Part shown: piece by piece, positions 1-64,000 of the stretch
How positions within the stretch are numbered: the first letter of the stretch is position 1
How the letters are laid out: each line of letters begins with the position of its first letter
Made by a program: the position numbers and the translations under genes
Source of the DNA: Bryoerythrophyllum caledonicum
Taxonomy: Eukaryota; Streptophyta; Bryopsida; Pottiales; Pottiaceae
DNA length: 64,000 nucleotides
NCBI GenBank assembly: GCA_963971425.1
Contig: OZ020515.1
Span: forward strand, 36,408,371 to 36,472,370
Direction of reading: 5' to 3'
The notes under the pieces: generated by a model
Database searches by the model: none
Told to the model about the DNA's origin: nothing
What the model saw: the letters and a program-made list of their open reading frames with translations, nothing else

Positions 1-3000
1 TCTTCTTCGTGATCCTCGTCTTCGTGTGCTGGCCCTCTCTTCTTCGTGATCCTCTTCTTCGTATGCTGGTCCTCTCTTCTTCGTGATCCTCTTCTTCGTA
101 TGCTGGTCCTCTCTTCTTTGTGATCCTCGTCTTCGTGTGCTGGTCCTCTCTTCTTCGTGATCCTCTTCTTCGTATGCTGGTCCTCTCTTCTTCGTGATCC
201 TCGTCTTCGTGTGCAAGTCGTCTTCTTCGTGATCCTCGTCTTCGTGTGCTGGCCCTCTTCTTCGTGATCCTCGTCTTCGTATGTTGGCCCTCTTCTTCGT
301 GATCCTCTTCTTCGTACGCTGGTCCTCTCTTCTTCGTGATCCTCGTCTTCGTATGCTGGTCCTCTCTTCTTCGTGATCCTCGTCTTCGTGTGCTGGTCCT
401 CTTCTTCGTGATCCTCGTCTTCGTGTGCTGGCCCTTTTCTTCGTGATCCACTTCTTCGTATGCTGGTCCTCTCTTCTTCGTGATCCTCTTCTTCGAATGC
501 TGGTCCTCTCTTCTTCGTGATCCTCTTCTTCGTATGCTGGTCCTCTTCTTCGTGATACTCGTCTTCGTGTGCTGGTCCTCTCGTCTTTGTGATCCTCGTC
601 TTCGTATGCTGGTCCTCTCTTCTTCGTGATCCTCGTCTTCGTGTGCTGGTCCTCTTCTTCGTGATCCTCGTCTTCGTGTGCTGGCCCTCTCTTCTTCGTG
701 ATCCTCTTCTTTGTATGCTGGTCCTCTCTTCTTTGTGATCCTCTTCTTCGTATGCTGGTCCTCTCTTCTTCGTGATCCTCCTCTTCGTGTGCTGGTCCTC
801 TCTTCTTCGTGATCCTCTTCTTCGTATGCCGGTCCTCTCTTCTTCGTGATCCTCGTCTTCTTATGTTGGTCCTCTCTTCTTTGTGATCCTCGTCTTCGTG
901 TGCAAGTCCTCTTCTTCGTGATCCTCGTCTTCGTGTGCTCGCCCTCTTCTTCGTGATCCTCGTCTTCGTGTGTTGGCCCTCTTCTTCGTGATCCTCTTCT
1001 TCATATGCTGGTCCTCTCTTCTTCGTGATCCTCTTCTTCGTATGCTGGTCCTCTACTTCGTGATCCTCGTCTTCGTGTGCTGGTCCTCTCTTCTTTGTGA
1101 TCCTCTTCTACGTATGCTGGTCCTCTCGTCTTTGTGATCCTCGTCTTCGTATGCTGGTCCTCTCTTCTTCGTGATCCTCGTCTTCGTGTGCTGGACCTCT
1201 TCTTCGTGATCCGCGTCTTCGTGTGCTGGCCCTCTCTTCTTCGTGATCCTTTTCTTTGTATGCTGGTCCTCTCTTCTTCGTGATCCTCTTCTTCGTATGC
1301 TGGTCCTCTCTTCTTCGTGATCCTCCTCTTCGTGTGCTGGTCCTCTCTTCTTTGTGATCCTCTTCTTCGTATGCTGGTCCTCTCTTCTTCGTGATCCTCG
1401 TCTTCGTATGCTGGTCCTCTCTTCTTCGTGATCCTCGTCTTCGTGTGCAAGTCGTCTTCTTCGTGATCCTCGTCTTCGTGTGCTGACCCTCTTCTTCGTG
1501 ATCCTCGTCTTCGTGTGTTGGCCCTCTTCTTCGTGATCCTCTTCTTCGTATGCTGGTCCTCTCTTCTTCGTGATCCTCATCTTCGTATGCTGGTCCTCTC
1601 TTCTTCGTGATCCTCGTCTTCGTGTGCTGGTCCTCTCCTTCGTGATCCTCGTCTTCGTGTGCTGGCCCTCTTCTTCGTGATCCTCGTCTTCGTGTGTTGG
1701 CCCTCTTCTTCGTGATCCACTTCTTCGTATGCTGGTCCTCTCTTCTTCGTGATCCTCTTCTTCGTATGCTGGTCCTCTCTTCTTCGTGATCCTCTTCTTC
1801 GTATGCTGGTCCTCTTCTTCGTGATCCTCGTCTTCGTGTGCTGGTCCTCTCTTCTTTGTGATCCTCTTCTCCGTATGCTGGTCCTCTCGTCTTTGTGATC
1901 CTCGTCTTCGTATGCTGGTCGTCTCTTCTTCGTGATCCTCGTCTTCGTGTGCTTGTCCTCTTCTTCGTGATCCTCGTCTTGGTGTCCTGGCCCTCTCTTC
2001 TTCGTGATCCTCTTCTTCGTATGCTGGTCCTCTCTTCTTCGTGATCCTCTTCTTCGTATGCTGGTCCTCGCTTCTTCGCGATCCTCGTCTTCGTATGCTG
2101 GTCCTCCCTTCTTCGTGATCCTCGTGTTCGTGTGCTAGTCCTCTTCTTCGTGATCCTCGTCTTCGTGTGCTGGCCCTCTTCTTCGTGATCCTCGTCTTCG
2201 TGAGTTGGCCCTCTTCTTCATATGCTGGTCCTCTCTTCTTCGTGATCCTCTTCTTTGTATGCTGGTCCTCTTCTTCGTGATCCTCCTTTTCGTGTGCTGG
2301 TCCTCTCGTCTTTGTGATCCTCGTCTTCGTATGCTGGTCCTCTCTTCTTCGTGATCCTCGTCTTCGTGTGCTGGTCCTCTTCTTCGTGATCCTCGTCTTC
2401 GTGTGCTGGCCCTCTCTTCTTCGTGATCCTCTTCTTCGTATGCTGGTCCTCTCTTCTTCGTGATCCTCTTCTTCGTATGCTGGTCCTCTCTTCTTCGTGA
2501 TCCTCGTCTTCGTGTGCTGGTCCTCTCTTCTTCGTGATCCTCTTCTTCGTATGCTGGTCCTCTCTTCTTCGCGATCCTCCTCTTCGTATGCTGGTCCTCT
2601 CTTCTTCGTGATCCTCGTCTTCGTGTGCTGGTTCTCTTCTTCGTGATCCTCGTCTTCGTGTGTTGGCCCTCTTCTTCGTGATCCTCGTCTTCCTGTGCTG
2701 GCCCTCTCTTCTTCGTGATCCTCTTCTTTGTATGCTGGTCCTCTCTTCTTCGTGATCCTCTTCTTCGTATGCTGGTCCTCTCTTCTTCGTGATCCTCCTC
2801 TTCGTGTGCTGGTCCTCTCTTCATCGTGATCCTCTTCTTCGTATGCCGGTCCTCTCTTCTTCGTGATCCTCGTCTTCGTATGTTGGTCCTCTCTTCTTCG
2901 TGATCCTCGTCTTCGTGTGCAAGTCCTCTTCTTCGTGATCCTCGTCTTCGTGTGCTGGCCCTCTTCTTCGTGATCCTCGTCTTCGTGTGTTGGCACTCTT

Positions 3001-6000
3001 CTTCCTGATCCTCTTCTTCGTATGCTGGTCCTCTCTTCTTCGTGATCCTTTTTTTCGTATGCTGGTCCTCTCTTCTTCGTGATCCTCTTCTTCGTATGCT
3101 GGTCCTCTTCTCCGTGATCCTCGTCTTCGTGTGCTGGTCCTCTCTTCTTTGTGATCCTCTTCTACGTATGCTGGTCCTCTCGTCTTTGTGATCCTCGTCT
3201 TCGTATGCTGGTCCTCTCTTCTTCGTGATCCTCGTCTTCGTGTGCTGGACCTCTTCTTCGTGATCCTCGTCTTCGTGTGCTGGCCCTCTTCTTCGTGATC
3301 CTCGTCTTCGTGTGTTGGCACTCTTCTTCCTGATCCTCTTCTTCGTATGCTGGTCCTCTCTTCTTCGTGATCCTCTTTTTCGTATGCTGGTCCTCTCTTC
3401 TTCGTGATCCTCTTCTTCGTATGCTGGTCCTCTCTTCTTCGTGATCCTCCTCTTCGTGTGCTGGTCCTCTCTTCTTTGTGATCCTCTTCTTCGTATGCTG
3501 GTCCTCTCTTCTTCGTGATCCTCGTCTTCGTATGTTGGTCCTCTCTTCTTCGTGATCCTCGTCTTCGTGTGCAAGTCCTCTTCTTCGTGATCCTCGTCTT
3601 CGTGTGCTGGCCCTCTTCTTCGTCATCCTCGTCTTCGTGTGTTGGCCCTCTTCTTCGTGATCCTCTTCTTCGTATGCTAGTCCTCTCTTCTTCGTGATCC
3701 TCTTCTTCGTATGCTGGTCCTCTCGTCTTTGTGATCCCCGTCTTCGTATGCTTGTCCTCTCTTCTTCGTGATCCTCGTCTTCGTGTGCTGGACCTCTTCT
3801 TCGTGATCCTCTTCTTCGTGTGTTGGCCCTCTCTTCTTCGTGATCCTTTTCTTTGTATGCTGGTCCTCTCTTCTTCGTGATCCTCTTCTTCGTATGCTGG
3901 TCCTCTCTTCTTCGTGATCCTCCTCTTCGTGTGCTGGTCCTCTCTTCTTTGTGATCCTCTTCTTCGTATGCTGGTCCTCTCTTCTTCTTGATCCTCGTCT
4001 TCGTATGTTGGTCCTCTCTTCTTCGTGATCCTCGTCTTTGGTGCAAGTCCTCTTCTTCGTGATCGTCGTCTTCGTGTGCTGGCCCTCTTCTTCGTGATCC
4101 TCGTCTTCGTGTGTTGGCCCTCTTCTTCGTGATCCTCTTCTTCGTATGCTTGTCCTCTCTTCTTCGTGATCCTCGTCTTCGTGTGCTGGACCTCTTCTTC
4201 GTGATCCTCGTCTTCGTGTGCTGGCCCTCTCTTCTTCGTGATCCTTTTCTTTGTATGCTGGTCCTCTCTTCTTCGTGATCCTCTTCTTCGTATGCTGGTC
4301 CTCTCTTCTTCGTGATCCTCCTCTTCGTGTACTGGTCCTCTCTTCTTTGTGATCCTCTTCTTCGTATGCTGGTCCTCTCTTCTTCGTGATCCTCGTCTTC
4401 GTATGTTGGTCCTCTCTTCTTCGTGATCCTCGTCTTCGTGTGCAAGTCCTCTTCTTCGTGATCCTCGTCTTCGTGTGCTGGCCCTCTTCTTCGTGATCCT
4501 CGTCTTCGTGTGTTGGCCCTCTTCTTCGTGATCCTCTTCTTCGTATGCTGGTCCTCTCTTCTTCGTGATCCTCTTCTTCGTATGCTGGTCCTCTCTTCTT
4601 CGTGATCCTCGTCTTCGTGTGCTGGTCCTCTCTTCTTCGTGATCCTCTTCTTCGTATGCTGGTCCTCTCTTCTTCGCGATCCACGTCTTCGTATGCTGGT
4701 CCTCCCTTCTTCGTGATCCTCGTGTTCGTGTGCTGGTCCTCTTCTTCGTGATCCTCGTCTTTGTGTGCTGGCCCTCTTCTTCGTGATCCTCGTCTTCGTG
4801 TGTTGGCCCTCTTCTTCGTGATCCTCTTCTTCATATGCTGGTCCTCTCTTCTTCGTGATCCTCTTCTTCGTATGCTGGTCCTCTCTTCTTCGTGATCCTC
4901 CTCTTCGTGTGCCGGTCCTCTCTTCTTCGTTATCCTCTTCTTCGTATGCCGGTCCTCTCTTCTTCGTGATCCTCGTCTTCGTATGTTGGTCCTCTCTTCT
5001 TCGTGATCCTCGTCTTCGTGTGCAAGTCCTCTTCTTCGTGATCCTCGTCTTCGTGTGCTGGCCCTCTTCTTCGTGATACTCGTCTTCGTGTGTTGGCCCT
5101 CTTCTTCCTGATCCTCTTCTTCGTATGCTGGTCCTCTCTTCTTCGTGATCCTCATCTTCGTATGCTGGTCCTCTCTTCTTTGTGATCCTCTTCTTCGTAT
5201 GCTGGTCCTCTTCTTCGTGATCCTCGTCTTCGTGTGCTGGTCCTCTCTTCTTTGTGATCCTCTTCTACGTATGCTGGTCCTCTCTTCTTCGTGATCCTCG
5301 TCTTCGTATGTTGGTCCTCTCTTCTTCGTGATCCTCGTCTTCGTGTGCAAGTCCTCTTCTTCGTGATCCTCGTCTTCGTGTGCTGGCCCTCTTCTTCGTG
5401 ATCCTCGTCTTCGTGTGTTGGCCCTCTTCTTCGTGATCCTCTTCTTCGTATGCTGGTCCTCTCTTCTTCGTGATCCTCTTCTTCGTATCCTGGTCCTCTT
5501 CTTCGTGATCCTCGTCTTCGTGTGCTGGTCCTCTCTTCTTTGTGATCCTCTTCTTCGTATGCTGGTCCTCTCGTCTTTGTGATCCTCGTCTTCGTATGCT
5601 GGTCCTCTCTTCTTCGTGATCCTCGTCTTCGTGTGCTGGTCCTCTTCTTCGTGATCCTCGTCTTGGTGTCCTGGCCCTCTCTTCTTCGTGATCCTCTTCT
5701 TCGTATGCTGGTCCTCTCTTCTTCGTGATCCTCTTCTTCGTATGCTGGTCCTCTCTTCTTCGTGATCCTCGTCTTCGTGTGCTGGTCCTCTCTTCTTTGT
5801 GATCCTCGTCTTCGTGTGTTGGCGCTCTTCTTCGTGATCCTCTTCTTCATATGCTGGTCCTCTCTTCTTCGTGATCCTCTTCTTCGTATGCTGGTCCTCT
5901 CTTCTTCGTGATCCTCTTCTTGGTATGCCGGTCCTCTTCTTCGTGATCCTCGTCTTCGTGTGCTGGTCCTCTCTTCTTTGTGATCCTCTTCTACGTATGC

Positions 6001-8126
6001 TGGTCTTCTCCTCTTTGTGATCCTCGTCTTCGTATGCTGGTCCTCTCTTCTTCGTGATCCTCGTCTTCGTGTGCTGGACCTCTTCTTCGTGATCCTCGTC
6101 TTCGTGTGCTGGCCCTCTCTTCTTCGTGATCCTTTTCTTTGTATGCTGGTCCTCTCTTCTTCGTGATCCTCTTCTTCGTATGCTGGTCCTCTCTTCTTCG
6201 TGATCCTCCTCTTCGTGTGTTGGTCCTCTCTTCTTTGTGATCCTCTTCTTCGTATGCTGGTCCTCTCTTCTTCGTGATCCTCGTCTTCGTATGCTGGTCC
6301 TCTCTTCTTCGTGATCCTCGTCTTCGTGTGCAAGTCGTCTTCTTCGTGATCCTCGTCTTCGTGTGCTGGCCCTCTTCTTCGTGATCCTCGTCTTCGTGTC
6401 TTGGCCCTCTTCTTCCTGATCCTCTTCTTCGTATGCTGGTCCTCTCTTCTTCGTGATCCTCTTCTTCATATGCTGGTCCTCTTCTTCGTGATCTTCTTCT
6501 TCGTGTGCTGGTCCTCTCTTCTTTGTGATCCTCTTCTTCGTATGCTGGTCCTCTCTTCTTCGTGATCCTCTTCTTCATATGCTGGTCCTCTTCTTCGTGA
6601 TCTTCTTCTTCGTGTGCTGGTCCTCTCTTCTTTGTGATCCTCTTCTTCGTATGCTGGTCCTCTCGTCTTTGTGATCCTCGTCTTCGTATGCAGGTCCTCT
6701 CTTCTTCGTGATCCTCGTCTTCGTGTGCAAGTCCTCTTCTTCGTGATCCTCGTCTTCGTATGCTGGCCGTCTTCTTCGTGATCCTCGTCTTCGTGTGTTG
6801 GTCCTCTTCTTCGTGATCTTCTTCTTCGTATGCTGGTCCTCTCTTCTTCGTGATCCTCTTCTTCGTATGTTGGTCCTCTCTTCTTCGTGATCCTCTTCTT
6901 CGTATGCTGGCCCTCTTCTTCGTGATGCTCGTCTTCGTGTGCTGGTCCTCTCTTCTTTGTGATCCTCTTCTTCGTATGCTGGTCCTCTCGTCTTTGTGAT
7001 CCTCGTCTTCGTATGCTGGTCCTCTCTTCTTCGTGATCCTCGTCTTCGTGTGCTGGTCCTCTTCTTCGTGATCCTCGTCTTCGTGTGCTGGCCCTCTCTT
7101 CTTCGTGATCCTCTTCTTCGTATGCTGGTCCTCTCTTCTTCTTGATCCTCTTCTTCGTATGCTGGTCCTCTCTTCTTCGTGATCCTCGTCTTCATGTGCT
7201 GGTCCTCTCTTCTTCGTGATCCTCTTCTTCGTATGCTGGTCCTCTCTTCTTCGTGATCCTCGTCTTCGTATGCTGGTCCTCTCTTCTTCATGATCCTCGT
7301 CTTCGTGTGCTGGTCCTCTTCTTCGTGTGCTGGCCCTCTTCTTCGTGATCCTCGTCTTCGTGTGTTGGCCCTTTTCTTCGTGATCCTCTTCTTCGTATGC
7401 TGGTCCTCTTCTTCGTGATCCTCGTCTTCGTGTGTTGGTCCTCTCTTCTTTGTGATCCTCTTCTTCGTATGCTGGTCCTCTCGTCTTTGTGATCCTCGTC
7501 TTCGTATGCTGGTCCTCTTCTTCGTGATCCTCGTCTTCGTGTGCTGGTCCTCTCGTCTTTGTGATCCTCGTCTTCGTATGCTGGTCGTCTCTTCTTCGTG
7601 ATCCTCGTCTTCGTGTGCTGGTCCTCTTCTTCGTGATCCTCGTCTTCGTATGCTGGCCCTCTTCTTTGTGATCCTCGTCTTCGTGTGTTGGCCCTCTTCT
7701 TCGTGATCCTCTTCTTCGTATGCTGGTCCTCTCTTCTTCGTGATCCTCTTCTTCGTATGATGGTCCTCTCTTCTTCGTGATCCTCTTCTTCGTATGCTGG
7801 TCCTCTCTTCTTCGTGATCCTCGTCTTCGTGTGCTGGTCCTCTCTTCTTCGTGATCCTCGTCTTCGTGTGCTGGTCCTCTCTTCTTCGTGATCCTCTTCT
7901 TCATATGTTGGTCCTTTCTTCTTCGTGATCCTCTTCTTCATATGCTGGTCCTCTCTTCTTGGTGATCCTCTTCTTCGTATGCTGGTCCTCTCTTCTTGGT
8001 GATCCGCTTCTTCGTATGCTGGTCCTCTCTTCTTCGTGATCCTCGTCTTCGTGTGCTGGCCCTCTTCTTCGTGATCCTCTTCTTCGTGTGGTGGCCCTCT
8101 TCTTCGTGATCCTCGTCTTCGTGTAA
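1..8126. repeat. Giant 35/37-bp minisatellite array
   Basis: About 225 tandem copies of a pyrimidine-rich unit, in a 37-bp form (CTGGTCCTCTCTTCTTCGTG then ATCCTCKTCTTCGTRTG) and a 35-bp form lacking one CT. The array runs from the window edge to about 8126. The - strand is almost free of stops in all frames, so long - strand reading frames (up to 930 codons at 3677-6469) overlap one another. Because 37 is 1 mod 3, three units give a 37-residue cycle read as three blocks (HTKTRITKKR, GPAYEEEDHEEER, TSIRRRGSRRRED), whichever frame is entered. The predicted protein would be almost only charged residues, with no recognisable domain. I regard the frames as a by-product of the repeat, not genes. 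Sequence just right of the array is LTR-like, and the array lies where a related element at 58640-59700 has another tandem array. Confidence 0.97.
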
Positions 8127-8927
8127 CTTGCAATTCCAGTGGCCGGGGCTTCTGGCTCTTTGTCCTCAGTTCCTCTACTCGCACCCCTCTCTACATTCCT
8201 CACACAAAAACGAATGCGACCCCTCCAGGGGTAACCCCCTAGTCAATTGTTCTCCTTGAGTTCCCAAGGAAGTTCCCCGCCGCCTTTGGCCTTCTTCCAT
8301 TAATGGCTTCTTTCTTACAAAGCCTATTTAACCTACATCTACTAATTCCGTGCCACCCTTGCATTTACCAAGAGTGGGTGTCCCACTAACCAAGGAATAT
8401 CTAAATCTAAACATTAACTCCACGCCACATGGGTGTGCATGATCTCCAATAAGTGAGCCATTAAGTTAATTCCAAGGTTGCTAAATCGATTAATCTACCT
8501 AGATGGACCTTCCCTTGCTTGGGGTAAGGATTAAGTTACCAAGTGATTGTGAGGGAGGTTCCCACTTCTTTTGGCCCCCTTTTTTCTATTTTTTTTTTCT
8601 CTACTTCGCCTAATTTTCCCCCCGTGGTTTTCTCCACCACTTACTTTCTTCCTCTCCTATTGTTCTTGCTTTTGTTTTCTTTTTTCCCTCTTTAGTCTTC
8701 TCTTCATTTTTTCCTTCCCTATTTATTTGTTTTTGGTTAACTTGGTAAAATCCGAGGTCGCCATGAAGTGGCTCCCATTCAAGGAATTAGTGAACGGAAA
8801 GGCCAATTGGCCATGTTGATCCAAAATCATGGGTTAATCCTATTGGATCTCCCACTTCAACTACTAGTTGACCCTAACACAATTGATGTGCGGTCCATTC
8901 ATCCTCGGGAGCCGTTTTGGCGGCTCA
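8127..8927 (-). mobile_element. LTR-derived segment, relative of the 3' LTR at 58.6-60.5 kb
   Basis: This stretch aligns collinearly with 59700-60538. Shared blocks include the run around GTGGGTGTCCCACTAACCAA, the GTGTGCATGATCTC block, a long T/C-rich tract, a GTGGCTCCCA block and the final GCGGCTCACA. It ends at 8927 in CA, directly against copy A of the FCP1-like gene, as expected for the outer end of a - strand LTR. No coding sequence is evident; small + strand frames at 8571-8819 and 8768-9052 are repeat sequence plus the first few codons of copy A. The other edge merges into the minisatellite, so the LTR is either very long or was enlarged by array growth. Confidence 0.7.
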
Positions 8928-8930
8928 CAG

Positions 8931-10560
8931 TCGGAGACGAAATGCTGCAAGACCATGAAGTTCTCGAGGTACTCTTCCAACACTTTTCACACTCCACTCT
9001 CCCCTCCATGACGTCTCCCCCCGTTTGCCTCTTTCATTCTACATTTTGTTGAGCCGTCGTTGTCAATGAATCTATAGTAATATTGTTCGTTCTCCTGGCG
9101 TTTCCGAACCAGGTCTGGGAGGCATCAATAAGTGGTGCCAATAATCTAGAAGAAATACCTAGAGTCCTATCAGATTTTGAGGGCAGGTGGTTGAATGTTG
9201 TGCTGGACCTCAATGGGATTGTCTGCACGTGTGAGCCTTCGTGGCAGGCCATGGGATCTAGGAACTTTGACTCGTCCATTCACTCGGCTTCGCATCCGGC
9301 CGAAGTAGGCCCTAAGCTAGTCCGAGTGCGCCCTGGTTGTGCTGAATTCCTCACGAGGTTGTCTAAGATTGCCATCATTACGATCTGGAGTTTGATGATG
9401 GAATCCACAACACGTCAGATATGTCTCAGAATCTTCGCTCTTAATGCCGTTGGAAACGCTTAGATGCTTGTTATACTTTAGGTTGGATAGAGCTAAACTG
9501 TATTGATTGACTGAAGCTCTATTTTGTAAATTTTGTTGGACTATTTTTCATGTGTATATTTTTTTGATAAATGAAACCGAGATGTTTCACCACTTTGTTT
9601 GTTGTGGGGAATGGATACCTACCGCTGATGGAATGTCGTTCTGTTTTGAATGATTAGAGTTTTCCTCTATTGTTCTGAGATATGTGAGCGTCACTTTTGT
9701 TGAAAATTCTACAGGACTGTGACTGTCGTGCTTCCGTGGATTCTTTGTTGGGCCCAGAGGAGTTCTCCCTTTCCCTTCGGAGTAAAGGGTTCTTGTTGTA
9801 CTCTGCTGCAACCGCGCAGTCAACCATGGATTATTCGACCATGGCAGTGGACAACGGAGTTGTCGAAAGCCCTATTGCACGGGAGCCAGTTCATGAAAAG
9901 GACAACTCACCTTTGCCGCAATGGCCTCGTTCAGTTCCAGGGTCCCCGTGTCTAAATCCGGATAATTGTACTCCTGCAAAGCGTACTCTCTATAACGGTT
10001 TAGGGGATGCTACTTCCCAACGCTCGCTCAAGGTGCGTGATATGTTGACCTCCAAGTTATTACACTATTGAGTCGTTTTGGCCTAGGCAATTTTTGTTTG
10101 TTGTTGAGCTACATTGTACTCATGTAGTTTTGGTTCATTTGATTTTGTTTTTATTCGTTGGATGGTAAATGTTGTCTATGGATCTTCCCTTCTACAGTTT
10201 AGCTCCATTCAACCTAAAGTGTGCTAGGATGGATCTTATTGATAAAATTTTCATGTGTGATGTATAGGAGTATTCGATCTAAAGTATATTTGTTTGGATT
10301 GTGTGTGGCACCTATTGTACAGGAACCATCTGGCAAATTTCTCCGCCCCCGTATTCTCTCAGGAAATGCTGCTTGAGACAAATGTTCTCCTTCCCCCACG
10401 CGTCGACACTCGCTACCCAAATCAAACAGTGACGAGGTGCGTAGGCGGGGTTTGCAGCGTCTTCTAGAGAGTCCATTAATGCAAGAGAATGGTACAACAT
10501 GGACAAGGCAACATCAGAGGGCTTTTTTGAGGTCGCGTATAGAGGCTTATGGCGGAACTC
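8931..10560 (+). pseudogene. Truncated FCP1-like gene, copy A
   Basis: A + strand paralogue of the 3' half of the gene at 49084-46836. Exon pieces are 8931-8968 (ends MLQDHEVLE, then GT), 9113-9463 (after CCGAACCAG), 9715-10032 (after TTCTACAG, donor GTGCGTG) and 10323-10560 (after TTGTACAG). The second exon holds FCP1/HAD motif I as VVLDLNGIVC, but about 400 bp following the residues TTRQIC are missing compared with copy B, removing the IDDSP motif. The last exon has TGA at 10374-10376 where copy B has AGA. The 5' half is lost at the LTR junction near 8930, and the last exon is interrupted at 10561 by the gypsy element. Not expected to make a working phosphatase. Confidence 0.85.
9475..9500. 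repeat. Degenerate palindrome (family 1) downstream of copy A exon
   Basis: A diverged member of the family centred on TTTAGCTC...GAGCTAAA, here CTTTAGGTTGGATAGAGCTA and following bases. Copy B has the counterpart at 47861-47888, so the palindrome was present before the duplication. A second diverged copy lies at about 10195-10223 in the following intron, with its counterpart near 47145-47171. Confidence 0.6.
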
Positions 10561-10561
10561 C

Positions 10562-12338
10562 TGAAAGGTTTTAAAACTTGGGTCGACTTACAAAACACCC
10601 AGTCTACACCCACCTTTAGGTTCGTTCTAGGGGATGATCTGGCGTCTAGACTTAGGTAGTTATCTCTAATTCCACTAATATATGTGTCAATTGTTGTTTG
10701 CTTTAAGGTTTTGAAGGTAAAAGTGTATCTATAACCTACACTCTTAAGGATTTTTACTTATTACTCTTATTCCCGCAAGCATGTGCAATTATGACGTGAG
10801 CCTTGCTCATTGTCATTATTCTGTGAAGTGCCCATCGACTTCTAACCTATACCCTCATGGGTAAATGGATTCTATTTATTTTCATGCTCATTGCCAATTC
10901 CTTAATTAGTTCAAGTTAATAAATCACAATCTAACCTCTAGCAACGAGCTCCAAGCTTCCTTATGTCTTCACTTTATACTTCTCGTCATCATACCTTTAA
11001 ACCACAAGTTAAAGCACAAACAACACACAAGGAATAATGAACACTATTCTTAAAGATTCAAAGTATTAAGTCTAATTCTTGACTCAATTAACTAGATGCT
11101 CTATTATCTCTTTTAATTAGACTTTCTATATTTTGAATATTTCTTTATATCAAACTTTTATTCCTTTGTTAATTCTAACTTACTTACTACACTATTATCC
11201 TTCATATACTCTTACAATTTCTAAGGATATTCTTGTAATATAAGTTTTGATCAATTCTACTACTTAGCTAGTCTTAAAGATTAACTTTAAACACAATTAG
11301 ACTCTTGATCTACAATTTATAATGTAATTACTTGACTCACAAGTCAATGTAATTTCCACATTATGTGATCAACTCAACCATGTGTTGATCAAACATTAAT
11401 AATCAAAATTATTAATTCACAAATTAATATTGCGTTTGTAATTGAAACTTCAATTCTCATGAATTCCAATTCCAACGATTCTAAATCACAACTTCAAACA
11501 AACATTAGTACATCATATACATAATGCATTCTATCAAAATTAATTATAAGCAATTTAAAATTAATTTTATTCTCAATTGCAATTAATTTTACTTCATTTT
11601 TATGCATCAATGATTCAATTGTCTTGCATATTTTTTGTTTCTATATTTATTTTATTTAATTTTTATTATTTTTTTACAATTTGTTCACAAATTGGTACTG
11701 TAGCTATTCAATTTCTACTCTAACCAATTTCACTTCCAAAATTCACAAATTTAATTTGTTTATTATAAATTCTATTCTAGTGAATTTTGTAATCTCATTA
11801 CAATTCTTCTTCACATTTAACTTCCACAATTCATAATTTTGAATTTAATTCCTTTACTCAATGTGTCTTATTACACATGAACAATTTCACACAATAATTA
11901 CAATTATGTAGCTAGCAACTCGTAGACTTACACATAATTCAATAATTTAATATATTTCACACAAATTTCTTACAAATCACATGTAAGAATTCTTACTAGC
12001 TTCAATCCAAGCTAGGACTCACATAATTTTCTTCAAATGTGGTGTGATCATCATCACTTTCTATTCACTTATACTATCTAATTTATGAAAAGGTACCCCT
12101 TTTCCTAATGACTTTTCCTATCACAACTTTGGTTTAATTTCAAAACCTTTTCATATCATTAGGAGTTATGTCCTTTCTTTGTACCTTTCTAATTCTCTCT
12201 TCTATTTACTTTAGTCATTTCTATTTATTTTTTAATTTACTTCTACTTTTACTTTTTCTTTATTCTTTTGAAGTTGTTTTTATAGCTTTTGAGCTCTAAT
12301 TTTTTGAAATTTAACAACTTTATCATTTTGGCTCTACA
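10562..12338 (-). repeat. 3' LTR of the gypsy element
   Basis: Runs TGAAAGGTTTTAAAACTTGG ... TTTGGCTCTACA on the + strand. Same length as the right LTR with no indels noticed. Differences seen include three in the first 100 bp and two near 11755-11770. Strongly AT-rich in the interior. No ORF of note. Confidence 0.95.
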
Positions 12339-12340
12339 TA

Positions 12341-12354
12341 GCCCTCTTCTTTAA
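12341..12354 (-). other. Polypurine tract for plus-strand priming
   Basis: On the - strand this reads TTAAAGAAGAGGGC and lies two bases from the 3' LTR start, the position required of a PPT. A very similar purine run lies at about 21667-21681, just after the integrase stop. Confidence 0.7.
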
Positions 12355-15300
12355 ATTGGAGACGCCCTCGTCGACTTCAAAAAACCTTTGTTTTTGAATC
12401 TTTGACTTCTGCACTTCGTCTTCTTTTTTATCGTTTTTCTTTTTTATCTCCTTAAGCTCCATATAGCTTTTCTTCTTATTTATCTTTCTTCTTTAACAAT
12501 TGTTGATTGTCTTTACTCGCTTTCCATACTTCAATTTTTTATTTTTAATTTTTTTTTTAATTTTTTATTTCTCTTTAAGTCTCTATCAATCAACTTCTTG
12601 TATATTTTTTTCTCTTTTAAATTTTTAGACTTTTCCAAAGTCTTTATGCTTTCATTCACCATGTTTCACTTAAACATGTTCTTCATATTTTATTTTTCCT
12701 TTTATTTTCATTTTTTATTTAAGTTTGGAAAATTAGCACTCATTAGTCCTTACATCACTAGATTAGTATGTTAGTAGTGTTTGTCCTCACCACTTATTAC
12801 TAATTTTATGTCACTAATTTCCTTTTCACACTTATCTATTTTTTCTAGCTTATGTGAGCTATCCTATCATACAATTTATGTAATGTGTGTATTACTTCAC
12901 CACTAATTGTATTATCTACATTACTCACATGTTAACCTCTTTTCCTTCTTATTTTTCCATTTCTCAATATTATCATGTTCTCTCTTATTTTTTCCTTTTC
13001 ATGACAATCTCTCATTAAATTTATCATGTTCTTTCTTATTTTTCCCTTACTTGAGGATAATTGCTCTTTAACTTTATCATGTTTTCTCTTAAAACTAATC
13101 ATTCTCATTCTCACATCTTATCATGTTACTACTCAAGTTTTTTAATTTTCTCTCTTATTTTTCCCTTTCACTATTTTCCTTTCAGCTAAATTTAATTTAG
13201 TTAAATTTTTATTATGATTATTTTTAAATTTTAATTATTAAAAATTATTTTAAAAAGTAAAATTTGATTGGGAGTGGTGACTTTTTCTTTTTCTTTTTCT
13301 AAACTTTTAGCAACTTCTATTTTTTTTTTTCATAGAATGGAATAAGAATTACCATAATAATTTTAAGAGTATATTAGATGGTTGCATTTCACTGAGCATA
13401 TTCTTGAGCATCATTACAGAATATTCAGAGAATCTTTTGAAGAAATCTTCATGTTTGGAACACGCATGGTAGGTCCAGGGCCTATTACTGAAGATTGTCT
13501 GGAGTCTCATTTGCAAGCAGGACCTACATGATCATGCATGTCCTCTAAATTATTTTAATCTTAATTTATTCAGCCATTATTCAGGGCCCACTTGCATGTA
13601 GCTCTACGGCAGTTGTTCATTCGCATTGTGCTTCATACAGAACAACTTGTCTTTTGATCTTTTACTCAATTTGGATCAGTGGTGGCCCCAGAATAATTAG
13701 AACTGTGGGTCACTCGTGTTTGAGCCACTCGGACTTAAGTTACTCACGATAGGCATCCAAATTTATGTGCCTCCATATTCAGTACTCAACAAAGCTTACA
13801 GAAGCACCTTGATTACCACGTAACCACTGTTGCGCTTATCAACAACTTGAGAGCCATGCACGTCAATATAGACAGCTTTTCTGTCTATTCCTGTGAAGAT
13901 CTTTAGGAAACATACTCTTAAATCTCCTACTTACAGGTTTAGGTTGTACGAATTATCACGGTCCATAAGTTGCATAATCTTAGTAGAAACGAAAGCTTGC
14001 ATATCATTTTAGTTTAGAGCTTCCAACAACCAAAAATCACGATTATATCCTTGTGCATATTGCTACAAGAGCATGCACAGAATTGGTCGACCTCATCGCA
14101 CGTTGATACTCGGGGTCAACTTCCACCAAATGGTCCTCACATCATATTCCTCTAAGTCCAACATCATGGTCGCTAGAGAATAAAAACACCCACTCACCAA
14201 CACGAAGCTACATTACATAGGTTACGTAGTAGATGGTCACAATATTGTACTTGAAAAATTTATCGTCTTGTCTCTCATAATTCATATCACGTGAACGCTC
14301 CAAATGCCGTTCTTTGTCTTCACACGGTTATAGAGTAGTTGCGCGGTCATCCTCCCAGTCATCCCACGATATATCCCATATCGATTGGTGAAGCTGACGA
14401 TACTCAGTATATAGTGGCTGAGTGCCACGCTTACCTTCAGTGACAAGCCTGGATGGCCTGGTCTTCTCAAGCCGCAGTTGATACTGTCGTGGCAGCCTTC
14501 GGGCGCTAGTGCCGGGTATACAATGACCTTGAGAGATCCGCCCCATTCCGCTTGGTGTAGTTTAGATACAGGGTAGCACATGATAGGTGCAGTTGGAGCA
14601 CAAATTTTTTTGTTTTTGTTGATTTTTTTTTTTCATTTGTCTTTCAGATCCACATAGCATGTTCACTGATTTCGCTTTGTGCACCTTGATAGTATCAACT
14701 AGAAGTCCTTGTTAACTTCACGTTCATCAAATTTGCAACATTGGAAACATCGCCACACAACCAAAACTCATGAGTTCAAAAACTTTCGTTGATCTGTGAG
14801 CAATAAATATGAGCACGCAGTATCATGCGTATCTCCAGATTTTGTTTAAGTTTTATCGCCTTCACTCCGTTAGTTTTTCATTCGCGGCGTGAGTTCCCAT
14901 GTGGTGTCTGTGTGTACTGACGTCTCCTCAACGCTATTCACAGTACTTCTAGTGCCAAGTTACACAATCCACTTACAGATTATAAATCACATTTTGTTAT
15001 CTTCAACTTGATATGAATAACCTCATGAGCATGAGTCATGAATTCGTCTCACAAACGTAACTTAACGTCAATTTGTGAACAACCTGCACACTTGGTGCCT
15101 CTTTAATTTTGCTCATTCTTTACTGCATGCATCATGGCTCCAACTCCGAATTTCAATCAACTTAGCTCATATTCATAATATAGAGTGACTCTTAAAATTT
15201 CAAGTTCAAGTCATCGTCTGCCGCTGCATAATCATAGAATAAAAACTGCAATGTCTGAGGTTCGAGTATGATAAAAATCGAAACTCTAACGCGGCCAAAC

Positions 15301-15455
15301 TACCATATCAAGTGGACAGTTAATAGCCTCTAGCATATCTAAGTTGACATCACACTTCGAATGATCTCCTGCTCCTCGTCCAGCCTTCATACTTCTCCCA
15401 TAATCTTCATACTCCAGGATAGACTTCGGCACTTCTCTCAAACCTGCACAGTTTC
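12355..15455. other. Non-coding interior of the gypsy element, 3' side
   Basis: Very AT- and pyrimidine-rich to about 13330, then mixed composition. The longest open frame is 99 codons on the - strand (14282-14581), with no recognisable domain. This is presumably the long 3' untranslated spacer between the extra ORF and the LTR. I see no RNA gene or promoter that I can support. Confidence 0.5.
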
Positions 15456-18400
15456 TCAAAGTCTGCGGCGCGTGTCAATCTTCGGTTTCTTGTGCTTGTA
15501 CTCATCAGCTAACTCCAAATCCTGGAGGTAGCTCTGCATCTCTATCCCGTCCAAGTTGCGTCGCACGTCATCATCCGTCATGAGATAAGTCGCATGTGAC
15601 TTCTGGTATGCCAACCACGTAGTAATTTGATGTTGTCTCTTTGGAGAAAACTCCAATGAGAACATGGAGCTCCGTCCAATGAGAAACTGCGTAAGTGCCA
15701 TGGTCTCAAGTATGCGCAGCCAACGCGCGGGCTTCTGCTGAAGCTTGATCCAAATATGGAACTCTGGCTTCGCCTCGTCAAACTTGTTAACATTCACTGT
15801 CACCTTGTATTGTGTACATACATAGGCAAGAAAATTGCAGAACACACCTGCTCGGAAACAAATAGGGTCTGTGTGATACCTGTGTGCTTCAAAATAAGCA
15901 CGATAAGAGATCGCACACTCATGCGGTGTAGCAAACGTTCTTGGCACCAAGGGCCAGTTATATGGAACCGAATCCAAGCGCACCCACGGCGCCCACTTGT
16001 ATCTTCTCGGTCCATGAAGAGGACACAGATGAGGATTCGTAGCCACTACTACCGGGACTGCGTGAGTCCAGCTAATCGAAGCTCGTGGATACATCTGATC
16101 CCATGGCTTCCAAGCCTTCACTGAAAGTCCCACGTCCTCCAATATCCATTCAAGCGCAGGCCAGGTGGGGAAAGGTTTCTCCTCTTCGGCATCAAACATG
16201 ATGTCGTAGTTACCAAGGTACCTCTGTTTCATAATGGACCCTCCCACTGGCGCTGCTGCACCGACCCAACCGGGTGACTGGTAATCCAAAGGAGGAGCAC
16301 TCAACATCACATGAGTCTTGAAGTCATCCGTGTCCATGACGTGAGTTCTTGCTCCCTCCAGAGCTCGCAGCAAACGCTGCTTGGCTCGTTGTTGGCCGTA
16401 AACATAGTGACCCATGGTCATCTCTCCTCGTTGGCCAATCTCTTCCCGCACTCGGGCATGCATCAAAGTATTTGATAGCAGGTGCTCGCTATCTAATTCG
16501 TGGAGAAGATTCTCAAATGTCCTCTGCCATCCTGGAATAGCCTCAAAGTTCTCAGGAGTGACGAGGGGTCTAAAGTTTGGAATCCTCACAAGTCTGTATG
16601 GTTCCACAGGCTGCTCCGCCTTTCTCTTGTTATTGATTTGAGCTTCTAAGGTCATGTAGTAAAGGAGCACTCTGGTGCCTAAGTCACCAATCCACAGGTT
16701 ACACTGATTTGGATTCTCCAAATCAAGGTCAACTCTTGCTAACATCTCACACATGAGATTTTGCATGTTAGCAAATGGCTCTGCGCCTCTCCATAGACGC
16801 TCAAACTCGTCATTACTCAGCTTAGCTCCAAGTGCTAAATCTGTAAGACGTAAAAACGAACTCTTCTGCAGTTCATAGGCCTTGAACAGGGAAAAGGGAT
16901 AAGGTGCCTCCAATTCCTGTTCCCATAGAGCACTCTGTAGCTTCAACCTCGAGGCTTGCTCCGTGGTGAACTGCTGGATCAGCTGAGTGTTCGCCGCTGT
17001 CAAAGTCTGAACACTGCGCTCAAGCGTGGTTACTATCACAGGATCTGCCTGTACCACCAGCTGAGCTCTCTGACTATCCAGACTCAGCTCATGCAAATCT
17101 TTTGCATGTGTGCGCACTAACGCATCTTTTTCTCGGGTGAGCTTCTCACCGTTTTCTCTTTGGTACTTATGCATTTCGGTGATGTTCTTCACCTTCTCGT
17201 TAGCTTCATGGACCTCCCTCGTAAGGCGGCCCACCTCCAGCTGAGTTTGCTCATAGTGGACTGCTTGACCCGCAAACTCCTCCCATCTTTTCTTCCACTG
17301 AGTGGCGTTGGCGGCTGCCTCTGCCACCTTCTCTAGCATCTCCGCACGTTCTTTCGTCATTCGACTCTCCACCGCGTCCTTGAGAGCTAACGCCTGCTCG
17401 TGCATCACCACTTGACTCTTCAAAGCTTCGATGCCCTTCTGCAAACTCTCCACCTCAGTGGTCTGCTCCAAAGTCTTCACTGTGGAGGCTGTGTTGGACT
17501 CCATCGCCTTCTTCCCGGACTCCTCTAATCTCCCCAGTCGCACCATCAGGTCACCAAGACTCGGCTTCTCCTTTCCTGTCGGGACAACGCTAGAGGCTCT
17601 GGCCGAACCTGACGGCGTCTTGGTCTGAGGTGATGCTTCGTGAAGCATTGGCTCTTCAGAAGGCTGCTGATCCTCCTTAATCGGTAGCACCACATACTCA
17701 GGGGTCCTCTCCGGATTTACAGTCATCAATGCCCATGGATGGGGCTCAGGTGTCGGACGTCGTGACGTTTTGGGCAGTGTCGGAGTCTCCTCCAGCTCAC
17801 ATTCCTCCTGATCCTCCACATAGACTCGCGTCCTCCTTCGCGTTGGCATCTCCGTTGTCTCCGATGGACCTCCCTCCGTAAGAGCTGGGCAAAACTCTGA
17901 TAGATATGTCGTACAGTGAAAGAACAACCTGTTCCTCGTGTTCTTCCTTGATATCTCCAACTTGATCTGATTGAACACAATCTTCAGCCAGTTGAGTCGT
18001 TCGCCATGCCAGCTCCGATATGCAGCTGCCAAACCTGAAGCGGTGATGATATTTTTTCCTTCCGGAGCCATCAGCAGTCGCTGGTTCACATACTTCAGCC
18101 AATCAATCCAATGATCCTTGGCGCGGTTGATAATGTACCCTGCTGCCACTGCTGCTCCCTTCGGATTTTTGAAAACTTGCATAAGATCAGCTTTACCTAG
18201 GTGTTGTATGCTGATCAAGGTAGAGCCTGAATCAGGTAGTCCTGGAAAATGGGGAGCGATTGCCTCCAGATTGAAGTGAACCATCTTGTTCTCCATTTTG
18301 AACTCATCTTGAGATCCTTTCTTCGAAGCTCTCCAATACGCCAGCGTTCGCTCAGGATCCGCCATGGGCCACTTCTTGCAGATGAACTCCCACAATCCAG

Positions 18401-18584
18401 CTTCTTCCAACTTCCCCTGATTGGGATCTACCACCTCTTCGGGTATAATCATGAGCGGTGACAGTGCTACCGACCGCTCAGATGTTGGTTTGTTCACCAT
18501 TTCTGCTCTTCGTCTAGTCATCAAAAATGGTGCACACATCTCATCAATTTGTTCATTTGACAGAATACCATTACTGAGAATCAT
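15456..18584 (-). CDS. 1042-residue retroelement extra ORF, coiled-coil, unknown function
   Basis: An intact long frame lying downstream of integrase in the same orientation, where Athila/Tat elements carry an extra (sometimes called env-like) ORF. Residues about 1-230 form a globular region including FNLEAIAPHFPGLPD and WLKYVNQRLL, a layout I compare with the putative plant transposon protein domain (Transposase_32-like); this is inference from pattern. About 235-345 is proline/acid-rich. About 350-560 is rich in E, K, Q and A with heptad-like spacing and is probably coiled coil. The C-terminal half is globular with many W, P and Y residues. No signal peptide or clear membrane segment is visible, so an envelope role is not supported. 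It is similar in style, not clearly in sequence, to the ORFs at 28478-30097 and 41147-42445. Confidence 0.75.
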   Translation of the reverse strand: MILSNGILSNEQIDEMCAPFLMTRRRAEMVNKPTSERSVALSPLMIIPEEVVDPNQGKLEEAGLWEFICKKWPMADPERTLAYWRASKKGSQDEFKMENKMVHFNLEAIAPHFPGLPDSGSTLISIQHLGKADLMQVFKNPKGAAVAAGYIINRAKDHWIDWLKYVNQRLLMAPEGKNIITASGLAAAYRSWHGERLNWLKIVFNQIKLEISRKNTRNRLFFHCTTYLSEFCPALTEGGPSETTEMPTRRRTRVYVEDQEECELEETPTLPKTSRRPTPEPHPWALMTVNPERTPEYVVLPIKEDQQPSEEPMLHEASPQTKTPSGSARASSVVPTGKEKPSLGDLMVRLGRLEESGKKAMESNTASTVKTLEQTTEVESLQKGIEALKSQVVMHEQALALKDAVESRMTKERAEMLEKVAEAAANATQWKKRWEEFAGQAVHYEQTQLEVGRLTREVHEANEKVKNITEMHKYQRENGEKLTREKDALVRTHAKDLHELSLDSQRAQLVVQADPVIVTTLERSVQTLTAANTQLIQQFTTEQASRLKLQSALWEQELEAPYPFSLFKAYELQKSSFLRLTDLALGAKLSNDEFERLWRGAEPFANMQNLMCEMLARVDLDLENPNQCNLWIGDLGTRVLLYYMTLEAQINNKRKAEQPVEPYRLVRIPNFRPLVTPENFEAIPGWQRTFENLLHELDSEHLLSNTLMHARVREEIGQRGEMTMGHYVYGQQRAKQRLLRALEGARTHVMDTDDFKTHVMLSAPPLDYQSPGWVGAAAPVGGSIMKQRYLGNYDIMFDAEEEKPFPTWPALEWILEDVGLSVKAWKPWDQMYPRASISWTHAVPVVVATNPHLCPLHGPRRYKWAPWVRLDSVPYNWPLVPRTFATPHECAISYRAYFEAHRYHTDPICFRAGVFCNFLAYVCTQYKVTVNVNKFDEAKPEFHIWIKLQQKPARWLRILETMALTQFLIGRSSMFSLEFSPKRQHQITTWLAYQKSHATYLMTDDDVRRNLDGIEMQSYLQDLELADEYKHKKPKIDTRRRL

Positions 18585-19122
18585 TTTTTCTCAAAGACTT
18601 CTTCTTGCTTCTAACACTCTTCTTCTGGCTTCTCTCTCATAGCTCTAGCCTCTCGGCAAGGTTTGTTTATTATTTTATTTATTTTTCATGACTTCATGTA
18701 AGACTCAAGTCTACAATTATGGACAAATCCTGATTTTCTATTGTATGACGTATGTTTATGAGTTCTCGTTTGTTTATGGCGCTCATTTTCTAACACTCAA
18801 CCCTCTTGCTTTTGAGTTTAGTCTTACTCAGGCTTTCTCTCGGCAAGGTCTCCTCTATAGATAGCATGACAATCATCAGGCATAAATTTTGTTTATACAA
18901 AAGAGATATGTATGTGTCGATATCAGCATCCTTGCATACTGCTGTCGGAATCTGTACACTCTGAAACTTCTAAGAGACAATCGACGATAAGGAGATGATA
19001 TAATTACTACAACATACTCACACAACTACAATTTAGCAAAAGGAATTTTTTCTTTTTTCAGGTAAAACTAGAATTCAGTAAAGCTGTCATCTCCTTGTTG
19101 CTCCTGACAATTCTCATACTCC

Positions 19123-20060
19123 ACTCACCTTTCAGAGATGACACAGACAATGCTCACGAAGATGCCTGATGCCTGTAGATGCTCAACGTCTGTCGGGCTC
19201 GCTACTATAGATGTTGGTGGATAATTCTCCATTACTTAGCAAATGCAACAGATTCTGTACCCCTCTAATCTCTTGGAAGCACATACATGATTAATGATGT
19301 TCCCAACGTGGCATGCAAGTTCTTGGATATTGTATCAACCTGTCTACATGCGTCTCAGCTTAATATTCTTCCTATGGCTATTCAGTTTTTTTTTCACGAT
19401 TATAATTTTCTTCACAAGTTTCCTACATTGAACACTCAAGACAACAAATGCACTGGAAATGATACAACCTACATGGCTTTTTATTCTCACCTCACAGGGA
19501 TGACGCAAACGATGCTTGACTACTACAACCGATGCGAGACGTCCACTCGATCATGCAGATGAACACATGGCACTAATCTGTGTATGCACAATACGCACAG
19601 ATGTTCAGTGATTACAAACAATATTCGACTCATCTTTTCCATGCATACTGACTGCTCATAATCCAGTCTCGTTCACTTTCAAGATTTTGAAGTTAAAAAA
19701 ATCTCAATCCATACACAAGCTTCGAGATTATGCTCTCTATTTTTCTTAACAGCCTCTCTATGGTTTCACGCTCATAGTAAAAATTGACAACGTCATCTAA
19801 AAAATTTCACTTCGTTTGTTTCTTCTAAGACCAGTGAGCCGCATCTCAAAAATATACACACCAGAATCTCACCTCACAGGTCTTATACAAACAATGTTTG
19901 ACAAACACGATTGACGCGAGACGTCCATTCGTTCACGCAAATGAGCACATGGGTGATGATCTTTGTATGCACAACCACACACATCTTTAGTGGTCACAAC
20001 AATACCCAACCCATTTTCTCCATGCATACCGAACGACTTCATTCCAGTGTCGTCTACTTC
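19123..20060. repeat. Diverged tandem repeat, period about 365-380 bp
   Basis: The string CTCACCTCACAG or a close variant recurs at about 19125, 19488 and 19867, followed by matching text (ACGCAAACGATG / ACAAACAATG, GCGAGACGTCCA, GCATAC...). The copies at 19488 and 19867 align for about 200 bp; the first is weaker. A further weak start lies near 20390. Role unknown. Confidence 0.6.
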
Positions 20061-21666
20061 CCAGGTCAGGATTTTTGCCATCTTTACAATTTTGGACCTC
20101 ATGCAAGTTTCATAAGCCTATTTCCAACTTACTCACCAAGCATCGCAACCAGGTTCACGGCATCGTTTCTCTCTTTGAGATTTGTGAGAACGCATATTGA
20201 CGCAACAACAAACAGACTCACCAAGTCTGGAATAGCGGTTTCTGCTTAGCGTTTTTCTTTTCTTACTAATCTCAGTACTCTGTGTCATAAACAATTACTC
20301 CTTCCGCTTACACACATAACTCAAAACTCACCTTGTTGAGCGTCACCATCTTTCGGTTCTTGCAGACTAACCGCTCCTCACAAACCGGGTCTCCACTTCT
20401 CACAGGTTGTACGCAAGTCATGCACACAACTTACTCCCAATAAGTCTCTCAACTCATGATTGTTCGCCTTCACAGTTAGTGTGTGGTGAGATGGTTGTTC
20501 GGCTTCTTGCAGGATTTCCACTAGTAAACTAACTTCCCACCTTGTGGTGTAGTATCAACGGTTGGGTTTCAGTTGTGTTGATTTGAGAGGTTGCTCTCTA
20601 CACTCATCACTTTGAAGTACTCAGTTTTTAATTTTTCCTTCATCATGTCCCTCGAGTCTATTCTTGTGATTAAGCTTCCATAGAATGCTAGGATTTTACA
20701 TGCATGGGACTGTTGAGTACTCGTGAGTGATTGTACATCCTCAAGCTCGTATCATCAACAATGTACATTCTCATCACTTCTGATCTGACCTCCTGGTTCC
20801 ATGTTCCCTTCTCATGAGAACTTGTACTACAGAGCAAGCCCCTTTACACTAGTCGATCATCCTAGTGTTTGTTTTTATTTTGTAATTTTTGTAATTTTCT
20901 ATTTTTTCAAAATTTTATTTATCTTTCATTATTTTTGTTGTCTATTTCCACTTAATTAAATTTTCTTTTCCCAATTACTTTTTAATTCTTCTCCTTCCAA
21001 GTTTTAATCCTTTCATTTTCCTTTTCTTTTAACTTAATTAAAAGCTTTTATGTGATTAAAAATTCTAAAATTTTAGAAACATATAATTGGTGAGTGCTAA
21101 AAGGTTCAATAATGCCCTACTAATTATCAAACTAGTGTAGCTTTCCCTTTTTGGTCCCACATAAATCTAGGAGAATTATTTTTTATTTCCATTTCCATTT
21201 TTATTTTTCAAAAAATAATTTATTTTTTAGCACACCATAGTGACTATTATAGCACTTTGTGGCAAATCCGGTCAAGTGAGAGGTTTTTAAATTATGAGTG
21301 TTAATGAATTTGACTCATAATTTTTCCAAAAACTTTGACATTTCCTCACTTTCCCTTGGGTAGTTTAGTGTCATTCCGGACCACTAAAAAATAGTTTTTC
21401 AATGGTAATTTATCCTTCTCTTCATCTCTTAATTTTCCAATTTTTATTTTCCTCCTATCCTCTTTTGATAATCAAATTTTTAAGTTACCAAAAGTGACAT
21501 TTTGAAACTAAAATAAAAGAACCAAGTTCTATCACTAGTTATAATGTCATACTAATTAGTACTATGAATTTTTTCTTTTTTGACCAAAATTTAATTATGT
21601 TAAGAGAATTTTAGTGGAGTTGTAGCCAAGGGCTTAATTTAACAATTTTTTTTTTTTAGGATTATT

Positions 21667-21681
21667 GCCCCCTTCTTTAAT
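21667..21681 (-). other. Second polypurine-like run after integrase
   Basis: The - strand reads AATTAAAGAAGGGGGCA, close to the 3' PPT at 12341-12354 (TTAAAGAAGAGGGC). It could be a central PPT or mark where the 3' part of the element was added. Confidence 0.4.
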
Positions 21682-21694
21682 TCATAACTTGCCC

Positions 21695-23112
21695 TCAAGT
21701 TATGTATTGTTTTAAACGATAACCATTATAGCGGGTTGCATGAACATTCCCCTGAAAATCTTGCAGTTCTACTGAACCATTAGGGTAGGATTTAAGTATG
21801 CGATATGGACCAAACCACCTCATCTTAAATTTCCCGGGGAATTTCTGAAATCGACTATCATATAGTAATACTAAATCATTATCTTTTAAAACTTTTGGTT
21901 GTAACTTACTATCATAGTAGGTTTTTCGTTGTTTCTGAATAGCTTCCATGTTTTGGAAAGCTTGAGCTCTTACCTCATCAAGACGCTCTAAAGTATCATA
22001 ACGTTCTCTCAAAGATGCAACATTTCCAAGTCTCTCGGATATTGCTACCCGTAATGAAGGTACCTCCACTTCAATTGGTAACATGGCCTCCAAACCATAT
22101 ACTAACTGAAATGGTGTTGCTTTAGTTGTAGTTTTTATGGTGCATCTATATGCCCATAATGCATTATTTAGTTCATAATCCCAATTAGATGCATTCCCTT
22201 GTAATGTTTTAGTTATGATTTTACAAAGTATGCCATTAGACTTTTCAGTCTGTCCATTAGCTCTAGGATGATAGGGTGTTGACTTACGATGCTTAATGAA
22301 ATATTTTTGCAACATTTTTTCAATAGTATCATTGATAAAGTGAGTCCCTCTATCACTAACAAGTTCTTTTGGACACCCAAATCTGGTAATGATATGTTCA
22401 TAAATGAATCTGGCAACAGTATCCGCATCATCATTTTTAGTGGCAAGGGCTTCTACCCACTTAGTCACATACTCTGTTGCAACTAAGATGTAACGCTTTT
22501 GACCCTCACGACTAGGTGGTTTAATGGGACCTACAAAGTCAACTCCCCATTTCTCAAAAGGAATCTGTGCTAAAATTGGGGTTAATGGCATAGCCGTAGT
22601 GGCTGTCGGTTTACCGACTCGTTGACAAGGATCACATTTTTTAACATAACAAGTGGCATCGGCAAAAAGCGTGGGCCACCAGTATCGAGCTCTTAATGCT
22701 TTTTGACCTGTGGCCCAACCCGCAAAATGCCCTCCACAAGCATCATTATGACAACCGACTAAAATCATAGACACCTCACTAGGATTTATACACCGTCTAA
22801 GTACATCATCTTTGCCTCTCTTACAGAGAACACCACTTATCATAGTGTATGGTAAAGATTGATGAACTAATTTAGTTTTATCTTTGCTAGTGTATTCAAT
22901 GGGAAAGGTGCCCTTTGTCAAATAGTAGATGATATCAGCATATTCTTTTGGAATTATATCCAGTACCTCCACACCCTCTTTAACACTAAAGATGTGTGCA
23001 TCCGGAAAATTATCATCTATAGACTCTGGATTAATGGTTTCACTCAAACGTGACAGAAAATCTGCATTTTGATGTATTCTCCCTTGTCTGACATTGTCAA
23101 TTAGAAACTACT
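21695..23112 (-). CDS. Ty3/gypsy integrase with RNase H tail (pol fragment)
   Basis: The open frame runs from a TAG near 23112 to 21695; methionine-type starts inside it are not meaningful because this is the remainder of a polyprotein. The first residues, RQGRIHQNADFLSRL, are the usual end of gypsy RNase H. A zinc-binding HHCC domain follows (CHNDACGGHFAG ... CDPCQR). Then comes the integrase core with catalytic D in WGVDFVGPI, D in VSDRGTHFIND and E in HPRANGQTEKSNG, followed by a C-terminal domain with WFGPYRI near the end. The integrase looks complete and without stops. Protease, reverse transcriptase and gag are missing: the frame begins about 20 bp past the primer-site area, so a large internal deletion joined the leader to the end of RNase H. 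Confidence 0.93.
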
Positions 23113-23129
23113 TAAGGTTTGACGGTACC

Positions 23130-23148
23130 ATCCCCAGCATGGTCGCCA
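23130..23148 (-). other. Primer binding site
   Basis: On the - strand, TGGCGACCATGCTGGGGAT starts four bases after the 5' LTR end (CA at 23154-23153). It resembles the TGGCGAC...TGGGGA leader sites of plant Athila/Tat-type gypsy elements. I cannot assign the tRNA. Confidence 0.7.
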
Positions 23149-23152
23149 AAAA

Positions 23153-24929
23153 TGTAAGGTTTTAAAACTTGGGTCGACTTACAAAACACCCAGGCTACAC
23201 CCACCTTTAGGTTTGTTCTAGGGGATGATCTGGCATCTAGACTTAGGTAGTTATCTCTAATTCCACTAATATATGTGTCAATTGTTGTTTGCTTTAAGGT
23301 TTTGAAGGTAAAAGTGTATCTATAACCTACACTCTTAAGGATTTTTACTTATTACTCTTATTCCCGCAAGCATGTGCAATTATGACGTGAGCCTTGCTCA
23401 TTGTCATTATTCTGTGAAGTGCCCATCGACTTCTAACCTATACCCTCATGGGTAAATGGATTCTATTTATTTTCATGCTCATTGCCAATTCCTTAATTAG
23501 TTCAAGTTAATAAATCACAATCTAACCTCTAGCAACGAGCTCCAAGCTTCCTTATGTCTTCACTTTATACTTCTCGTCATCATACCTTTAAACCACAAGT
23601 TAAAGCACAAACAACACACAAGGAATAATGAACACTATTCTTAAAGATTCAAAGTATTAAGTCTAATTCTTGACTCAATTAACTAGATGCTCTATTATCT
23701 CTTTTAATTAGACTTTCTATATTTTGAATATTTCTTTATATCAAACTTTTATTCCTTTGTTAATTCTAACTTACTTACTACACTATTATCCTTCATATAC
23801 TCTTACAATTTCTAAGGATATTCTTGTAATATAAGTTTTGATCAATTCTACTACTTAGCTAGTCTTAAAGATTAACTTTAAACACAATTAGACTCTTGAT
23901 CTACAATTTATAATGTAATTACTTGACTCACAAGTCAATGTAATTTCCACATTATGTGATCAACTCAACCATGTGTTGATCAAACATTAATAATCAAAAT
24001 TATTAATTCACAAATTAATATTGCGTTTGTAATTGAAACTTCAATTCTCATGAATTCCAATTCCAACGATTCTAAATCACAACTTCAAACAAACATTAGT
24101 ACATCATATACATAATGCATTCTATCAAAATTAATTATAAGCAATTTAAAATTAATTTTATTCTCAATTGCAATTAATTTTACTTCATTTTTATGCATCA
24201 ATGATTCAATTGTCTTGCATATTTTTTGTTTCTATATTTATTTTATTTAATTTTTATTATTTTTTTACAATTTGTTCACAAATTGGTACTGTAGCTATTC
24301 AATTTCTACTCTAACCAATTTCACTTCCAAAATTCACAAATTTAATTTATTTATTATATATTCTATTCTAGTGAATTTTGTAATCTCATTACAATTCTTC
24401 TTCACATTTAACTTCCACAATTCATAATTTTGAATTTAATTCCTTTACTCAATGTGTCTTATTACACATGAACAATTTCACACAATAATTACAATTATGT
24501 AGCTAGCAACTCGTAGACTTACACATAATTCAATAATTTAATATATTTCACACAAATTTCTTACAAATCACATGTAAGAATTCTTACTAGCTTCAATCCA
24601 AGCTAGGACTCACATAATTTTCTTCAAATGTGGTGTGATCATCATCACTTTCTATTCACTTATACTATCTAATTTATGAAAAGGTACCCCTTTTCCTAAT
24701 GACTTTTCCTATCACAACTTTGGTTTAATTTCAAAACCTTTTCATATCATTAGGAGTTATGTCCTTTCTTTGTACCTTTCTAATTCTCTCTTCTATTTAC
24801 TTTAGTCATTTCTATTTATTTTTTAATTTACTTCTACTTTTACTTTTTCTTTATTCTTTTGAAGTTGTTTTTATAGCTTTTGAGCTCTAATTTTTTGAAA
24901 TTTAACAACTTTATCATTTTGGCTCTACA
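23153..24929 (-). repeat. 5' LTR of the gypsy element
   Basis: TGTAAGGTTTTAAAACTTGG ... TTTGGCTCTACA on the + strand, 1777 bp, near-identical to 10562-12338. The element's promoter should lie in this LTR, but no TATA box is assigned here because the sequence is AT-rich throughout. Confidence 0.95.
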
Positions 24930-25990
24930 ACTTCCTAGACCATTTGATTAGTGATAGGACGATTGTGTTTTGCCCCGGGGTAAATGAGTGTTCTTTGTGA
25001 CTTTTTTTCATGAAGTTTGAATAAATCTTGGAATAATGGTATTTGCTTCCTTTACCGTTACTAATTTTTTTGGACATTGGGCTAATTTGGTCCATCCATG
25101 TAATAAAATATAGTATTCTTGGAGCATTGTCTATATGCTTTGCACCTACTCTAGAATGTGTAATTAGTTTTTGTGTTCACATGCGGATTTGAATTGGTTA
25201 GTTTCGGAAGTTAGCAAGTTAGTTTTGTAGTTCAGTAGTAAGATTGGGAAGTTACGTGAAAAGTTGGTTAAGAAGCAAATGTGACGTTTGGAATCTGGAA
25301 GTTAGGTTCAATTTTTGGATAAAGACTTAGTGGAAGATGGATTCGAGGCCAGACTGTGATAGTCGTAAGCCGAGGCAAGCTTGGTGCTACCTCTTTATTT
25401 TCTTTTGGATTTTTTTATTTCTTTGTGTAGGATTGTAATAAGATGAAGTATGTATGGAATTGGAGTTAAGAAAGTGTGACTGTGTGATTGGAAGCGAAGT
25501 TATGAGTATTGTATGAGAATTGTGAAGATAGAAAAGTTAGCGAATGGAATTGTGAATGTGAAGCGATTGTAATCTCTGTGAAAGAATTGGTTATTGAAAG
25601 TGATTACGAGATATAATCACGTATTATTGAGTATACTATACTGTGATTACAGTGAAGAAAATAGAAATTGACGTGATTATGAGATCATGAAGGAAAGAGA
25701 ATTGGAGAATAATTAGGTTTCGAGTGATGCAAGAGAGTAATTGAATGATAGTAATTGTTAAGAGAAGTTAGGAAGCAAGCGTGTAATCAATCGTGACAAT
25801 AACATAGTGACCTTCATATCAACAGTCTTTCCCCGCAAACGAATCCACCTATACTGATTTGCTGCTTTGGGTTTATTTCCAATCAAACCAAAATGATAAC
25901 TACACCTATAAATGTCTATATATATTGATACTTAAAAGATCATATATCTTCAAAATCACGGAAATCTCCCAATATAACGAATATGGTGTT
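24930..25990 (+). other. 3' flank of copy A, with about 770-bp insertion relative to copy B
   Basis: 24930-25138 and 25912-25990 match, in order, the reverse complement of 46550-46835 (for example ACCATTTGATTAGTGATAGG and CATATATCTTCAAAATCA). Between them, 25139-25911 has no counterpart in copy B and is bounded by CACCTAC / CACCTAT. It is G- and A-rich on the + strand, with no ORF and no visible terminal repeats. Homology to copy B ends near ATATGGTGTT at about 25990. Confidence 0.8.
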
Positions 25991-26029
25991 TACACGATTT
26001 TCACCTTCTACATGAGTGTGGATGTATTA

Positions 26030-27184
26030 TGAATGGTCGGAAGGAGACCTCGTGCACGAGGCCTCCCACTACATTGTCCCGACTACCTCCTCAGTTGTAC
26101 CGACGTCCTAATCCACTGTCCCGAGCACTCTGTCCCGGCATGTCTAGTAGCCTGTTGGATGAAGACCTCGTGTATGAGGCATCCTTCGTTGAAGTCAATA
26201 GACACCCTAGATTAATGGTGACAAACAACTTTGATCTTCATCTTGACAAACTGCGTTGACCAACATCATGCCTTGATCACCTTTCCCGACCTTGATGATG
26301 CTTTAGAAGCTTGCATGATGGAATATATCTAAATACTATCAAGGTACAGGTTTTAAATTAGTTCAGGAATTATGGGGACTTGGACGTCACGAAATTACAC
26401 TTATAGTTGGGATCCGACATGACCTGATGAAGGTCGGAAGGAGACCCAATGCACGAGGCCTCCCGAGTATTGTGTACACATTACGGACTTTCTCTCCTTT
26501 TGTCCCGACTACCTGTCCCGACTACAGTGATGTCAACATCATGGTTTATTATGTGATTTCTATGGGAGAGACCACTGCGTGAATCCCTGGTGATGCATAA
26601 GTGGTTCGTGCATGAGTCCCGACATGATGAACTTTGCTCCTCTACCGACATGATTACAATTACGGCATTATTGTTGCTTCACTGAGAACGGTTTACTGTT
26701 CCTCGTGAGAGAACCCTGCCTGAACTCCTCGTGATGGTGGTTGGTGTATGAGTCCTCATGGCAGTGTTGATCCCCTGCAGTTGATTGGGTTCGCGACTCC
26801 CAAGTCTACAAATGATTGGGTTCGCGACTTCCGACTCCCAACCTCCATCTGAAGTCCCGAATACCTTTGTGTTCACAAGCCCGACATGACCTGATGAAGG
26901 TCGGAAGGAGACCTCGTGCATAAGGCCTCCTTCTCCAATGTCCCAATCATTAGGAACCAGTGCAGTTGTGCTACAATGTCCCGATTACTGTTGACGTAGT
27001 CGTGGCAATTGTGGAGTGGACATGCCCGATTGAAGTGGAACGACAGCAGTGTCGTGATTACTGGCTCGGGGACGCAGTTTTCCGGGTTTGCGACTTAGGA
27101 CTCCCGACTACTTTCTCCTCTCCCGATTTCCTTCCTCTCCTCCTGTCCTTAAAATCTTCCTCTCCTCCTGTTGCAGTTCGTAGA
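26030..27184. repeat. Palindrome-bearing repeat region, left part
   Basis: Contains several diverged copies of a unit starting near CCCGACATGACCTGATGAAG and carrying a 24-bp palindrome (GGAGACCTCGTG + CACGAGGCCTCC). Palindromes lie at 26043-26066, 26161-26184, 26440-26463 and 26907-26930. A ~230-bp unit at 26890-27110 is repeated at 31065-31290 on the other side of the CCGGAA element, sharing GATTACTGGCTCGGGGACGC. No gene seen. Confidence 0.75.
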
Positions 27185-28477
27185 GATAGTATCCCTCCGG
27201 AATACACTTAATCGTCACTAAGTGCTTCCTTGAGTAACCGCTCCGGTTTCGTTCCCACAGAGACCTAATGTTCTTCTTTCCAATACTCCGGACTACTTCA
27301 CTTATCTCAACAATTCGGTTCCGAGTTAGCTATAAGGTTTCCTTACTTACGGTAGATCCGGATCCTTCCGGTATCCAGAGTTCGTACAAAGATTTCCGGA
27401 AGTAGTTTCCGGCAATCAGGCGGGTAGTTTGATTTATCGTTGTTTCTCCTCAGAGGGTCTCCTGGAGTTTTTAAGCGAGTGTCCGAAGTCCACTGACCCT
27501 GTTTTGTGTAAGTGGTTGGGTTTCCCACTGTCCTGTGACTTAAAGTGGCTAGGCACCCACTGTCCGGAACTTGTAGTGACCGAACATCACTCTCCCTACT
27601 CTTCTAACTGGTAATTTGATTGTTGCGGCCGGACGTCGGCTCTCATGACATCCGGAAGGCCTTCCGGATGCGGTCATACAGAGACTAATCCGGACTACAA
27701 CGACATTCCGGTGGCTATGGTTGCAATTCTCCGGAACAGAGGCACACCGTTCACTATGGTTGTTTTGTCTAGGTATTGGTGTCACGCTTTTTTCCTATCT
27801 TGGGGGAGAACTCCGGTATTGACCGTAATCCAATTCAAGCAGTTTCTACTGCAAACTAGAGATTACCAGGAACACCTCTGCAGTTCATCTCTTCCCCTCC
27901 TGGCTACTTTCGGACCCTAAAGACTACTAGGAACACCTCTGCAATAGTTCTCTCCAGCTCTCCCAGGCGATCTCCTAACGCCGACCTCGATAGCTTCCCC
28001 CTCCGGCAGAAACAAATGAATTACCCTATTCCGGGAGAATTACTCACACAACCATACTCTCAAGAATAGATCCGTCCCTCACAGGTTTCATACGCTATCT
28101 TCAGACACAAGGTAGCAATTCTAGTGCAATTGATAACGTATATTACCGAGTGAGAAGAACAAGATGAAAGGGTTTTGCCCAAAACCCTACTACTAAGTAC
28201 TTACCAAGTCCTACCTAAACTTAGATATCTTCCTAAGTAACAATGGGAAGTCCGCTAGATCTTATCTAAAAGATCCGAGAAATCCGGAAAAATTCCAGAT
28301 CGGATCTCAGATCCAGAAATCACGGAACAGTTCCGTCTCCGGAATCCCTTTTCTAACTACAAAACTGGCTATTGACTCCGGCAGCAGCCGGGTACACTTG
28401 GGGCCCCATCGTTAGTCGCTGCTGATCCGGATTCTAACCCTGAGACAAAAGAAATGAAGTACAAAAGTTAACTAATC

Positions 28478-30097
28478 CTAGGTTGGAGCTCCTGGGCCCC
28501 GGTTTCTTCCACTCCGGCGGGAGGGAGAGATCTCTACCGGAACGCGTGCCTTGCCTTTTGCTTTCTTCAACGTTGCTGGCGAAAGGGTGGTCTTCTGGGT
28601 CGAGGGTCCGGATACTGGGGGAACAACTGTCACCGGAGTACTGGCGTCCGGTGGTGGAGGTGGCGGTTGTGGTGATCCTTCCGGAACCAGAGGTGCCGGG
28701 GTCCTTTCCACGGAAGCTGGCCCGGTCTCCCGGACCAAGTCCCTGTAGCTTCCGGAAGGGCTCCGGGGTCCGTCTGCCAACCTCCGGGATACGGACCTTG
28801 GTGCAGCCGGAAGGGCGCCTTCCGTCGGAGGACCTGGCAGCCTCATATTTGGTGGCGACATGAGATCTGGAATCGTCTTTAGAATCTCACTCGTACTGGG
28901 GTTGGGAAGCACGATACCTTCCGTTGGGGTTCGTGGCGGAGTATCCAGGGACTCCGGATTCGTAGAGGTTCCCGGAGTTGGCGTGGTCTTGGTTGGTGGT
29001 TCCGGAGGAGCTGCAGTCCGTGTGGTGGTCGTGGTACCTTCCGGACCAGGTGCTGGTGGTACTTCCGGATATTCCACGACGATGTTGTCGACCAGCAGCT
29101 TTATTTGTTCCCAGGTTTGCCCCATCTTATCCGCCTGATGGAGGAGGAATCGGATGATGTTGGCCCGGGTGACCTTCTCCTTCTTCTCCACCAGTTCGGT
29201 GAAGAGCCGGCTCCGGTTGACCACGTCCACCGGAATATCCAGGAAGGCCCGGACCTCCAGTAAGGCGGCTGCGGAAGCGTTGGCCCTTTCCTCGGCCAAT
29301 TTCCGAGCCACCACGGCTTGAGCTGCCTCCGCCAGATACTGCTTCGTCTTCCGCTCGTTCTGAGTACTGACCTTGTACAGAGAAGCGATCTGGGTATGCA
29401 ATGCTTTGTTACCCATCTCCCGGCTCCGGAGTTCCTCCACCCGGTTGATTGCATCCTCCAGTCGTTCGACGCCCAAGCTCCGGAAGATCTGCTCCACACT
29501 GGTGGTGATGATGTTGTTGGTCTCTTTGAGGATTCCAACTCTCCAGCCAATGTCGCGGGTCAGCTCATCCATTAGCTTGAGTTGACCCTTGGAGTCGTCT
29601 CGGTCCACCTTCCTCTTCTTCCGGCTGGTCCCTTCTGAGGGTCCGGACTCGTCATCTCCGAACGACGCGGAGGAGCTGTGGATGCCCGGGCTCTCCGTCT
29701 CGGGTTCCTTCCCCCGAGTCCTCTTCGGGGCCTTCCGGCCTTCCGGAGTGCTGGTGGTGGCTGCCTCCGGAGCTGGCTCCTCCTCCCCGGACTCTCCTTC
29801 GTCAGACTCGTCGCCTCCGTACTTCTGGAAGTTGAAGACTACGTCATACGTCCGGATTTCCGCTGGGGTGAGCTGTTGGTGGTGCGCATAGAGGTGCACC
29901 ACGTAGGATGCCTGGGGTGTTGCCGTCTTCTTCACCCTCTGGAGATTGGCCACCAGACGGTTGATCATGTCCGTCATGAGTGTTCCCCAATCCACTACTA
30001 TCTTCTCCCGGAGTGCCCCAAAGAAGGTGCAGGCCCACTTCGCTACCAACCGCTTCGGCTTTTCCGGATGGAAGATAGGGTTTAAAAACCCTAGCAC
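28478..30097 (-). CDS. Element-encoded gag-like/plant-transposon-like protein, main part
   Basis: A 539-codon frame similar to 41147-42445. The shared start FLNPIFHPEK is followed by WACTFFGALREK, a helical region, and YGG plus an acidic stretch (about residues 93-115). A basic KRTRGKEPE region, a long helical and possibly coiled middle (about 170-330), a P/T/S-rich tail and a basic C-terminus (KKAKGKARV) follow. In the same sense, a TAG separates it from the upstream part at 30125-30537, and both parts are contiguous in copy 2 apart from other lesions, so this is the C-terminal part of one longer protein. The layout (helical N-terminal domain, acidic linker, coiled region, basic tail) suits a structural or DNA-binding element protein. 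The specific function is unknown. Confidence 0.6.
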   Translation of the reverse strand: MLGFLNPIFHPEKPKRLVAKWACTFFGALREKIVVDWGTLMTDMINRLVANLQRVKKTATPQASYVVHLYAHHQQLTPAEIRTYDVVFNFQKYGGDESDEGESGEEEPAPEAATTSTPEGRKAPKRTRGKEPETESPGIHSSSASFGDDESGPSEGTSRKKRKVDRDDSKGQLKLMDELTRDIGWRVGILKETNNIITTSVEQIFRSLGVERLEDAINRVEELRSREMGNKALHTQIASLYKVSTQNERKTKQYLAEAAQAVVARKLAEERANASAAALLEVRAFLDIPVDVVNRSRLFTELVEKKEKVTRANIIRFLLHQADKMGQTWEQIKLLVDNIVVEYPEVPPAPGPEGTTTTTRTAAPPEPPTKTTPTPGTSTNPESLDTPPRTPTEGIVLPNPSTSEILKTIPDLMSPPNMRLPGPPTEGALPAAPRSVSRRLADGPRSPSGSYRDLVRETGPASVERTPAPLVPEGSPQPPPPPPDASTPVTVVPPVSGPSTQKTTLSPATLKKAKGKARVPVEISPSRRSGRNRGPGAPT

Positions 30098-30124
30098 GAG
30101 CTGGGCGTCGAGGTGCTTAAGGTC

Positions 30125-30537
30125 CTATAGGTTGTAGCCGTCCTTCGGGTCCGCCGGGTTACCAAACTCGTCCGCCAGGAACTCGTCCCGCCGTTCTACT
30201 ACCTTGGTGCGGCCGGCCCAGAAGTCATATGCCTCGGACCACTCCGGGACTCCCAACTTTCCGGATGGGCCCTCATCAGCCCCTTGTACTTCTCGTCCGG
30301 GGTGCCTATGAGTTCCCGGACGTAGACTTCCTCTCGCATGCCCCATGGAACTTTGAGTAAACCCTCGCAGCCCATCGTCTTCAGCCTCGACTTGAGCAGG
30401 TTGAACTCTTCCAAGTCTTCTGGAATATCCGGGAGGACACGTGCCAAGGGTGGGAACGCAACAGCCGGTTCTTCGTCTCTTCGGCCGCGCCCATCCCTAT
30501 TCGTCCTCTTCTTCTTTGCCATAGGCACAGACTTCAT
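30125..30537 (-). pseudogene. N-terminal part of the same element protein, frameshifted
   Basis: Begins with a basic leader (MAKKKRTNRDGRGRRDEE) and continues through MGCEGLLKVPWG and ELIGTPDEKYKGLMRAHPESW, matching copy 2 (MGCRGLLDVAWG, ELLGTPDNQYDGTIRAHPETW at 42503-42850). After HPESW the frame shifts: the continuation GVPEWSEAYDFW is in the frame of 30346-30125, which then meets TAG and resumes as DLKHLDAQLV into the 28478-30097 frame. Copy 2 has the same protein with different lesions, so the ancestral gene was a single ORF of roughly 690 codons. Confidence 0.65.
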
Positions 30538-31061
30538 GGGCCCTGCCTATTACCTCACAATCCCTTGAGGTTGTCCCTGCACGCACCAACCTCACAAAGA
30601 CCCTCCCTAACGGACGCACGTCCGTTCTAACCGTCTGAATTCCAAACCCTGACGGCAAGCGGTTAGCAAAACCGTAAGTGTGAGAGCGGGAATGAGAGCA
30701 AAAGAAAGAGAGAGAGATAGCCTAGACACGAGAAGACGGAGTGAGAAGAAAGAGTGTCCCGCCAAACCCCAGCCTTAAGTAGTCCGGCCGTTGTACGGTA
30801 TCATGATGATAGTTGATGGCGACAATTCCGGCTGACGGTTTCGGATAACTGACTGCCCCGGAATTCCGGAAACTGCTCCGGTTCAGATTTTACCAGCTTT
30901 TGGCTTGATTAGGGTTTGCAGTCCTACCCATCCGCCCTTATTTCTACCTGGAGACTATAGGTTGTATTCTAGCGCGGACTAACATAACTATTAACTATTT
31001 TTTTTTGTTTTATCCGGATTTTAAAGTTATCTTCCGGCACCATGTGGGAACGGAGTCCCAC

Positions 31062-32100
31062 ACCTCCTATCCCGACAGGACTTGGAGAAGGTCGGAAGGA
31101 GACCTCGTGCACGAGGCCTCCTTCGGCAGTGTCCCGATCACTGTGAACGTGCACGAGGTCTACAGTGTCCCGATTACTCTGTACGTTGTCGTGGCAATTC
31201 TGGAGTTGATTGGCGCGAATGTAGTGGACCTTTGCTATAGTTTCCCAATTACTGGCTCGGGGACGCACTTTTTTGGGTTCACAAGGTTGTTGTGGGGTCG
31301 CTGGATTTGACTCGAGGCGAGCACCGAAATGGTTTAGGGATCCAATGTAGAAATTATTCTTCAGTTAGGAATATTGAGCCGGGCAGATCGAGGCAATTTA
31401 TATGCTTGCTTTATATCCCGAACGCTCTTATATTTATTAAGAGGAGGTCAATATTGATGATGGACTGAAGCCTTGTAGGCGAGGGCTTATTTATTGTATT
31501 AAGTGTTTTTGGTTCAGCAGCATGGTCAACTACTAAATTATGGCTCCACAAGCGCGGTGCATTTGCTCATTGTGGTCTTTGGCACCAGGAAGCAACCCTA
31601 AGTCCAAAAATTCAGTGCCAAAGAGTTCAAGAGTTGCGAAACACTAAAGCCTCGTATATGAGGCCTTATTCTCTCTGATATGTTTGCTAATTATTGTGGG
31701 CACGGCAGGCTGATCTTGGCGAATATAATAAATAAGCCCTCGGGACAACATGTTGGAAAGTTCACCATTGGTGAATACTACACCAAGTAATGAGGTGAAT
31801 ACGAAGCTCTGAAAATCAATAATAATTGGTATTTTCATGCTCAAATCTGTCACAGCTAAATATTCATGGTTAAATTTTGAGTCTTCACTTTTTTAGTTGT
31901 ATTAGGTAGCTGCAGCAGTCCAATTACAAGTGACCTTGCATACGAGGCTTCTCAAATATTATCATTGTGGCTTGATTAGAGTGGCACTGCTAAGTAAACT
32001 CACTACCATCATGTAATTTAGCAATGTTGTATACATGGTTGATCTAGCATTGAAGAGGCCTCATACACGAGGCCTCTCTTAAAGATGACAATCACTATAA
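31062..32100. repeat. Palindrome-bearing repeat region, right part
   Basis: Continues the repeat of 26030-27184. Palindromes of the GAGGCCTC type lie at 31098-31121 (best), 31646-31668, 31931-31954 (weak) and 32055-32076. The last lies about 175 bp upstream of the first recognisable exon of the ParB-like gene at 32250. No coding sequence supported. Confidence 0.65.
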
Positions 32101-32249
32101 TATATAAAGTTCATGTAGATGGTGATACTATATAAAGTTCAATTATTTTGACTTTGGATATTAGTTCATGTGGATGGTGGAATTTGGAATGGATAAGTTA
32201 ACTTTGAGGAATATATTTTCTAAATACTATATCGTTTGTTTGATATTAG

Positions 32250-34160
32250 GGAGATCAAGATGACACTCACGATGTTGCACATAAAAAGGACCCTTCCACG
32301 AGTTTGGCCGATTCAAGAGATTGACGTGTGTGCGTTGCAGAAGAGATTTAAAGGTGGCTATATTGATGGAGATGGTGCATTCTACATATCCATCTATGAT
32401 GACCAAGAAATGACACGTGATATTTCCCCTCATATAAAGCCAACTTGGGATTCACATTGGATTGCAGCAAATGATAAGTTTGTGGAGATGTTGAGCTCTA
32501 CTCCAGAGTTAGCTACATTTAATGGCGAAATGTTTTTTGTTTGGGACGAAAATCATAGGTACAATGCGTGGTGGCGTTTCATTTCAGAACAACATGGCAA
32601 TGACCCAAATTGGCACTATGATGTCTAGTGTACCGTATTGAATCCGACAGGGCGGATATTTGTGTTACTGAACTGCATGAACGATGTCAACTGGTACATT
32701 CTCTAGCACTTATCCTTTCTCTTATGAAATCATTCACTTCTTTTTTGCTACTTAGAGCTAACTAGAACTTATTTTCTGTGTGTGCCCATTCAGGTCAATA
32801 CAGAACGATTTTGTGAAGACCAACCTTCCTGCAAAACTCCAACGTATACGATTTTATGGTGGGCTGAAGTTAGAAGATTTCAAGGATCTCTTGACAACTG
32901 AGGAATTCAAGACGTGCATGAAAGTCCGGCAGTCTCGTGTAGCATGGTTTCCATTAACAGTTGATGTTTATATATCATTCTTATATCGGGTAGGGATTTG
33001 CACACGCTAAATATTTGTAATGTTTGACTTTGTAACCACGTTTGAGTTTGTTTCATATATCAATATTTTGAAACATGATTGCAGCAAGATATTTCTCGAG
33101 CTTCTGATGAAGCAGCCACTGAATACGAGAAGAGGACATCAGTGGAGGAGAGAAGTGCTAAAGGAGTGTCGAAGGTCATCAGCGATGCTGCAACCAACAC
33201 CGTGAAGGCAATTAAGGGCAAGGACTTTCAAAAGTACCTTGCAGTTGCCTATCCCAAGAACGGCGAGGACTTCTTTGATGAGGTAAACAATAATGAACAT
33301 AAACTGTTTGAAATATAAATCATGATTAGAGTTGATTAGAATTTTTTTGTTAATACATAGTGATTTTATTTTAACTTCATTACTTTTGGCAGATCAATTT
33401 TCATTTCAGTCACTTTAAAAATACTGAAATGACCATTGAAAAGTTACAAAAGATGGCAACGACAACGGTGGAGCCTCATTTCAAAGCAAGGTGGCTGCAT
33501 TTTTGGAACTCTCCAGCAATGGTGAGATCGGCATTCCGCTTTTTAGCTACGCAAATCAAAGATGGCGCTCTTGATTCCTTTCTCAATCGTGCAACATTTT
33601 GGGCACATGTATAGAAATTTATTATCAGTTTCTAATGATTTATGTGACAATTTTTGCATCTTGATCATTACGTATCAGTCCTGACTTTTCAAATTCATGG
33701 TATCAGCTGGAGGACAAATTTATTGCCCATTTTGATGAAATTTGTGCAACGGGCACTATATTAGTGAATTGGAACGCTTCCCCAAGTATTGAGAAGCCCT
33801 TCGAATATGTGGAAAAATGGCGCATGTTTTTATGGGAGAAAGCGTATATGGTCAATGTGCATCCAGGGTCAAAACCACCATTTCAGAAGAATACAAAGTT
33901 TGATGTGTTGCCTAGAGTTGACCTCGCCATCAAACGACTTCTATATAGGTATTTCTCTTGTGACTGTCCTAGTTCATTGTTGATTTAATATCTTCTAATT
34001 CTAAGTCGCTTATTAAAGACAGATTTTTTCTCTATAGGTACATTGTAAGAGAGCTGATACCTGAAAACGCTCTCCAGCAACCTGTGTGCCCTTCATTTCT
34101 GTCAACGTGGATTCAGCCTTCATCAGACTTGTGCATCTTTACCGAGCTTCAGAAGAAGAG
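32250..34160 (+). pseudogene. Six-exon ParB-like gene fragment
   Basis: Exons with GT-AG borders and matching phases: 32250-32693, 32794-32989, 33085-33282, 33393-33608, 33707-33948 and 34038-34160. Exon 1 contains FVWDENHRYNAWW, which fits the DG(N/Q)HR motif of ParB-like domains, followed by NPTGRIFVLL and NDVNW, the latter in the position of the NRxxH motif. Compare NGQHSVAASK ... NRVNH in the gene at 53560-46836. Exon 1 has an in-frame TAG (32626-32628) after WHYDV; the frame then continues correctly to the donor. Exons 3-6 encode an alpha-helical region of unknown function (for example EKLQKMATTTVEPHFKARW). No first exon with a convincing start and no terminal exon are visible, so the gene is partial. 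Function of the family here is unknown; ParB-like proteins bind DNA and some hydrolyse CTP. Confidence 0.6.
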
Positions 34161-34489
34161 GTATTCCACTCAAGTATTATACGGTGGTGGATGGTAGATG
34201 CAAGTAGTGCTGCAAGGAAAAATGAGGACTGAGTAGAGCTCCGAGATTTGTGGTGAGGGGAGCAGGGGGACTCAGTCTCAGAAACCAAGCATTCGTGCAG
34301 CAATAGGTGGCTGGAGTTGCTGCGGAGCCCTCGTTTGTGGTGGAACTCAGATTGGACTAGATTTTTGCAAAGTTGTGAGAGAATTGGAGAAGTTGGAAAG
34401 GGCTCTTATTAAGATCTGGGCAGATACGTTACAAAGAGTAATAGTTGTGCTAGATCTGAGGTGGTAAGAGCTGAAAGCAGGGATACCAA
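34161..34489 (-). mobile_element. Copia-like internal remnant with primer site
   Basis: Reads on the - strand, from the LTR edge, TTGGTATCCCTGCTTTCAGC at 34489-34470. This resembles the usual TTGGTATCAGAGC initiator-tRNA primer site with three or four changes. The rest is short, without ORFs, and abuts the end of the ParB-like gene fragment. Confidence 0.5.
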
Positions 34490-34986
34490 TGTTGGAACTT
34501 AGATCTAAGCTACTAACTACTCCTCTAAGTGGCGAATTCCTCCCCCAAATCTGATCTCCACAAACTAAGTTCTGCACTCATCCAGTAGTTGCTCTACCTC
34601 TCAAACCCACATACGCAACACTCAACATTGAAGATCCACGACTTGCACTCAAGATCGAGTTGCCCTTTGACAGATGCGACACCTTTGCTCCAACAACAAC
34701 AGCGATAAGCATCTCTTTCCCTTCCATTACTTGCACTAGATTGAGTTATACTCCTTGCATTATGATCTTTTGTCCTTATTTGCAACCATTAGCTAGAAAT
34801 CCTTTGCTTAGTGGATCGCTTAGGCAACACAACACACACAATAGATGCACAGCATATAGGCTTAGGTTAAAAATCTTGGCAATATTACAGTGCGCGCGGA
34901 AGCGCTGGAGAAATGCAGGTAGAATCAACTATATCGACAACCCCGAAAGGCGCGACTACAAGATTAATGTAGGCGGAGGTATTACA
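34490..34986 (-). repeat. Copia-like LTR (5' LTR or solo LTR)
   Basis: 497 bp starting TGTTGGAACTTAGATCTAAG and ending GGCGGAGGTATTACA, so TG...CA. The primer-site-like sequence directly at its left edge sets a - strand orientation. No second LTR in the window. Confidence 0.5.
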
Positions 34987-36657
34987 TAGGTGCAAACAAG
35001 ACAGGAACTTGAGGTTCGACACACCACAGGAGCCAAGACAACACAGATCCTCCCCGACCTGACTAGACCTAGACACCAAGACCACAAGATTTGGACACAA
35101 GACGCCCAACAAGAAGGACCCACGCACACACACACAAGGCTGGTGCAAGAGACACAAACAACAGTGGGAGTATAGAGACATCCAACACAACCCGCCCCAG
35201 AAAACAGCCGAAGACACAGACCTCCCGAGCTTGAGATCCACCCCTCCAGGCACCGGAAGTGGACAGCCCTTGCTCCCCACAATCGAAACTGGATTGCCCA
35301 GCAGTGGACAGACCTCGCTCCTCGAAAGCAACGCTAGATTGCCCCAGCCTCCTGAACACGCCGATGGCTTGCACAAACTTGGATTAAAGTCCATCCCCAC
35401 AAGCACAGAAGGTGGACAACCCTCGCCCCATGAGTACACCACCCTCACAAGAACAGACGATGGATAGACCTCTTCCCCCAAGCACACTGCTCGCCTCCCT
35501 CAACCCGGATCAAGATCCAACCTAACCCTGGACAAACATCGCTCCTAGAACACAGTGTCGCTCCTCACCAAGGCTCAGGACCCTCAACATACAGATAGAT
35601 TCCCCCAAACCCCCGACATCAACATCGACCCTGGACAGCCCTCATTCCTTGAACACACTGTCGTTCCTCACCAAGGGCCAGGACCTTCAACACATAGACG
35701 GACTCTCCTAACCCCCCGACATCAACACCGACTAGGGACACAGCTCCACAGAGTTACTGCCAACCTGTGCCATCAAAACGGGACAGCCACTGCCCTCCCC
35801 GCTCCAAGCACCGCTCCTGACAAACAGCGCCACACAAGACGACCCAACGTACACAGGAGAGGACAACAACAAAACAAGACGTCCACAGGCACGATCACGA
35901 CTACTACAACCCCAAAGATAAGCTCACAACCCACATAACTCACTCACAATCTCAGAATGTGCAGATCGACTCAACTATACCACAACGGAGGAAGAACCAA
36001 AGCAAGAGATTAACCTCAGCCGAGGACACGGAACACAAGCACGAAGTCCTCCCCGAACACAAGACCTCCAAGAAACCAGCGAAGAGAAGCGCCGCCAAGG
36101 CACTTACAACATCAGGAAGGGAGACCAAGTTTGAGAGGAGCGCAAAGGAAAGCAAGTCGGGAACGAAGCGGAGAAGTGCGAGAGCCCAGACAGGCAAACA
36201 CAAGCTGTGGGCGAGGCCCAGGGAGGGAATCAGAACGAGAAGCGGACGAGCGAGAAGGGAACCTGTAGAAGAAGAGAGAGCAAGAAGAAGTGAAGCGGAC
36301 AAAGAACAGGATGTCAGGTTGAAGAAGAAGGCCAGAAGAGGAGCGAGTGCCAGAGCTCTCAAGAAGCCGAGCAGAGGAGCAAGGGTAGGAGACATGAGCA
36401 CGAGTGAGGAGGCGGCCCATCCAAGCACACAAAACAGGGAAGCGCGCCAGAAGAGTTTAAGGAGCGAACAGCTCCTCCAGAGAGTTCCCACCAAACCAAG
36501 CCTCCCACTACACTCAGCCGCCAGAAAAGAAGTGACTACTGCAGGTGAAGACCACCACAAGTCACCATCAGCCATCATCAACACCTCTCATTAAGCCCAT
36601 GTAAGTCCCCTCAAACCTTTCTTTCAAAAAAATTTATATTATAAGAGCTGCCTTGAA
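34987..36657 (+). other. GC-richer 5' region of the LINE, with ORF of doubtful status
   Basis: Base composition changes sharply from flanking DNA. It contains a ~104-bp tandem duplication at about 35527-35733. A 211-codon + strand frame (35959-36594) encodes a very basic, low-complexity protein rich in K, R, E and S, with no cysteine clusters and no domain. It lies 63 bp before ORF1 in the same direction and may be a 5' untranslated region or an extra N-terminal ORF of the LINE. Frames at 34885-35487 and 35952-36584 on the other strand look like shadows. Confidence 0.4.
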
Positions 36658-38320
36658 GTGAGTAGTAGGAGGAGCATCATGTTCAATGAGGAGATGGAAG
36701 TTGACAAGTTGGTTGTACAAAAAGTCACAGCCCCAAAAGAGAAAGGCTCCAGGCGAAATGAAGAAGAACCAGGGAGCATCAAGAAGAGCAAAAATGCCCA
36801 AGATGACATGGGAAAAAAAGGTATGGCACTCATCACCACCCCTGACATCAGTTGCTTCAAATTTTGGCTAGGTTTCCAAGTGATTGAAGACCTAGCTGTG
36901 GAAGAGAGATTGGATGAGCTCCTATACGAAGAAACAATCGAAGACATGGTGACCAGAGGGCTCAATGAGAATGAAGCCCGAGAAGTCAAGCAAACACGAA
37001 TGGCCTTCTCACACATCCCACAGATTCACTATCCACACTCGAGAGAGGCAGGTGGCCTAGGAGGGCAACACTACAACCTCACACAAGTGCCAACCAATTT
37101 TCTTGTGGATGAAGGTACGGGTTTAGCTTTAGATTTCCAAGTTGCTATCCATTTTGAACTACCCACTAAGCCCATTTTGCATGATGAAGTCAAAGAGATG
37201 GTTTCTAATTAACCGCCTCAAAGACATGGACATCCCTCTTGGTAAGAAGCTCATTGAACCCATTTCAATTCATTGCTTAAGCATTAAACAAGGAGGAGGG
37301 AAAAAAGGTGTTTGGTCAAGACTAATCAAACTAGACCTTGCTAAACCGGCGATTGATGGCCTACTCCTCCTCAAAGGGATTAGACCCTTCATTCTCAAAA
37401 TCGATGAGGTCAACGTGGTGGGAAAGGTATGTAAAACTAACCATAGCATTGCTCATCATTCTAGCTTATCAGTCAAAATTCAAAGTCCTTCCTTGCATAA
37501 CATTGCCGCTAATCACCTCTTTAAAGAGGTCCTTGAATCTAGCTTTAAACGTGGGCATGACTTTGAAGTGACTAGCATGCAAAAGGCAAAAGGAGATGGC
37601 TTTGCCTTCATCTTGACCACCACCCCGCAACAAGCCAAGAAAATCCAAGAGCTACAAGTAACCGCACGACAAGAAATCATGCAAACAAAGAAGCCCCTTG
37701 GAGCAACCCACATCACCAAAGAAATGAAGGCTAAGATAGACGCTCTCACCCTAACACTCTCCCACCTCCCTATACTTATGAATGTTATTGAGACCACTAA
37801 TGCTATCCATACAATTGTGGGAAACTCCAATGTTTGCTCTATTTGGTTTCACAAGGACAATGGAGTTTGCCATAATGGAAGTGCAAATGTGGTGTGTGCT
37901 AACCCAATCGTGTATAGAGCATTCGCGGGGAAAACCATTCCCATAGGTAGCCACTTCGTGGAGTTTGCTCCTCATAGAAGGAGCATCGATGGAATTGAGC
38001 CTCCCACCCAAGCCCAACTCATAGAGTTTGGCTTTGAAGACATCAACAAAGCCATCATTAACATGGTAGAGACCTTCAAACTTCACAACCCATCCCAAGC
38101 AATCACCAAGAAGGACCTAGTGGAGGCGTTTGAAGCAAACAAGAAGATTTTGAGGCAAGAAGTCAAAGAACAAGCGGAAGCAAAAGCCAAAGAACTCCAA
38201 GAAATCAAAGACCAAATGTTGAAGATCCAAGAATGTGTCCGTACCACCTTTGTAATGTTGCAAAACATCACGGGGTCCAAACCTCACACCTCAATTGAAG
38301 AAGACTTGTCAAAAATGTGA
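36658..38320 (+). pseudogene. LINE ORF1 (gag-like), frameshifted
   Basis: The first part (36658-37212) holds a basic leader (KEKGSRRNEEE) and DISCFKFWLGFQVIEDLAVE. The frame shifts near 37195-37210, and the second part (37142-38320 frame) continues with RLKDMDIPLGKKLIEPISIH, LLLLKGIRPFILKIDEVN, a central helical part and a C-terminal coiled coil (EVKEQAEAKAKELQEIKDQ) typical in position for LINE ORF1 proteins. The stop at 38318-38320 overlaps the start of the ORF2 frame (38317). No zinc knuckle is visible. Assigned as ORF1 by position before an ORF2 with 2A, endonuclease and reverse transcriptase parts; the domain itself is not recognised. Confidence 0.6.
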
Positions 38321-39330
38321 AGAAAGACAACCTCAAGGCCAAAGACTCAACACCTCACCCGTATTTTATAGAATACGACCGCAGTAGAATACATCTAGCC
38401 ACTACCCATACATACTATAAATCTATACTAATACTTGGTAGCACCTATGTAGTATTTTCCACCATATATACGGAGATTTATACATCAGTATACATGGTAG
38501 AATACATAAATACATACAAAGACATATACCCCACAAAACATACTATATACAATATACATATGGTATACATACACTGTATCAAATCAAAGAATAAAAATAA
38601 AAACAAAAACAAATACTATAACAAATATTGTGTACACAATACAAATACATGTACATGTACATGTACTATACAAAACAAAAATACTGACATTTGTACAAAT
38701 ACCTATACAAATATAAACATCAGTATAAATACCAAAATATATACTAATACAAACATTAAAACTTGTATAAACTCCAACACATACAATACTAACACCACAT
38801 ATAAAAATAATAATCTACATACCCCTTCATATACCAACATAAACCCACATAAATATACTCTCAAACATAACAATCACATACACACGGGGACCAATACAAA
38901 GAAAAAAATAATAATAATAATAACAATAATAACAACAAAAGATAAAAACAACCAAATACACATACATCTATACACCATCAAAAAAACAAATACAAATTCG
39001 CAAATAAACACATGGCCACGTAAAAAGTTAATAACAAATATAACTACACCCAATATAAAAATGAAAAACAAAGAATGCAATACCCTCGTACAAAATACAA
39101 ACACCCCCCTCCCCCCAAACCAAAAAAATCACAACAACATAAAAAAGATCCCTAAAAATATATACAAAACAATTACTCTAGAATATTACACCAAACATAT
39201 ACACCACATACTCCTACTGCTTCTAGAAGGAAAAATAGAAACCAATCCAGGATCCCTACCTACCATACTAAAAAAACACCTTGCTCCACACAAAACAAAT
39301 ACAAAAAATACATCATACCTAACACCATAA
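38317..39330 (+). pseudogene. LINE ORF2 N-terminal region with 2A-like motif, copy 1
   Basis: Extremely A-rich and strand-biased. The encoded protein is low complexity (N, T, I, Y and K) and contains ACATGT repeats at about 38645. Near its end is LLLLLEGKIETNPGS, a diverged 2A-like ribosome-skipping motif (consensus DxExNPGP), followed by LPTILKKHLAPHKTN, which parallels copy 2 (MLNISKRYLVPHQKN at 43722). The frame stops at 39328-39330. Similarity to copy 2 continues, with stops, to about 39545, where the CCGGAA element interrupts it. Confidence 0.6.
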
Positions 39331-40861
39331 AATCACAACAGATATATAGATACATTGTAGGATCCTCCACACCCTGCTTAAAAAACACACATACACTACA
39401 CCACATATACAACACAAAACATATAAACATTGCTCAACACATACAACAAAAAAATAAGCATCTTCCACCCCACGCTCTATATACAATAGTAGTCACTATT
39501 CACTCATACACAAACGAATATAATCATATCTGTCGTAGATTGCAGAGTCAGTAATTCTCCGGAATGCACTCAATCGTCACTAAGTGCTTCCAAAGTAAAC
39601 CACTCCGGTTTCGTTCCCACAGAGATCTAGTTATCCTTTCAAATTACCCCAAAATCACTAGTCTATTCACCACCTAGGTTAGTCAATCTAGCCAGTGATA
39701 GTCCGGATCCTTCCGGATTCCAAAACCCAAGCAAAACTATCCGAATCTAGTTTCCGGAAGGTTTCACAATTATTTCCGGAAACGGTTTCCGGAAACGTGG
39801 AGGGTAGTTTGATTTACCTCTGTTCCTCCTCAGAGCGGCTTCCGGAAGGTTTAAACGAGTGACCGGAAGACCACTGATCCTATTTTGTGTAAGTGGCCGG
39901 ATTCCCCACTGCCTTGTAACTTTAAGTGGCTAGACACCCACTGCCCCGGAGTTTATAGTGACTGGACAATCACTCTTCTTCTAATCTACTAACCTGTGAT
40001 AGGGTGTTGGTCCTAGACGTAACTCTCACGACATCCGGAAGGCCTTCCGGATGCGGTCACACAAAGGTACGGCCGGACTACAACGACGTTCCGGTAGTAA
40101 TTTTGTAGCCCTACGAAGATAGGGATATAGTTCTACTTGGGAGGACTCCTTCTAGACTCACATAGCAGGTTTTTCCTATCGTGGGGGTAAACTCCGGTTT
40201 TGGACCGGAATCCGGGTTCACACGGACTGTTCCGTGCCGTAGAGACTACCAGGAACACCTCTGCAATATATCTCTTCCCCTCCTGGTTCTTCCGGACTCT
40301 GAAGGTGACCAGGAACACCTCTGCAACCTCCTCCAGTTGTTCCGGACACTCCCCTGCTGAATATCCAAGTCGGTTCACTCCTTAGCACAACAACACATCC
40401 TTCTCTTCGAAGAAACTTGCACAAAACGTACTACCGCAACGGACCTTGAACCTCACACGTAAAATAACTCTCTTCACAAATACTAGGTAGCAAATCCAGA
40501 AAAGCTTTGAAATATATTCAACGTAGAGGAAAATAAACAAGGTGATGAGTTTCTACAACCCATCTACTAAGTACAAGAATCGTTCCTAAATTAAGGCTTA
40601 TCCTATCTGCAAGAAATCCGGAGGATCTTATCCCTAAAGTTAGGGATCTTATCCCGAGAAATCCGGAAAAGAGAATCTCAGATCCTATTTTCCCGGGTCC
40701 GGATTCCGGACATCCGAAAAGTACGCAAAATTCCGGGAAGGTTCCAAGTTTCCGGAAGGCTTAGTTTCCGGATTGAGTACCCGGGTGCAACTCTGGGCCC
40801 CATCGTTAATCGCTACCTAATTCCGGTCCCTAAGCTACTACTACTCCTAAATCTAACCTAC

Positions 40862-41110
40862 CTAAGGGGGTGATTCAACGTTCTTGAACCTTGGACTGGT
40901 ACGTCTCGTAGATGCCTTTGCCTTCGTCTTGCCGGCCCTTCTCCGCTGGGGAGTAGAAGATGCCGGAAGGTCTTGTGATCCGACTCCGGAAGTTGGAGGC
41001 TGTGATGCTGCCGGTGGAGGGGGTTCGGAGGTGGAATCCACCACAATGGTCTCCGGAGCTTCAGCAAAGCCTTGGAATTCGGCTCCGGGACTAGGAGGAT
41101 CCGTTGCCAA
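40862..41110 (-). pseudogene. C-terminal part of element protein, copy 2
   Basis: Encodes a P/S-rich stretch ending in a basic tail (RRRAGKTKAKASTRRTS), the counterpart of KKAKGKARVPVEISPSRRSG at the end of the copy 1 protein. It is out of frame with 41147-42445, whose frame ends in APTHPS, so a frameshift near 41140 separates the two. Confidence 0.5.
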
Positions 41111-41146
41111 ACGCCTAGCGAGTGGTGGAGTGGACTTCCGGCGACC

Positions 41147-42445
41147 TCATGAGGGATGAGTAGGTGCAGGCCGGATGGGAGAAGGTGTTTCGCCCTGACT
41201 TACCTCGGGTAGTAACTCCGTCCAGTGCTTTCCAGCACCGGGGCTTGGATTGCCGGGAGGACTGCCGGTCATGGGTGCAACAGGCTCCGCCGGAGTTGGG
41301 ATATTCGTCTGCTTCCCAGAAACCTCCGGGTGTACGCTTGAAGGTCCGGGTTCGTCCGGAGACGTCCGGATACGGACCCGAACTGCAATGTCCTCCGGTG
41401 CTTGAGTGCTCCGGTTCTCCGGTCCCTGAGTGGGCAGGTTGGCCACCAGTTCCTGCATCCGAGTCCATGTCTTCTCCATCTTCTTGCCGTGGTCGTGCAA
41501 GAATCGTATGATCTGGATCCGGTTCAGTCTTCCTTCCTTCTCTAGCTGATCTGTGAAGAGAAGACTCCGGTTGACCGTATCAACCGGAAAGGCTAAAGCG
41601 GCGCATACCTCCGTCAAGGCCTGTGCGGAAGCGTCTGCTCGATCTTCCGCTTCCTTCAGCTTCTTTCGAGACTCTGTCAACGCCGTAAACGTTTCGTCGC
41701 ACGTGGCAGCAAACTTGTCTCGACTCCGGATGATGGCAGCCTGCTGGATCTCTAAGGCTTGGAGCCGGAGTGTGTTCTTCTGTAGTTCTTGGATCGTTGT
41801 CGGTATCTCCACGACCCTCTCTACCTCCAGCTCCCGCCGGATGCCGTCCAAGACCTCTCGTAATCGTGCTTCGAATTGGCACACGATCGCCGCACGCCAT
41901 CCTGCATGCTGGATGAGCTCCAGTAGGTCGGGCCCGTCGAGTCCAACAAGGTGCGGGGGCTCCGCCGGAGGAATGCGACCTTCACGTAGTGCTGACCTGG
42001 GGTCTTGCGGAGGTTGCTCACCTGTTGGCTGAATCGATGTAGATGGTCCCGGTGTCGACTCCCGTGGTACAGATCTGCTCCGCTTCCGGTTTTGGGGAAC
42101 TATCTCGGGCAAGGAAGTCTCCGCGTCCTCCGGAACCTCGTTATCGTCTCCTGGTTCCGGACCTCCATAGTTCTGGATCTCCAGCAACAGCTCGTATGCG
42201 TCTTGCTCGTCCGGGGTAAACACATCGTGTTGTGCGTAGAGGTGAGTGAGGTACGAGGGAAGAGGGGTGCCAGCCCTCTTCGACTTCTGGAGTCCTTTAA
42301 CCATCCGGTTGATCATCTCGCTCATAAGCGAGGCCCAATCTACACTAAATTTCTCTCTCATAGAACCTAATATGGTGGTGGCCCATTTAGACACCACTCG
42401 TTTAGATTTCTCCGGGTGAAAGATCGGGTTCAAGAATCTTACCAC
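41147..42445 (-). CDS. Element-encoded gag-like/plant-transposon-like protein, main part, copy 2
   Basis: Homologue of 28478-30097: FLNPIFHPEKSKR, WATTILGSMREK, MINRMVKGLQKSKR, YGGPEPGDDNE acidic patch, KRSRS basic patch, then a long helical region with possible coiled coil and an S/T/P-rich tail. The upstream part of the protein lies at 42503-42850 and is joined through a stop and a 1-nt shift (TAA after DEFTR, then ADPKEGYSTDDLRRQDA in another frame). The helical N-terminal domain followed by an acidic linker resembles putative plant transposon proteins in pattern only. No nuclease, protease or polymerase motif. Confidence 0.6.
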   Translation of the reverse strand: MVRFLNPIFHPEKSKRVVSKWATTILGSMREKFSVDWASLMSEMINRMVKGLQKSKRAGTPLPSYLTHLYAQHDVFTPDEQDAYELLLEIQNYGGPEPGDDNEVPEDAETSLPEIVPQNRKRSRSVPRESTPGPSTSIQPTGEQPPQDPRSALREGRIPPAEPPHLVGLDGPDLLELIQHAGWRAAIVCQFEARLREVLDGIRRELEVERVVEIPTTIQELQKNTLRLQALEIQQAAIIRSRDKFAATCDETFTALTESRKKLKEAEDRADASAQALTEVCAALAFPVDTVNRSLLFTDQLEKEGRLNRIQIIRFLHDHGKKMEKTWTRMQELVANLPTQGPENRSTQAPEDIAVRVRIRTSPDEPGPSSVHPEVSGKQTNIPTPAEPVAPMTGSPPGNPSPGAGKHWTELLPEVSQGETPSPIRPAPTHPS

Positions 42446-42502
42446 AATTTGCGCGTCTTGACGCCGGAGGTCGTCGGTGCTGTAGCCTTCTTTGGGGTCG
42501 GC

Positions 42503-42850
42503 TTACCTTGTGAATTCGTCTCCAAGTATGTCTTCGCTCCGCTCCGCTGTCTTGATGGTTCCGCTGCTGAAGGAGTAGGTACGCTGCCACTCCGGAATAC
42601 CCCAAGTTTCGGGATGAGCTCGGATTGTGCCATCGTATTGGTTGTCCGGCGTCCCGAGCAGCTCCACCACCAGTTTCGGGTCCTTCGCACCCCACGCCAC
42701 GTCGAGAAGCCCTCGGCAGCCCATGTTGGTGAGGTAGTGTTCGAGGACGGCCTTCTCCTCCGGGTCCGTCGGTATGATCGGGACTACCCGTTGAACCGCC
42801 GGTTGCGTCGTCGTACCACGAGTAGTCCGGGAAGGTTCTCCTTCTGCCAT
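42503..42850 (-). pseudogene. N-terminal part of element protein, copy 2
   Basis: Starts MAEGEPSRTTRG and carries MGCRGLLDVAWG, ELLGTPDNQYDG and RAHPETWGIPEW, matching the copy 1 fragment at 30125-30537. Here the join HPETWGIPEW is in frame (in copy 1 it is frameshifted), but TAA follows DEFTR where copy 1 reads DEFGNPADPKDG. The lesions are thus independent in the two copies. Confidence 0.6.
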
Positions 42851-43120
42851 TTCTGTAGAGATTCCTCACAGTCTCTCCGGTACCACCTGCACGCACTGAC
42901 CTCGCCACACACTCTCTCTACTGGAAACACTTCCGTTCTAGGGGAATCAAGAAGATAAGACGCACGGGCGGAGGGAAAAGAGTAAGCCAAGAAGTGTGAG
43001 GAGTGAAACCTAACTTCTTGCTTTAATACCTTCGGCGGTGAACGGACGGCCATTACGGTCATAATAGCGGTTCCGGCTCCGGACCAATTCCGGATCCGGG
43101 TTCCCTCCGGCTCCGGTTTA

Positions 43121-43248
43121 CTTCCGGTTCCGGATGCTTCCGGTTCCGGATGCTTCCGGTTCCGGATGCTTCCGGTTCCGGATGCTTCCGGTTCCGGATG
43201 CTTCCGGTTCCGGATGCTTCCGGTTCCGGATGCTTCCGGTTCCGGATG
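43121..43248. repeat. 16-bp tandem repeat, about 8 copies
   Basis: Perfect or near-perfect copies of CTTCCGGTTCCGGATG. The unit is two CCGG-bearing half motifs, i.e. a local amplification of the element's dispersed TTCCGG motif, about 200 bp inside its right end. Confidence 0.9.
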
Positions 43249-43454
43249 TGAGCAATCTCTCCAGTTCCAAATCCCTTGGATTTATGGTAATTCCTAAATG
43301 GTTTTAAGGATCTTTGGTACCCCTAGGTTGTCTTATTTCTTATTTATCTATTCTATAGTTCAAACTTATGATTCTAACATTCTAACACTAATTTTTTTTG
43401 TTTTTGCCGGATTTTTAGGTTAACTTCCGGAACCTTGTGAGAACAGATTCCCAC

Positions 43455-43670
43455 TATATCCTAAACTCAAAAAATTTGGACACAACCACATGGATCAATA
43501 CACTCCTACAAATCCTACCTGAGTTACGAAACCAACTAGAAAGATACACTCACACTCAGCACCCCTCTATAAAACCACACGCAAACATACTCTTAAAAAA
43601 ACACAAAACAAAAAACCAATGCCACATACAAAAACAAAAAAGCATAAAACAAAATAAAAAACCCACCTAG
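43455..43670 (+). pseudogene. Continuation of LINE ORF2 N-terminal region, copy 1
   Basis: Encodes LNSKNLDTTTWINTLLQILP and ERYTHTQHPSIKPH, parallel to NTQNQNITQWANTLLYTLKN and ERHINIPHPYTT of copy 2 (44000-44110). It ends at TAG (43668-43670); the next codons in the same frame start the second 2A motif. So it is the interrupted tail of copy 1, or copies 1 and 2 are a tandem duplication of the ORF2 N-terminus. Confidence 0.6.
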
Positions 43671-46550
43671 TACAAAATACTAATACTAATTGGAGGGGAC
43701 ATAGAGACTAACCCTGGACCTATGCTGAACATATCAAAAAGATACCTCGTCCCACACCAAAAGAATGCCAAAATATATTTTATTCCAAATACCATTAAAC
43801 TACAACCCGAATATGAACACATCTCAAAAAATTTTGCCCCCCTCCTCAACACCACACATATATTACACCATCAAGATAATCACACATACCCACACATAGC
43901 CATATATATAAATCAAGATAACGAATATCCTCCATCCCACATTTTATACGTTCTAGTCACCACTATACACCCTAACATAAACCTCTGCAACCAATTCTTG
44001 AACACACAAAATCAAAACATAACTCAATGGGCCAATACACTCCTATACACACTAAAAAACCTACAAAATCCTCTCGAAAGACACATAAATATCCCACATC
44101 CCTACACAACATTTCTTGAAACAAATCTAAATGCCATAAACCACAACACATCAATAAATAAAGAACTATATGACTTTATACACAATCAAAATACACCTCC
44201 AACAAATGACACAATAAAACAAAAATTCCCCTACCTCCCTAATACAATCATAAATGCGTCACTAAAATGCCTAAACCCCCTCCTGGAGTACTCACATCCA
44301 CCCCCACCGCAGAACCCGATCCCACCACAAACCAGAACCCACAAACGAATAACAACAACACAAGCATAATAACATGGAACGCCTCATCCCTCCACACCGC
44401 GCTCCCAAACTTACAAAACATCATTTCACACACTAACACACCTCGGGCACTCATAGTCATACTAGAAACAAAAATATCGGCCACAAAATCCACAAAATAT
44501 ATACAAAGACTATTTCCTGACTACAAACTTATCTTCAATAATACACATACTCTAACACGTTGCATACAACAAAGAAGACCATACACACCAGGCCGAGGGG
44601 GCCTCCTCACTCTTATACACAAAAATTACGCCTTTCGAGGCAATGTCAAAAAAATACCTACCCCAATGGACATATCCCCATACATCCAAATTTTGGAAAT
44701 CTCCAATCATCCACTACAACCATGGCTAATCTACCACATATACATGCCATCCCACCCTGAAGACATCAGACTCATCGAGGACATTAAAACCAACATCACC
44801 ACCCATATTACCAGCAGCCCCAACCACAATCACATCTTATGTGGTCACTTTAATAGAGACGTTGCCCTCATAGGTAGATAAAACAAAAACCAACATATGC
44901 CACCACAAATAATAGACCTACACTGGAAACAATTTATAGAAAACCTAAACTTTAATTATATTCCCACAAACACTACATACTCTAGACAAGGAGGACACAA
45001 CTATAGCAACTCGAGCCTAATTGATGGATTCTACGTCCGAGCAAGTAACCAAACCACATTTACGTCCACTACAAATAACAACATCCATCTAAACTCCGAT
45101 CATTCACCCATACAACTTCACATCCCAAACAAACACATTTATAAACCGTACACCAACCAACACAAATAACGACCACATACGTATCCTCAACCCCATCCCA
45201 CAAAACAACATAGAATTATTCAACACAAAATTCTTCGAGGAAAATTCAATACGCATTGACTCCCTAATAGACAAACTAGAATCAAATAACAATCTCTCCC
45301 AAACGCAATGGCAAGTAGCCTGTCACAACCTTGATACTCTCATCAACAACATATCCAATTTAATTGAACAAACGTGCAAAGCCCAACCCATACCACAAAT
45401 GACAAATCAAACATCACAACAAGGTGGATATCTACCCCGAAAACTATCAAAAACATGGAAACAACACTTAACCACTTACCACACCATAAGAAAAACCATA
45501 AGAACCGTAAATAATAACCCCCAATGGAAAAACCACCCTATCCTCAACGAACTCCAAAACCTTCAACATACACAAATTCCCAATCCACCCCCCATACATA
45601 CACCGCATGATACATGGATAAAAAACATAGCACTAATTGCAAAAAATGCCAACATACAAGCCCGAAAAATAACTACCAAACACACCCAAGAGAATATTCA
45701 AAAAGCCATCTCCAAATACATACAACTATATGAAAGTAGCCCCAAAAAAATAAACAAAAGAGTATTCAAAACTATAGAGTCCCCACCATTAGATTGTATC
45801 ACTGACCAATATAACAATATACTAACTAGCCCAGAAGATATTGCAAACAAAATTTTTAACCAACAAACAAAAAACAAGACACCTATGGTAAAAACATGCA
45901 ACTATCAACCGGACCACCGCACTACATGCACATGTGTAGTACGACAATACCCATGGCACGACCAAGATGGATTCACACTGGAAAAAAGAGGGGACCCGGA
46001 AAACCCACTACACACATACTTTAATCAAGCTACATATGACACTTGCCTACGTATCCTAGGAAACAATAAAGCCCCCAGCCCGGACCGCATACCGAACTCC
46101 ATATTAAAAAATATGCCCCCAAAGTTCCACAAACTACTAAACCTCTTCTTCTCCCACTGTTATAAACAAAAACAAATCCCTACTTCATGGAAAACAAGTG
46201 CAACAATCCTACTATACAAAAAAGGAGATCCATCCATACTACCCAACCATAGACCCATTGCATTAGCCAATACCATCTATAAACTATTTACAAGCACACT
46301 CACATCAATACTATCATCATATGGCAAAAAACATAAAATACTACACGATAGCCAAGAGGGGTTCCGTGCAAAAAGAAGCACCGCTAGACAAATCCAAACA
46401 ATAATAGCCGCATTAGAAGATGCAAGATTTACAAACCAAGACATATTCATACTATATGTTGACTTCAAAAATGCCTTCGGCTCCATCGACCACGCTAGAC
46501 TTTTGGCCAGAATGACGGACCTTGGATACCCCACAGACGCCACCAACACC
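43671..46550 (+). pseudogene. LINE ORF2 copy 2: 2A, endonuclease and partial reverse transcriptase
   Basis: Starts with ILILIGGDIETNPGP (43677-43721), a complete 2A-like motif, then MLNISKRYL. An APE-type endonuclease follows (about 44360-45150) with ITWNASSL, ILETKIS, LCGHFNRD (usual GDFN altered), LIDGFYV and SDHSPI. Reverse transcriptase runs from about 45400 to 46540: NNKAPSPDRIPNSILK, YKKGDPSILPNHRPIALANT, SQEGFRAKRSTARQ and VDFKNAFGSIDH (motif A). It is cut before the YxDD box, where sequence changes at about 46545 to copy B flank. Lesions: a frameshift near 44300, TAA at 44879-44881, a frameshift near 45150. A 2A motif before APE endonuclease is known from CR1/L2-like and other animal LINEs; clade is not assigned here. 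Confidence 0.8.
43677..43721 (+). other. 2A-like ribosome-skipping motif
   Basis: Encodes ILILIGGDIETNPGP with the invariant D-x-E-x-N-P-G-P. The final proline is followed directly by ATG-CTG (MLNIS). If active, translation would skip the glycyl-prolyl bond and release the upstream protein. Confidence 0.75.
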
Positions 46551-46835
46551 ATATTCGTTATAATGGGAGATTTCCATGATTTTGAAGATATATGATCTTT
46601 AAAGTATCAATATATATAGACAATTGTAGGTGCAAAGCATATCAACAATGCACCAAGAATACTATATTTCATTACATGGATGGACCAAATTAGCCGAATG
46701 TCCCAAAAAATGGTAACGCTAAAAGAAACATGTACCATTATTCCAAGCTTTATTTAAAACTTCATGAAAAAAATAAAAAACAACACTCATTCACCCCGAG
46801 GCAAAACACAATCGTCCTATCACTAATCAAATGGT
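46550..46835 (-). other. 3' flank of copy B, containing the empty insertion site
   Basis: The reverse complement matches the sequences on both sides of the gypsy element of copy A: left side ...CTTATGGTGGAACTCC, right side GTAGACCATTTGATTAG. The site of insertion in copy A is thus uninterrupted here at about 46838. The end of this block at about 46550 is the junction with the LINE. Confidence 0.85.
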
Positions 46836-47078
46836 CTACGGAGTTCCACCATAAGCTTCTATATGCGTCTTCAAAAAAGCCCTCTGACATTGCCTTGTCC
46901 ATGTTGCGCCATTCTCTTGCATTAATGGACTCTCTAGAAGACGCTGCAAACCCCGCCTACGTACCTCGTCACTGTTTGATTTGGGCAGCGAGTGCCGGCG
47001 AGAGGGGGAAGGAGAGCATTTGCCTCTAGCAACATCTCCTGACAAAGTTCGGGGACGGAGACATTTACCGAATGATTC
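46836..47078 (-). CDS. Possible terminal exon of the fusion gene
   Basis: Follows TTGTGCAG. Encodes ESFGKCLRPRTLSGDVARGK and a basic stretch including RRRGLQRLLESPLMQENG, ending in YGGTP and TAG. Phase 0, matching the exon 47648-47331. It is open here, whereas copy A carries TGA after 17 codons. Conservation of splice borders in both copies supports it as an exon. No domain recognised. Confidence 0.5.
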   Translation of the reverse strand, partial: ESFGKCLRPRTLSGDVARGKCSPSPSRRHSLPKSNSDEVRRRGLQRLLESPLMQENGATWTRQCQRAFLKTHIEAYGGTP

Positions 47079-47330
47079 CTGCACAATAGGCGCCACACAC
47101 AATCCAAAGAAATACACTTTAGGTCGAATGTTGCTACACAACACACTTTAGGTCAGATGGAGCTAAAATGCAAAAGGAATGATCCATAGAGCACATTTAA
47201 CCCCAAACAAAAAAACAAGCTCAAATGAACCAAAACTACATTAGTGCAATGTAGCTCAACAACAAACCAAAATTGTCTAGGCCAAAACATCACAATAGTG
47301 CAATAAATTGGAGGTCATCATAACACGCAC

Positions 47331-47648
47331 CGCAAGCGAGCGTTGGGAAGTACCATCCCTTAAACCGTCGTAGAGAATACGCTTTGCTGGAGTACAATTA
47401 TCCGGATTTAAAGGCGGGGACCCAGGAACTAAACAAGGCCACTGCGGCGAAGGCGAGTTGTTCCTATCATGAATTGGCTCCCGCGCAATAGGGCTTTCAA
47501 CAACTCCGTCGTCCACTGCCATGGTCGAATAATCCATGGTTGATTGCGCGGTTGCAGCAGAGTGCAACAAAAGCCCTTTACTCCGAAGAGAAAAGACGAA
47601 CTCCTCTGGCCCTAGCAAGGAATCCACGGACGCCCGACAGTCACAGTC
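47331..47648 (-). CDS. Possible penultimate exon of the fusion gene
   Basis: 318 nt, same length in copy A (9715-10032), open in both. Acceptor TTTCTACAG, donor G|GTGCGTG. Encodes DCDCRASVDSLLGPEEF and a low-complexity, S/P-rich segment (MDYSTMAVDDGVVESPIARE). Phase 0 at both ends. No domain recognised. The preceding exon ends in a stop, so its link to the gene is unresolved. Confidence 0.5.
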
Positions 47649-47916
47649 CTGTAGAAATTTCAACCACAGCGACACTCACATACCTTAGAACAATAGATGA
47701 AAATTCCAATCATTCAAAATAGCACGACATTCCATCAGCAGTAGATATCCAATTCCCACAACAAACAAAGCGGTGAAACATCTCAGTTTCATTTATAAAA
47801 AAAATATACACAAAAAATGGCCCAACAAAATTTACAACATCGAGCTGCAGTCAATCGATACAGTTTAGCTCTATGCGACCTAAAGTGTAGAGGGCATCTA
47901 AGCGTTCCCAACGGCA

Positions 47917-48711
47917 TTAAGAGCGGAGATTTTGAAACGCTTGGATTGCGTTCCAGATACTCGCAGACTGACCACACGTCTTCTGATCATTATAAAACAT
48001 CTCCCGGCGAGAGGGATGTTTGGCCCGGTACTGCGCTAGACCACCCGGAAACCGATGAAGGTCAGAGAGATATGGCAGCAATTCCTCCAACAATACAAAG
48101 TCGTCTCTCGTGCCAACATGTTTGTGCGACCATGATGGAAGAAGAAGGACGTTCTCCGGCAAATTGAGCATGTGCTTAATCGGGCTGTCGTCAATGACAA
48201 GCGTATTTGCCGGAGTATACTCACGACCCAACCTATTGAAGAGATGGCTCGATAAGGTCTTCAAGAAGATGTCCTTCTGAGTGCCAGATTCCTTCATGTA
48301 GAATGTTCTGCTACCGACTCTACGCTCGGGAACCCTATCGCAACTCTCCTGACCAAAGATCCTGAGAGGGTACGAAGAACTATGCTGAAAAAGATAATTA
48401 CATATCTGACGCGTTGTAGATTCCATCATCGAACTCCAGATCGTGATGGTGGCAATCTTAGACAACTTCGTAAGGAATTCAGCACAACCAGGGCGCACTC
48501 GATTTAGTTTAGGGCCTACTTTGGCCGGCAGCGAAGCCGAGTGAATGGACGGGATAGAGCCCCTGGATCCTCTGGCCTGCCACGACGGCTCACACGTGCA
48601 TAGAATCCCATTGAGGTCCAGCACAATGTTCAACCACCTGCCCTCGATATCTGAATGGACTCGAGGTATTTCTTCTAAATTATTGGCATCATTTATTGAT
48701 GCCTCGCCGAC
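47917..48711 (-). CDS. FCP1-type HAD phosphatase-like exon
   Basis: Acceptor CCGAACCAG, then VGEASINDANNLEEIPRV and the FCP1/NIF-type HAD domain: motif I NIVLDLNGILC, motif II region TITIWSSMMEST, motif III/IV LVIDDSPIKHMLNLPENVLL, and a C-terminal FVLLEELLPYLSDL. FCP1-type phosphatases act on phosphoserine, classically of the RNA polymerase II C-terminal domain, using DxDx(T/V); here the second aspartate is asparagine (DLN), so catalysis may be weak or lost, as in other plant LDLNG relatives. About 245 residues from the exon start to the end of the domain. The exon ends at TAA 47919-47917. Confidence 0.85.
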   Translation of the reverse strand, partial: VGEASINDANNLEEIPRVHSDIEGRWLNIVLDLNGILCTCEPSWQARGSRGSIPSIHSASLPAKVGPKLNRVRPGCAEFLTKLSKIATITIWSSMMESTTRQICNYLFQHSSSYPLRIFGQESCDRVPERRVGSRTFYMKESGTQKDIFLKTLSSHLFNRLGREYTPANTLVIDDSPIKHMLNLPENVLLLPSWSHKHVGTRDDFVLLEELLPYLSDLHRFPGGLAQYRAKHPSRREMFYNDQKTCGQSASIWNAIQAFQNLRS

Positions 48712-48854
48712 CTGGTTCGGAAACGCCAGGAGAACGACCAATATTACTACAGATTCATTAACAATGACGAATCAACAATACGTAGAACGAAAGAGATAAA
48801 TGGGGGAGGAGTGATGGGGGAATGAGTGGAGTTCGAAAAGAGTTAGAAGAATAC

Positions 48855-49084
48855 CTCGAGAACTTCATCGTCCTGCAACATTTCGTCTCGGGCACCCATC
48901 GATCCCAACGAACCCTGCATGCTGTCAAGGGGCCCGGAGTGCCCGACATCCATTTGGGGGCACGGTTCTGGGACAAGAAGAGGTGGCTCAGAATCATGAT
49001 TGATCTCGTCTACGAGCACGGCTGAAACTTGGACGACCTCTTCTATGACTGGTTGAGCAATCGCGTCATCACCGAAACTTAGAT
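48855..49084 (-). CDS. Linker exon before the FCP1-like domain
   Basis: 230 nt, acceptor TTTTTCCAG and donor GAG|GTATTC. Its first two bases complete a codon begun by the last base of exon 3 (G + AT = Asp), giving DLSFGDDAIAQPVIEEVVQV. Acidic and P/M-rich, no domain; ends MLQDDEVLE. Copy A retains only the last 38 nt. Confidence 0.7.
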
Positions 49085-49294
49085 CTGGAAAAATTCAACA
49101 ACTTCACCCTATCAGCGGATGGGTACAGAAGACACGGATACAAGTCACAGTGGTTAGATGTCAAGCAGTTTAGCTCGAGTCGAGCTGAAGTGCTCGCCGT
49201 GCACTGTAATATTAACAAAATAAATACTGGAGTACAAAATTGGACATGTACAAAATGTTCTGCCTCTATACACTCGCAACTACGTTACACTAAC

Positions 49295-50252
49295 CTGACG
49301 ATGAGCTGGGGACATCTGCGATAGATTCGTCCCGATCGGGCGACTTCGGAGGGGAAGAGGGGCGGACCGATGCGGAAGGGTGAACAGGAAGCAATCTAGC
49401 CCCACTGGAGACGGGGGAGGTGCCCGACGGATATGGTAGCTGCAAATCGAGAGACGGACTCGCAGACCCGCCGTCCGGTGATGCGGGAGGCTGGGGGATT
49501 GCAGCAATAACTACGGGCGGTGCTGTGGCGGCAGTAGGCAAATTAGCCGACATGAATCTCTACATCATGAGCATCATCTCGGCATGCCTCTGATCTTGGT
49601 CTCTCTTCATTTCATCGTCATGCCTCCGCTGCAGATCCCTGAGCTCCTCGTCGCGCTCCGCAAGCCGCTGCTCCATCAACCTCATCCGGGTGGCCTCCTC
49701 TTCGAGCTTCTTCTCAAGGGAGATCAACTTGTTGTCATCCTGAGCGCTGCTCGCGATAGCCAATGGAGAGCGCGTGCTCGTGCTAGCAACCTTCTTCTTC
49801 TTGGCCGCCGGGCGAGCGGTTGAAGCGCCCAAGGTAGGAGCTGAATGAGGCCTGTCCGAAATCTCCAACGAGTCCAACTCCGGGAAATCGAGTCGTTGTC
49901 GCGAGGATGCGATTGTGTCTCCTGCTTCAGATTGAGAGGCACTCTGAAACTCAGGCGGAGTAGCGTTAATGAAGACGTCCTGGGACTCATTATCCGGAGT
50001 GACGGTGCTCGAGATCGGGCACGCAACCACAGCGCTCGGCTCCGCATCTTCCTCCTCATCGCCGAGGTCAATAATGGCTTTCCCCTTCCCCTTTCCAACG
50101 GCATCTCCAAGCTCAGGGAAGATCTCCGAGTTGACGTGATACGCAGAAATATCGAAATCGGCCCAATCCAACGTCAAAGCGACCTCAAAGGCGTCGTTGA
50201 GATCCTGCTCATCGGTGTCGTGAGAAATGCAGAATGCCTCCAGGTCCAGAAT
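49295..50252 (-). CDS. Exon 3: end of methyltransferase-like fold plus charged/proline linker
   Basis: Acceptor TTAGTGTGCAG. The first residues ILDLEAFCISHDTDEQDLNDAFEVAL follow directly on exon 2's FGGTKLLTMSV; together they fit motif I and the following acidic strand of a Rossmann methyltransferase. An acidic/basic region (GKGKGKAIIDLGDEEEDAE), a KKKK patch and a clear coiled coil (KLEEEATRMRLMEQRLAERD and QRRHDDEMKRDQ) come next. TAG at 49562-49560 interrupts, then the same frame continues with RFMSANLPTAATAPP, a P/S/A-rich stretch, to a donor at SSSSG (G|GTTAGT). CAG to TAG would explain the stop. Confidence 0.65.
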
Positions 50253-50527
50253 CTGCACACTAATGGATTGAACAAGATTCAATTTAGGTCGAGCGAGCTA
50301 AACTCACTACAAACAATTGCTCGTACGAAAACTCAGCTATTATAACTTCAAAAGATACGAACGAAGTTAATGACATCCATAAAATCGTACAAGTAAAAGC
50401 CGACACTTTAGCTCAAGTCAAGCTAAAGTGACACCAAGTGAGCATAGGCAAGACCTCTTTGAAACTAAGAGGTCAGAAAGGGAATAAACAGTTTAGCTTG
50501 AGTCGAGCTAAACTGCAGGATGCTTAC

Positions 50528-51895
50528 CACACTCATTGTCAGTAATTTTGTCCCGCCAAACAGCTGGACAACAAAATCCCCCCTCTTGCAGAACAGCTCC
50601 AGGACCTTGATGAAGAACTCCATCCTCAGCTCGTTCAAATTCATGGAGTACGCCAACTCGTTGTACTTGCGCAGCTTCGTGTACAACACATGCTCTGGAG
50701 CTGCGTAGATCTTCTTTACGGCCGGGATCACCATAAGCTCCTTCTTGAAGAGAAAGAGGAGCCGAACCGGGTCTAGAGCGTTGTTGGTCTTCGACGCGAA
50801 TCCTCCGAGGCGCTCGTTCTCGGAAGGAAGATACTTCGACTGCAGCACATCGTATGCATGGCACAAGGACGGGCCCTCAGCAAACGCTGTCACTTGAAGG
50901 TGTGACTGCTCGTTGCCGCAAATGAAGAGCCAGGCTGGAAGATCGGTGAGGGGAGGTTGCCCTTTCGATGCGAACATCGTCATGAACTCGTCGAAGAAGG
51001 GCCTCTCCAACGACGACGATGACGTCCCAGAGAACCCAGGGATGTTCCGGAAGTCGATGATGCCGAGCTTCACATTGCAGCCCAGGTTGCGCCACGAGTC
51101 CGAAGGCCACATCCCGAGCGAATTTGTTGCCGCCTTGTAAGAACGGAAGTGCAGCGCTCCCACTGGTGAAACGAACCGCGACCGCACATCGATGAAGACT
51201 CTGAAGAACTCCTTCGCGTACGGAGAGAGATCTTCACATTTGCAGTTGCGAAACTGCGTCTGCCTCGAGTTGGCGTAGTACGAATCCGGTGGACCCCAAT
51301 CCAAGAGGGCACGCTTGGAGGCCTTGCTGACGTTGTAGTTCTTCTTGAACGTCCGCCAGTTTGAACGTTTGTACGCTCCAGTGCTGTTGAAGAAGGCCAG
51401 CTCCGGCCTGATCAGTTGAAGCTCCATCCAAGCGACCTCCTTCTTCTTCCTCCGATCCACCCAGTCCCGGGCTGTATAACAATCCTCCAGCGCAGAATTT
51501 GGCAGCTTGATGACCACCTTCGGGTAGGGCAGTTTCCGAGATGGCCCTGATAGATTGAGAATGTGCTTGCACATTTTCGCGTAATCGGCTTCGGTCATGT
51601 TGCCGAGAAACTTGAAGAATTCGCGCATCAAAACCCCATCCTTCTCAGGAACCCAAGACTTCGCGTCCTTGAACTTTGCCAAGGGCGTCGAAGTTGAATC
51701 GACGTTGATGAGGACGCCATGCGCCGCAGAAGAGATGACATCGGACCAGAGCTCGAAGGTTTCATCTGTTGCGGTGATGATCTTCACCTCGTTCGTAATT
51801 GAAAGCTCCTTCGCCTTCCCGGCTTTCTTGAGCGCCGCCTGGCTCTTCGCAACGTCGATCATTGCGAAGCGCTCACGAACCGCGTTAAGAAATGG
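50528..51895 (-). CDS. Exon 2: DNA methyltransferase-like (beta, N4/N6-type) domain, degenerate
   Basis: 456 codons in one open frame (acceptor GCGCAG, donor GTG|GTAAGC). PFLNAVRERFAMIDVAKSQ begins it. LLDWGPPDSYYANS (about residues 190-203 of the exon) resembles motif IV (DPPY) but starts GPPD. FFRVFIDVRSRFVSPVGALHF fits the following strand-turn (usual R-V-L-K-x-G-G). VLELFCKRGDFVVQLFGGTK at the end fits the approach to motif I (D-x-F-x-G-S-G). This IV-before-I order is that of beta-class N4-C/N6-A methyltransferases. The substitutions leave activity doubtful. Alternatives are an unrelated Rossmann-like domain; a structure comparison would decide. Confidence 0.5.
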
Positions 51896-52122
51896 CTGCG
51901 CTGAACATAAATAGGGTCGATTGAGTTTACAACTAAAGTAGAAAAATATTCATATCGAGTAGGGTCCAAATACTGCAAGTTACCTCGAGTCGAGCTAACT
52001 TGCAACCCTTGAGCAGACAATGACGATTTCTTAACTATACATATGACTGTACAGATACAGAGCGCATTTGCACTTTAGCTCGAGTCGAGCTAAAGTGCAT
52101 GACATAAGTTATGATATGTTAC

Positions 52123-53560
52123 CTCAAACTTCTTGTCATTTGCAATCTCCGCTACCGTCCTCCGACCTGACTTGTGAGACCCGCGAACGCCTGTGGCGGA
52201 GTGCTTCGGCATTGGTCTCCTAGCTTGGATCCACAAAGCACGGGAGTCAAGGATATTTGTTGCCCACGTCGGCTTGAACTGGACCAAATGATTCACGCGA
52301 TTATAATACGCGGAAATCTTCCTCAGCTTCTCCGGATCTTGCGTCCAGACAATGTAACATTGCCATGTTCGAAAGTGCCTTCTCATCACCTCCGGAACGT
52401 TGCCGTTAATCATCTCCTTTGAGGCTGCAACGCTGTGCTGGCCGTTGATGATGTAGAAGTCGCAGTCGCTGAGCTCCTCCACAGTCGTCGGCATAGTGTC
52501 GAGCTTCGGCATGACGCAGAGAGTCTGCTTCTGCGTCTTGTCTGGCATTTGGAGGTAGTAATGCTTCAACTCCTCCATGCCCCGAGGCTCGAACGCACGG
52601 ATCATCCACTCCGGCGGTGCATTATGCAACCTCATCACGTCAAGCTCGATCTTCATCTCTCTGTCGCCTTTGAAAAAGCAGCTTTGACACTCCGTCCAGA
52701 ATTTCTGGTAAATCTGTTGGACGTTGTTGTAGTCGATTGTCTCTCCGTATCCGAGCGCCTTGGGGAGCTCCGAGAGTGCAGAGGCCATCGACCATCGAAT
52801 TGGCTAGCTCCTCCTCCGATAGGAGCTTCGACTTCTTTCTTGAAGAGGTCTCCGGCTTCTTGGCAGCTGACCGCTTCTTGACGGGGGAAGCAGACAGCGT
52901 GTTGCGCAGAGTGCTTCGACTTGTTCTGGCACCTGGAGTTCTAACCGGTACCGACGCTTGACTCATGTCCTGGCTACCGGTCACGGCCCCCGAAACCGTA
53001 GAAAGTTCTATCGGGCGTCTTGCCGCGATATTCTTCGCCTTATCTAGAGCGGCAAAGGTACTCATTCTAGAGAGAATGACGCGCAGTTTATTAGCTAAAG
53101 CCTTTACTTTCAGCGGCTGTCCGCTACTAGTCTCCCATTTCTTAAGGGAGATCTCATGCTCGACCTGAGTCACTATTTCTTCAAATTTGGAAGACCTAAG
53201 AGAATCGACCAAATCCAAGATACAGAAGGGAGATGAACTATTGTTTACTATAATAGTAAAGAAATACGGATCTAAGGACTCAGTGGTCGTCTCACACGAC
53301 AACTTAACGTGATCGTTATCTTCGTGGACTACATCAGTAACTTTGGTCTTGAAGTCGATGTGCTGGGGATCGACGATAGCACCAGCGAAGGTCTGACCAA
53401 ACACTAAATGATCCGTGTAGGTCGCCCACAGAAGCGTCCACTTCAGTGTCATCGATGGGTCCTTCAGCTCCCAGCAATTCAAGTGGTTGTTGTTGTCTCC
53501 ATCGTCATCGTCAACGTCGACAGGCTTTGGCTGGAAGAAGTGCTGCAGCTGCGACACCAT
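52123..53560 (-). CDS. Exon 1: unknown N-terminal region plus ParB-like domain (frameshifted)
   Basis: ATG at 53560 (CAT on +) is preceded by TTGTGCAG, so an upstream exon is possible. About the first 150 residues (SQLQHFFQPKPVDVDDDDG, WATYTDHLVFGQTFAGAIV) are unrecognised. A basic, S/T-rich linker (KKRSAAKKPETSSRKKSK) follows. Near 52790 a 1-nt shift links SEEELANSM to SALSELPKALGYGET. The ParB-like part follows: DCDFYIINGQHSVAASKEMI (DGQHR-type motif with N, Q, H kept) and YYNRVNHLVQF (NRxxH). The exon ends NDKKFE|GTAACA at 52123. The length, 1438 nt, becomes phase 0 when one base is removed. ParB-like domains bind DNA or nucleotides; the role here is unknown. Confidence 0.6.
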
Positions 53561-53584
53561 CCTGTCCCTCTCAGATCTGCACAA

Positions 53585-54850
53585 ACACGAAACAGAGCAA
53601 AGATATTAGATTGCTCTATTGATCATCCGATTAGGATGGCGAGGTCACACATTAGCTCGACTCGAGCTAAAGTGTACTGATATTCAAGTATGTGAGTAAT
53701 ACTCTAAAACAAAATTTAGTCATTTAGAACGTTCTCTTAGACGCTTACAATCAACTCATACCTACTTCTCGTTCAACTCTCAGAAATGTGGGAGAGCTTC
53801 ACTTCCCCCTTAAATCACTCACGAACCTCACTCTTAGAGGTTCTCAAGTGGTTGAAGCGGGACTGAAGCTCTTGCACGATTTATGAGAGGTGAACGGAAA
53901 GTAGACGTCAGTTGAGTTAGGAGACTGCAATTACACCAATGTATCAATGATGTATTCAAGTTTTAGCTGCATCTTTAGCTCGACTCGAGGTAAAGTGCTC
54001 ATGCATGGAATGCATAGCTGAACAGTTCTGACACTTACAGAATTCATTCAAACAACTTTCCTATACATTGTTATTCAAATCATGGCTACTTCTCGTTCAA
54101 CTCTCAGAACTGCGAAAGAGCTTCAGTTCCGCTCTAATCACTCACGAACCTCACTCTTTGAGGTTCTCAAGTGGTTGAAGCGAGATTGAAGCTCTTGCAC
54201 ACATGTGAAAATATAACGAGAAGTTGACATGAGTTGGGTCGTCGGTATTATTGGTTTACTATACTTTTGGACTGTTTAAAGTCTGAATGTTGTTGTGTTT
54301 GAGTTGTTCTTTATGTTTATTCTCTTACACTTTAGCTCGATTCGAGGTAAAGTGTGTTGGCTTTACAGAGAGGTTATGACATATTTCAAACCCAGTGTTT
54401 GAGAGTTTATATTAAGATTACATTTCCAGGAGTCGCTTTTATGTCAACCGAAGACGTACTCAGTCGTAAATTTTAGCTGGAGTCGAGCTAAAGTGGGACT
54501 TTTCTGTGCACATTTGGCACACTTACGCTCTAGTTGCGCCAAAGTGCACTTTCGTGTTTGCTTCATTGATCACACTTTACCTCGAGTCGAGTTAAAGTGT
54601 GGCCAGATGTGCACAGAAAAGGTCCACTTTAGCTCGACTCAAGCTAAAGTGTGGATATTAGTGCACAGTGGAGGCATACTTTAGCTCGAGTCGAGCTAAA
54701 GTGTGGACAATAGTGCAATATGGATTTCCCACATTAGCTCGACTCGAGCTAAACTGTGTTCAATGAATAGCGTATTCATCGCAGATTGTACAGATTCGTT
54801 ATTCGTTATATGATACTGAAGGCGTAGGGTTTAGGGCTCCTGGGTGAGAG
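53585..54850 (-). promoter_or_regulatory. Palindrome-rich upstream region of the fusion gene
   Basis: Eight family-1 palindromes fall here, six within 54328-54756. It also holds a tandem duplication, about 53763-53876 and 54088-54200, each copy containing its own inverted repeats (AGAGCTTCA ... TGAAGCTCT and AACCTCACTCTTAGAGGTT). No ORF. Position 5' of exon 1 makes it the likely promoter region, but I cannot point to a TATA box or start site. Confidence 0.5.
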
Positions 54851-54939
54851 TATGGATTTTACCTTTCAGCCATTGCTTATGAACCTTAATCCCAGACAAA
54901 TTTTGCTGGAACTAGACTTCCTGCAACAACAATTACAAA

Positions 54940-55260
54940 CCCACACACAAAATCAATCAAAGTAGCACATGGAAACCAAAACATTGAAATCTTTCACATT
55001 GAAATCAACACTTTCAAATGGGCACATTGAAATTCAGCACTTTGAAATAAACACATTGAATTCAGCACATTGAAACAATGACATTGAAACCAACACATTC
55101 AAACTAGCAGAAAGTAGCACATTTACACCAGCACAAACCAGCACATTTAAACTAGCACAACAAATATCCACAAACCACCACAAAACCACCACATTCAAAT
55201 CACCACATTCAAATCATCACATTCAAACCAGCACATTGAAACCAATACACACTCTCATCT
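54940..55260. repeat. Degenerate tandem repeat of CACATTGAAACCA type
   Basis: About twenty imperfect units of 15-18 bp around ACACATTGAAATCA / GCACATTCAAACCA. No coding content. Confidence 0.75.
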
Positions 55261-55479
55261 ACGTGGTGACACATACATCAAAAGCAATGCTACACATATA
55301 TTATATTTCAACACATCATATCAAAAGCAAAACTACACAAATATCAAAAGAAATGCAAGACTGAATGAGTGCACTTACCTTTAAAACTGAGAAATCCGAC
55401 TGGAAAAGCTGGAAGTCTTGTTACTTGTTCACGTCAATCCTCCACGCACGGCCGTTTCAGACTCTACGTGCTCACAGAA

Positions 55480-55745
55480 ACTCACAGCAACTCACACACA
55501 CTCACAGAAACTCACACACGCTCACAGAAACTCACACACACTCACAGAAACTCACACACACTCACAGAAATGCACACACTCACACAAACTCACACACTCA
55601 CACAAATTCACACAAACTCACACACGCTCACAGAAACTCACACACCCTTGCAGAAACTCACACAAACTCACACAAACTCTCACAAACTCACACAAACTCT
55701 CACAAACTCACACAAACTCTCACAAATCTCACACAATCTCACGCA
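55480..55745. repeat. CACACACTCACAGAAACT minisatellite
   Basis: Tandem units of about 20 bp (ACTCACACACACTCACAGAA) grading into 10- to 20-bp CACAAACTCT units. The three + strand frames through it are open by composition and are not considered genes. Confidence 0.9.
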
Positions 55746-57415
55746 AACATCCCTAAACTCTGGCGCTACAGTGTACACGAAGTCACACAACAACAATAAA
55801 TCGCACGTCCTACAAACCCTATGCGCAGGAAACCTTAGACTCCAGAAATTGCACGCGGAACCTATACACAGCGCTACAGTGTAAAAACATAACAATCCCT
55901 GTAGATAATGAAACTAACACAAACTAACGCATCAACTCACAAAACTCACATAACATCAACGCCTGGAAGTACACGGAAAACCTGGACTGCAACGAAAAGA
56001 CTAGAAAAATGGCTCGCGCCACGACTTCGTGGGGAAGTTTCTGGGCCACCTAAAGCCGTGAGGGTCGAGACCCTGTGGCCGTTTGGTGGTCCCGAGATAC
56101 CCTCGGGATACCCTTCGCGATATTGGGGTGTAACTCCCAGGTATTATGCCGGATGCTCCACAAATCCTAAACCTTCATTACTGATACCCGGACTTTTAAG
56201 AAGCCAATTTAATTTTACCAGAATAAGTTCAAGATATTACGCGCCTGTAGTATTTGTGTACTCGTAAATTTCCAACACAATTTTCCGGAGCCATTAACAC
56301 TACAATTTTGCATATTTTGGGGCAACGAACACGTAGCAAAAGGAAAATGATTATTTCCACTTTCATTCGTATGATCTCAATTAAAACTTCTAAATTGACA
56401 TTTTCTTAATAATACACAAACTTAAATTGGACGAAAGTGAACGCTTATAGTATTTAGTGTTTAGTTTTTTTTCATGGTTTTAGTGGATCAGCTGGCTTTC
56501 ACTTCACTCGATTTCAATTTTTGCATTACACAAGGAGTAAATTCATTACCATCGATATATATAAGTTCCTCCTACACCAATTATTAGGTGAAGCACACTT
56601 AAGAGAGTTTTAAAGCTACGATTTTAAGATTCTATTACTTTGAATTCAAGTTTTGTTTTTTTATGAGTTTGATATTATTTTCTATGACAATCGAACAGAC
56701 AATAAGTATGTTAAGACCACATCTTGCAATTGTATAATTAAAAAATAAATGCCGGTGCACACTTTAGCTCTAATGGAGCTAAAGTGTGCGTATTTGCTTT
56801 ATAGTTCCCTACATTTACTGATGGTGTACACTTTAGCTCTAATAGAGCTAAATTGTGAATTTTTTCTGTACTTTTCACTTCAGTTTGCTTTTACTGTAAC
56901 GGTACAAATACAGTTGTTAGAGCATCTCCACCCCTGACGGAGAATTTTCCACGCCAGCGGGAAGGTGCCCAAGTTTGAGATGAAGTGAGGGGGGCACTGG
57001 TGATTTTTCACAAGGTCCCTAACATGTCCCGAGACATGTTCTGAAAAAAAAAACATTTCCAGTGGACGGGTTCTCTGAAAATGAACCGGTTTTTGGACGT
57101 GTCAAATTCACTTTGGACGGGTTCTAAAAATAATTTTTTTTGACAATTTTTTCCCCAAAAAATGAATGATGCAAATATCAATTACATTATGTCATATATG
57201 ACATGTGAATGTAAACATAATGGAGTCAAACCACTAATACCAAATCAAAATACCAATCTTCAAAAGGCTGGATTCACCTGCACACATTGATTCATCAACC
57301 ACAATATTTAGAACACAATGTCAAAGATTTAAATTGAAGGTAAACTAAGCAATTGTATAAAAATTTAGTTAATATAAACATATTCAATTTTTACAAAAAA
57401 AAAAGAACTTACCAT
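55746..57415. other. Intergenic stretch, nothing coding supported
   Basis: Contains two variant family-1 palindromes (56760, 56829) and a segment near 56920-57140 beginning GAGCATCTCCA with GGACGGGTTC repeats, possibly an old MITE. The short frame at 55908-56267 has no features of a gene. Confidence 0.4.
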
Positions 57416-58087
57416 TCAAACAAGTGGATGAATTCTACTATCCTTCATATTTCTCCAGACAAGCATCACTGCATTCCAACTGATGTTTTCAACTGGAATA
57501 TTTGCACATGAAATGCGCATCAAAGCATCTAAAGCCTCCAACTTCAACCTAGTACGGAGATTACTCTTGATCAGGTTTTGTTTGGAAAAACCCCTCTCAC
57601 ATATTGTAGTGCTCACAAGAATCACCATAACTCTCCTCCACAAGTTACTCAAACAAAATTAATTGATGGACCACTCTGGAGTTGTACCTGCAAACTCCCA
57701 TGCTTCAAATAAAGACTTATTTGGGATCATCTCTCTCATGGTCTCTACCATCTCCAAGCACTCACCTCGACACCGATCTTGTTCTTCTTCAGAACTCTGG
57801 AACTTCACAAACAACCTCTCCAACCACTCTTCAGTAATACGAGTCCTCTCATCATCATTTGCAGGATAGATATTGGGGCTGAAGAGCTTGCATGCATTGA
57901 AGATGCCTAAGTCTGGAAACCTGTTATTCAATGCATCCACCACCCTCTGCACATACTCTGCCCCAATGAGTTTGCACTCCTCAATAGTACCGGCTCTCTG
58001 TGAGCCAAATAAACCCCCCCTAGTGGGAAGCTTATCTTGAACACAAGATCCTATTTTGAGGGATTCAGCCCCTTGTTCAATCAACAA
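57416..58087 (-). pseudogene. hAT transposase C-terminal fragment
   Basis: Upstream part MLIEQGAESLKIGSCVQDKL to TTPEWSIN, then TAA, then in the same frame FCLSNLWRRVMVILVSTTIC ERGFSKQNLIKSNLRTRL and LDALMRISCANIPVE. CERGFS..N.IKS.LR.RL..E.LDALMRI is the hAT dimerisation domain pattern. The catalytic part with the DDE residues and BED zinc finger is missing, so this is a 5'-truncated relic. No inverted terminal repeats found. Confidence 0.8.
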
Positions 58088-58639
58088 TCAAGACATACAT
58101 GCATACCTCCCATTTAGATCGCAGCGGTTCATGATGTGTTTAACGCAATGTTTTATCTATCATGAGTGCATTAGGGATGAATTATATCTTTGACTTATTG
58201 CCGGACTTTGAACCTCTTTATCTTTTGCCTTATGGCTCCGTTTTCTATGTTTTTTTTTTGTATTCTTATTAGTTTTTCTTGCTTAACACGATGGCAGCCT
58301 TCAATTAACCATTTGATTCAATCCTAGACCCACAGCCAACGACCAGCAGTGTTCACTTAACATATGCATTCATTTAATATCATGCACTACACATTCACAT
58401 GCATTCACACAAGTAATCCCATTCCAACCTTACTAATGACAATTAAACCACCAATTGGTTGAATTTATAACAAAACCCTAATCCTAGTGAAAATTTGGCA
58501 GCGCTTCCGCGTAGTGTTTTTAACTAGACAATTTAGGGTTCCTTCTCCACATGCAATCAAGAGAATAATGAATCAATTGGGAAAGGAAGAAGGCTCCCTG
58601 ATCCCGCTCAATTCACCCTCTGCCGTGTTTGTGTTCGTT
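58088..58639. other. Unannotated AT-rich spacer
   Basis: No ORF or repeat of note; joins the hAT relic to the tandem array in the LTR of the next element. The left end of that LTR may lie here but I cannot place it. Confidence 0.3.
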
Positions 58640-59700
58640 CTTGTGATTGTGGTCGTCTTCCTCTTCTTGGTGCTCTTCACTCTGCAGCCGATATCTTCGT
58701 CGTCACAACTCCGATCCGCACGTTCTTGATCTTGTTGGAAAGCCAACTTCCTAATCTATCTATTCCTAAAATCTTAGCTTAATACAACTAGAACTCCGTG
58801 ACTGACGAGGGAAAAACTGAGGCCGCGTGGGATCCGCCGCCGGTTGCTCCAGCTGGTCGTCCTTGCTCCGCGGCTCGTATCTTCGTCTTCGCAGCTCCAA
58901 ACCGCACGCTCTTGGGCTTGTTGGAAAGCCAACGCTCTGATCTCTCTCCACCCGAAAAATCAACTTGATTGGAGCAATACTCCGTGACTGACGAGGGAAA
59001 GACCGAGGACCTATGGGATCCGCCGCCGATCTTCCAGCTGGTCGCCCTCGCTCCACGGCTTGTATCTTCGTCGTCGCAGTCCCAAATCGCACGTTCTTGA
59101 TCTTGTTGGAAAGCCAACGCTCTAATCTATCTACACCTTAAAGCTCAACTCGATTGGAGCAAAACTCCGTGACTGACAAGGAAAAAACCGAGGCCGTTTG
59201 AGATCCGCTGGTTGCCCTTGCTCCGCGGCTCGTATCTTCGTCTTTGCAGCTCCAAACCGCACGCTCTTGGGCTTGTTGAAAAGCCAACGCTTCGATCTAT
59301 CTATACCTAAAAGACCAACTCGATTGGACCGGAACTCCGTGACTGACGAGGGAAAACCCGAGGCCGTGTGTGGTGCGCCGCTGATCCTCCAGCTGGTCGC
59401 CTTCACTCCATAGCTCGTATCTTCGTCGTCACAGCTCCAAACCGCGTGCTCTTGAGCTTGTTGGAAAGCCAACGCGCTGATCTATCTACGCCTAAAATCT
59501 AAGCTTCATCGGACAAGAACTGTGCGACTGACAAGGGGAAATCTGAGGACAAGTGAGATCCGCCGCTGATCCTCCAGCTGGTCGTCCTCACTCCGCAGCT
59601 CGTATCTTTGTCGTCACAGCTCCAAACCGCGCGCTCTTGAGCTTGTTGGGAAGCCCACGCTCTGATCTATCTACTCGCTAATTTTCGTAACGATTGAGTT
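58640..59700. repeat. About 185-bp tandem array inside LTR, 5-6 units
   Basis: Units start at ACTCCGTGACTGACGAGGGA (58794, 58981, 59167, 59335, diverged at 59515) and include CAGCTGGTCG, GCTCGTATCTTCGTC and CTTGTTGGAAAGCCAACG. One unit is shorter (about 168 bp). Frames crossing it (for example 58766-59092) are incidental. Confidence 0.9.
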
Positions 59701-60538
59701 AAATTCCAGCCCACAAGAGGGGGAAATCTGGACCCTACCTCTCTCTCTCTCTCTACACACACGCCTCTCTAACTCCTATCTCACACACTTCGAATGAGCG
59801 CCTCCAAGGGGGGTAACCCCAAAGCCCTTGCTCCCTTCTTGTTCCCAAGGTCGTTCCCTTCGTCGTTCACAGCCGCCAATTTTGGGTGGGCACATTAATG
59901 GTCACACTAAACAACTAGTAACTAAAAAGCAATAATTCACTAGCCACCCTTGCATTTAACACAAGTGGGTGTCCCACTAACCAAGGAATATCTAAATCTA
60001 AACTTTGACTCCATGCCACATGTGTGTGCATGATCTCAATAAGTGAGCTACTAGCTAATTTCAACGATGCAAATACTACCTAATTAGCCTAGATTGAATT
60101 CCCCTTGTTTTGGGTTATGGCTAATTTGCCAAATGATGGTGAGGGTTTTTTCCCCAAGCCTTTGGGTCCCTTAAACTATTTTTTCCTCTTCCCTTTTCTT
60201 TGAGGCTCTTTGATTTTTTCCTTCTTCCTTCTTTTCTCCTTCTCACCATTTTTCCCTCCTTCCTATTGTTTTGGTTTTCTCCATCTTTTCTTATTTTTTT
60301 TCTTTTTGTTTTCTTCTATTCTTTTAATTTTTTCTTTATTTTTTGGTTATCTTCCTAAAACTTCCGGTTACCACAATGTGGCTCCCACTGATGATTTAGT
60401 GCACGGAAGGCTTAATTGGTCAATCCAATCGAAAACCAAGAACTAACCAATGGGATAACCCATTTTCACTACTAGTTAACCCTTATGGACGCGATGCGCG
60501 GTCCATTCAACCTCGTGGGCCGGTTTTGCGGCTCACAC
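58640..60538 (-). repeat. 3' LTR (partial delimitation) of the second gypsy element
   Basis: Homologous to 8127-8927; the shared right edge GCGGCTCACA (CA) is at 60538, where copy 8127-8927 meets foreign DNA. It contains the 185-bp array, a (CT)n run near 59740, and a long T-rich tract at 60180-60350. A purine-rich run on the - strand, GAGCAAGAGGGGGTCC (about 60583-60598), lies between it and the ORF and may be the PPT, although it is some 45 bp from the LTR edge. Confidence 0.55.
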
Positions 60539-60681
60539 ATGGCGGCCATCTGGGACAACTCGAAGAGGCAGAGGACCCCCTCTTGCTCATGGGCACACGG
60601 TCAAATTCTAACTTTTTGTGTTCGAATGACCCATGGTTGTAACCAAATTTTGGAAGTCCAATAGTGGAGGTTGTGAGCAAA

Positions 60682-63600
60682 TCACTCCTTGTATTCTTTG
60701 CATCGATTGCCCGACGTTCGCGTGGGGAAATCCTCGCCGTTTAGGGTTTGAAGTTGAACGGAGTTGTTGGGGAAGACCTCCTTCACGAGATAGGGTCCCA
60801 ACCACAAAGCATCGAACTTCTCTGGAAAATCCAATCTCCTCGCGTCTTGAAGGAGGACTAGCATTCCCGGTCTCAATGACCGGCCCTTGTTCTGTTTGTC
60901 GAAGGCAATCTTCCTCCTGCGTTGAATGGCTTCCATGTGTTGAGCGCTCCACCGACGCATCTCATCAAGCTCCTCCAATCGTTCTAACCGATCCGCTAAG
61001 GACGTGGCCATGGACCATCGTTCGGTCACGGCCACTCGCAGAGAAGGGTCTGAAGGGATCTCAAATTCTATTGGCAAAATGGCTTCAATGCCATATACCA
61101 ACGAGAAGAGAGTAGCATGGGTGGTTACTTTGAAGGTGGTTTGGTAGGCCCATAATGCGGCGGGGAGTTTCGTGTTCCAATCCCTCTTGGAATCGGTGAC
61201 CGTCTTCCTCAAAATTTTCACGAGGGTTTGGTTGACCCGTTTGGTATGGCCATTGGTTTGGGGGTGGTAAGGGGTGGTCTTACGATGGTTGATCTTGAAC
61301 CGGGTGGTTTGTCTAATGGGAGTAGTGCCCGGGAGAAGAGAATTGTGATGTTGTGTCACCGCCCGGGGAATGCCCTTGAGGTCTCTGTATGACCACGCAA
61401 AAATGTCCCGGAACTCGACAACTAGTGACTTGTAGTTCACCATCTCCACCTTGGTCAATCCAACATCTACCTTTATATTGCGGACTTCTTCGTCCTCATG
61501 AGAGACCACCAGCAACTTCCAATCATCATGATGCACGTGTGGTTGTTGAATAGGACCCTTGTACCAATCATTCGGAACTTGGGGGTATGTTGCCCCCGAA
61601 CCACTACCTAGAATACCGGTGGATGTCCTCCTAAAGTGGAGAGATGGGTTGAGAGGGCCCTCATCGATCAAAACCTCCAACTCCATCCTTTGTGTGCCAT
61701 TGACATCCATACCGAATACTGCTGCGGGTTCTAAGTCATCTAGGAGGGGGACAAGGCTAGGTTCCAACCCGGTCTCTACCTCAATCAACTCACTCTCCAT
61801 GAAATGCACGGACACAGCTTCGTCCGCGCTCGAGGTGGGGTGTTCTCTCAACCACTCTACAAATTCACCGCTAGGGACCCACTCATAAAGGCCCGGTCCC
61901 ATACTTTTGAACGGCATTACTTTGGCTTTCGAGGGTTGGGCTCTATCCACCGCCTTGTGGGGCGCAAACCTCACTTTTTTGGGAGGCTCTTTTGTTAGAA
62001 CCTCTTGTGATTCATCTTCGGAAGAGCCCATGCAACCGTGGCATAATCCTAGCCTACTTGGTTGGATATGGACCGTGGTAGGGTTCTCCGGTGGACCATA
62101 GGTGATGTTTGGTTTTGGGCCTCCCCATTCTACTGTGGCATTGGCAATTCGCAACCAAGGCCTACCTAGTAACAAAGGATATGCCTCCTTATTGGTGTGC
62201 ATTCGAATGACTTGGAAGGTGAGGGAATACTCTACCCCCCCCGTGGTAACTTTACAACCACTAATTTGGCCTAACGGGGCCTCCGAGCTTTGATTAGCCA
62301 TGTTGATGATGTACGGTGAAGGTTCCGTGATGTCAAGGCCTAGCTTCTCCATGGTTGAGAGGGGCATAATGTTCAAACCACTTCCACCGTCCACTAGTAC
62401 ATTGGGTACCACCTTGTCCACGATTGAGACTTCGATTTGAACCGCTTTAACCTCGATATTGGGGTGTGCGGATTTAACGCGGGCTGCCAATCTAACCCTT
62501 GCCTTAGGCCTCCGCTTCACTGGGGTGCCCGACCTAAGGACTTTCCTCATGGATGGTGACACCTCCAATAATTGGGCAATGGTGATGTCCGCCTTGAGGC
62601 GACTCAAATCCGCCCATAAATCGTACGGCCCTTCTCCCACGTTCTCCTCGCTATGTGGGAATGCGTTAGCTTCCGAACTAGGGATTGGTGGACCCTCCCA
62701 TGCCTCTTGGGAGGTGGATAATGGAGTTCGGAATTTAGGTGTTCCGTGTGAGGGCCTCAAGTTGGCCCGTCGAGTGCCTTTCACCGCCTCCTTGGTTGTT
62801 TCATTTAGGTCAGAAAAATGAGGTGAATCTTCCTCCGAGGTCTCACCATCCTCTGGTATGGGTGGAGGAGGACTTGAGTATCTTGGTTCCCGCCGGTTAG
62901 ACCGAGTTTGGACCGCCAACGCCGGCAACTCACAAGATTTTGTTTCCTTGGTTGTGCTAACCTCGTGAAACACTACATTGAGCTCTGTGAGGGAAGGACC
63001 TTGTGTGGATACGATGTCACTTGACATGGTGGCATAGCGCACATCCTGTGGACCTTGGTTTTGTTGGCCCCCGTGGTTTTGTTGGCCCCCGTGGTTTTGT
63101 TGGCCACCGTGGTTTTGTTGGCCACCGTGGTTTTGTTGGCCACCGTGGTTTTGTTGGCCACCATGGTTTTGCCCTTGGTTTATAGGGATGTAACCGTCCT
63201 TGGTATTAACCCCCATTGGGGAAGTTTGACTTTGGCGGTTATTGTTGTAGTCATAGTAGAGGCTAGGTGGCCTAAGGGTGTTATCGGTGGTGGGGTGACG
63301 TGCACCTCTAAAGTGGTCTTGGGCTTGTTGAGGATAGTTCCCCGGTGGGGAAGGCATGGGAATTACCTTGTCCGGCCTTCGACATACTTGGGTGGGGTGA
63401 TTACCCCCACAGTTACCACATACTACTCCACTTTCAACCCAACACTGCCCAGGTGCGTGTCTCTTGCCACAAGTGTGGTGGATTTCATACCGTGGTCGTG
63501 GAGGTCCCCCATAACCTTGGTTTGGTGGTGTATAGCCTTGAGGGCCATAGTTAGTTGCCACCGGTGGTTGATTCCTATGGGGCGGCACATACGGGGTTTG

Positions 63601-64000
63601 AGTGGCCTGGTACTGCGGTGCCGCCGCAGGGGTAGTGCAGAAGGGGCTAGTGTGCCCTGGTTGGCCACATTGAGTGCACCATAGGCCCGAGGCATGTCTA
63701 CCAGACTCTATGGGTGGAGGTGTGGGGTTTGGGACTTGATTTTTAATCAACAAGGCCATTTGGTCTTGCATGGCCTTGATTTGTTGAGCTAATTGGTCCT
63801 GAAAGCCTTGTTGGCCTTGGAGGATTTCGTTCTTCATCTCCTCCTTCCAGGTGCCTCGCTCTTCGTGATAGGTGAGCTCGGGGAGAGCTACGGGTGGTCT
63901 AACGTTCAAGGGTGGAGCATAGTAGTTCCAGATGGGAACTTGTGCACCCGGGTTTCCTGGGTTAGGTTCCAGGGCCGGCCCCTTGCCCTTGGCATGGATA
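60682..64000 (-). CDS. Ty3/gypsy gag-protease-(deleted pol)-integrase polyprotein, partial
   Basis: Open to the window edge, so the start lies beyond 64000. Gag zinc knuckle CTQCGQPGHTSPFC and a second cysteine/histidine cluster CGNCGGNHPTQVC; between them CGKRHAPGQC. A Q-N-H-G-G repeat follows, then an aspartic protease with VLVDGGSGLNIMP and LLLGRPWL. The start of the reverse transcriptase region (FRDIFAWSYRDLKGIPR ... PIRQTTRFKINH) is then joined in frame, near 61288, to integrase (KTTPYHPQTNGHTKRVNQ, WAYQTTFKVTTHATLFSLVYG) and the C-terminal domain (LWLGPYLVKEVF). All reverse transcriptase catalytic motifs, RNase H and the integrase DD residues are missing. The frame remains open. Non-autonomous, but gag and protease may still work. 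Confidence 0.9.
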   Translation of the reverse strand, partial: IHAKGKGPALEPNPGNPGAQVPIWNYYAPPLNVRPPVALPELTYHEERGTWKEEMKNEILQGQQGFQDQLAQQIKAMQDQMALLIKNQVPNPTPPPIESGRHASGLWCTQCGQPGHTSPFCTTPAAAPQYQATQTPYVPPHRNQPPVATNYGPQGYTPPNQGYGGPPRPRYEIHHTCGKRHAPGQCWVESGVVCGNCGGNHPTQVCRRPDKVIPMPSPPGNYPQQAQDHFRGARHPTTDNTLRPPSLYYDYNNNRQSQTSPMGVNTKDGYIPINQGQNHGGQQNHGGQQNHGGQQNHGGQQNHGGQQNHGGQQNQGPQDVRYATMSSDIVSTQGPSLTELNVVFHEVSTTKETKSCELPALAVQTRSNRREPRYSSPPPPIPEDGETSEEDSPHFSDLNETTKEAVKGTRRANLRPSHGTPKFRTPLSTSQEAWEGPPIPSSEANAFPHSEENVGEGPYDLWADLSRLKADITIAQLLEVSPSMRKVLRSGTPVKRRPKARVRLAARVKSAHPNIEVKAVQIEVSIVDKVVPNVLVDGGSGLNIMPLSTMEKLGLDITEPSPYIINMANQSSEAPLGQISGCKVTTGGVEYSLTFQVIRMHTNKEAYPLLLGRPWLRIANATVEWGGPKPNITYGPPENPTTVHIQPSRLGLCHGCMGSSEDESQEVLTKEPPKKVRFAPHKAVDRAQPSKAKVMPFKSMGPGLYEWVPSGEFVEWLREHPTSSADEAVSVHFMESELIEVETGLEPSLVPLLDDLEPAAVFGMDVNGTQRMELEVLIDEGPLNPSLHFRRTSTGILGSGSGATYPQVPNDWYKGPIQQPHVHHDDWKLLVVSHEDEEVRNIKVDVGLTKVEMVNYKSLVVEFRDIFAWSYRDLKGIPRAVTQHHNSLLPGTTPIRQTTRFKINHRKTTPYHPQTNGHTKRVNQTLVKILRKTVTDSKRDWNTKLPAALWAYQTTFKVTTHATLFSLVYGIEAILPIEFEIPSDPSLRVAVTERWSMATSLADRLERLEELDEMRRWSAQHMEAIQRRRKIAFDKQNKGRSLRPGMLVLLQDARRLDFPEKFDALWLGPYLVKEVFPNNSVQLQTLNGEDFPTRTSGNRCKEYKE
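63048..63172. repeat. 18-bp coding tandem repeat (QNHGGQ)
   Basis: Seven copies of GTGGTTTTGTTGGCCACC (or CCC variant), encoding Gln-Asn-His-Gly-Gly-Gln on the - strand inside gag, in frame (18 = 6 codons). Confidence 0.9.

Follow-up and report, generated by a model that had tools for sequence, protein, structure and literature searches.

A ParB-like accessory gene of a high-copy moss DNA transposon and its family-specific palindromes

What is a gene whose exons encode a ParB-like region, a stretch resembling a DNA methyltransferase and an FCP1-like domain doing in a moss genome? The question is raised by a minus-strand locus of Bryoerythrophyllum caledonicum, in a stretch of 64,000 nucleotides analysed here as the window (contig OZ020515.1; all coordinates are window positions). 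An earlier note had read the locus as a host gene, spanning 46836..53560, in which a ParB–methyltransferase module of prokaryotic or mobile origin is fused to a eukaryotic phosphatase-type (HAD) domain.

Gene B is carried by a large DNA transposon

We found that the locus, hereafter gene B, lies in a truncated copy (46545..56997, minus strand) of a DNA transposon of ~18.9 kb, of which a full copy measures 18,858 bp. The end at 46545 is intact: it carries a 29-bp terminal inverted repeat (46545..46573, plus strand, 0 mismatches) and forms a sharp border shared by 9 of 10 other copies in a border comparison. All 10 run on upstream past the point equivalent to 56997, beyond which ~8.2 kb of the element, including the transposase gene, is absent from the window copy. 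Inverted repeats of 29 bp are present at both element ends, and the end sequence has 2051 matches in the genome (1021 + 1030), with none for the reversed control. Among the first 100 element ends listed, 14 of the 19 adjacent facing pairs (≤60 kb) are spaced 15–24 kb. Target duplications of 4 bp, the length found in the Sola superfamily and common to other superfamilies as well, were detected in 8 of 9 testable copies; they are not of the AT-rich AWWT type described for Sola2 (PMC3627910). These results show an element with both ends and target duplications, and establish that gene B travels as accessory cargo in a large DNA transposon of high copy number. The number of copies and the element ends exclude a single host gene and, together with the target duplications, overturn the placement of the fusion in the host's own gene set. 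A retrotransposon reading, considered after the first border comparison, was abandoned once the upstream end with its matching inverted repeat was found.

The element carries two further genes. Gene A, on the strand opposite gene B, encodes a DUF7869 protein (PF25273, E 4.2e-41) with candidate catalytic aspartates conserved at 97–100%; it is probably the element's transposase, a function newly given to DUF7869. Gene C is small, with two exons on the minus strand (46836..47675, approximate limits), and has a counterpart in the relative L034, whose reading frame it matches by BLASTP (E 1.5e-8); a Pfam scan gave no match. The interval 47675–46836, previously counted as part of gene B, thus belongs to a separate gene.

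Structure and conservation of gene B

All five exons proposed for gene B, with GT–AG borders and matching phases, were confirmed on the minus strand, and the motif blocks quoted for them are present in their translations. Exon 1 (52123..53576) encodes an N-terminal region followed by the ParB-like part. Exon 2 (50528..51895) encodes an unknown domain whose last ~35 residues resemble methyltransferase motifs X–I in degenerate form. Exon 3 (49295..50252) contains basic, nuclear-localization-signal-like and coiled-coil-like stretches, both recognized by eye, and exon 4 (48855..49084) leads to exon 5 (47917..48711), which encodes an FCP1/NIF-like HAD domain whose motif I reads D-L-N-G and which contains an IDDSP block. 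The gene begins one exon further out than had been claimed: a start exon on the same strand (54863..54873; ATG at 54873, 11 nt coding) retains its donor GT in all 10 other copies, and splicing it to 53576 yields an N-terminus similar to that of a Physcomitrium relative.

Gene B of the window copy is broken. Its exon 1 measures 1454 nt compared with 1447 in 8 of 10 other copies (1448 and 1455 in the remaining two), and the 7 extra nucleotides shift the frame near 52.78–52.80 kb; exon 3 contains an in-frame TAG at 49562–49560. Gene B is open through all six exons in 1 of 10 other copies in the same genome. In L034, a single contig carries the gene B exons in the same order, apart from exon 4, which was not recognized on it. 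For exon 2 the genome offers 1625 candidate places, and the best 93 of these, which were scored, are all 91–100% identical. Pooled over 7 copies from the same genome, the nonsynonymous-to-synonymous ratio in exon 2 is 0.19, and dN/dS between two relatives is 0.145 for exon 1, 0.12 for exon 2 and 0.25 for exon 3. We conclude that gene B is under purifying selection and, at the level of sequence comparison, that its exon model holds.

ParB-like, methyltransferase-like and FCP1-like parts

The ParB/DGQHR-like region (52250..52788, approximate limits, minus strand) contains IINGQHSVAASK and YYNRVNH blocks conserved in a 45-row alignment. By HHalign, it matched a profile of 22 diverse DGQHR-type proteins of the ParB superfamily (P 1.1e-4, probability 57%, score 39.3) and a profile of all 36 such proteins (P 2.7e-4, probability 42%, score 37.2). 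It outscored all the controls compared with each profile: 60 column shuffles reached at most 19.4 and other alignments at most 28.6 with the 22-protein profile, and other alignments reached at most 30.9 with the full set. When the profile was built from a subset of nearly identical DGQHR proteins, no match was obtained (P 0.15). TIGR03187, which represents the DGQHR/DndB group, was matched by 1 of the 45 members (E 0.0085) and was absent on rescanning 23 of them, so that the match must come from one of the 22 members left; as it was not refound, the assignment depends on profile comparison. Pfam scans of gene B members listed no ParB or methyltransferase family at E ≤ 1, one of these scans listing 25 of its 28 families. 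DUF6551 was touched by two members (best E 0.026), and the ParB-like profile, compared with solved structures, returned one unrelated match (E 7.6). In the profile alignment, NGQHS is in register with DGQHR over 111 matching columns. Gene B differs from the DGQHR/DndB group in having serine in place of the arginine of DGQHR and in giving no repeatable single-sequence match. Bacterial DndB has been linked to the control of DNA modification (PMC10853773). The resemblance, seen by profile comparison only, is moderate. Of the earlier claim that one gene joins ParB and FCP1 domains, the joining stands, given the exon order in L034 and the six-exon open copy, and the ParB identity stands only moderately.

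Likeness to real methyltransferases is confined to 25–35 columns around motifs X–I, where the alignment gave P 0.012 for exon 2 alone and, when the beginning of exon 3 was included, P 0.0037; against the methyltransferase profile, exon 2 alone scored 28.9 and the shuffle maximum was 28.6. Motif I lacks the acidic residue of DPF, the DPPY-like motif is replaced freely across 24 rows of the family, and the exon 2 profile matched none of the solved structures. Given the short motif X–I likeness, the unconserved DPPY and the Pfam result, a working N4/N6 methyltransferase in gene B is not supported.

The third domain claim was borne out, with exon 5 matching PF03031 over residues 29–220 (E 6.2e-17; score 62.2 bits, cut-off 21.8). 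FCP1/SCP phosphatases use DxDx(T/V) as their catalytic motif. Gene B largely retains the lysine and DD residues of these NLI-interacting factor-like enzymes but not DxDx(T/V): 100 of 101 rows have asparagine where motif I should carry its second aspartate (counts from a 122-row alignment). Catalysis is doubtful owing to this substitution, and the domain is probably a non-catalytic binder. Exon 5 matched no solved structure at E 0.001. PADLOC gave no matches for 7 proteins and PHROGs weak matches only (best E 0.024); viral contigs yielded 308 pattern stretches, none of which could be confirmed as a relative.

A 27-bp palindrome in the non-coding parts of the element

The window copy contains 18 sites of a 27-bp palindrome, CACTTTAGCTCGANTCGAGCTAAAGTG, with GANTC in its core; the exact 27-mer has 1143 matches in the genome and its reversed control has none. 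No site falls in gene B exons, although these make up 47% of the copy. One lies in what we take as the gene C intron (47144..47170, 5 mismatches) and one between genes B and C (47861..47887, 4 mismatches). The intron after exon 3 holds one (49166..49192, 2 mismatches), the intron after exon 2 holds two (50404..50430 and 50489..50515, 2 and 3 mismatches), and the intron after exon 1 holds two (51976..52002, 5 mismatches, and 52071..52097, perfect). In the first intron of gene B, single sites at 53648..53674 (1 mismatch), 53971..53997 (3 mismatches) and 54328..54354 (1 mismatch) precede an array of six (54469..54756) that start at 54469, 54520, 54573, 54625, 54677 and 54730, spaced 51–53 bp. Two more lie upstream of gene B (56760..56786 and 56829..56855, 2 and 3 mismatches). 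The 18,858-bp copy has 33 palindromes, with 12 in the first intron of gene B (10.37–11.66 kb), six beside gene A (3.95–4.39 kb), three near one end (497–642) and one at 18,196; 1 of the 33 lies within the gene A open frame, ahead of the methionine taken as the start. Within gene B the palindromes thus occupy introns one to four and are concentrated in the first; they also lie between genes B and C.

The same placement was observed outside this genome. In the relatives L033 and L034, none of 16 palindromes falls in gene B exons, which make up 64% of the sequence (gene C of L034 counted as non-coding), and they sit in the same gene B introns; 1 of the 16 lies in an open frame of L034 gene C and is taken as intronic. 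In other homologues, 12 of the 25 tails that read through into introns contain peptides encoded by the site, compared with none among 21,260 coding residues. A second family of gene B, in the genome that also holds the first, is paired with a version of the palindrome altered in both arms, and site type segregates with the two families in 5 of 5 and 4 of 4 places (9 places, in the stretch covered by both sets of matches listed; Fisher P 0.008). We conclude that, in the places compared, the palindromes are non-coding and pair with gene B in a family-specific manner. Within the young family, conservation of the sites does not clearly exceed that of their flanks (0.0184 versus 0.0228; 16 of 24 sites lower, 8 higher). 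In an exploratory test with non-independent cells, CpG decay was lower within 100 bp of sites (22 of 935 versus 131 of 3468 cells).

Comparison with known systems

Accessory genes of the ParB–methyltransferase type have already been reported in algal transposons, and their proteins were proposed to bind and modify their own element (PMC12477816). The 21.5-kb Sola1-1_Ec32 transposon of Ectocarpus, for example, encodes an accessory protein with ParB-like and DNA-methyltransferase parts (PMC12477816). As described there, it resembles the 18.9-kb moss element in being a large DNA transposon, in the orientation of the accessory gene opposite to the transposase, and in encoding a long protein of several domains, one of them ParB-like. 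Gene B differs in that its methyltransferase part is at best degenerate and that it ends in a C-terminal FCP1-like domain; the element differs in its moss host and in having identified candidate target palindromes (PMC12477816). That paper names no target for these proteins, and a word check of its main text found none of palindrom-, binding site, FCP1, phosphatase or moss; among the titles and abstract openings listed in a literature search, there was no moss or FCP1-carrying element of this kind.

A second parallel is VANC of the Arabidopsis VANDAL transposons. The VANC21 protein binds to short motifs located in the non-coding sequence of its own element, introns included, and VANC targets evolve together with the protein (PMC5735166). 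Gene B likewise encodes a non-transposase protein of the element, accompanied by short motifs in non-coding parts and introns, partly in tandem arrays, that differ between related families along with the protein (PMC5735166, PMC10398659). The enrichment of the motif in the element's own non-coding regions, with absence from coding sequence, holds for gene B exons, and the change of motif with protein between families holds in the 9 places. The motif here is a 27-bp palindrome as opposed to a 9-bp directional motif, and the likeness is one of analogy (PMC5735166, PMC10398659).

A proposed role in self-recognition

On balance, we favour the reading that the gene B protein recognizes its own element through the palindromes and controls or un-silences it in a VANC-like manner. 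The protein would enter the nucleus and pair through its coiled coil, and its ParB/DGQHR-like part would bind the element's own palindromes as candidate sites. Once bound, it may control the chromatin or transcription of the element, most plausibly by counteracting host silencing, as VANC proteins do for VANDAL transposons, with the FCP1-like domain, a probable non-catalytic binder, as the effector. Palindrome binding, dimerization, a nuclear role, anti-silencing and any part played by the FCP1-like domain are what we infer from these features.

Two alternatives, each unlikely, concern who uses the palindromes and for what. Some DNA transposons require a second DNA-binding protein, such as TnpA of En/Spm, and gene B could be a comparable transposition helper that binds the palindromes, folds the element and brings its ends to the transposase, with silencing control secondary. 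This precedent, the three sites at 497–642 and the one at 18,196 agree with such a role, and a transposase accessory would also be consistent with sites located near one end and alongside gene A; most sites, however, are far from the ends, in the first and following introns of gene B, and intronic palindromes recur in relatives. Alternatively, gene A or a host factor may bind the palindromes, with gene B serving an unrelated role and merely carried along. Gene A is the element's surest DNA-acting protein, six sites adjoin it, and linkage would give it the same pairing with the sites as gene B, so it could bind them instead. Site type follows the gene B families, a pattern that cannot tell gene B from gene A, and the transposase has 29-bp repeats of its own at the ends.

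Rather improbable is self-marking by N6-adenine or N4-cytosine methylation, as proposed for the algal proteins. It would fit the methyltransferase domain described for the Ectocarpus protein (PMC12477816), and the register of the end of exon 2 with motifs X–I. GANTC, present in the palindrome core, is a known adenine-methylation target. The lack of a methyltransferase family among the Pfam matches, the free replacement of DPPY, the altered motif I and an exon 2 score barely beyond the shuffle maximum speak against it. The host-gene fusion of the earlier note, though partly right in domain content, is scarcely tenable given some two thousand element ends with inverted repeats and target duplications, and a window copy that is both truncated and broken.

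A likely palindrome target with two family-specific forms in one genome makes direct binding-swap tests feasible, and the idea of self-recognition and self-protection in such elements becomes testable. As a broader and distinctly tentative proposal, moss transposons may carry self-recognition pairs, in which a ParB-type protein and a palindromic password change together, each family in one genome reads only its own copies, and an inactivated FCP1 domain reaches the transcription machinery to spare its own family from host silencing. If true, this would be an FCP1-based, ParB-type transposon system in which both protein and target are identified. The element adds a land-plant case and an FCP1-like pseudo-phosphatase to the ParB-type transposon proteins, and genes of Physcomitrium and Ceratodon whose annotation names these domains probably belong to transposons.

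Gene B is carried by a DNA transposon

By its sequence, the locus of gene B, the minus-strand gene with ParB-like and FCP1-like parts, is a copy of a transposon. A search of the 437-Mb genome of the window's source with gene B exon 2 gave 1625 candidate places, with identities of 91–100% in the best 93, which were those scored. We defined the element borders by comparing ten copies and located the far end by comparing two of them. The 3′-side match ended at window 46545 in nine of ten copies, with different flanks beyond, and on the other side all ten extended past the point equivalent to window 56997, at which the window copy is truncated. A 29-bp inverted repeat is present at both element ends (27 of 29 positions identical in the compared copy), and two full copies are 18,858 and 18,818 bp long. 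With at most two mismatches, this repeat gave 1021 and 1030 matches in the genome (reversed control, 0). Perfect 4-bp target duplications (ATGT, ATAG, CTAT, TTAT, CAAT, CTAT, CTGA and CATG) flanked eight of nine copies for which both flanks were read; the ninth had none, and three more copies contributed one end only. Among the first 100 ends listed there were 19 adjacent facing pairs less than 60 kb apart, 14 of them spaced by 15–24 kb.

Relics of an older second copy occupy window 8934–25990, interrupted by other sequence. Its pieces (8934–10561, 24929–25149 and 25903–25990) are 86–93% identical and include an additional end repeat at 25962–25990. On C1, a contig of the same genome, full-size end pairs such as 13680992–13697132 and 13950283–13968313 have a T-type repeat at both sides, whereas the window family has a T-type repeat at one end and an A-type repeat at the other; these pairs are perhaps sister families.

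Full copies also contain gene A (968–4084 of one full copy, on the strand opposite to gene B), which matches PF25273 (DUF7869; E 4.2e-41). Its residues D417, D420, D542 and D584 are 97–100% conserved in an alignment of 117 homologues plus the query, and would fit a DDD-type transposase. We found no mention of DUF7869 in the literature searched. The relatives of gene A that carry an organism name come from two mosses, Physcomitrium patens and Ceratodon purpureus, which makes a moss the most likely host. Uncharacterized database proteins of these species (P0015, P0017, P0021, P0050; P0206, P0211, P0215) are probably products of transposons in this group. Two contigs deposited as part of a cyanobacterial metagenome genome, L033 (CADCWO010000269.1) and L034 (CADCWO010000243.1), bear spliced moss-type transposon genes and are probably moss contamination. 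In L034, gene B exons 1, 2 and 3 and its FCP1 exon keep their order, with gene C, a small neighbour of gene B, after them; the exon 2 protein of L033 and L034 is 46% identical to that of the window.

Gene B has six coding exons and is under selection

The five-exon model of the earlier note held for its exons, minus strand, GT–AG borders and phases, but lacked one coding exon upstream. This start exon precedes exon 1 on the minus strand, with an ATG at 54873 and 11 nt spliced to 53576; with it added, the N terminus resembles that of a Physcomitrium relative. The six coding exons amount to 4842 nt in four of ten copies, and across the ten copies 95 of 100 exon borders were AG or GT as expected, four deviated and one was not located. 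Gene B of the window is disrupted at two points: exon 1 carries 7 nt more than in eight of ten other copies, shifting the frame ahead of the ParB-like part, and exon 3 contains an in-frame TAG at 49562–49560. An uninterrupted frame from ATG to stop is present in one of ten copies. The pooled, uncorrected ratio of nonsynonymous to synonymous change for exon 2 in seven copies from the same genome (one with two stops) was 0.19, and dN/dS between L033 and L034 was 0.145 for exon 1, 0.12 for exon 2 and 0.25 for exon 3. We conclude from these ratios that gene B is under purifying selection.

Of the three domains proposed for gene B, the FCP1-like domain was confirmed by a match of exon 5 to PF03031 (E 6.2e-17). 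The second aspartate of motif I is asparagine in 100 of 101 rows, and all 122 of 122 rows retain the lysine. Searching with exon 5 gave 127 homologues; among the 120 listed, which are at most 66% identical, few are named, and none as a plant host gene.

Single-sequence family scans of gene B named no ParB and no methyltransferase family, and NCBIfam gave one weak DGQHR match among 45 members (E 0.0085). The ParB-like part emerged by profile comparison, as a match to DGQHR proteins. We compared a 32-row profile with 36 reading frames from 30 bacterial DGQHR loci, obtaining P 2.7e-4, a score of 37.2 and an HHalign probability of 42% against all 36, and P 1.1e-4, a score of 39.3 and a probability of 57% over 111 columns against 22 diverse members. 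NGQHS of gene B aligned in register with DGQHR. Against the 22, the reversed control scored 11.2, none of 60 column shuffles exceeded 19.4, and the other alignments scored 26.8 (exon 2), 15.8 (FCP1) and 28.6 (gene A); exon 2 scored 30.9 against all 36. When the DGQHR set was restricted to 15 near-identical members, no match was obtained (P 0.15).

A working methyltransferase was not supported, and the DPPY-like motif was not conserved among 24 rows. In comparisons with methyltransferases (usable reading frames from 15 of 30 loci), the resemblance of exon 2 alone spanned only 25 columns (P 0.012; score 28.9, against a maximum of 28.6 in 25 shuffles), and that of exon 2 joined to the first part of exon 3 spanned 35 columns, at motifs X–I (P 0.0037; score 30.9, against a maximum of 27.7 in 40 shuffles). 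These alignments suggest a part that is degenerate at best.

Palindromes avoid gene B exons and change with gene B

With up to three mismatches allowed, the window holds 17 occurrences of the 21-mer core of the window-family palindrome CACTTTAGCTCGANTCGAGCTAAAGTG (TTTAGC-type), and 100 shuffles hold none. The 27-mer, with up to six mismatches, has 20 sites, 18 in the main copy and two in the second-copy relics. Gene B exons occupy 46.6% of the copy and contain no part of any of the 18; by simple arithmetic, random placement would give this result about once in 10^5. Nine of the 18 lie in the first gene B intron, two, two and one in the next three, one in the gene C intron, one between genes B and C, and two upstream. 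In full copies, two of which were analysed, there are 33 and 32 palindromes (reversed control, 0), with 12 and 11 in the first gene B intron, partly in 52-bp steps, six beside gene A and three close to one end. The palindrome at 3953 of each lies inside the gene A open frame, before the methionine taken as the start. The exact 27-mer occurs 1143 times in the genome (control, 0), and 29 of 50 listed exact sites are close to a listed element end or exon 2, compared with 7.8% of random positions. The palindrome centre is GANTC, a target of CcrM-type adenine methyltransferases, a match that may be due to chance.

L033 and L034 contain 16 palindromes in introns and flanks (one, within the gene C open frame, was counted as intron) and none in gene B exons, which make up 64% of the sequence. 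These sites are TTCAGCTCGANTCGAGCTGAA (TTCAGC-type), with both arms altered in concert, and no window-type palindromes were found in either contig at up to one mismatch. The same palindromes appear as peptides in 12 of 25 intron read-through tails of other homologous reading frames (tails of at least six residues; coding end recognizable in 47 of 60 rows considered), with no matches in 21,260 coding residues.

Exact TTCAGC-type 21-mers occur 674 times in the window's source genome (control, 0). There, the L034 exon 2 query revealed a second gene B family, 50–59% identical to L034, with three places at 70–71% and one partial at 67% (best 94 of 1581 candidates scored; lowest rows, at 48–49%, unassigned). 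Within the part of C1 covered by both lists of exact sites (first 50 of each type), the sites within 5 kb are exclusively TTTAGC-type 27-mers for all five listed window-family copies and exclusively TTCAGC-type 21-mers for all four listed copies of the second family (Fisher P 0.008).

A proposed role for gene B

In the VANC system, the motifs bound by VANC21 lie in non-coding regions, introns among them, and the targets evolve by tandem repeats (PMC5735166; PMC10398659). The element described here shares with the VANC system a non-transposase protein with a DNA-binding-type part (gene B), a target-like motif in non-coding parts (the palindromes) and a joint change of motif and protein. Because this pattern matches VANC, we propose that gene B most likely binds the candidate-target palindromes and counters silencing or controls expression. 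CpG decay was less frequent close to the palindromes (up to 100 bp away), at 22 of 935 cells compared with 131 of 3468 (eight copies), a weak direct hint of such a role. Against the proposal, palindromes of the young family are not clearly more conserved than the sequence flanking them, and gene A may be the binder instead.

Sola1-1_Ec32 of Ectocarpus (21.5 kb) encodes, opposite the transposase, a 1104-amino-acid protein with ParB-like and DNA-methyltransferase domains (PMC12477816). What is new here is the FCP1-like addition, a methyltransferase part that is degenerate at best, a host that is most likely a land plant, and a candidate target, the palindrome.

Other features of the window

A LINE-type reverse-transcriptase frame, seen by eye at 45093–46595, leads directly into the end of the transposon (46545), and the element is therefore probably inserted in a LINE copy. 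Frames with 2A-like peptides were also seen by eye at 43671–44369 (GDIETNPGP), before the LINE-type reverse transcriptase, and at 38299–39330 (GKIETNPGS), as were Ty3/gypsy-like polyprotein and integrase pieces at 60682–63999 and 21695–23107. A large array of a 37-bp tandem repeat (units about 86–90% alike) fills 1–8122, its minus strand open in several frames, and a 10-bp CTCACACAAA-like repeat is present in about 28 copies at 55471–55748, upstream of the gene B start.
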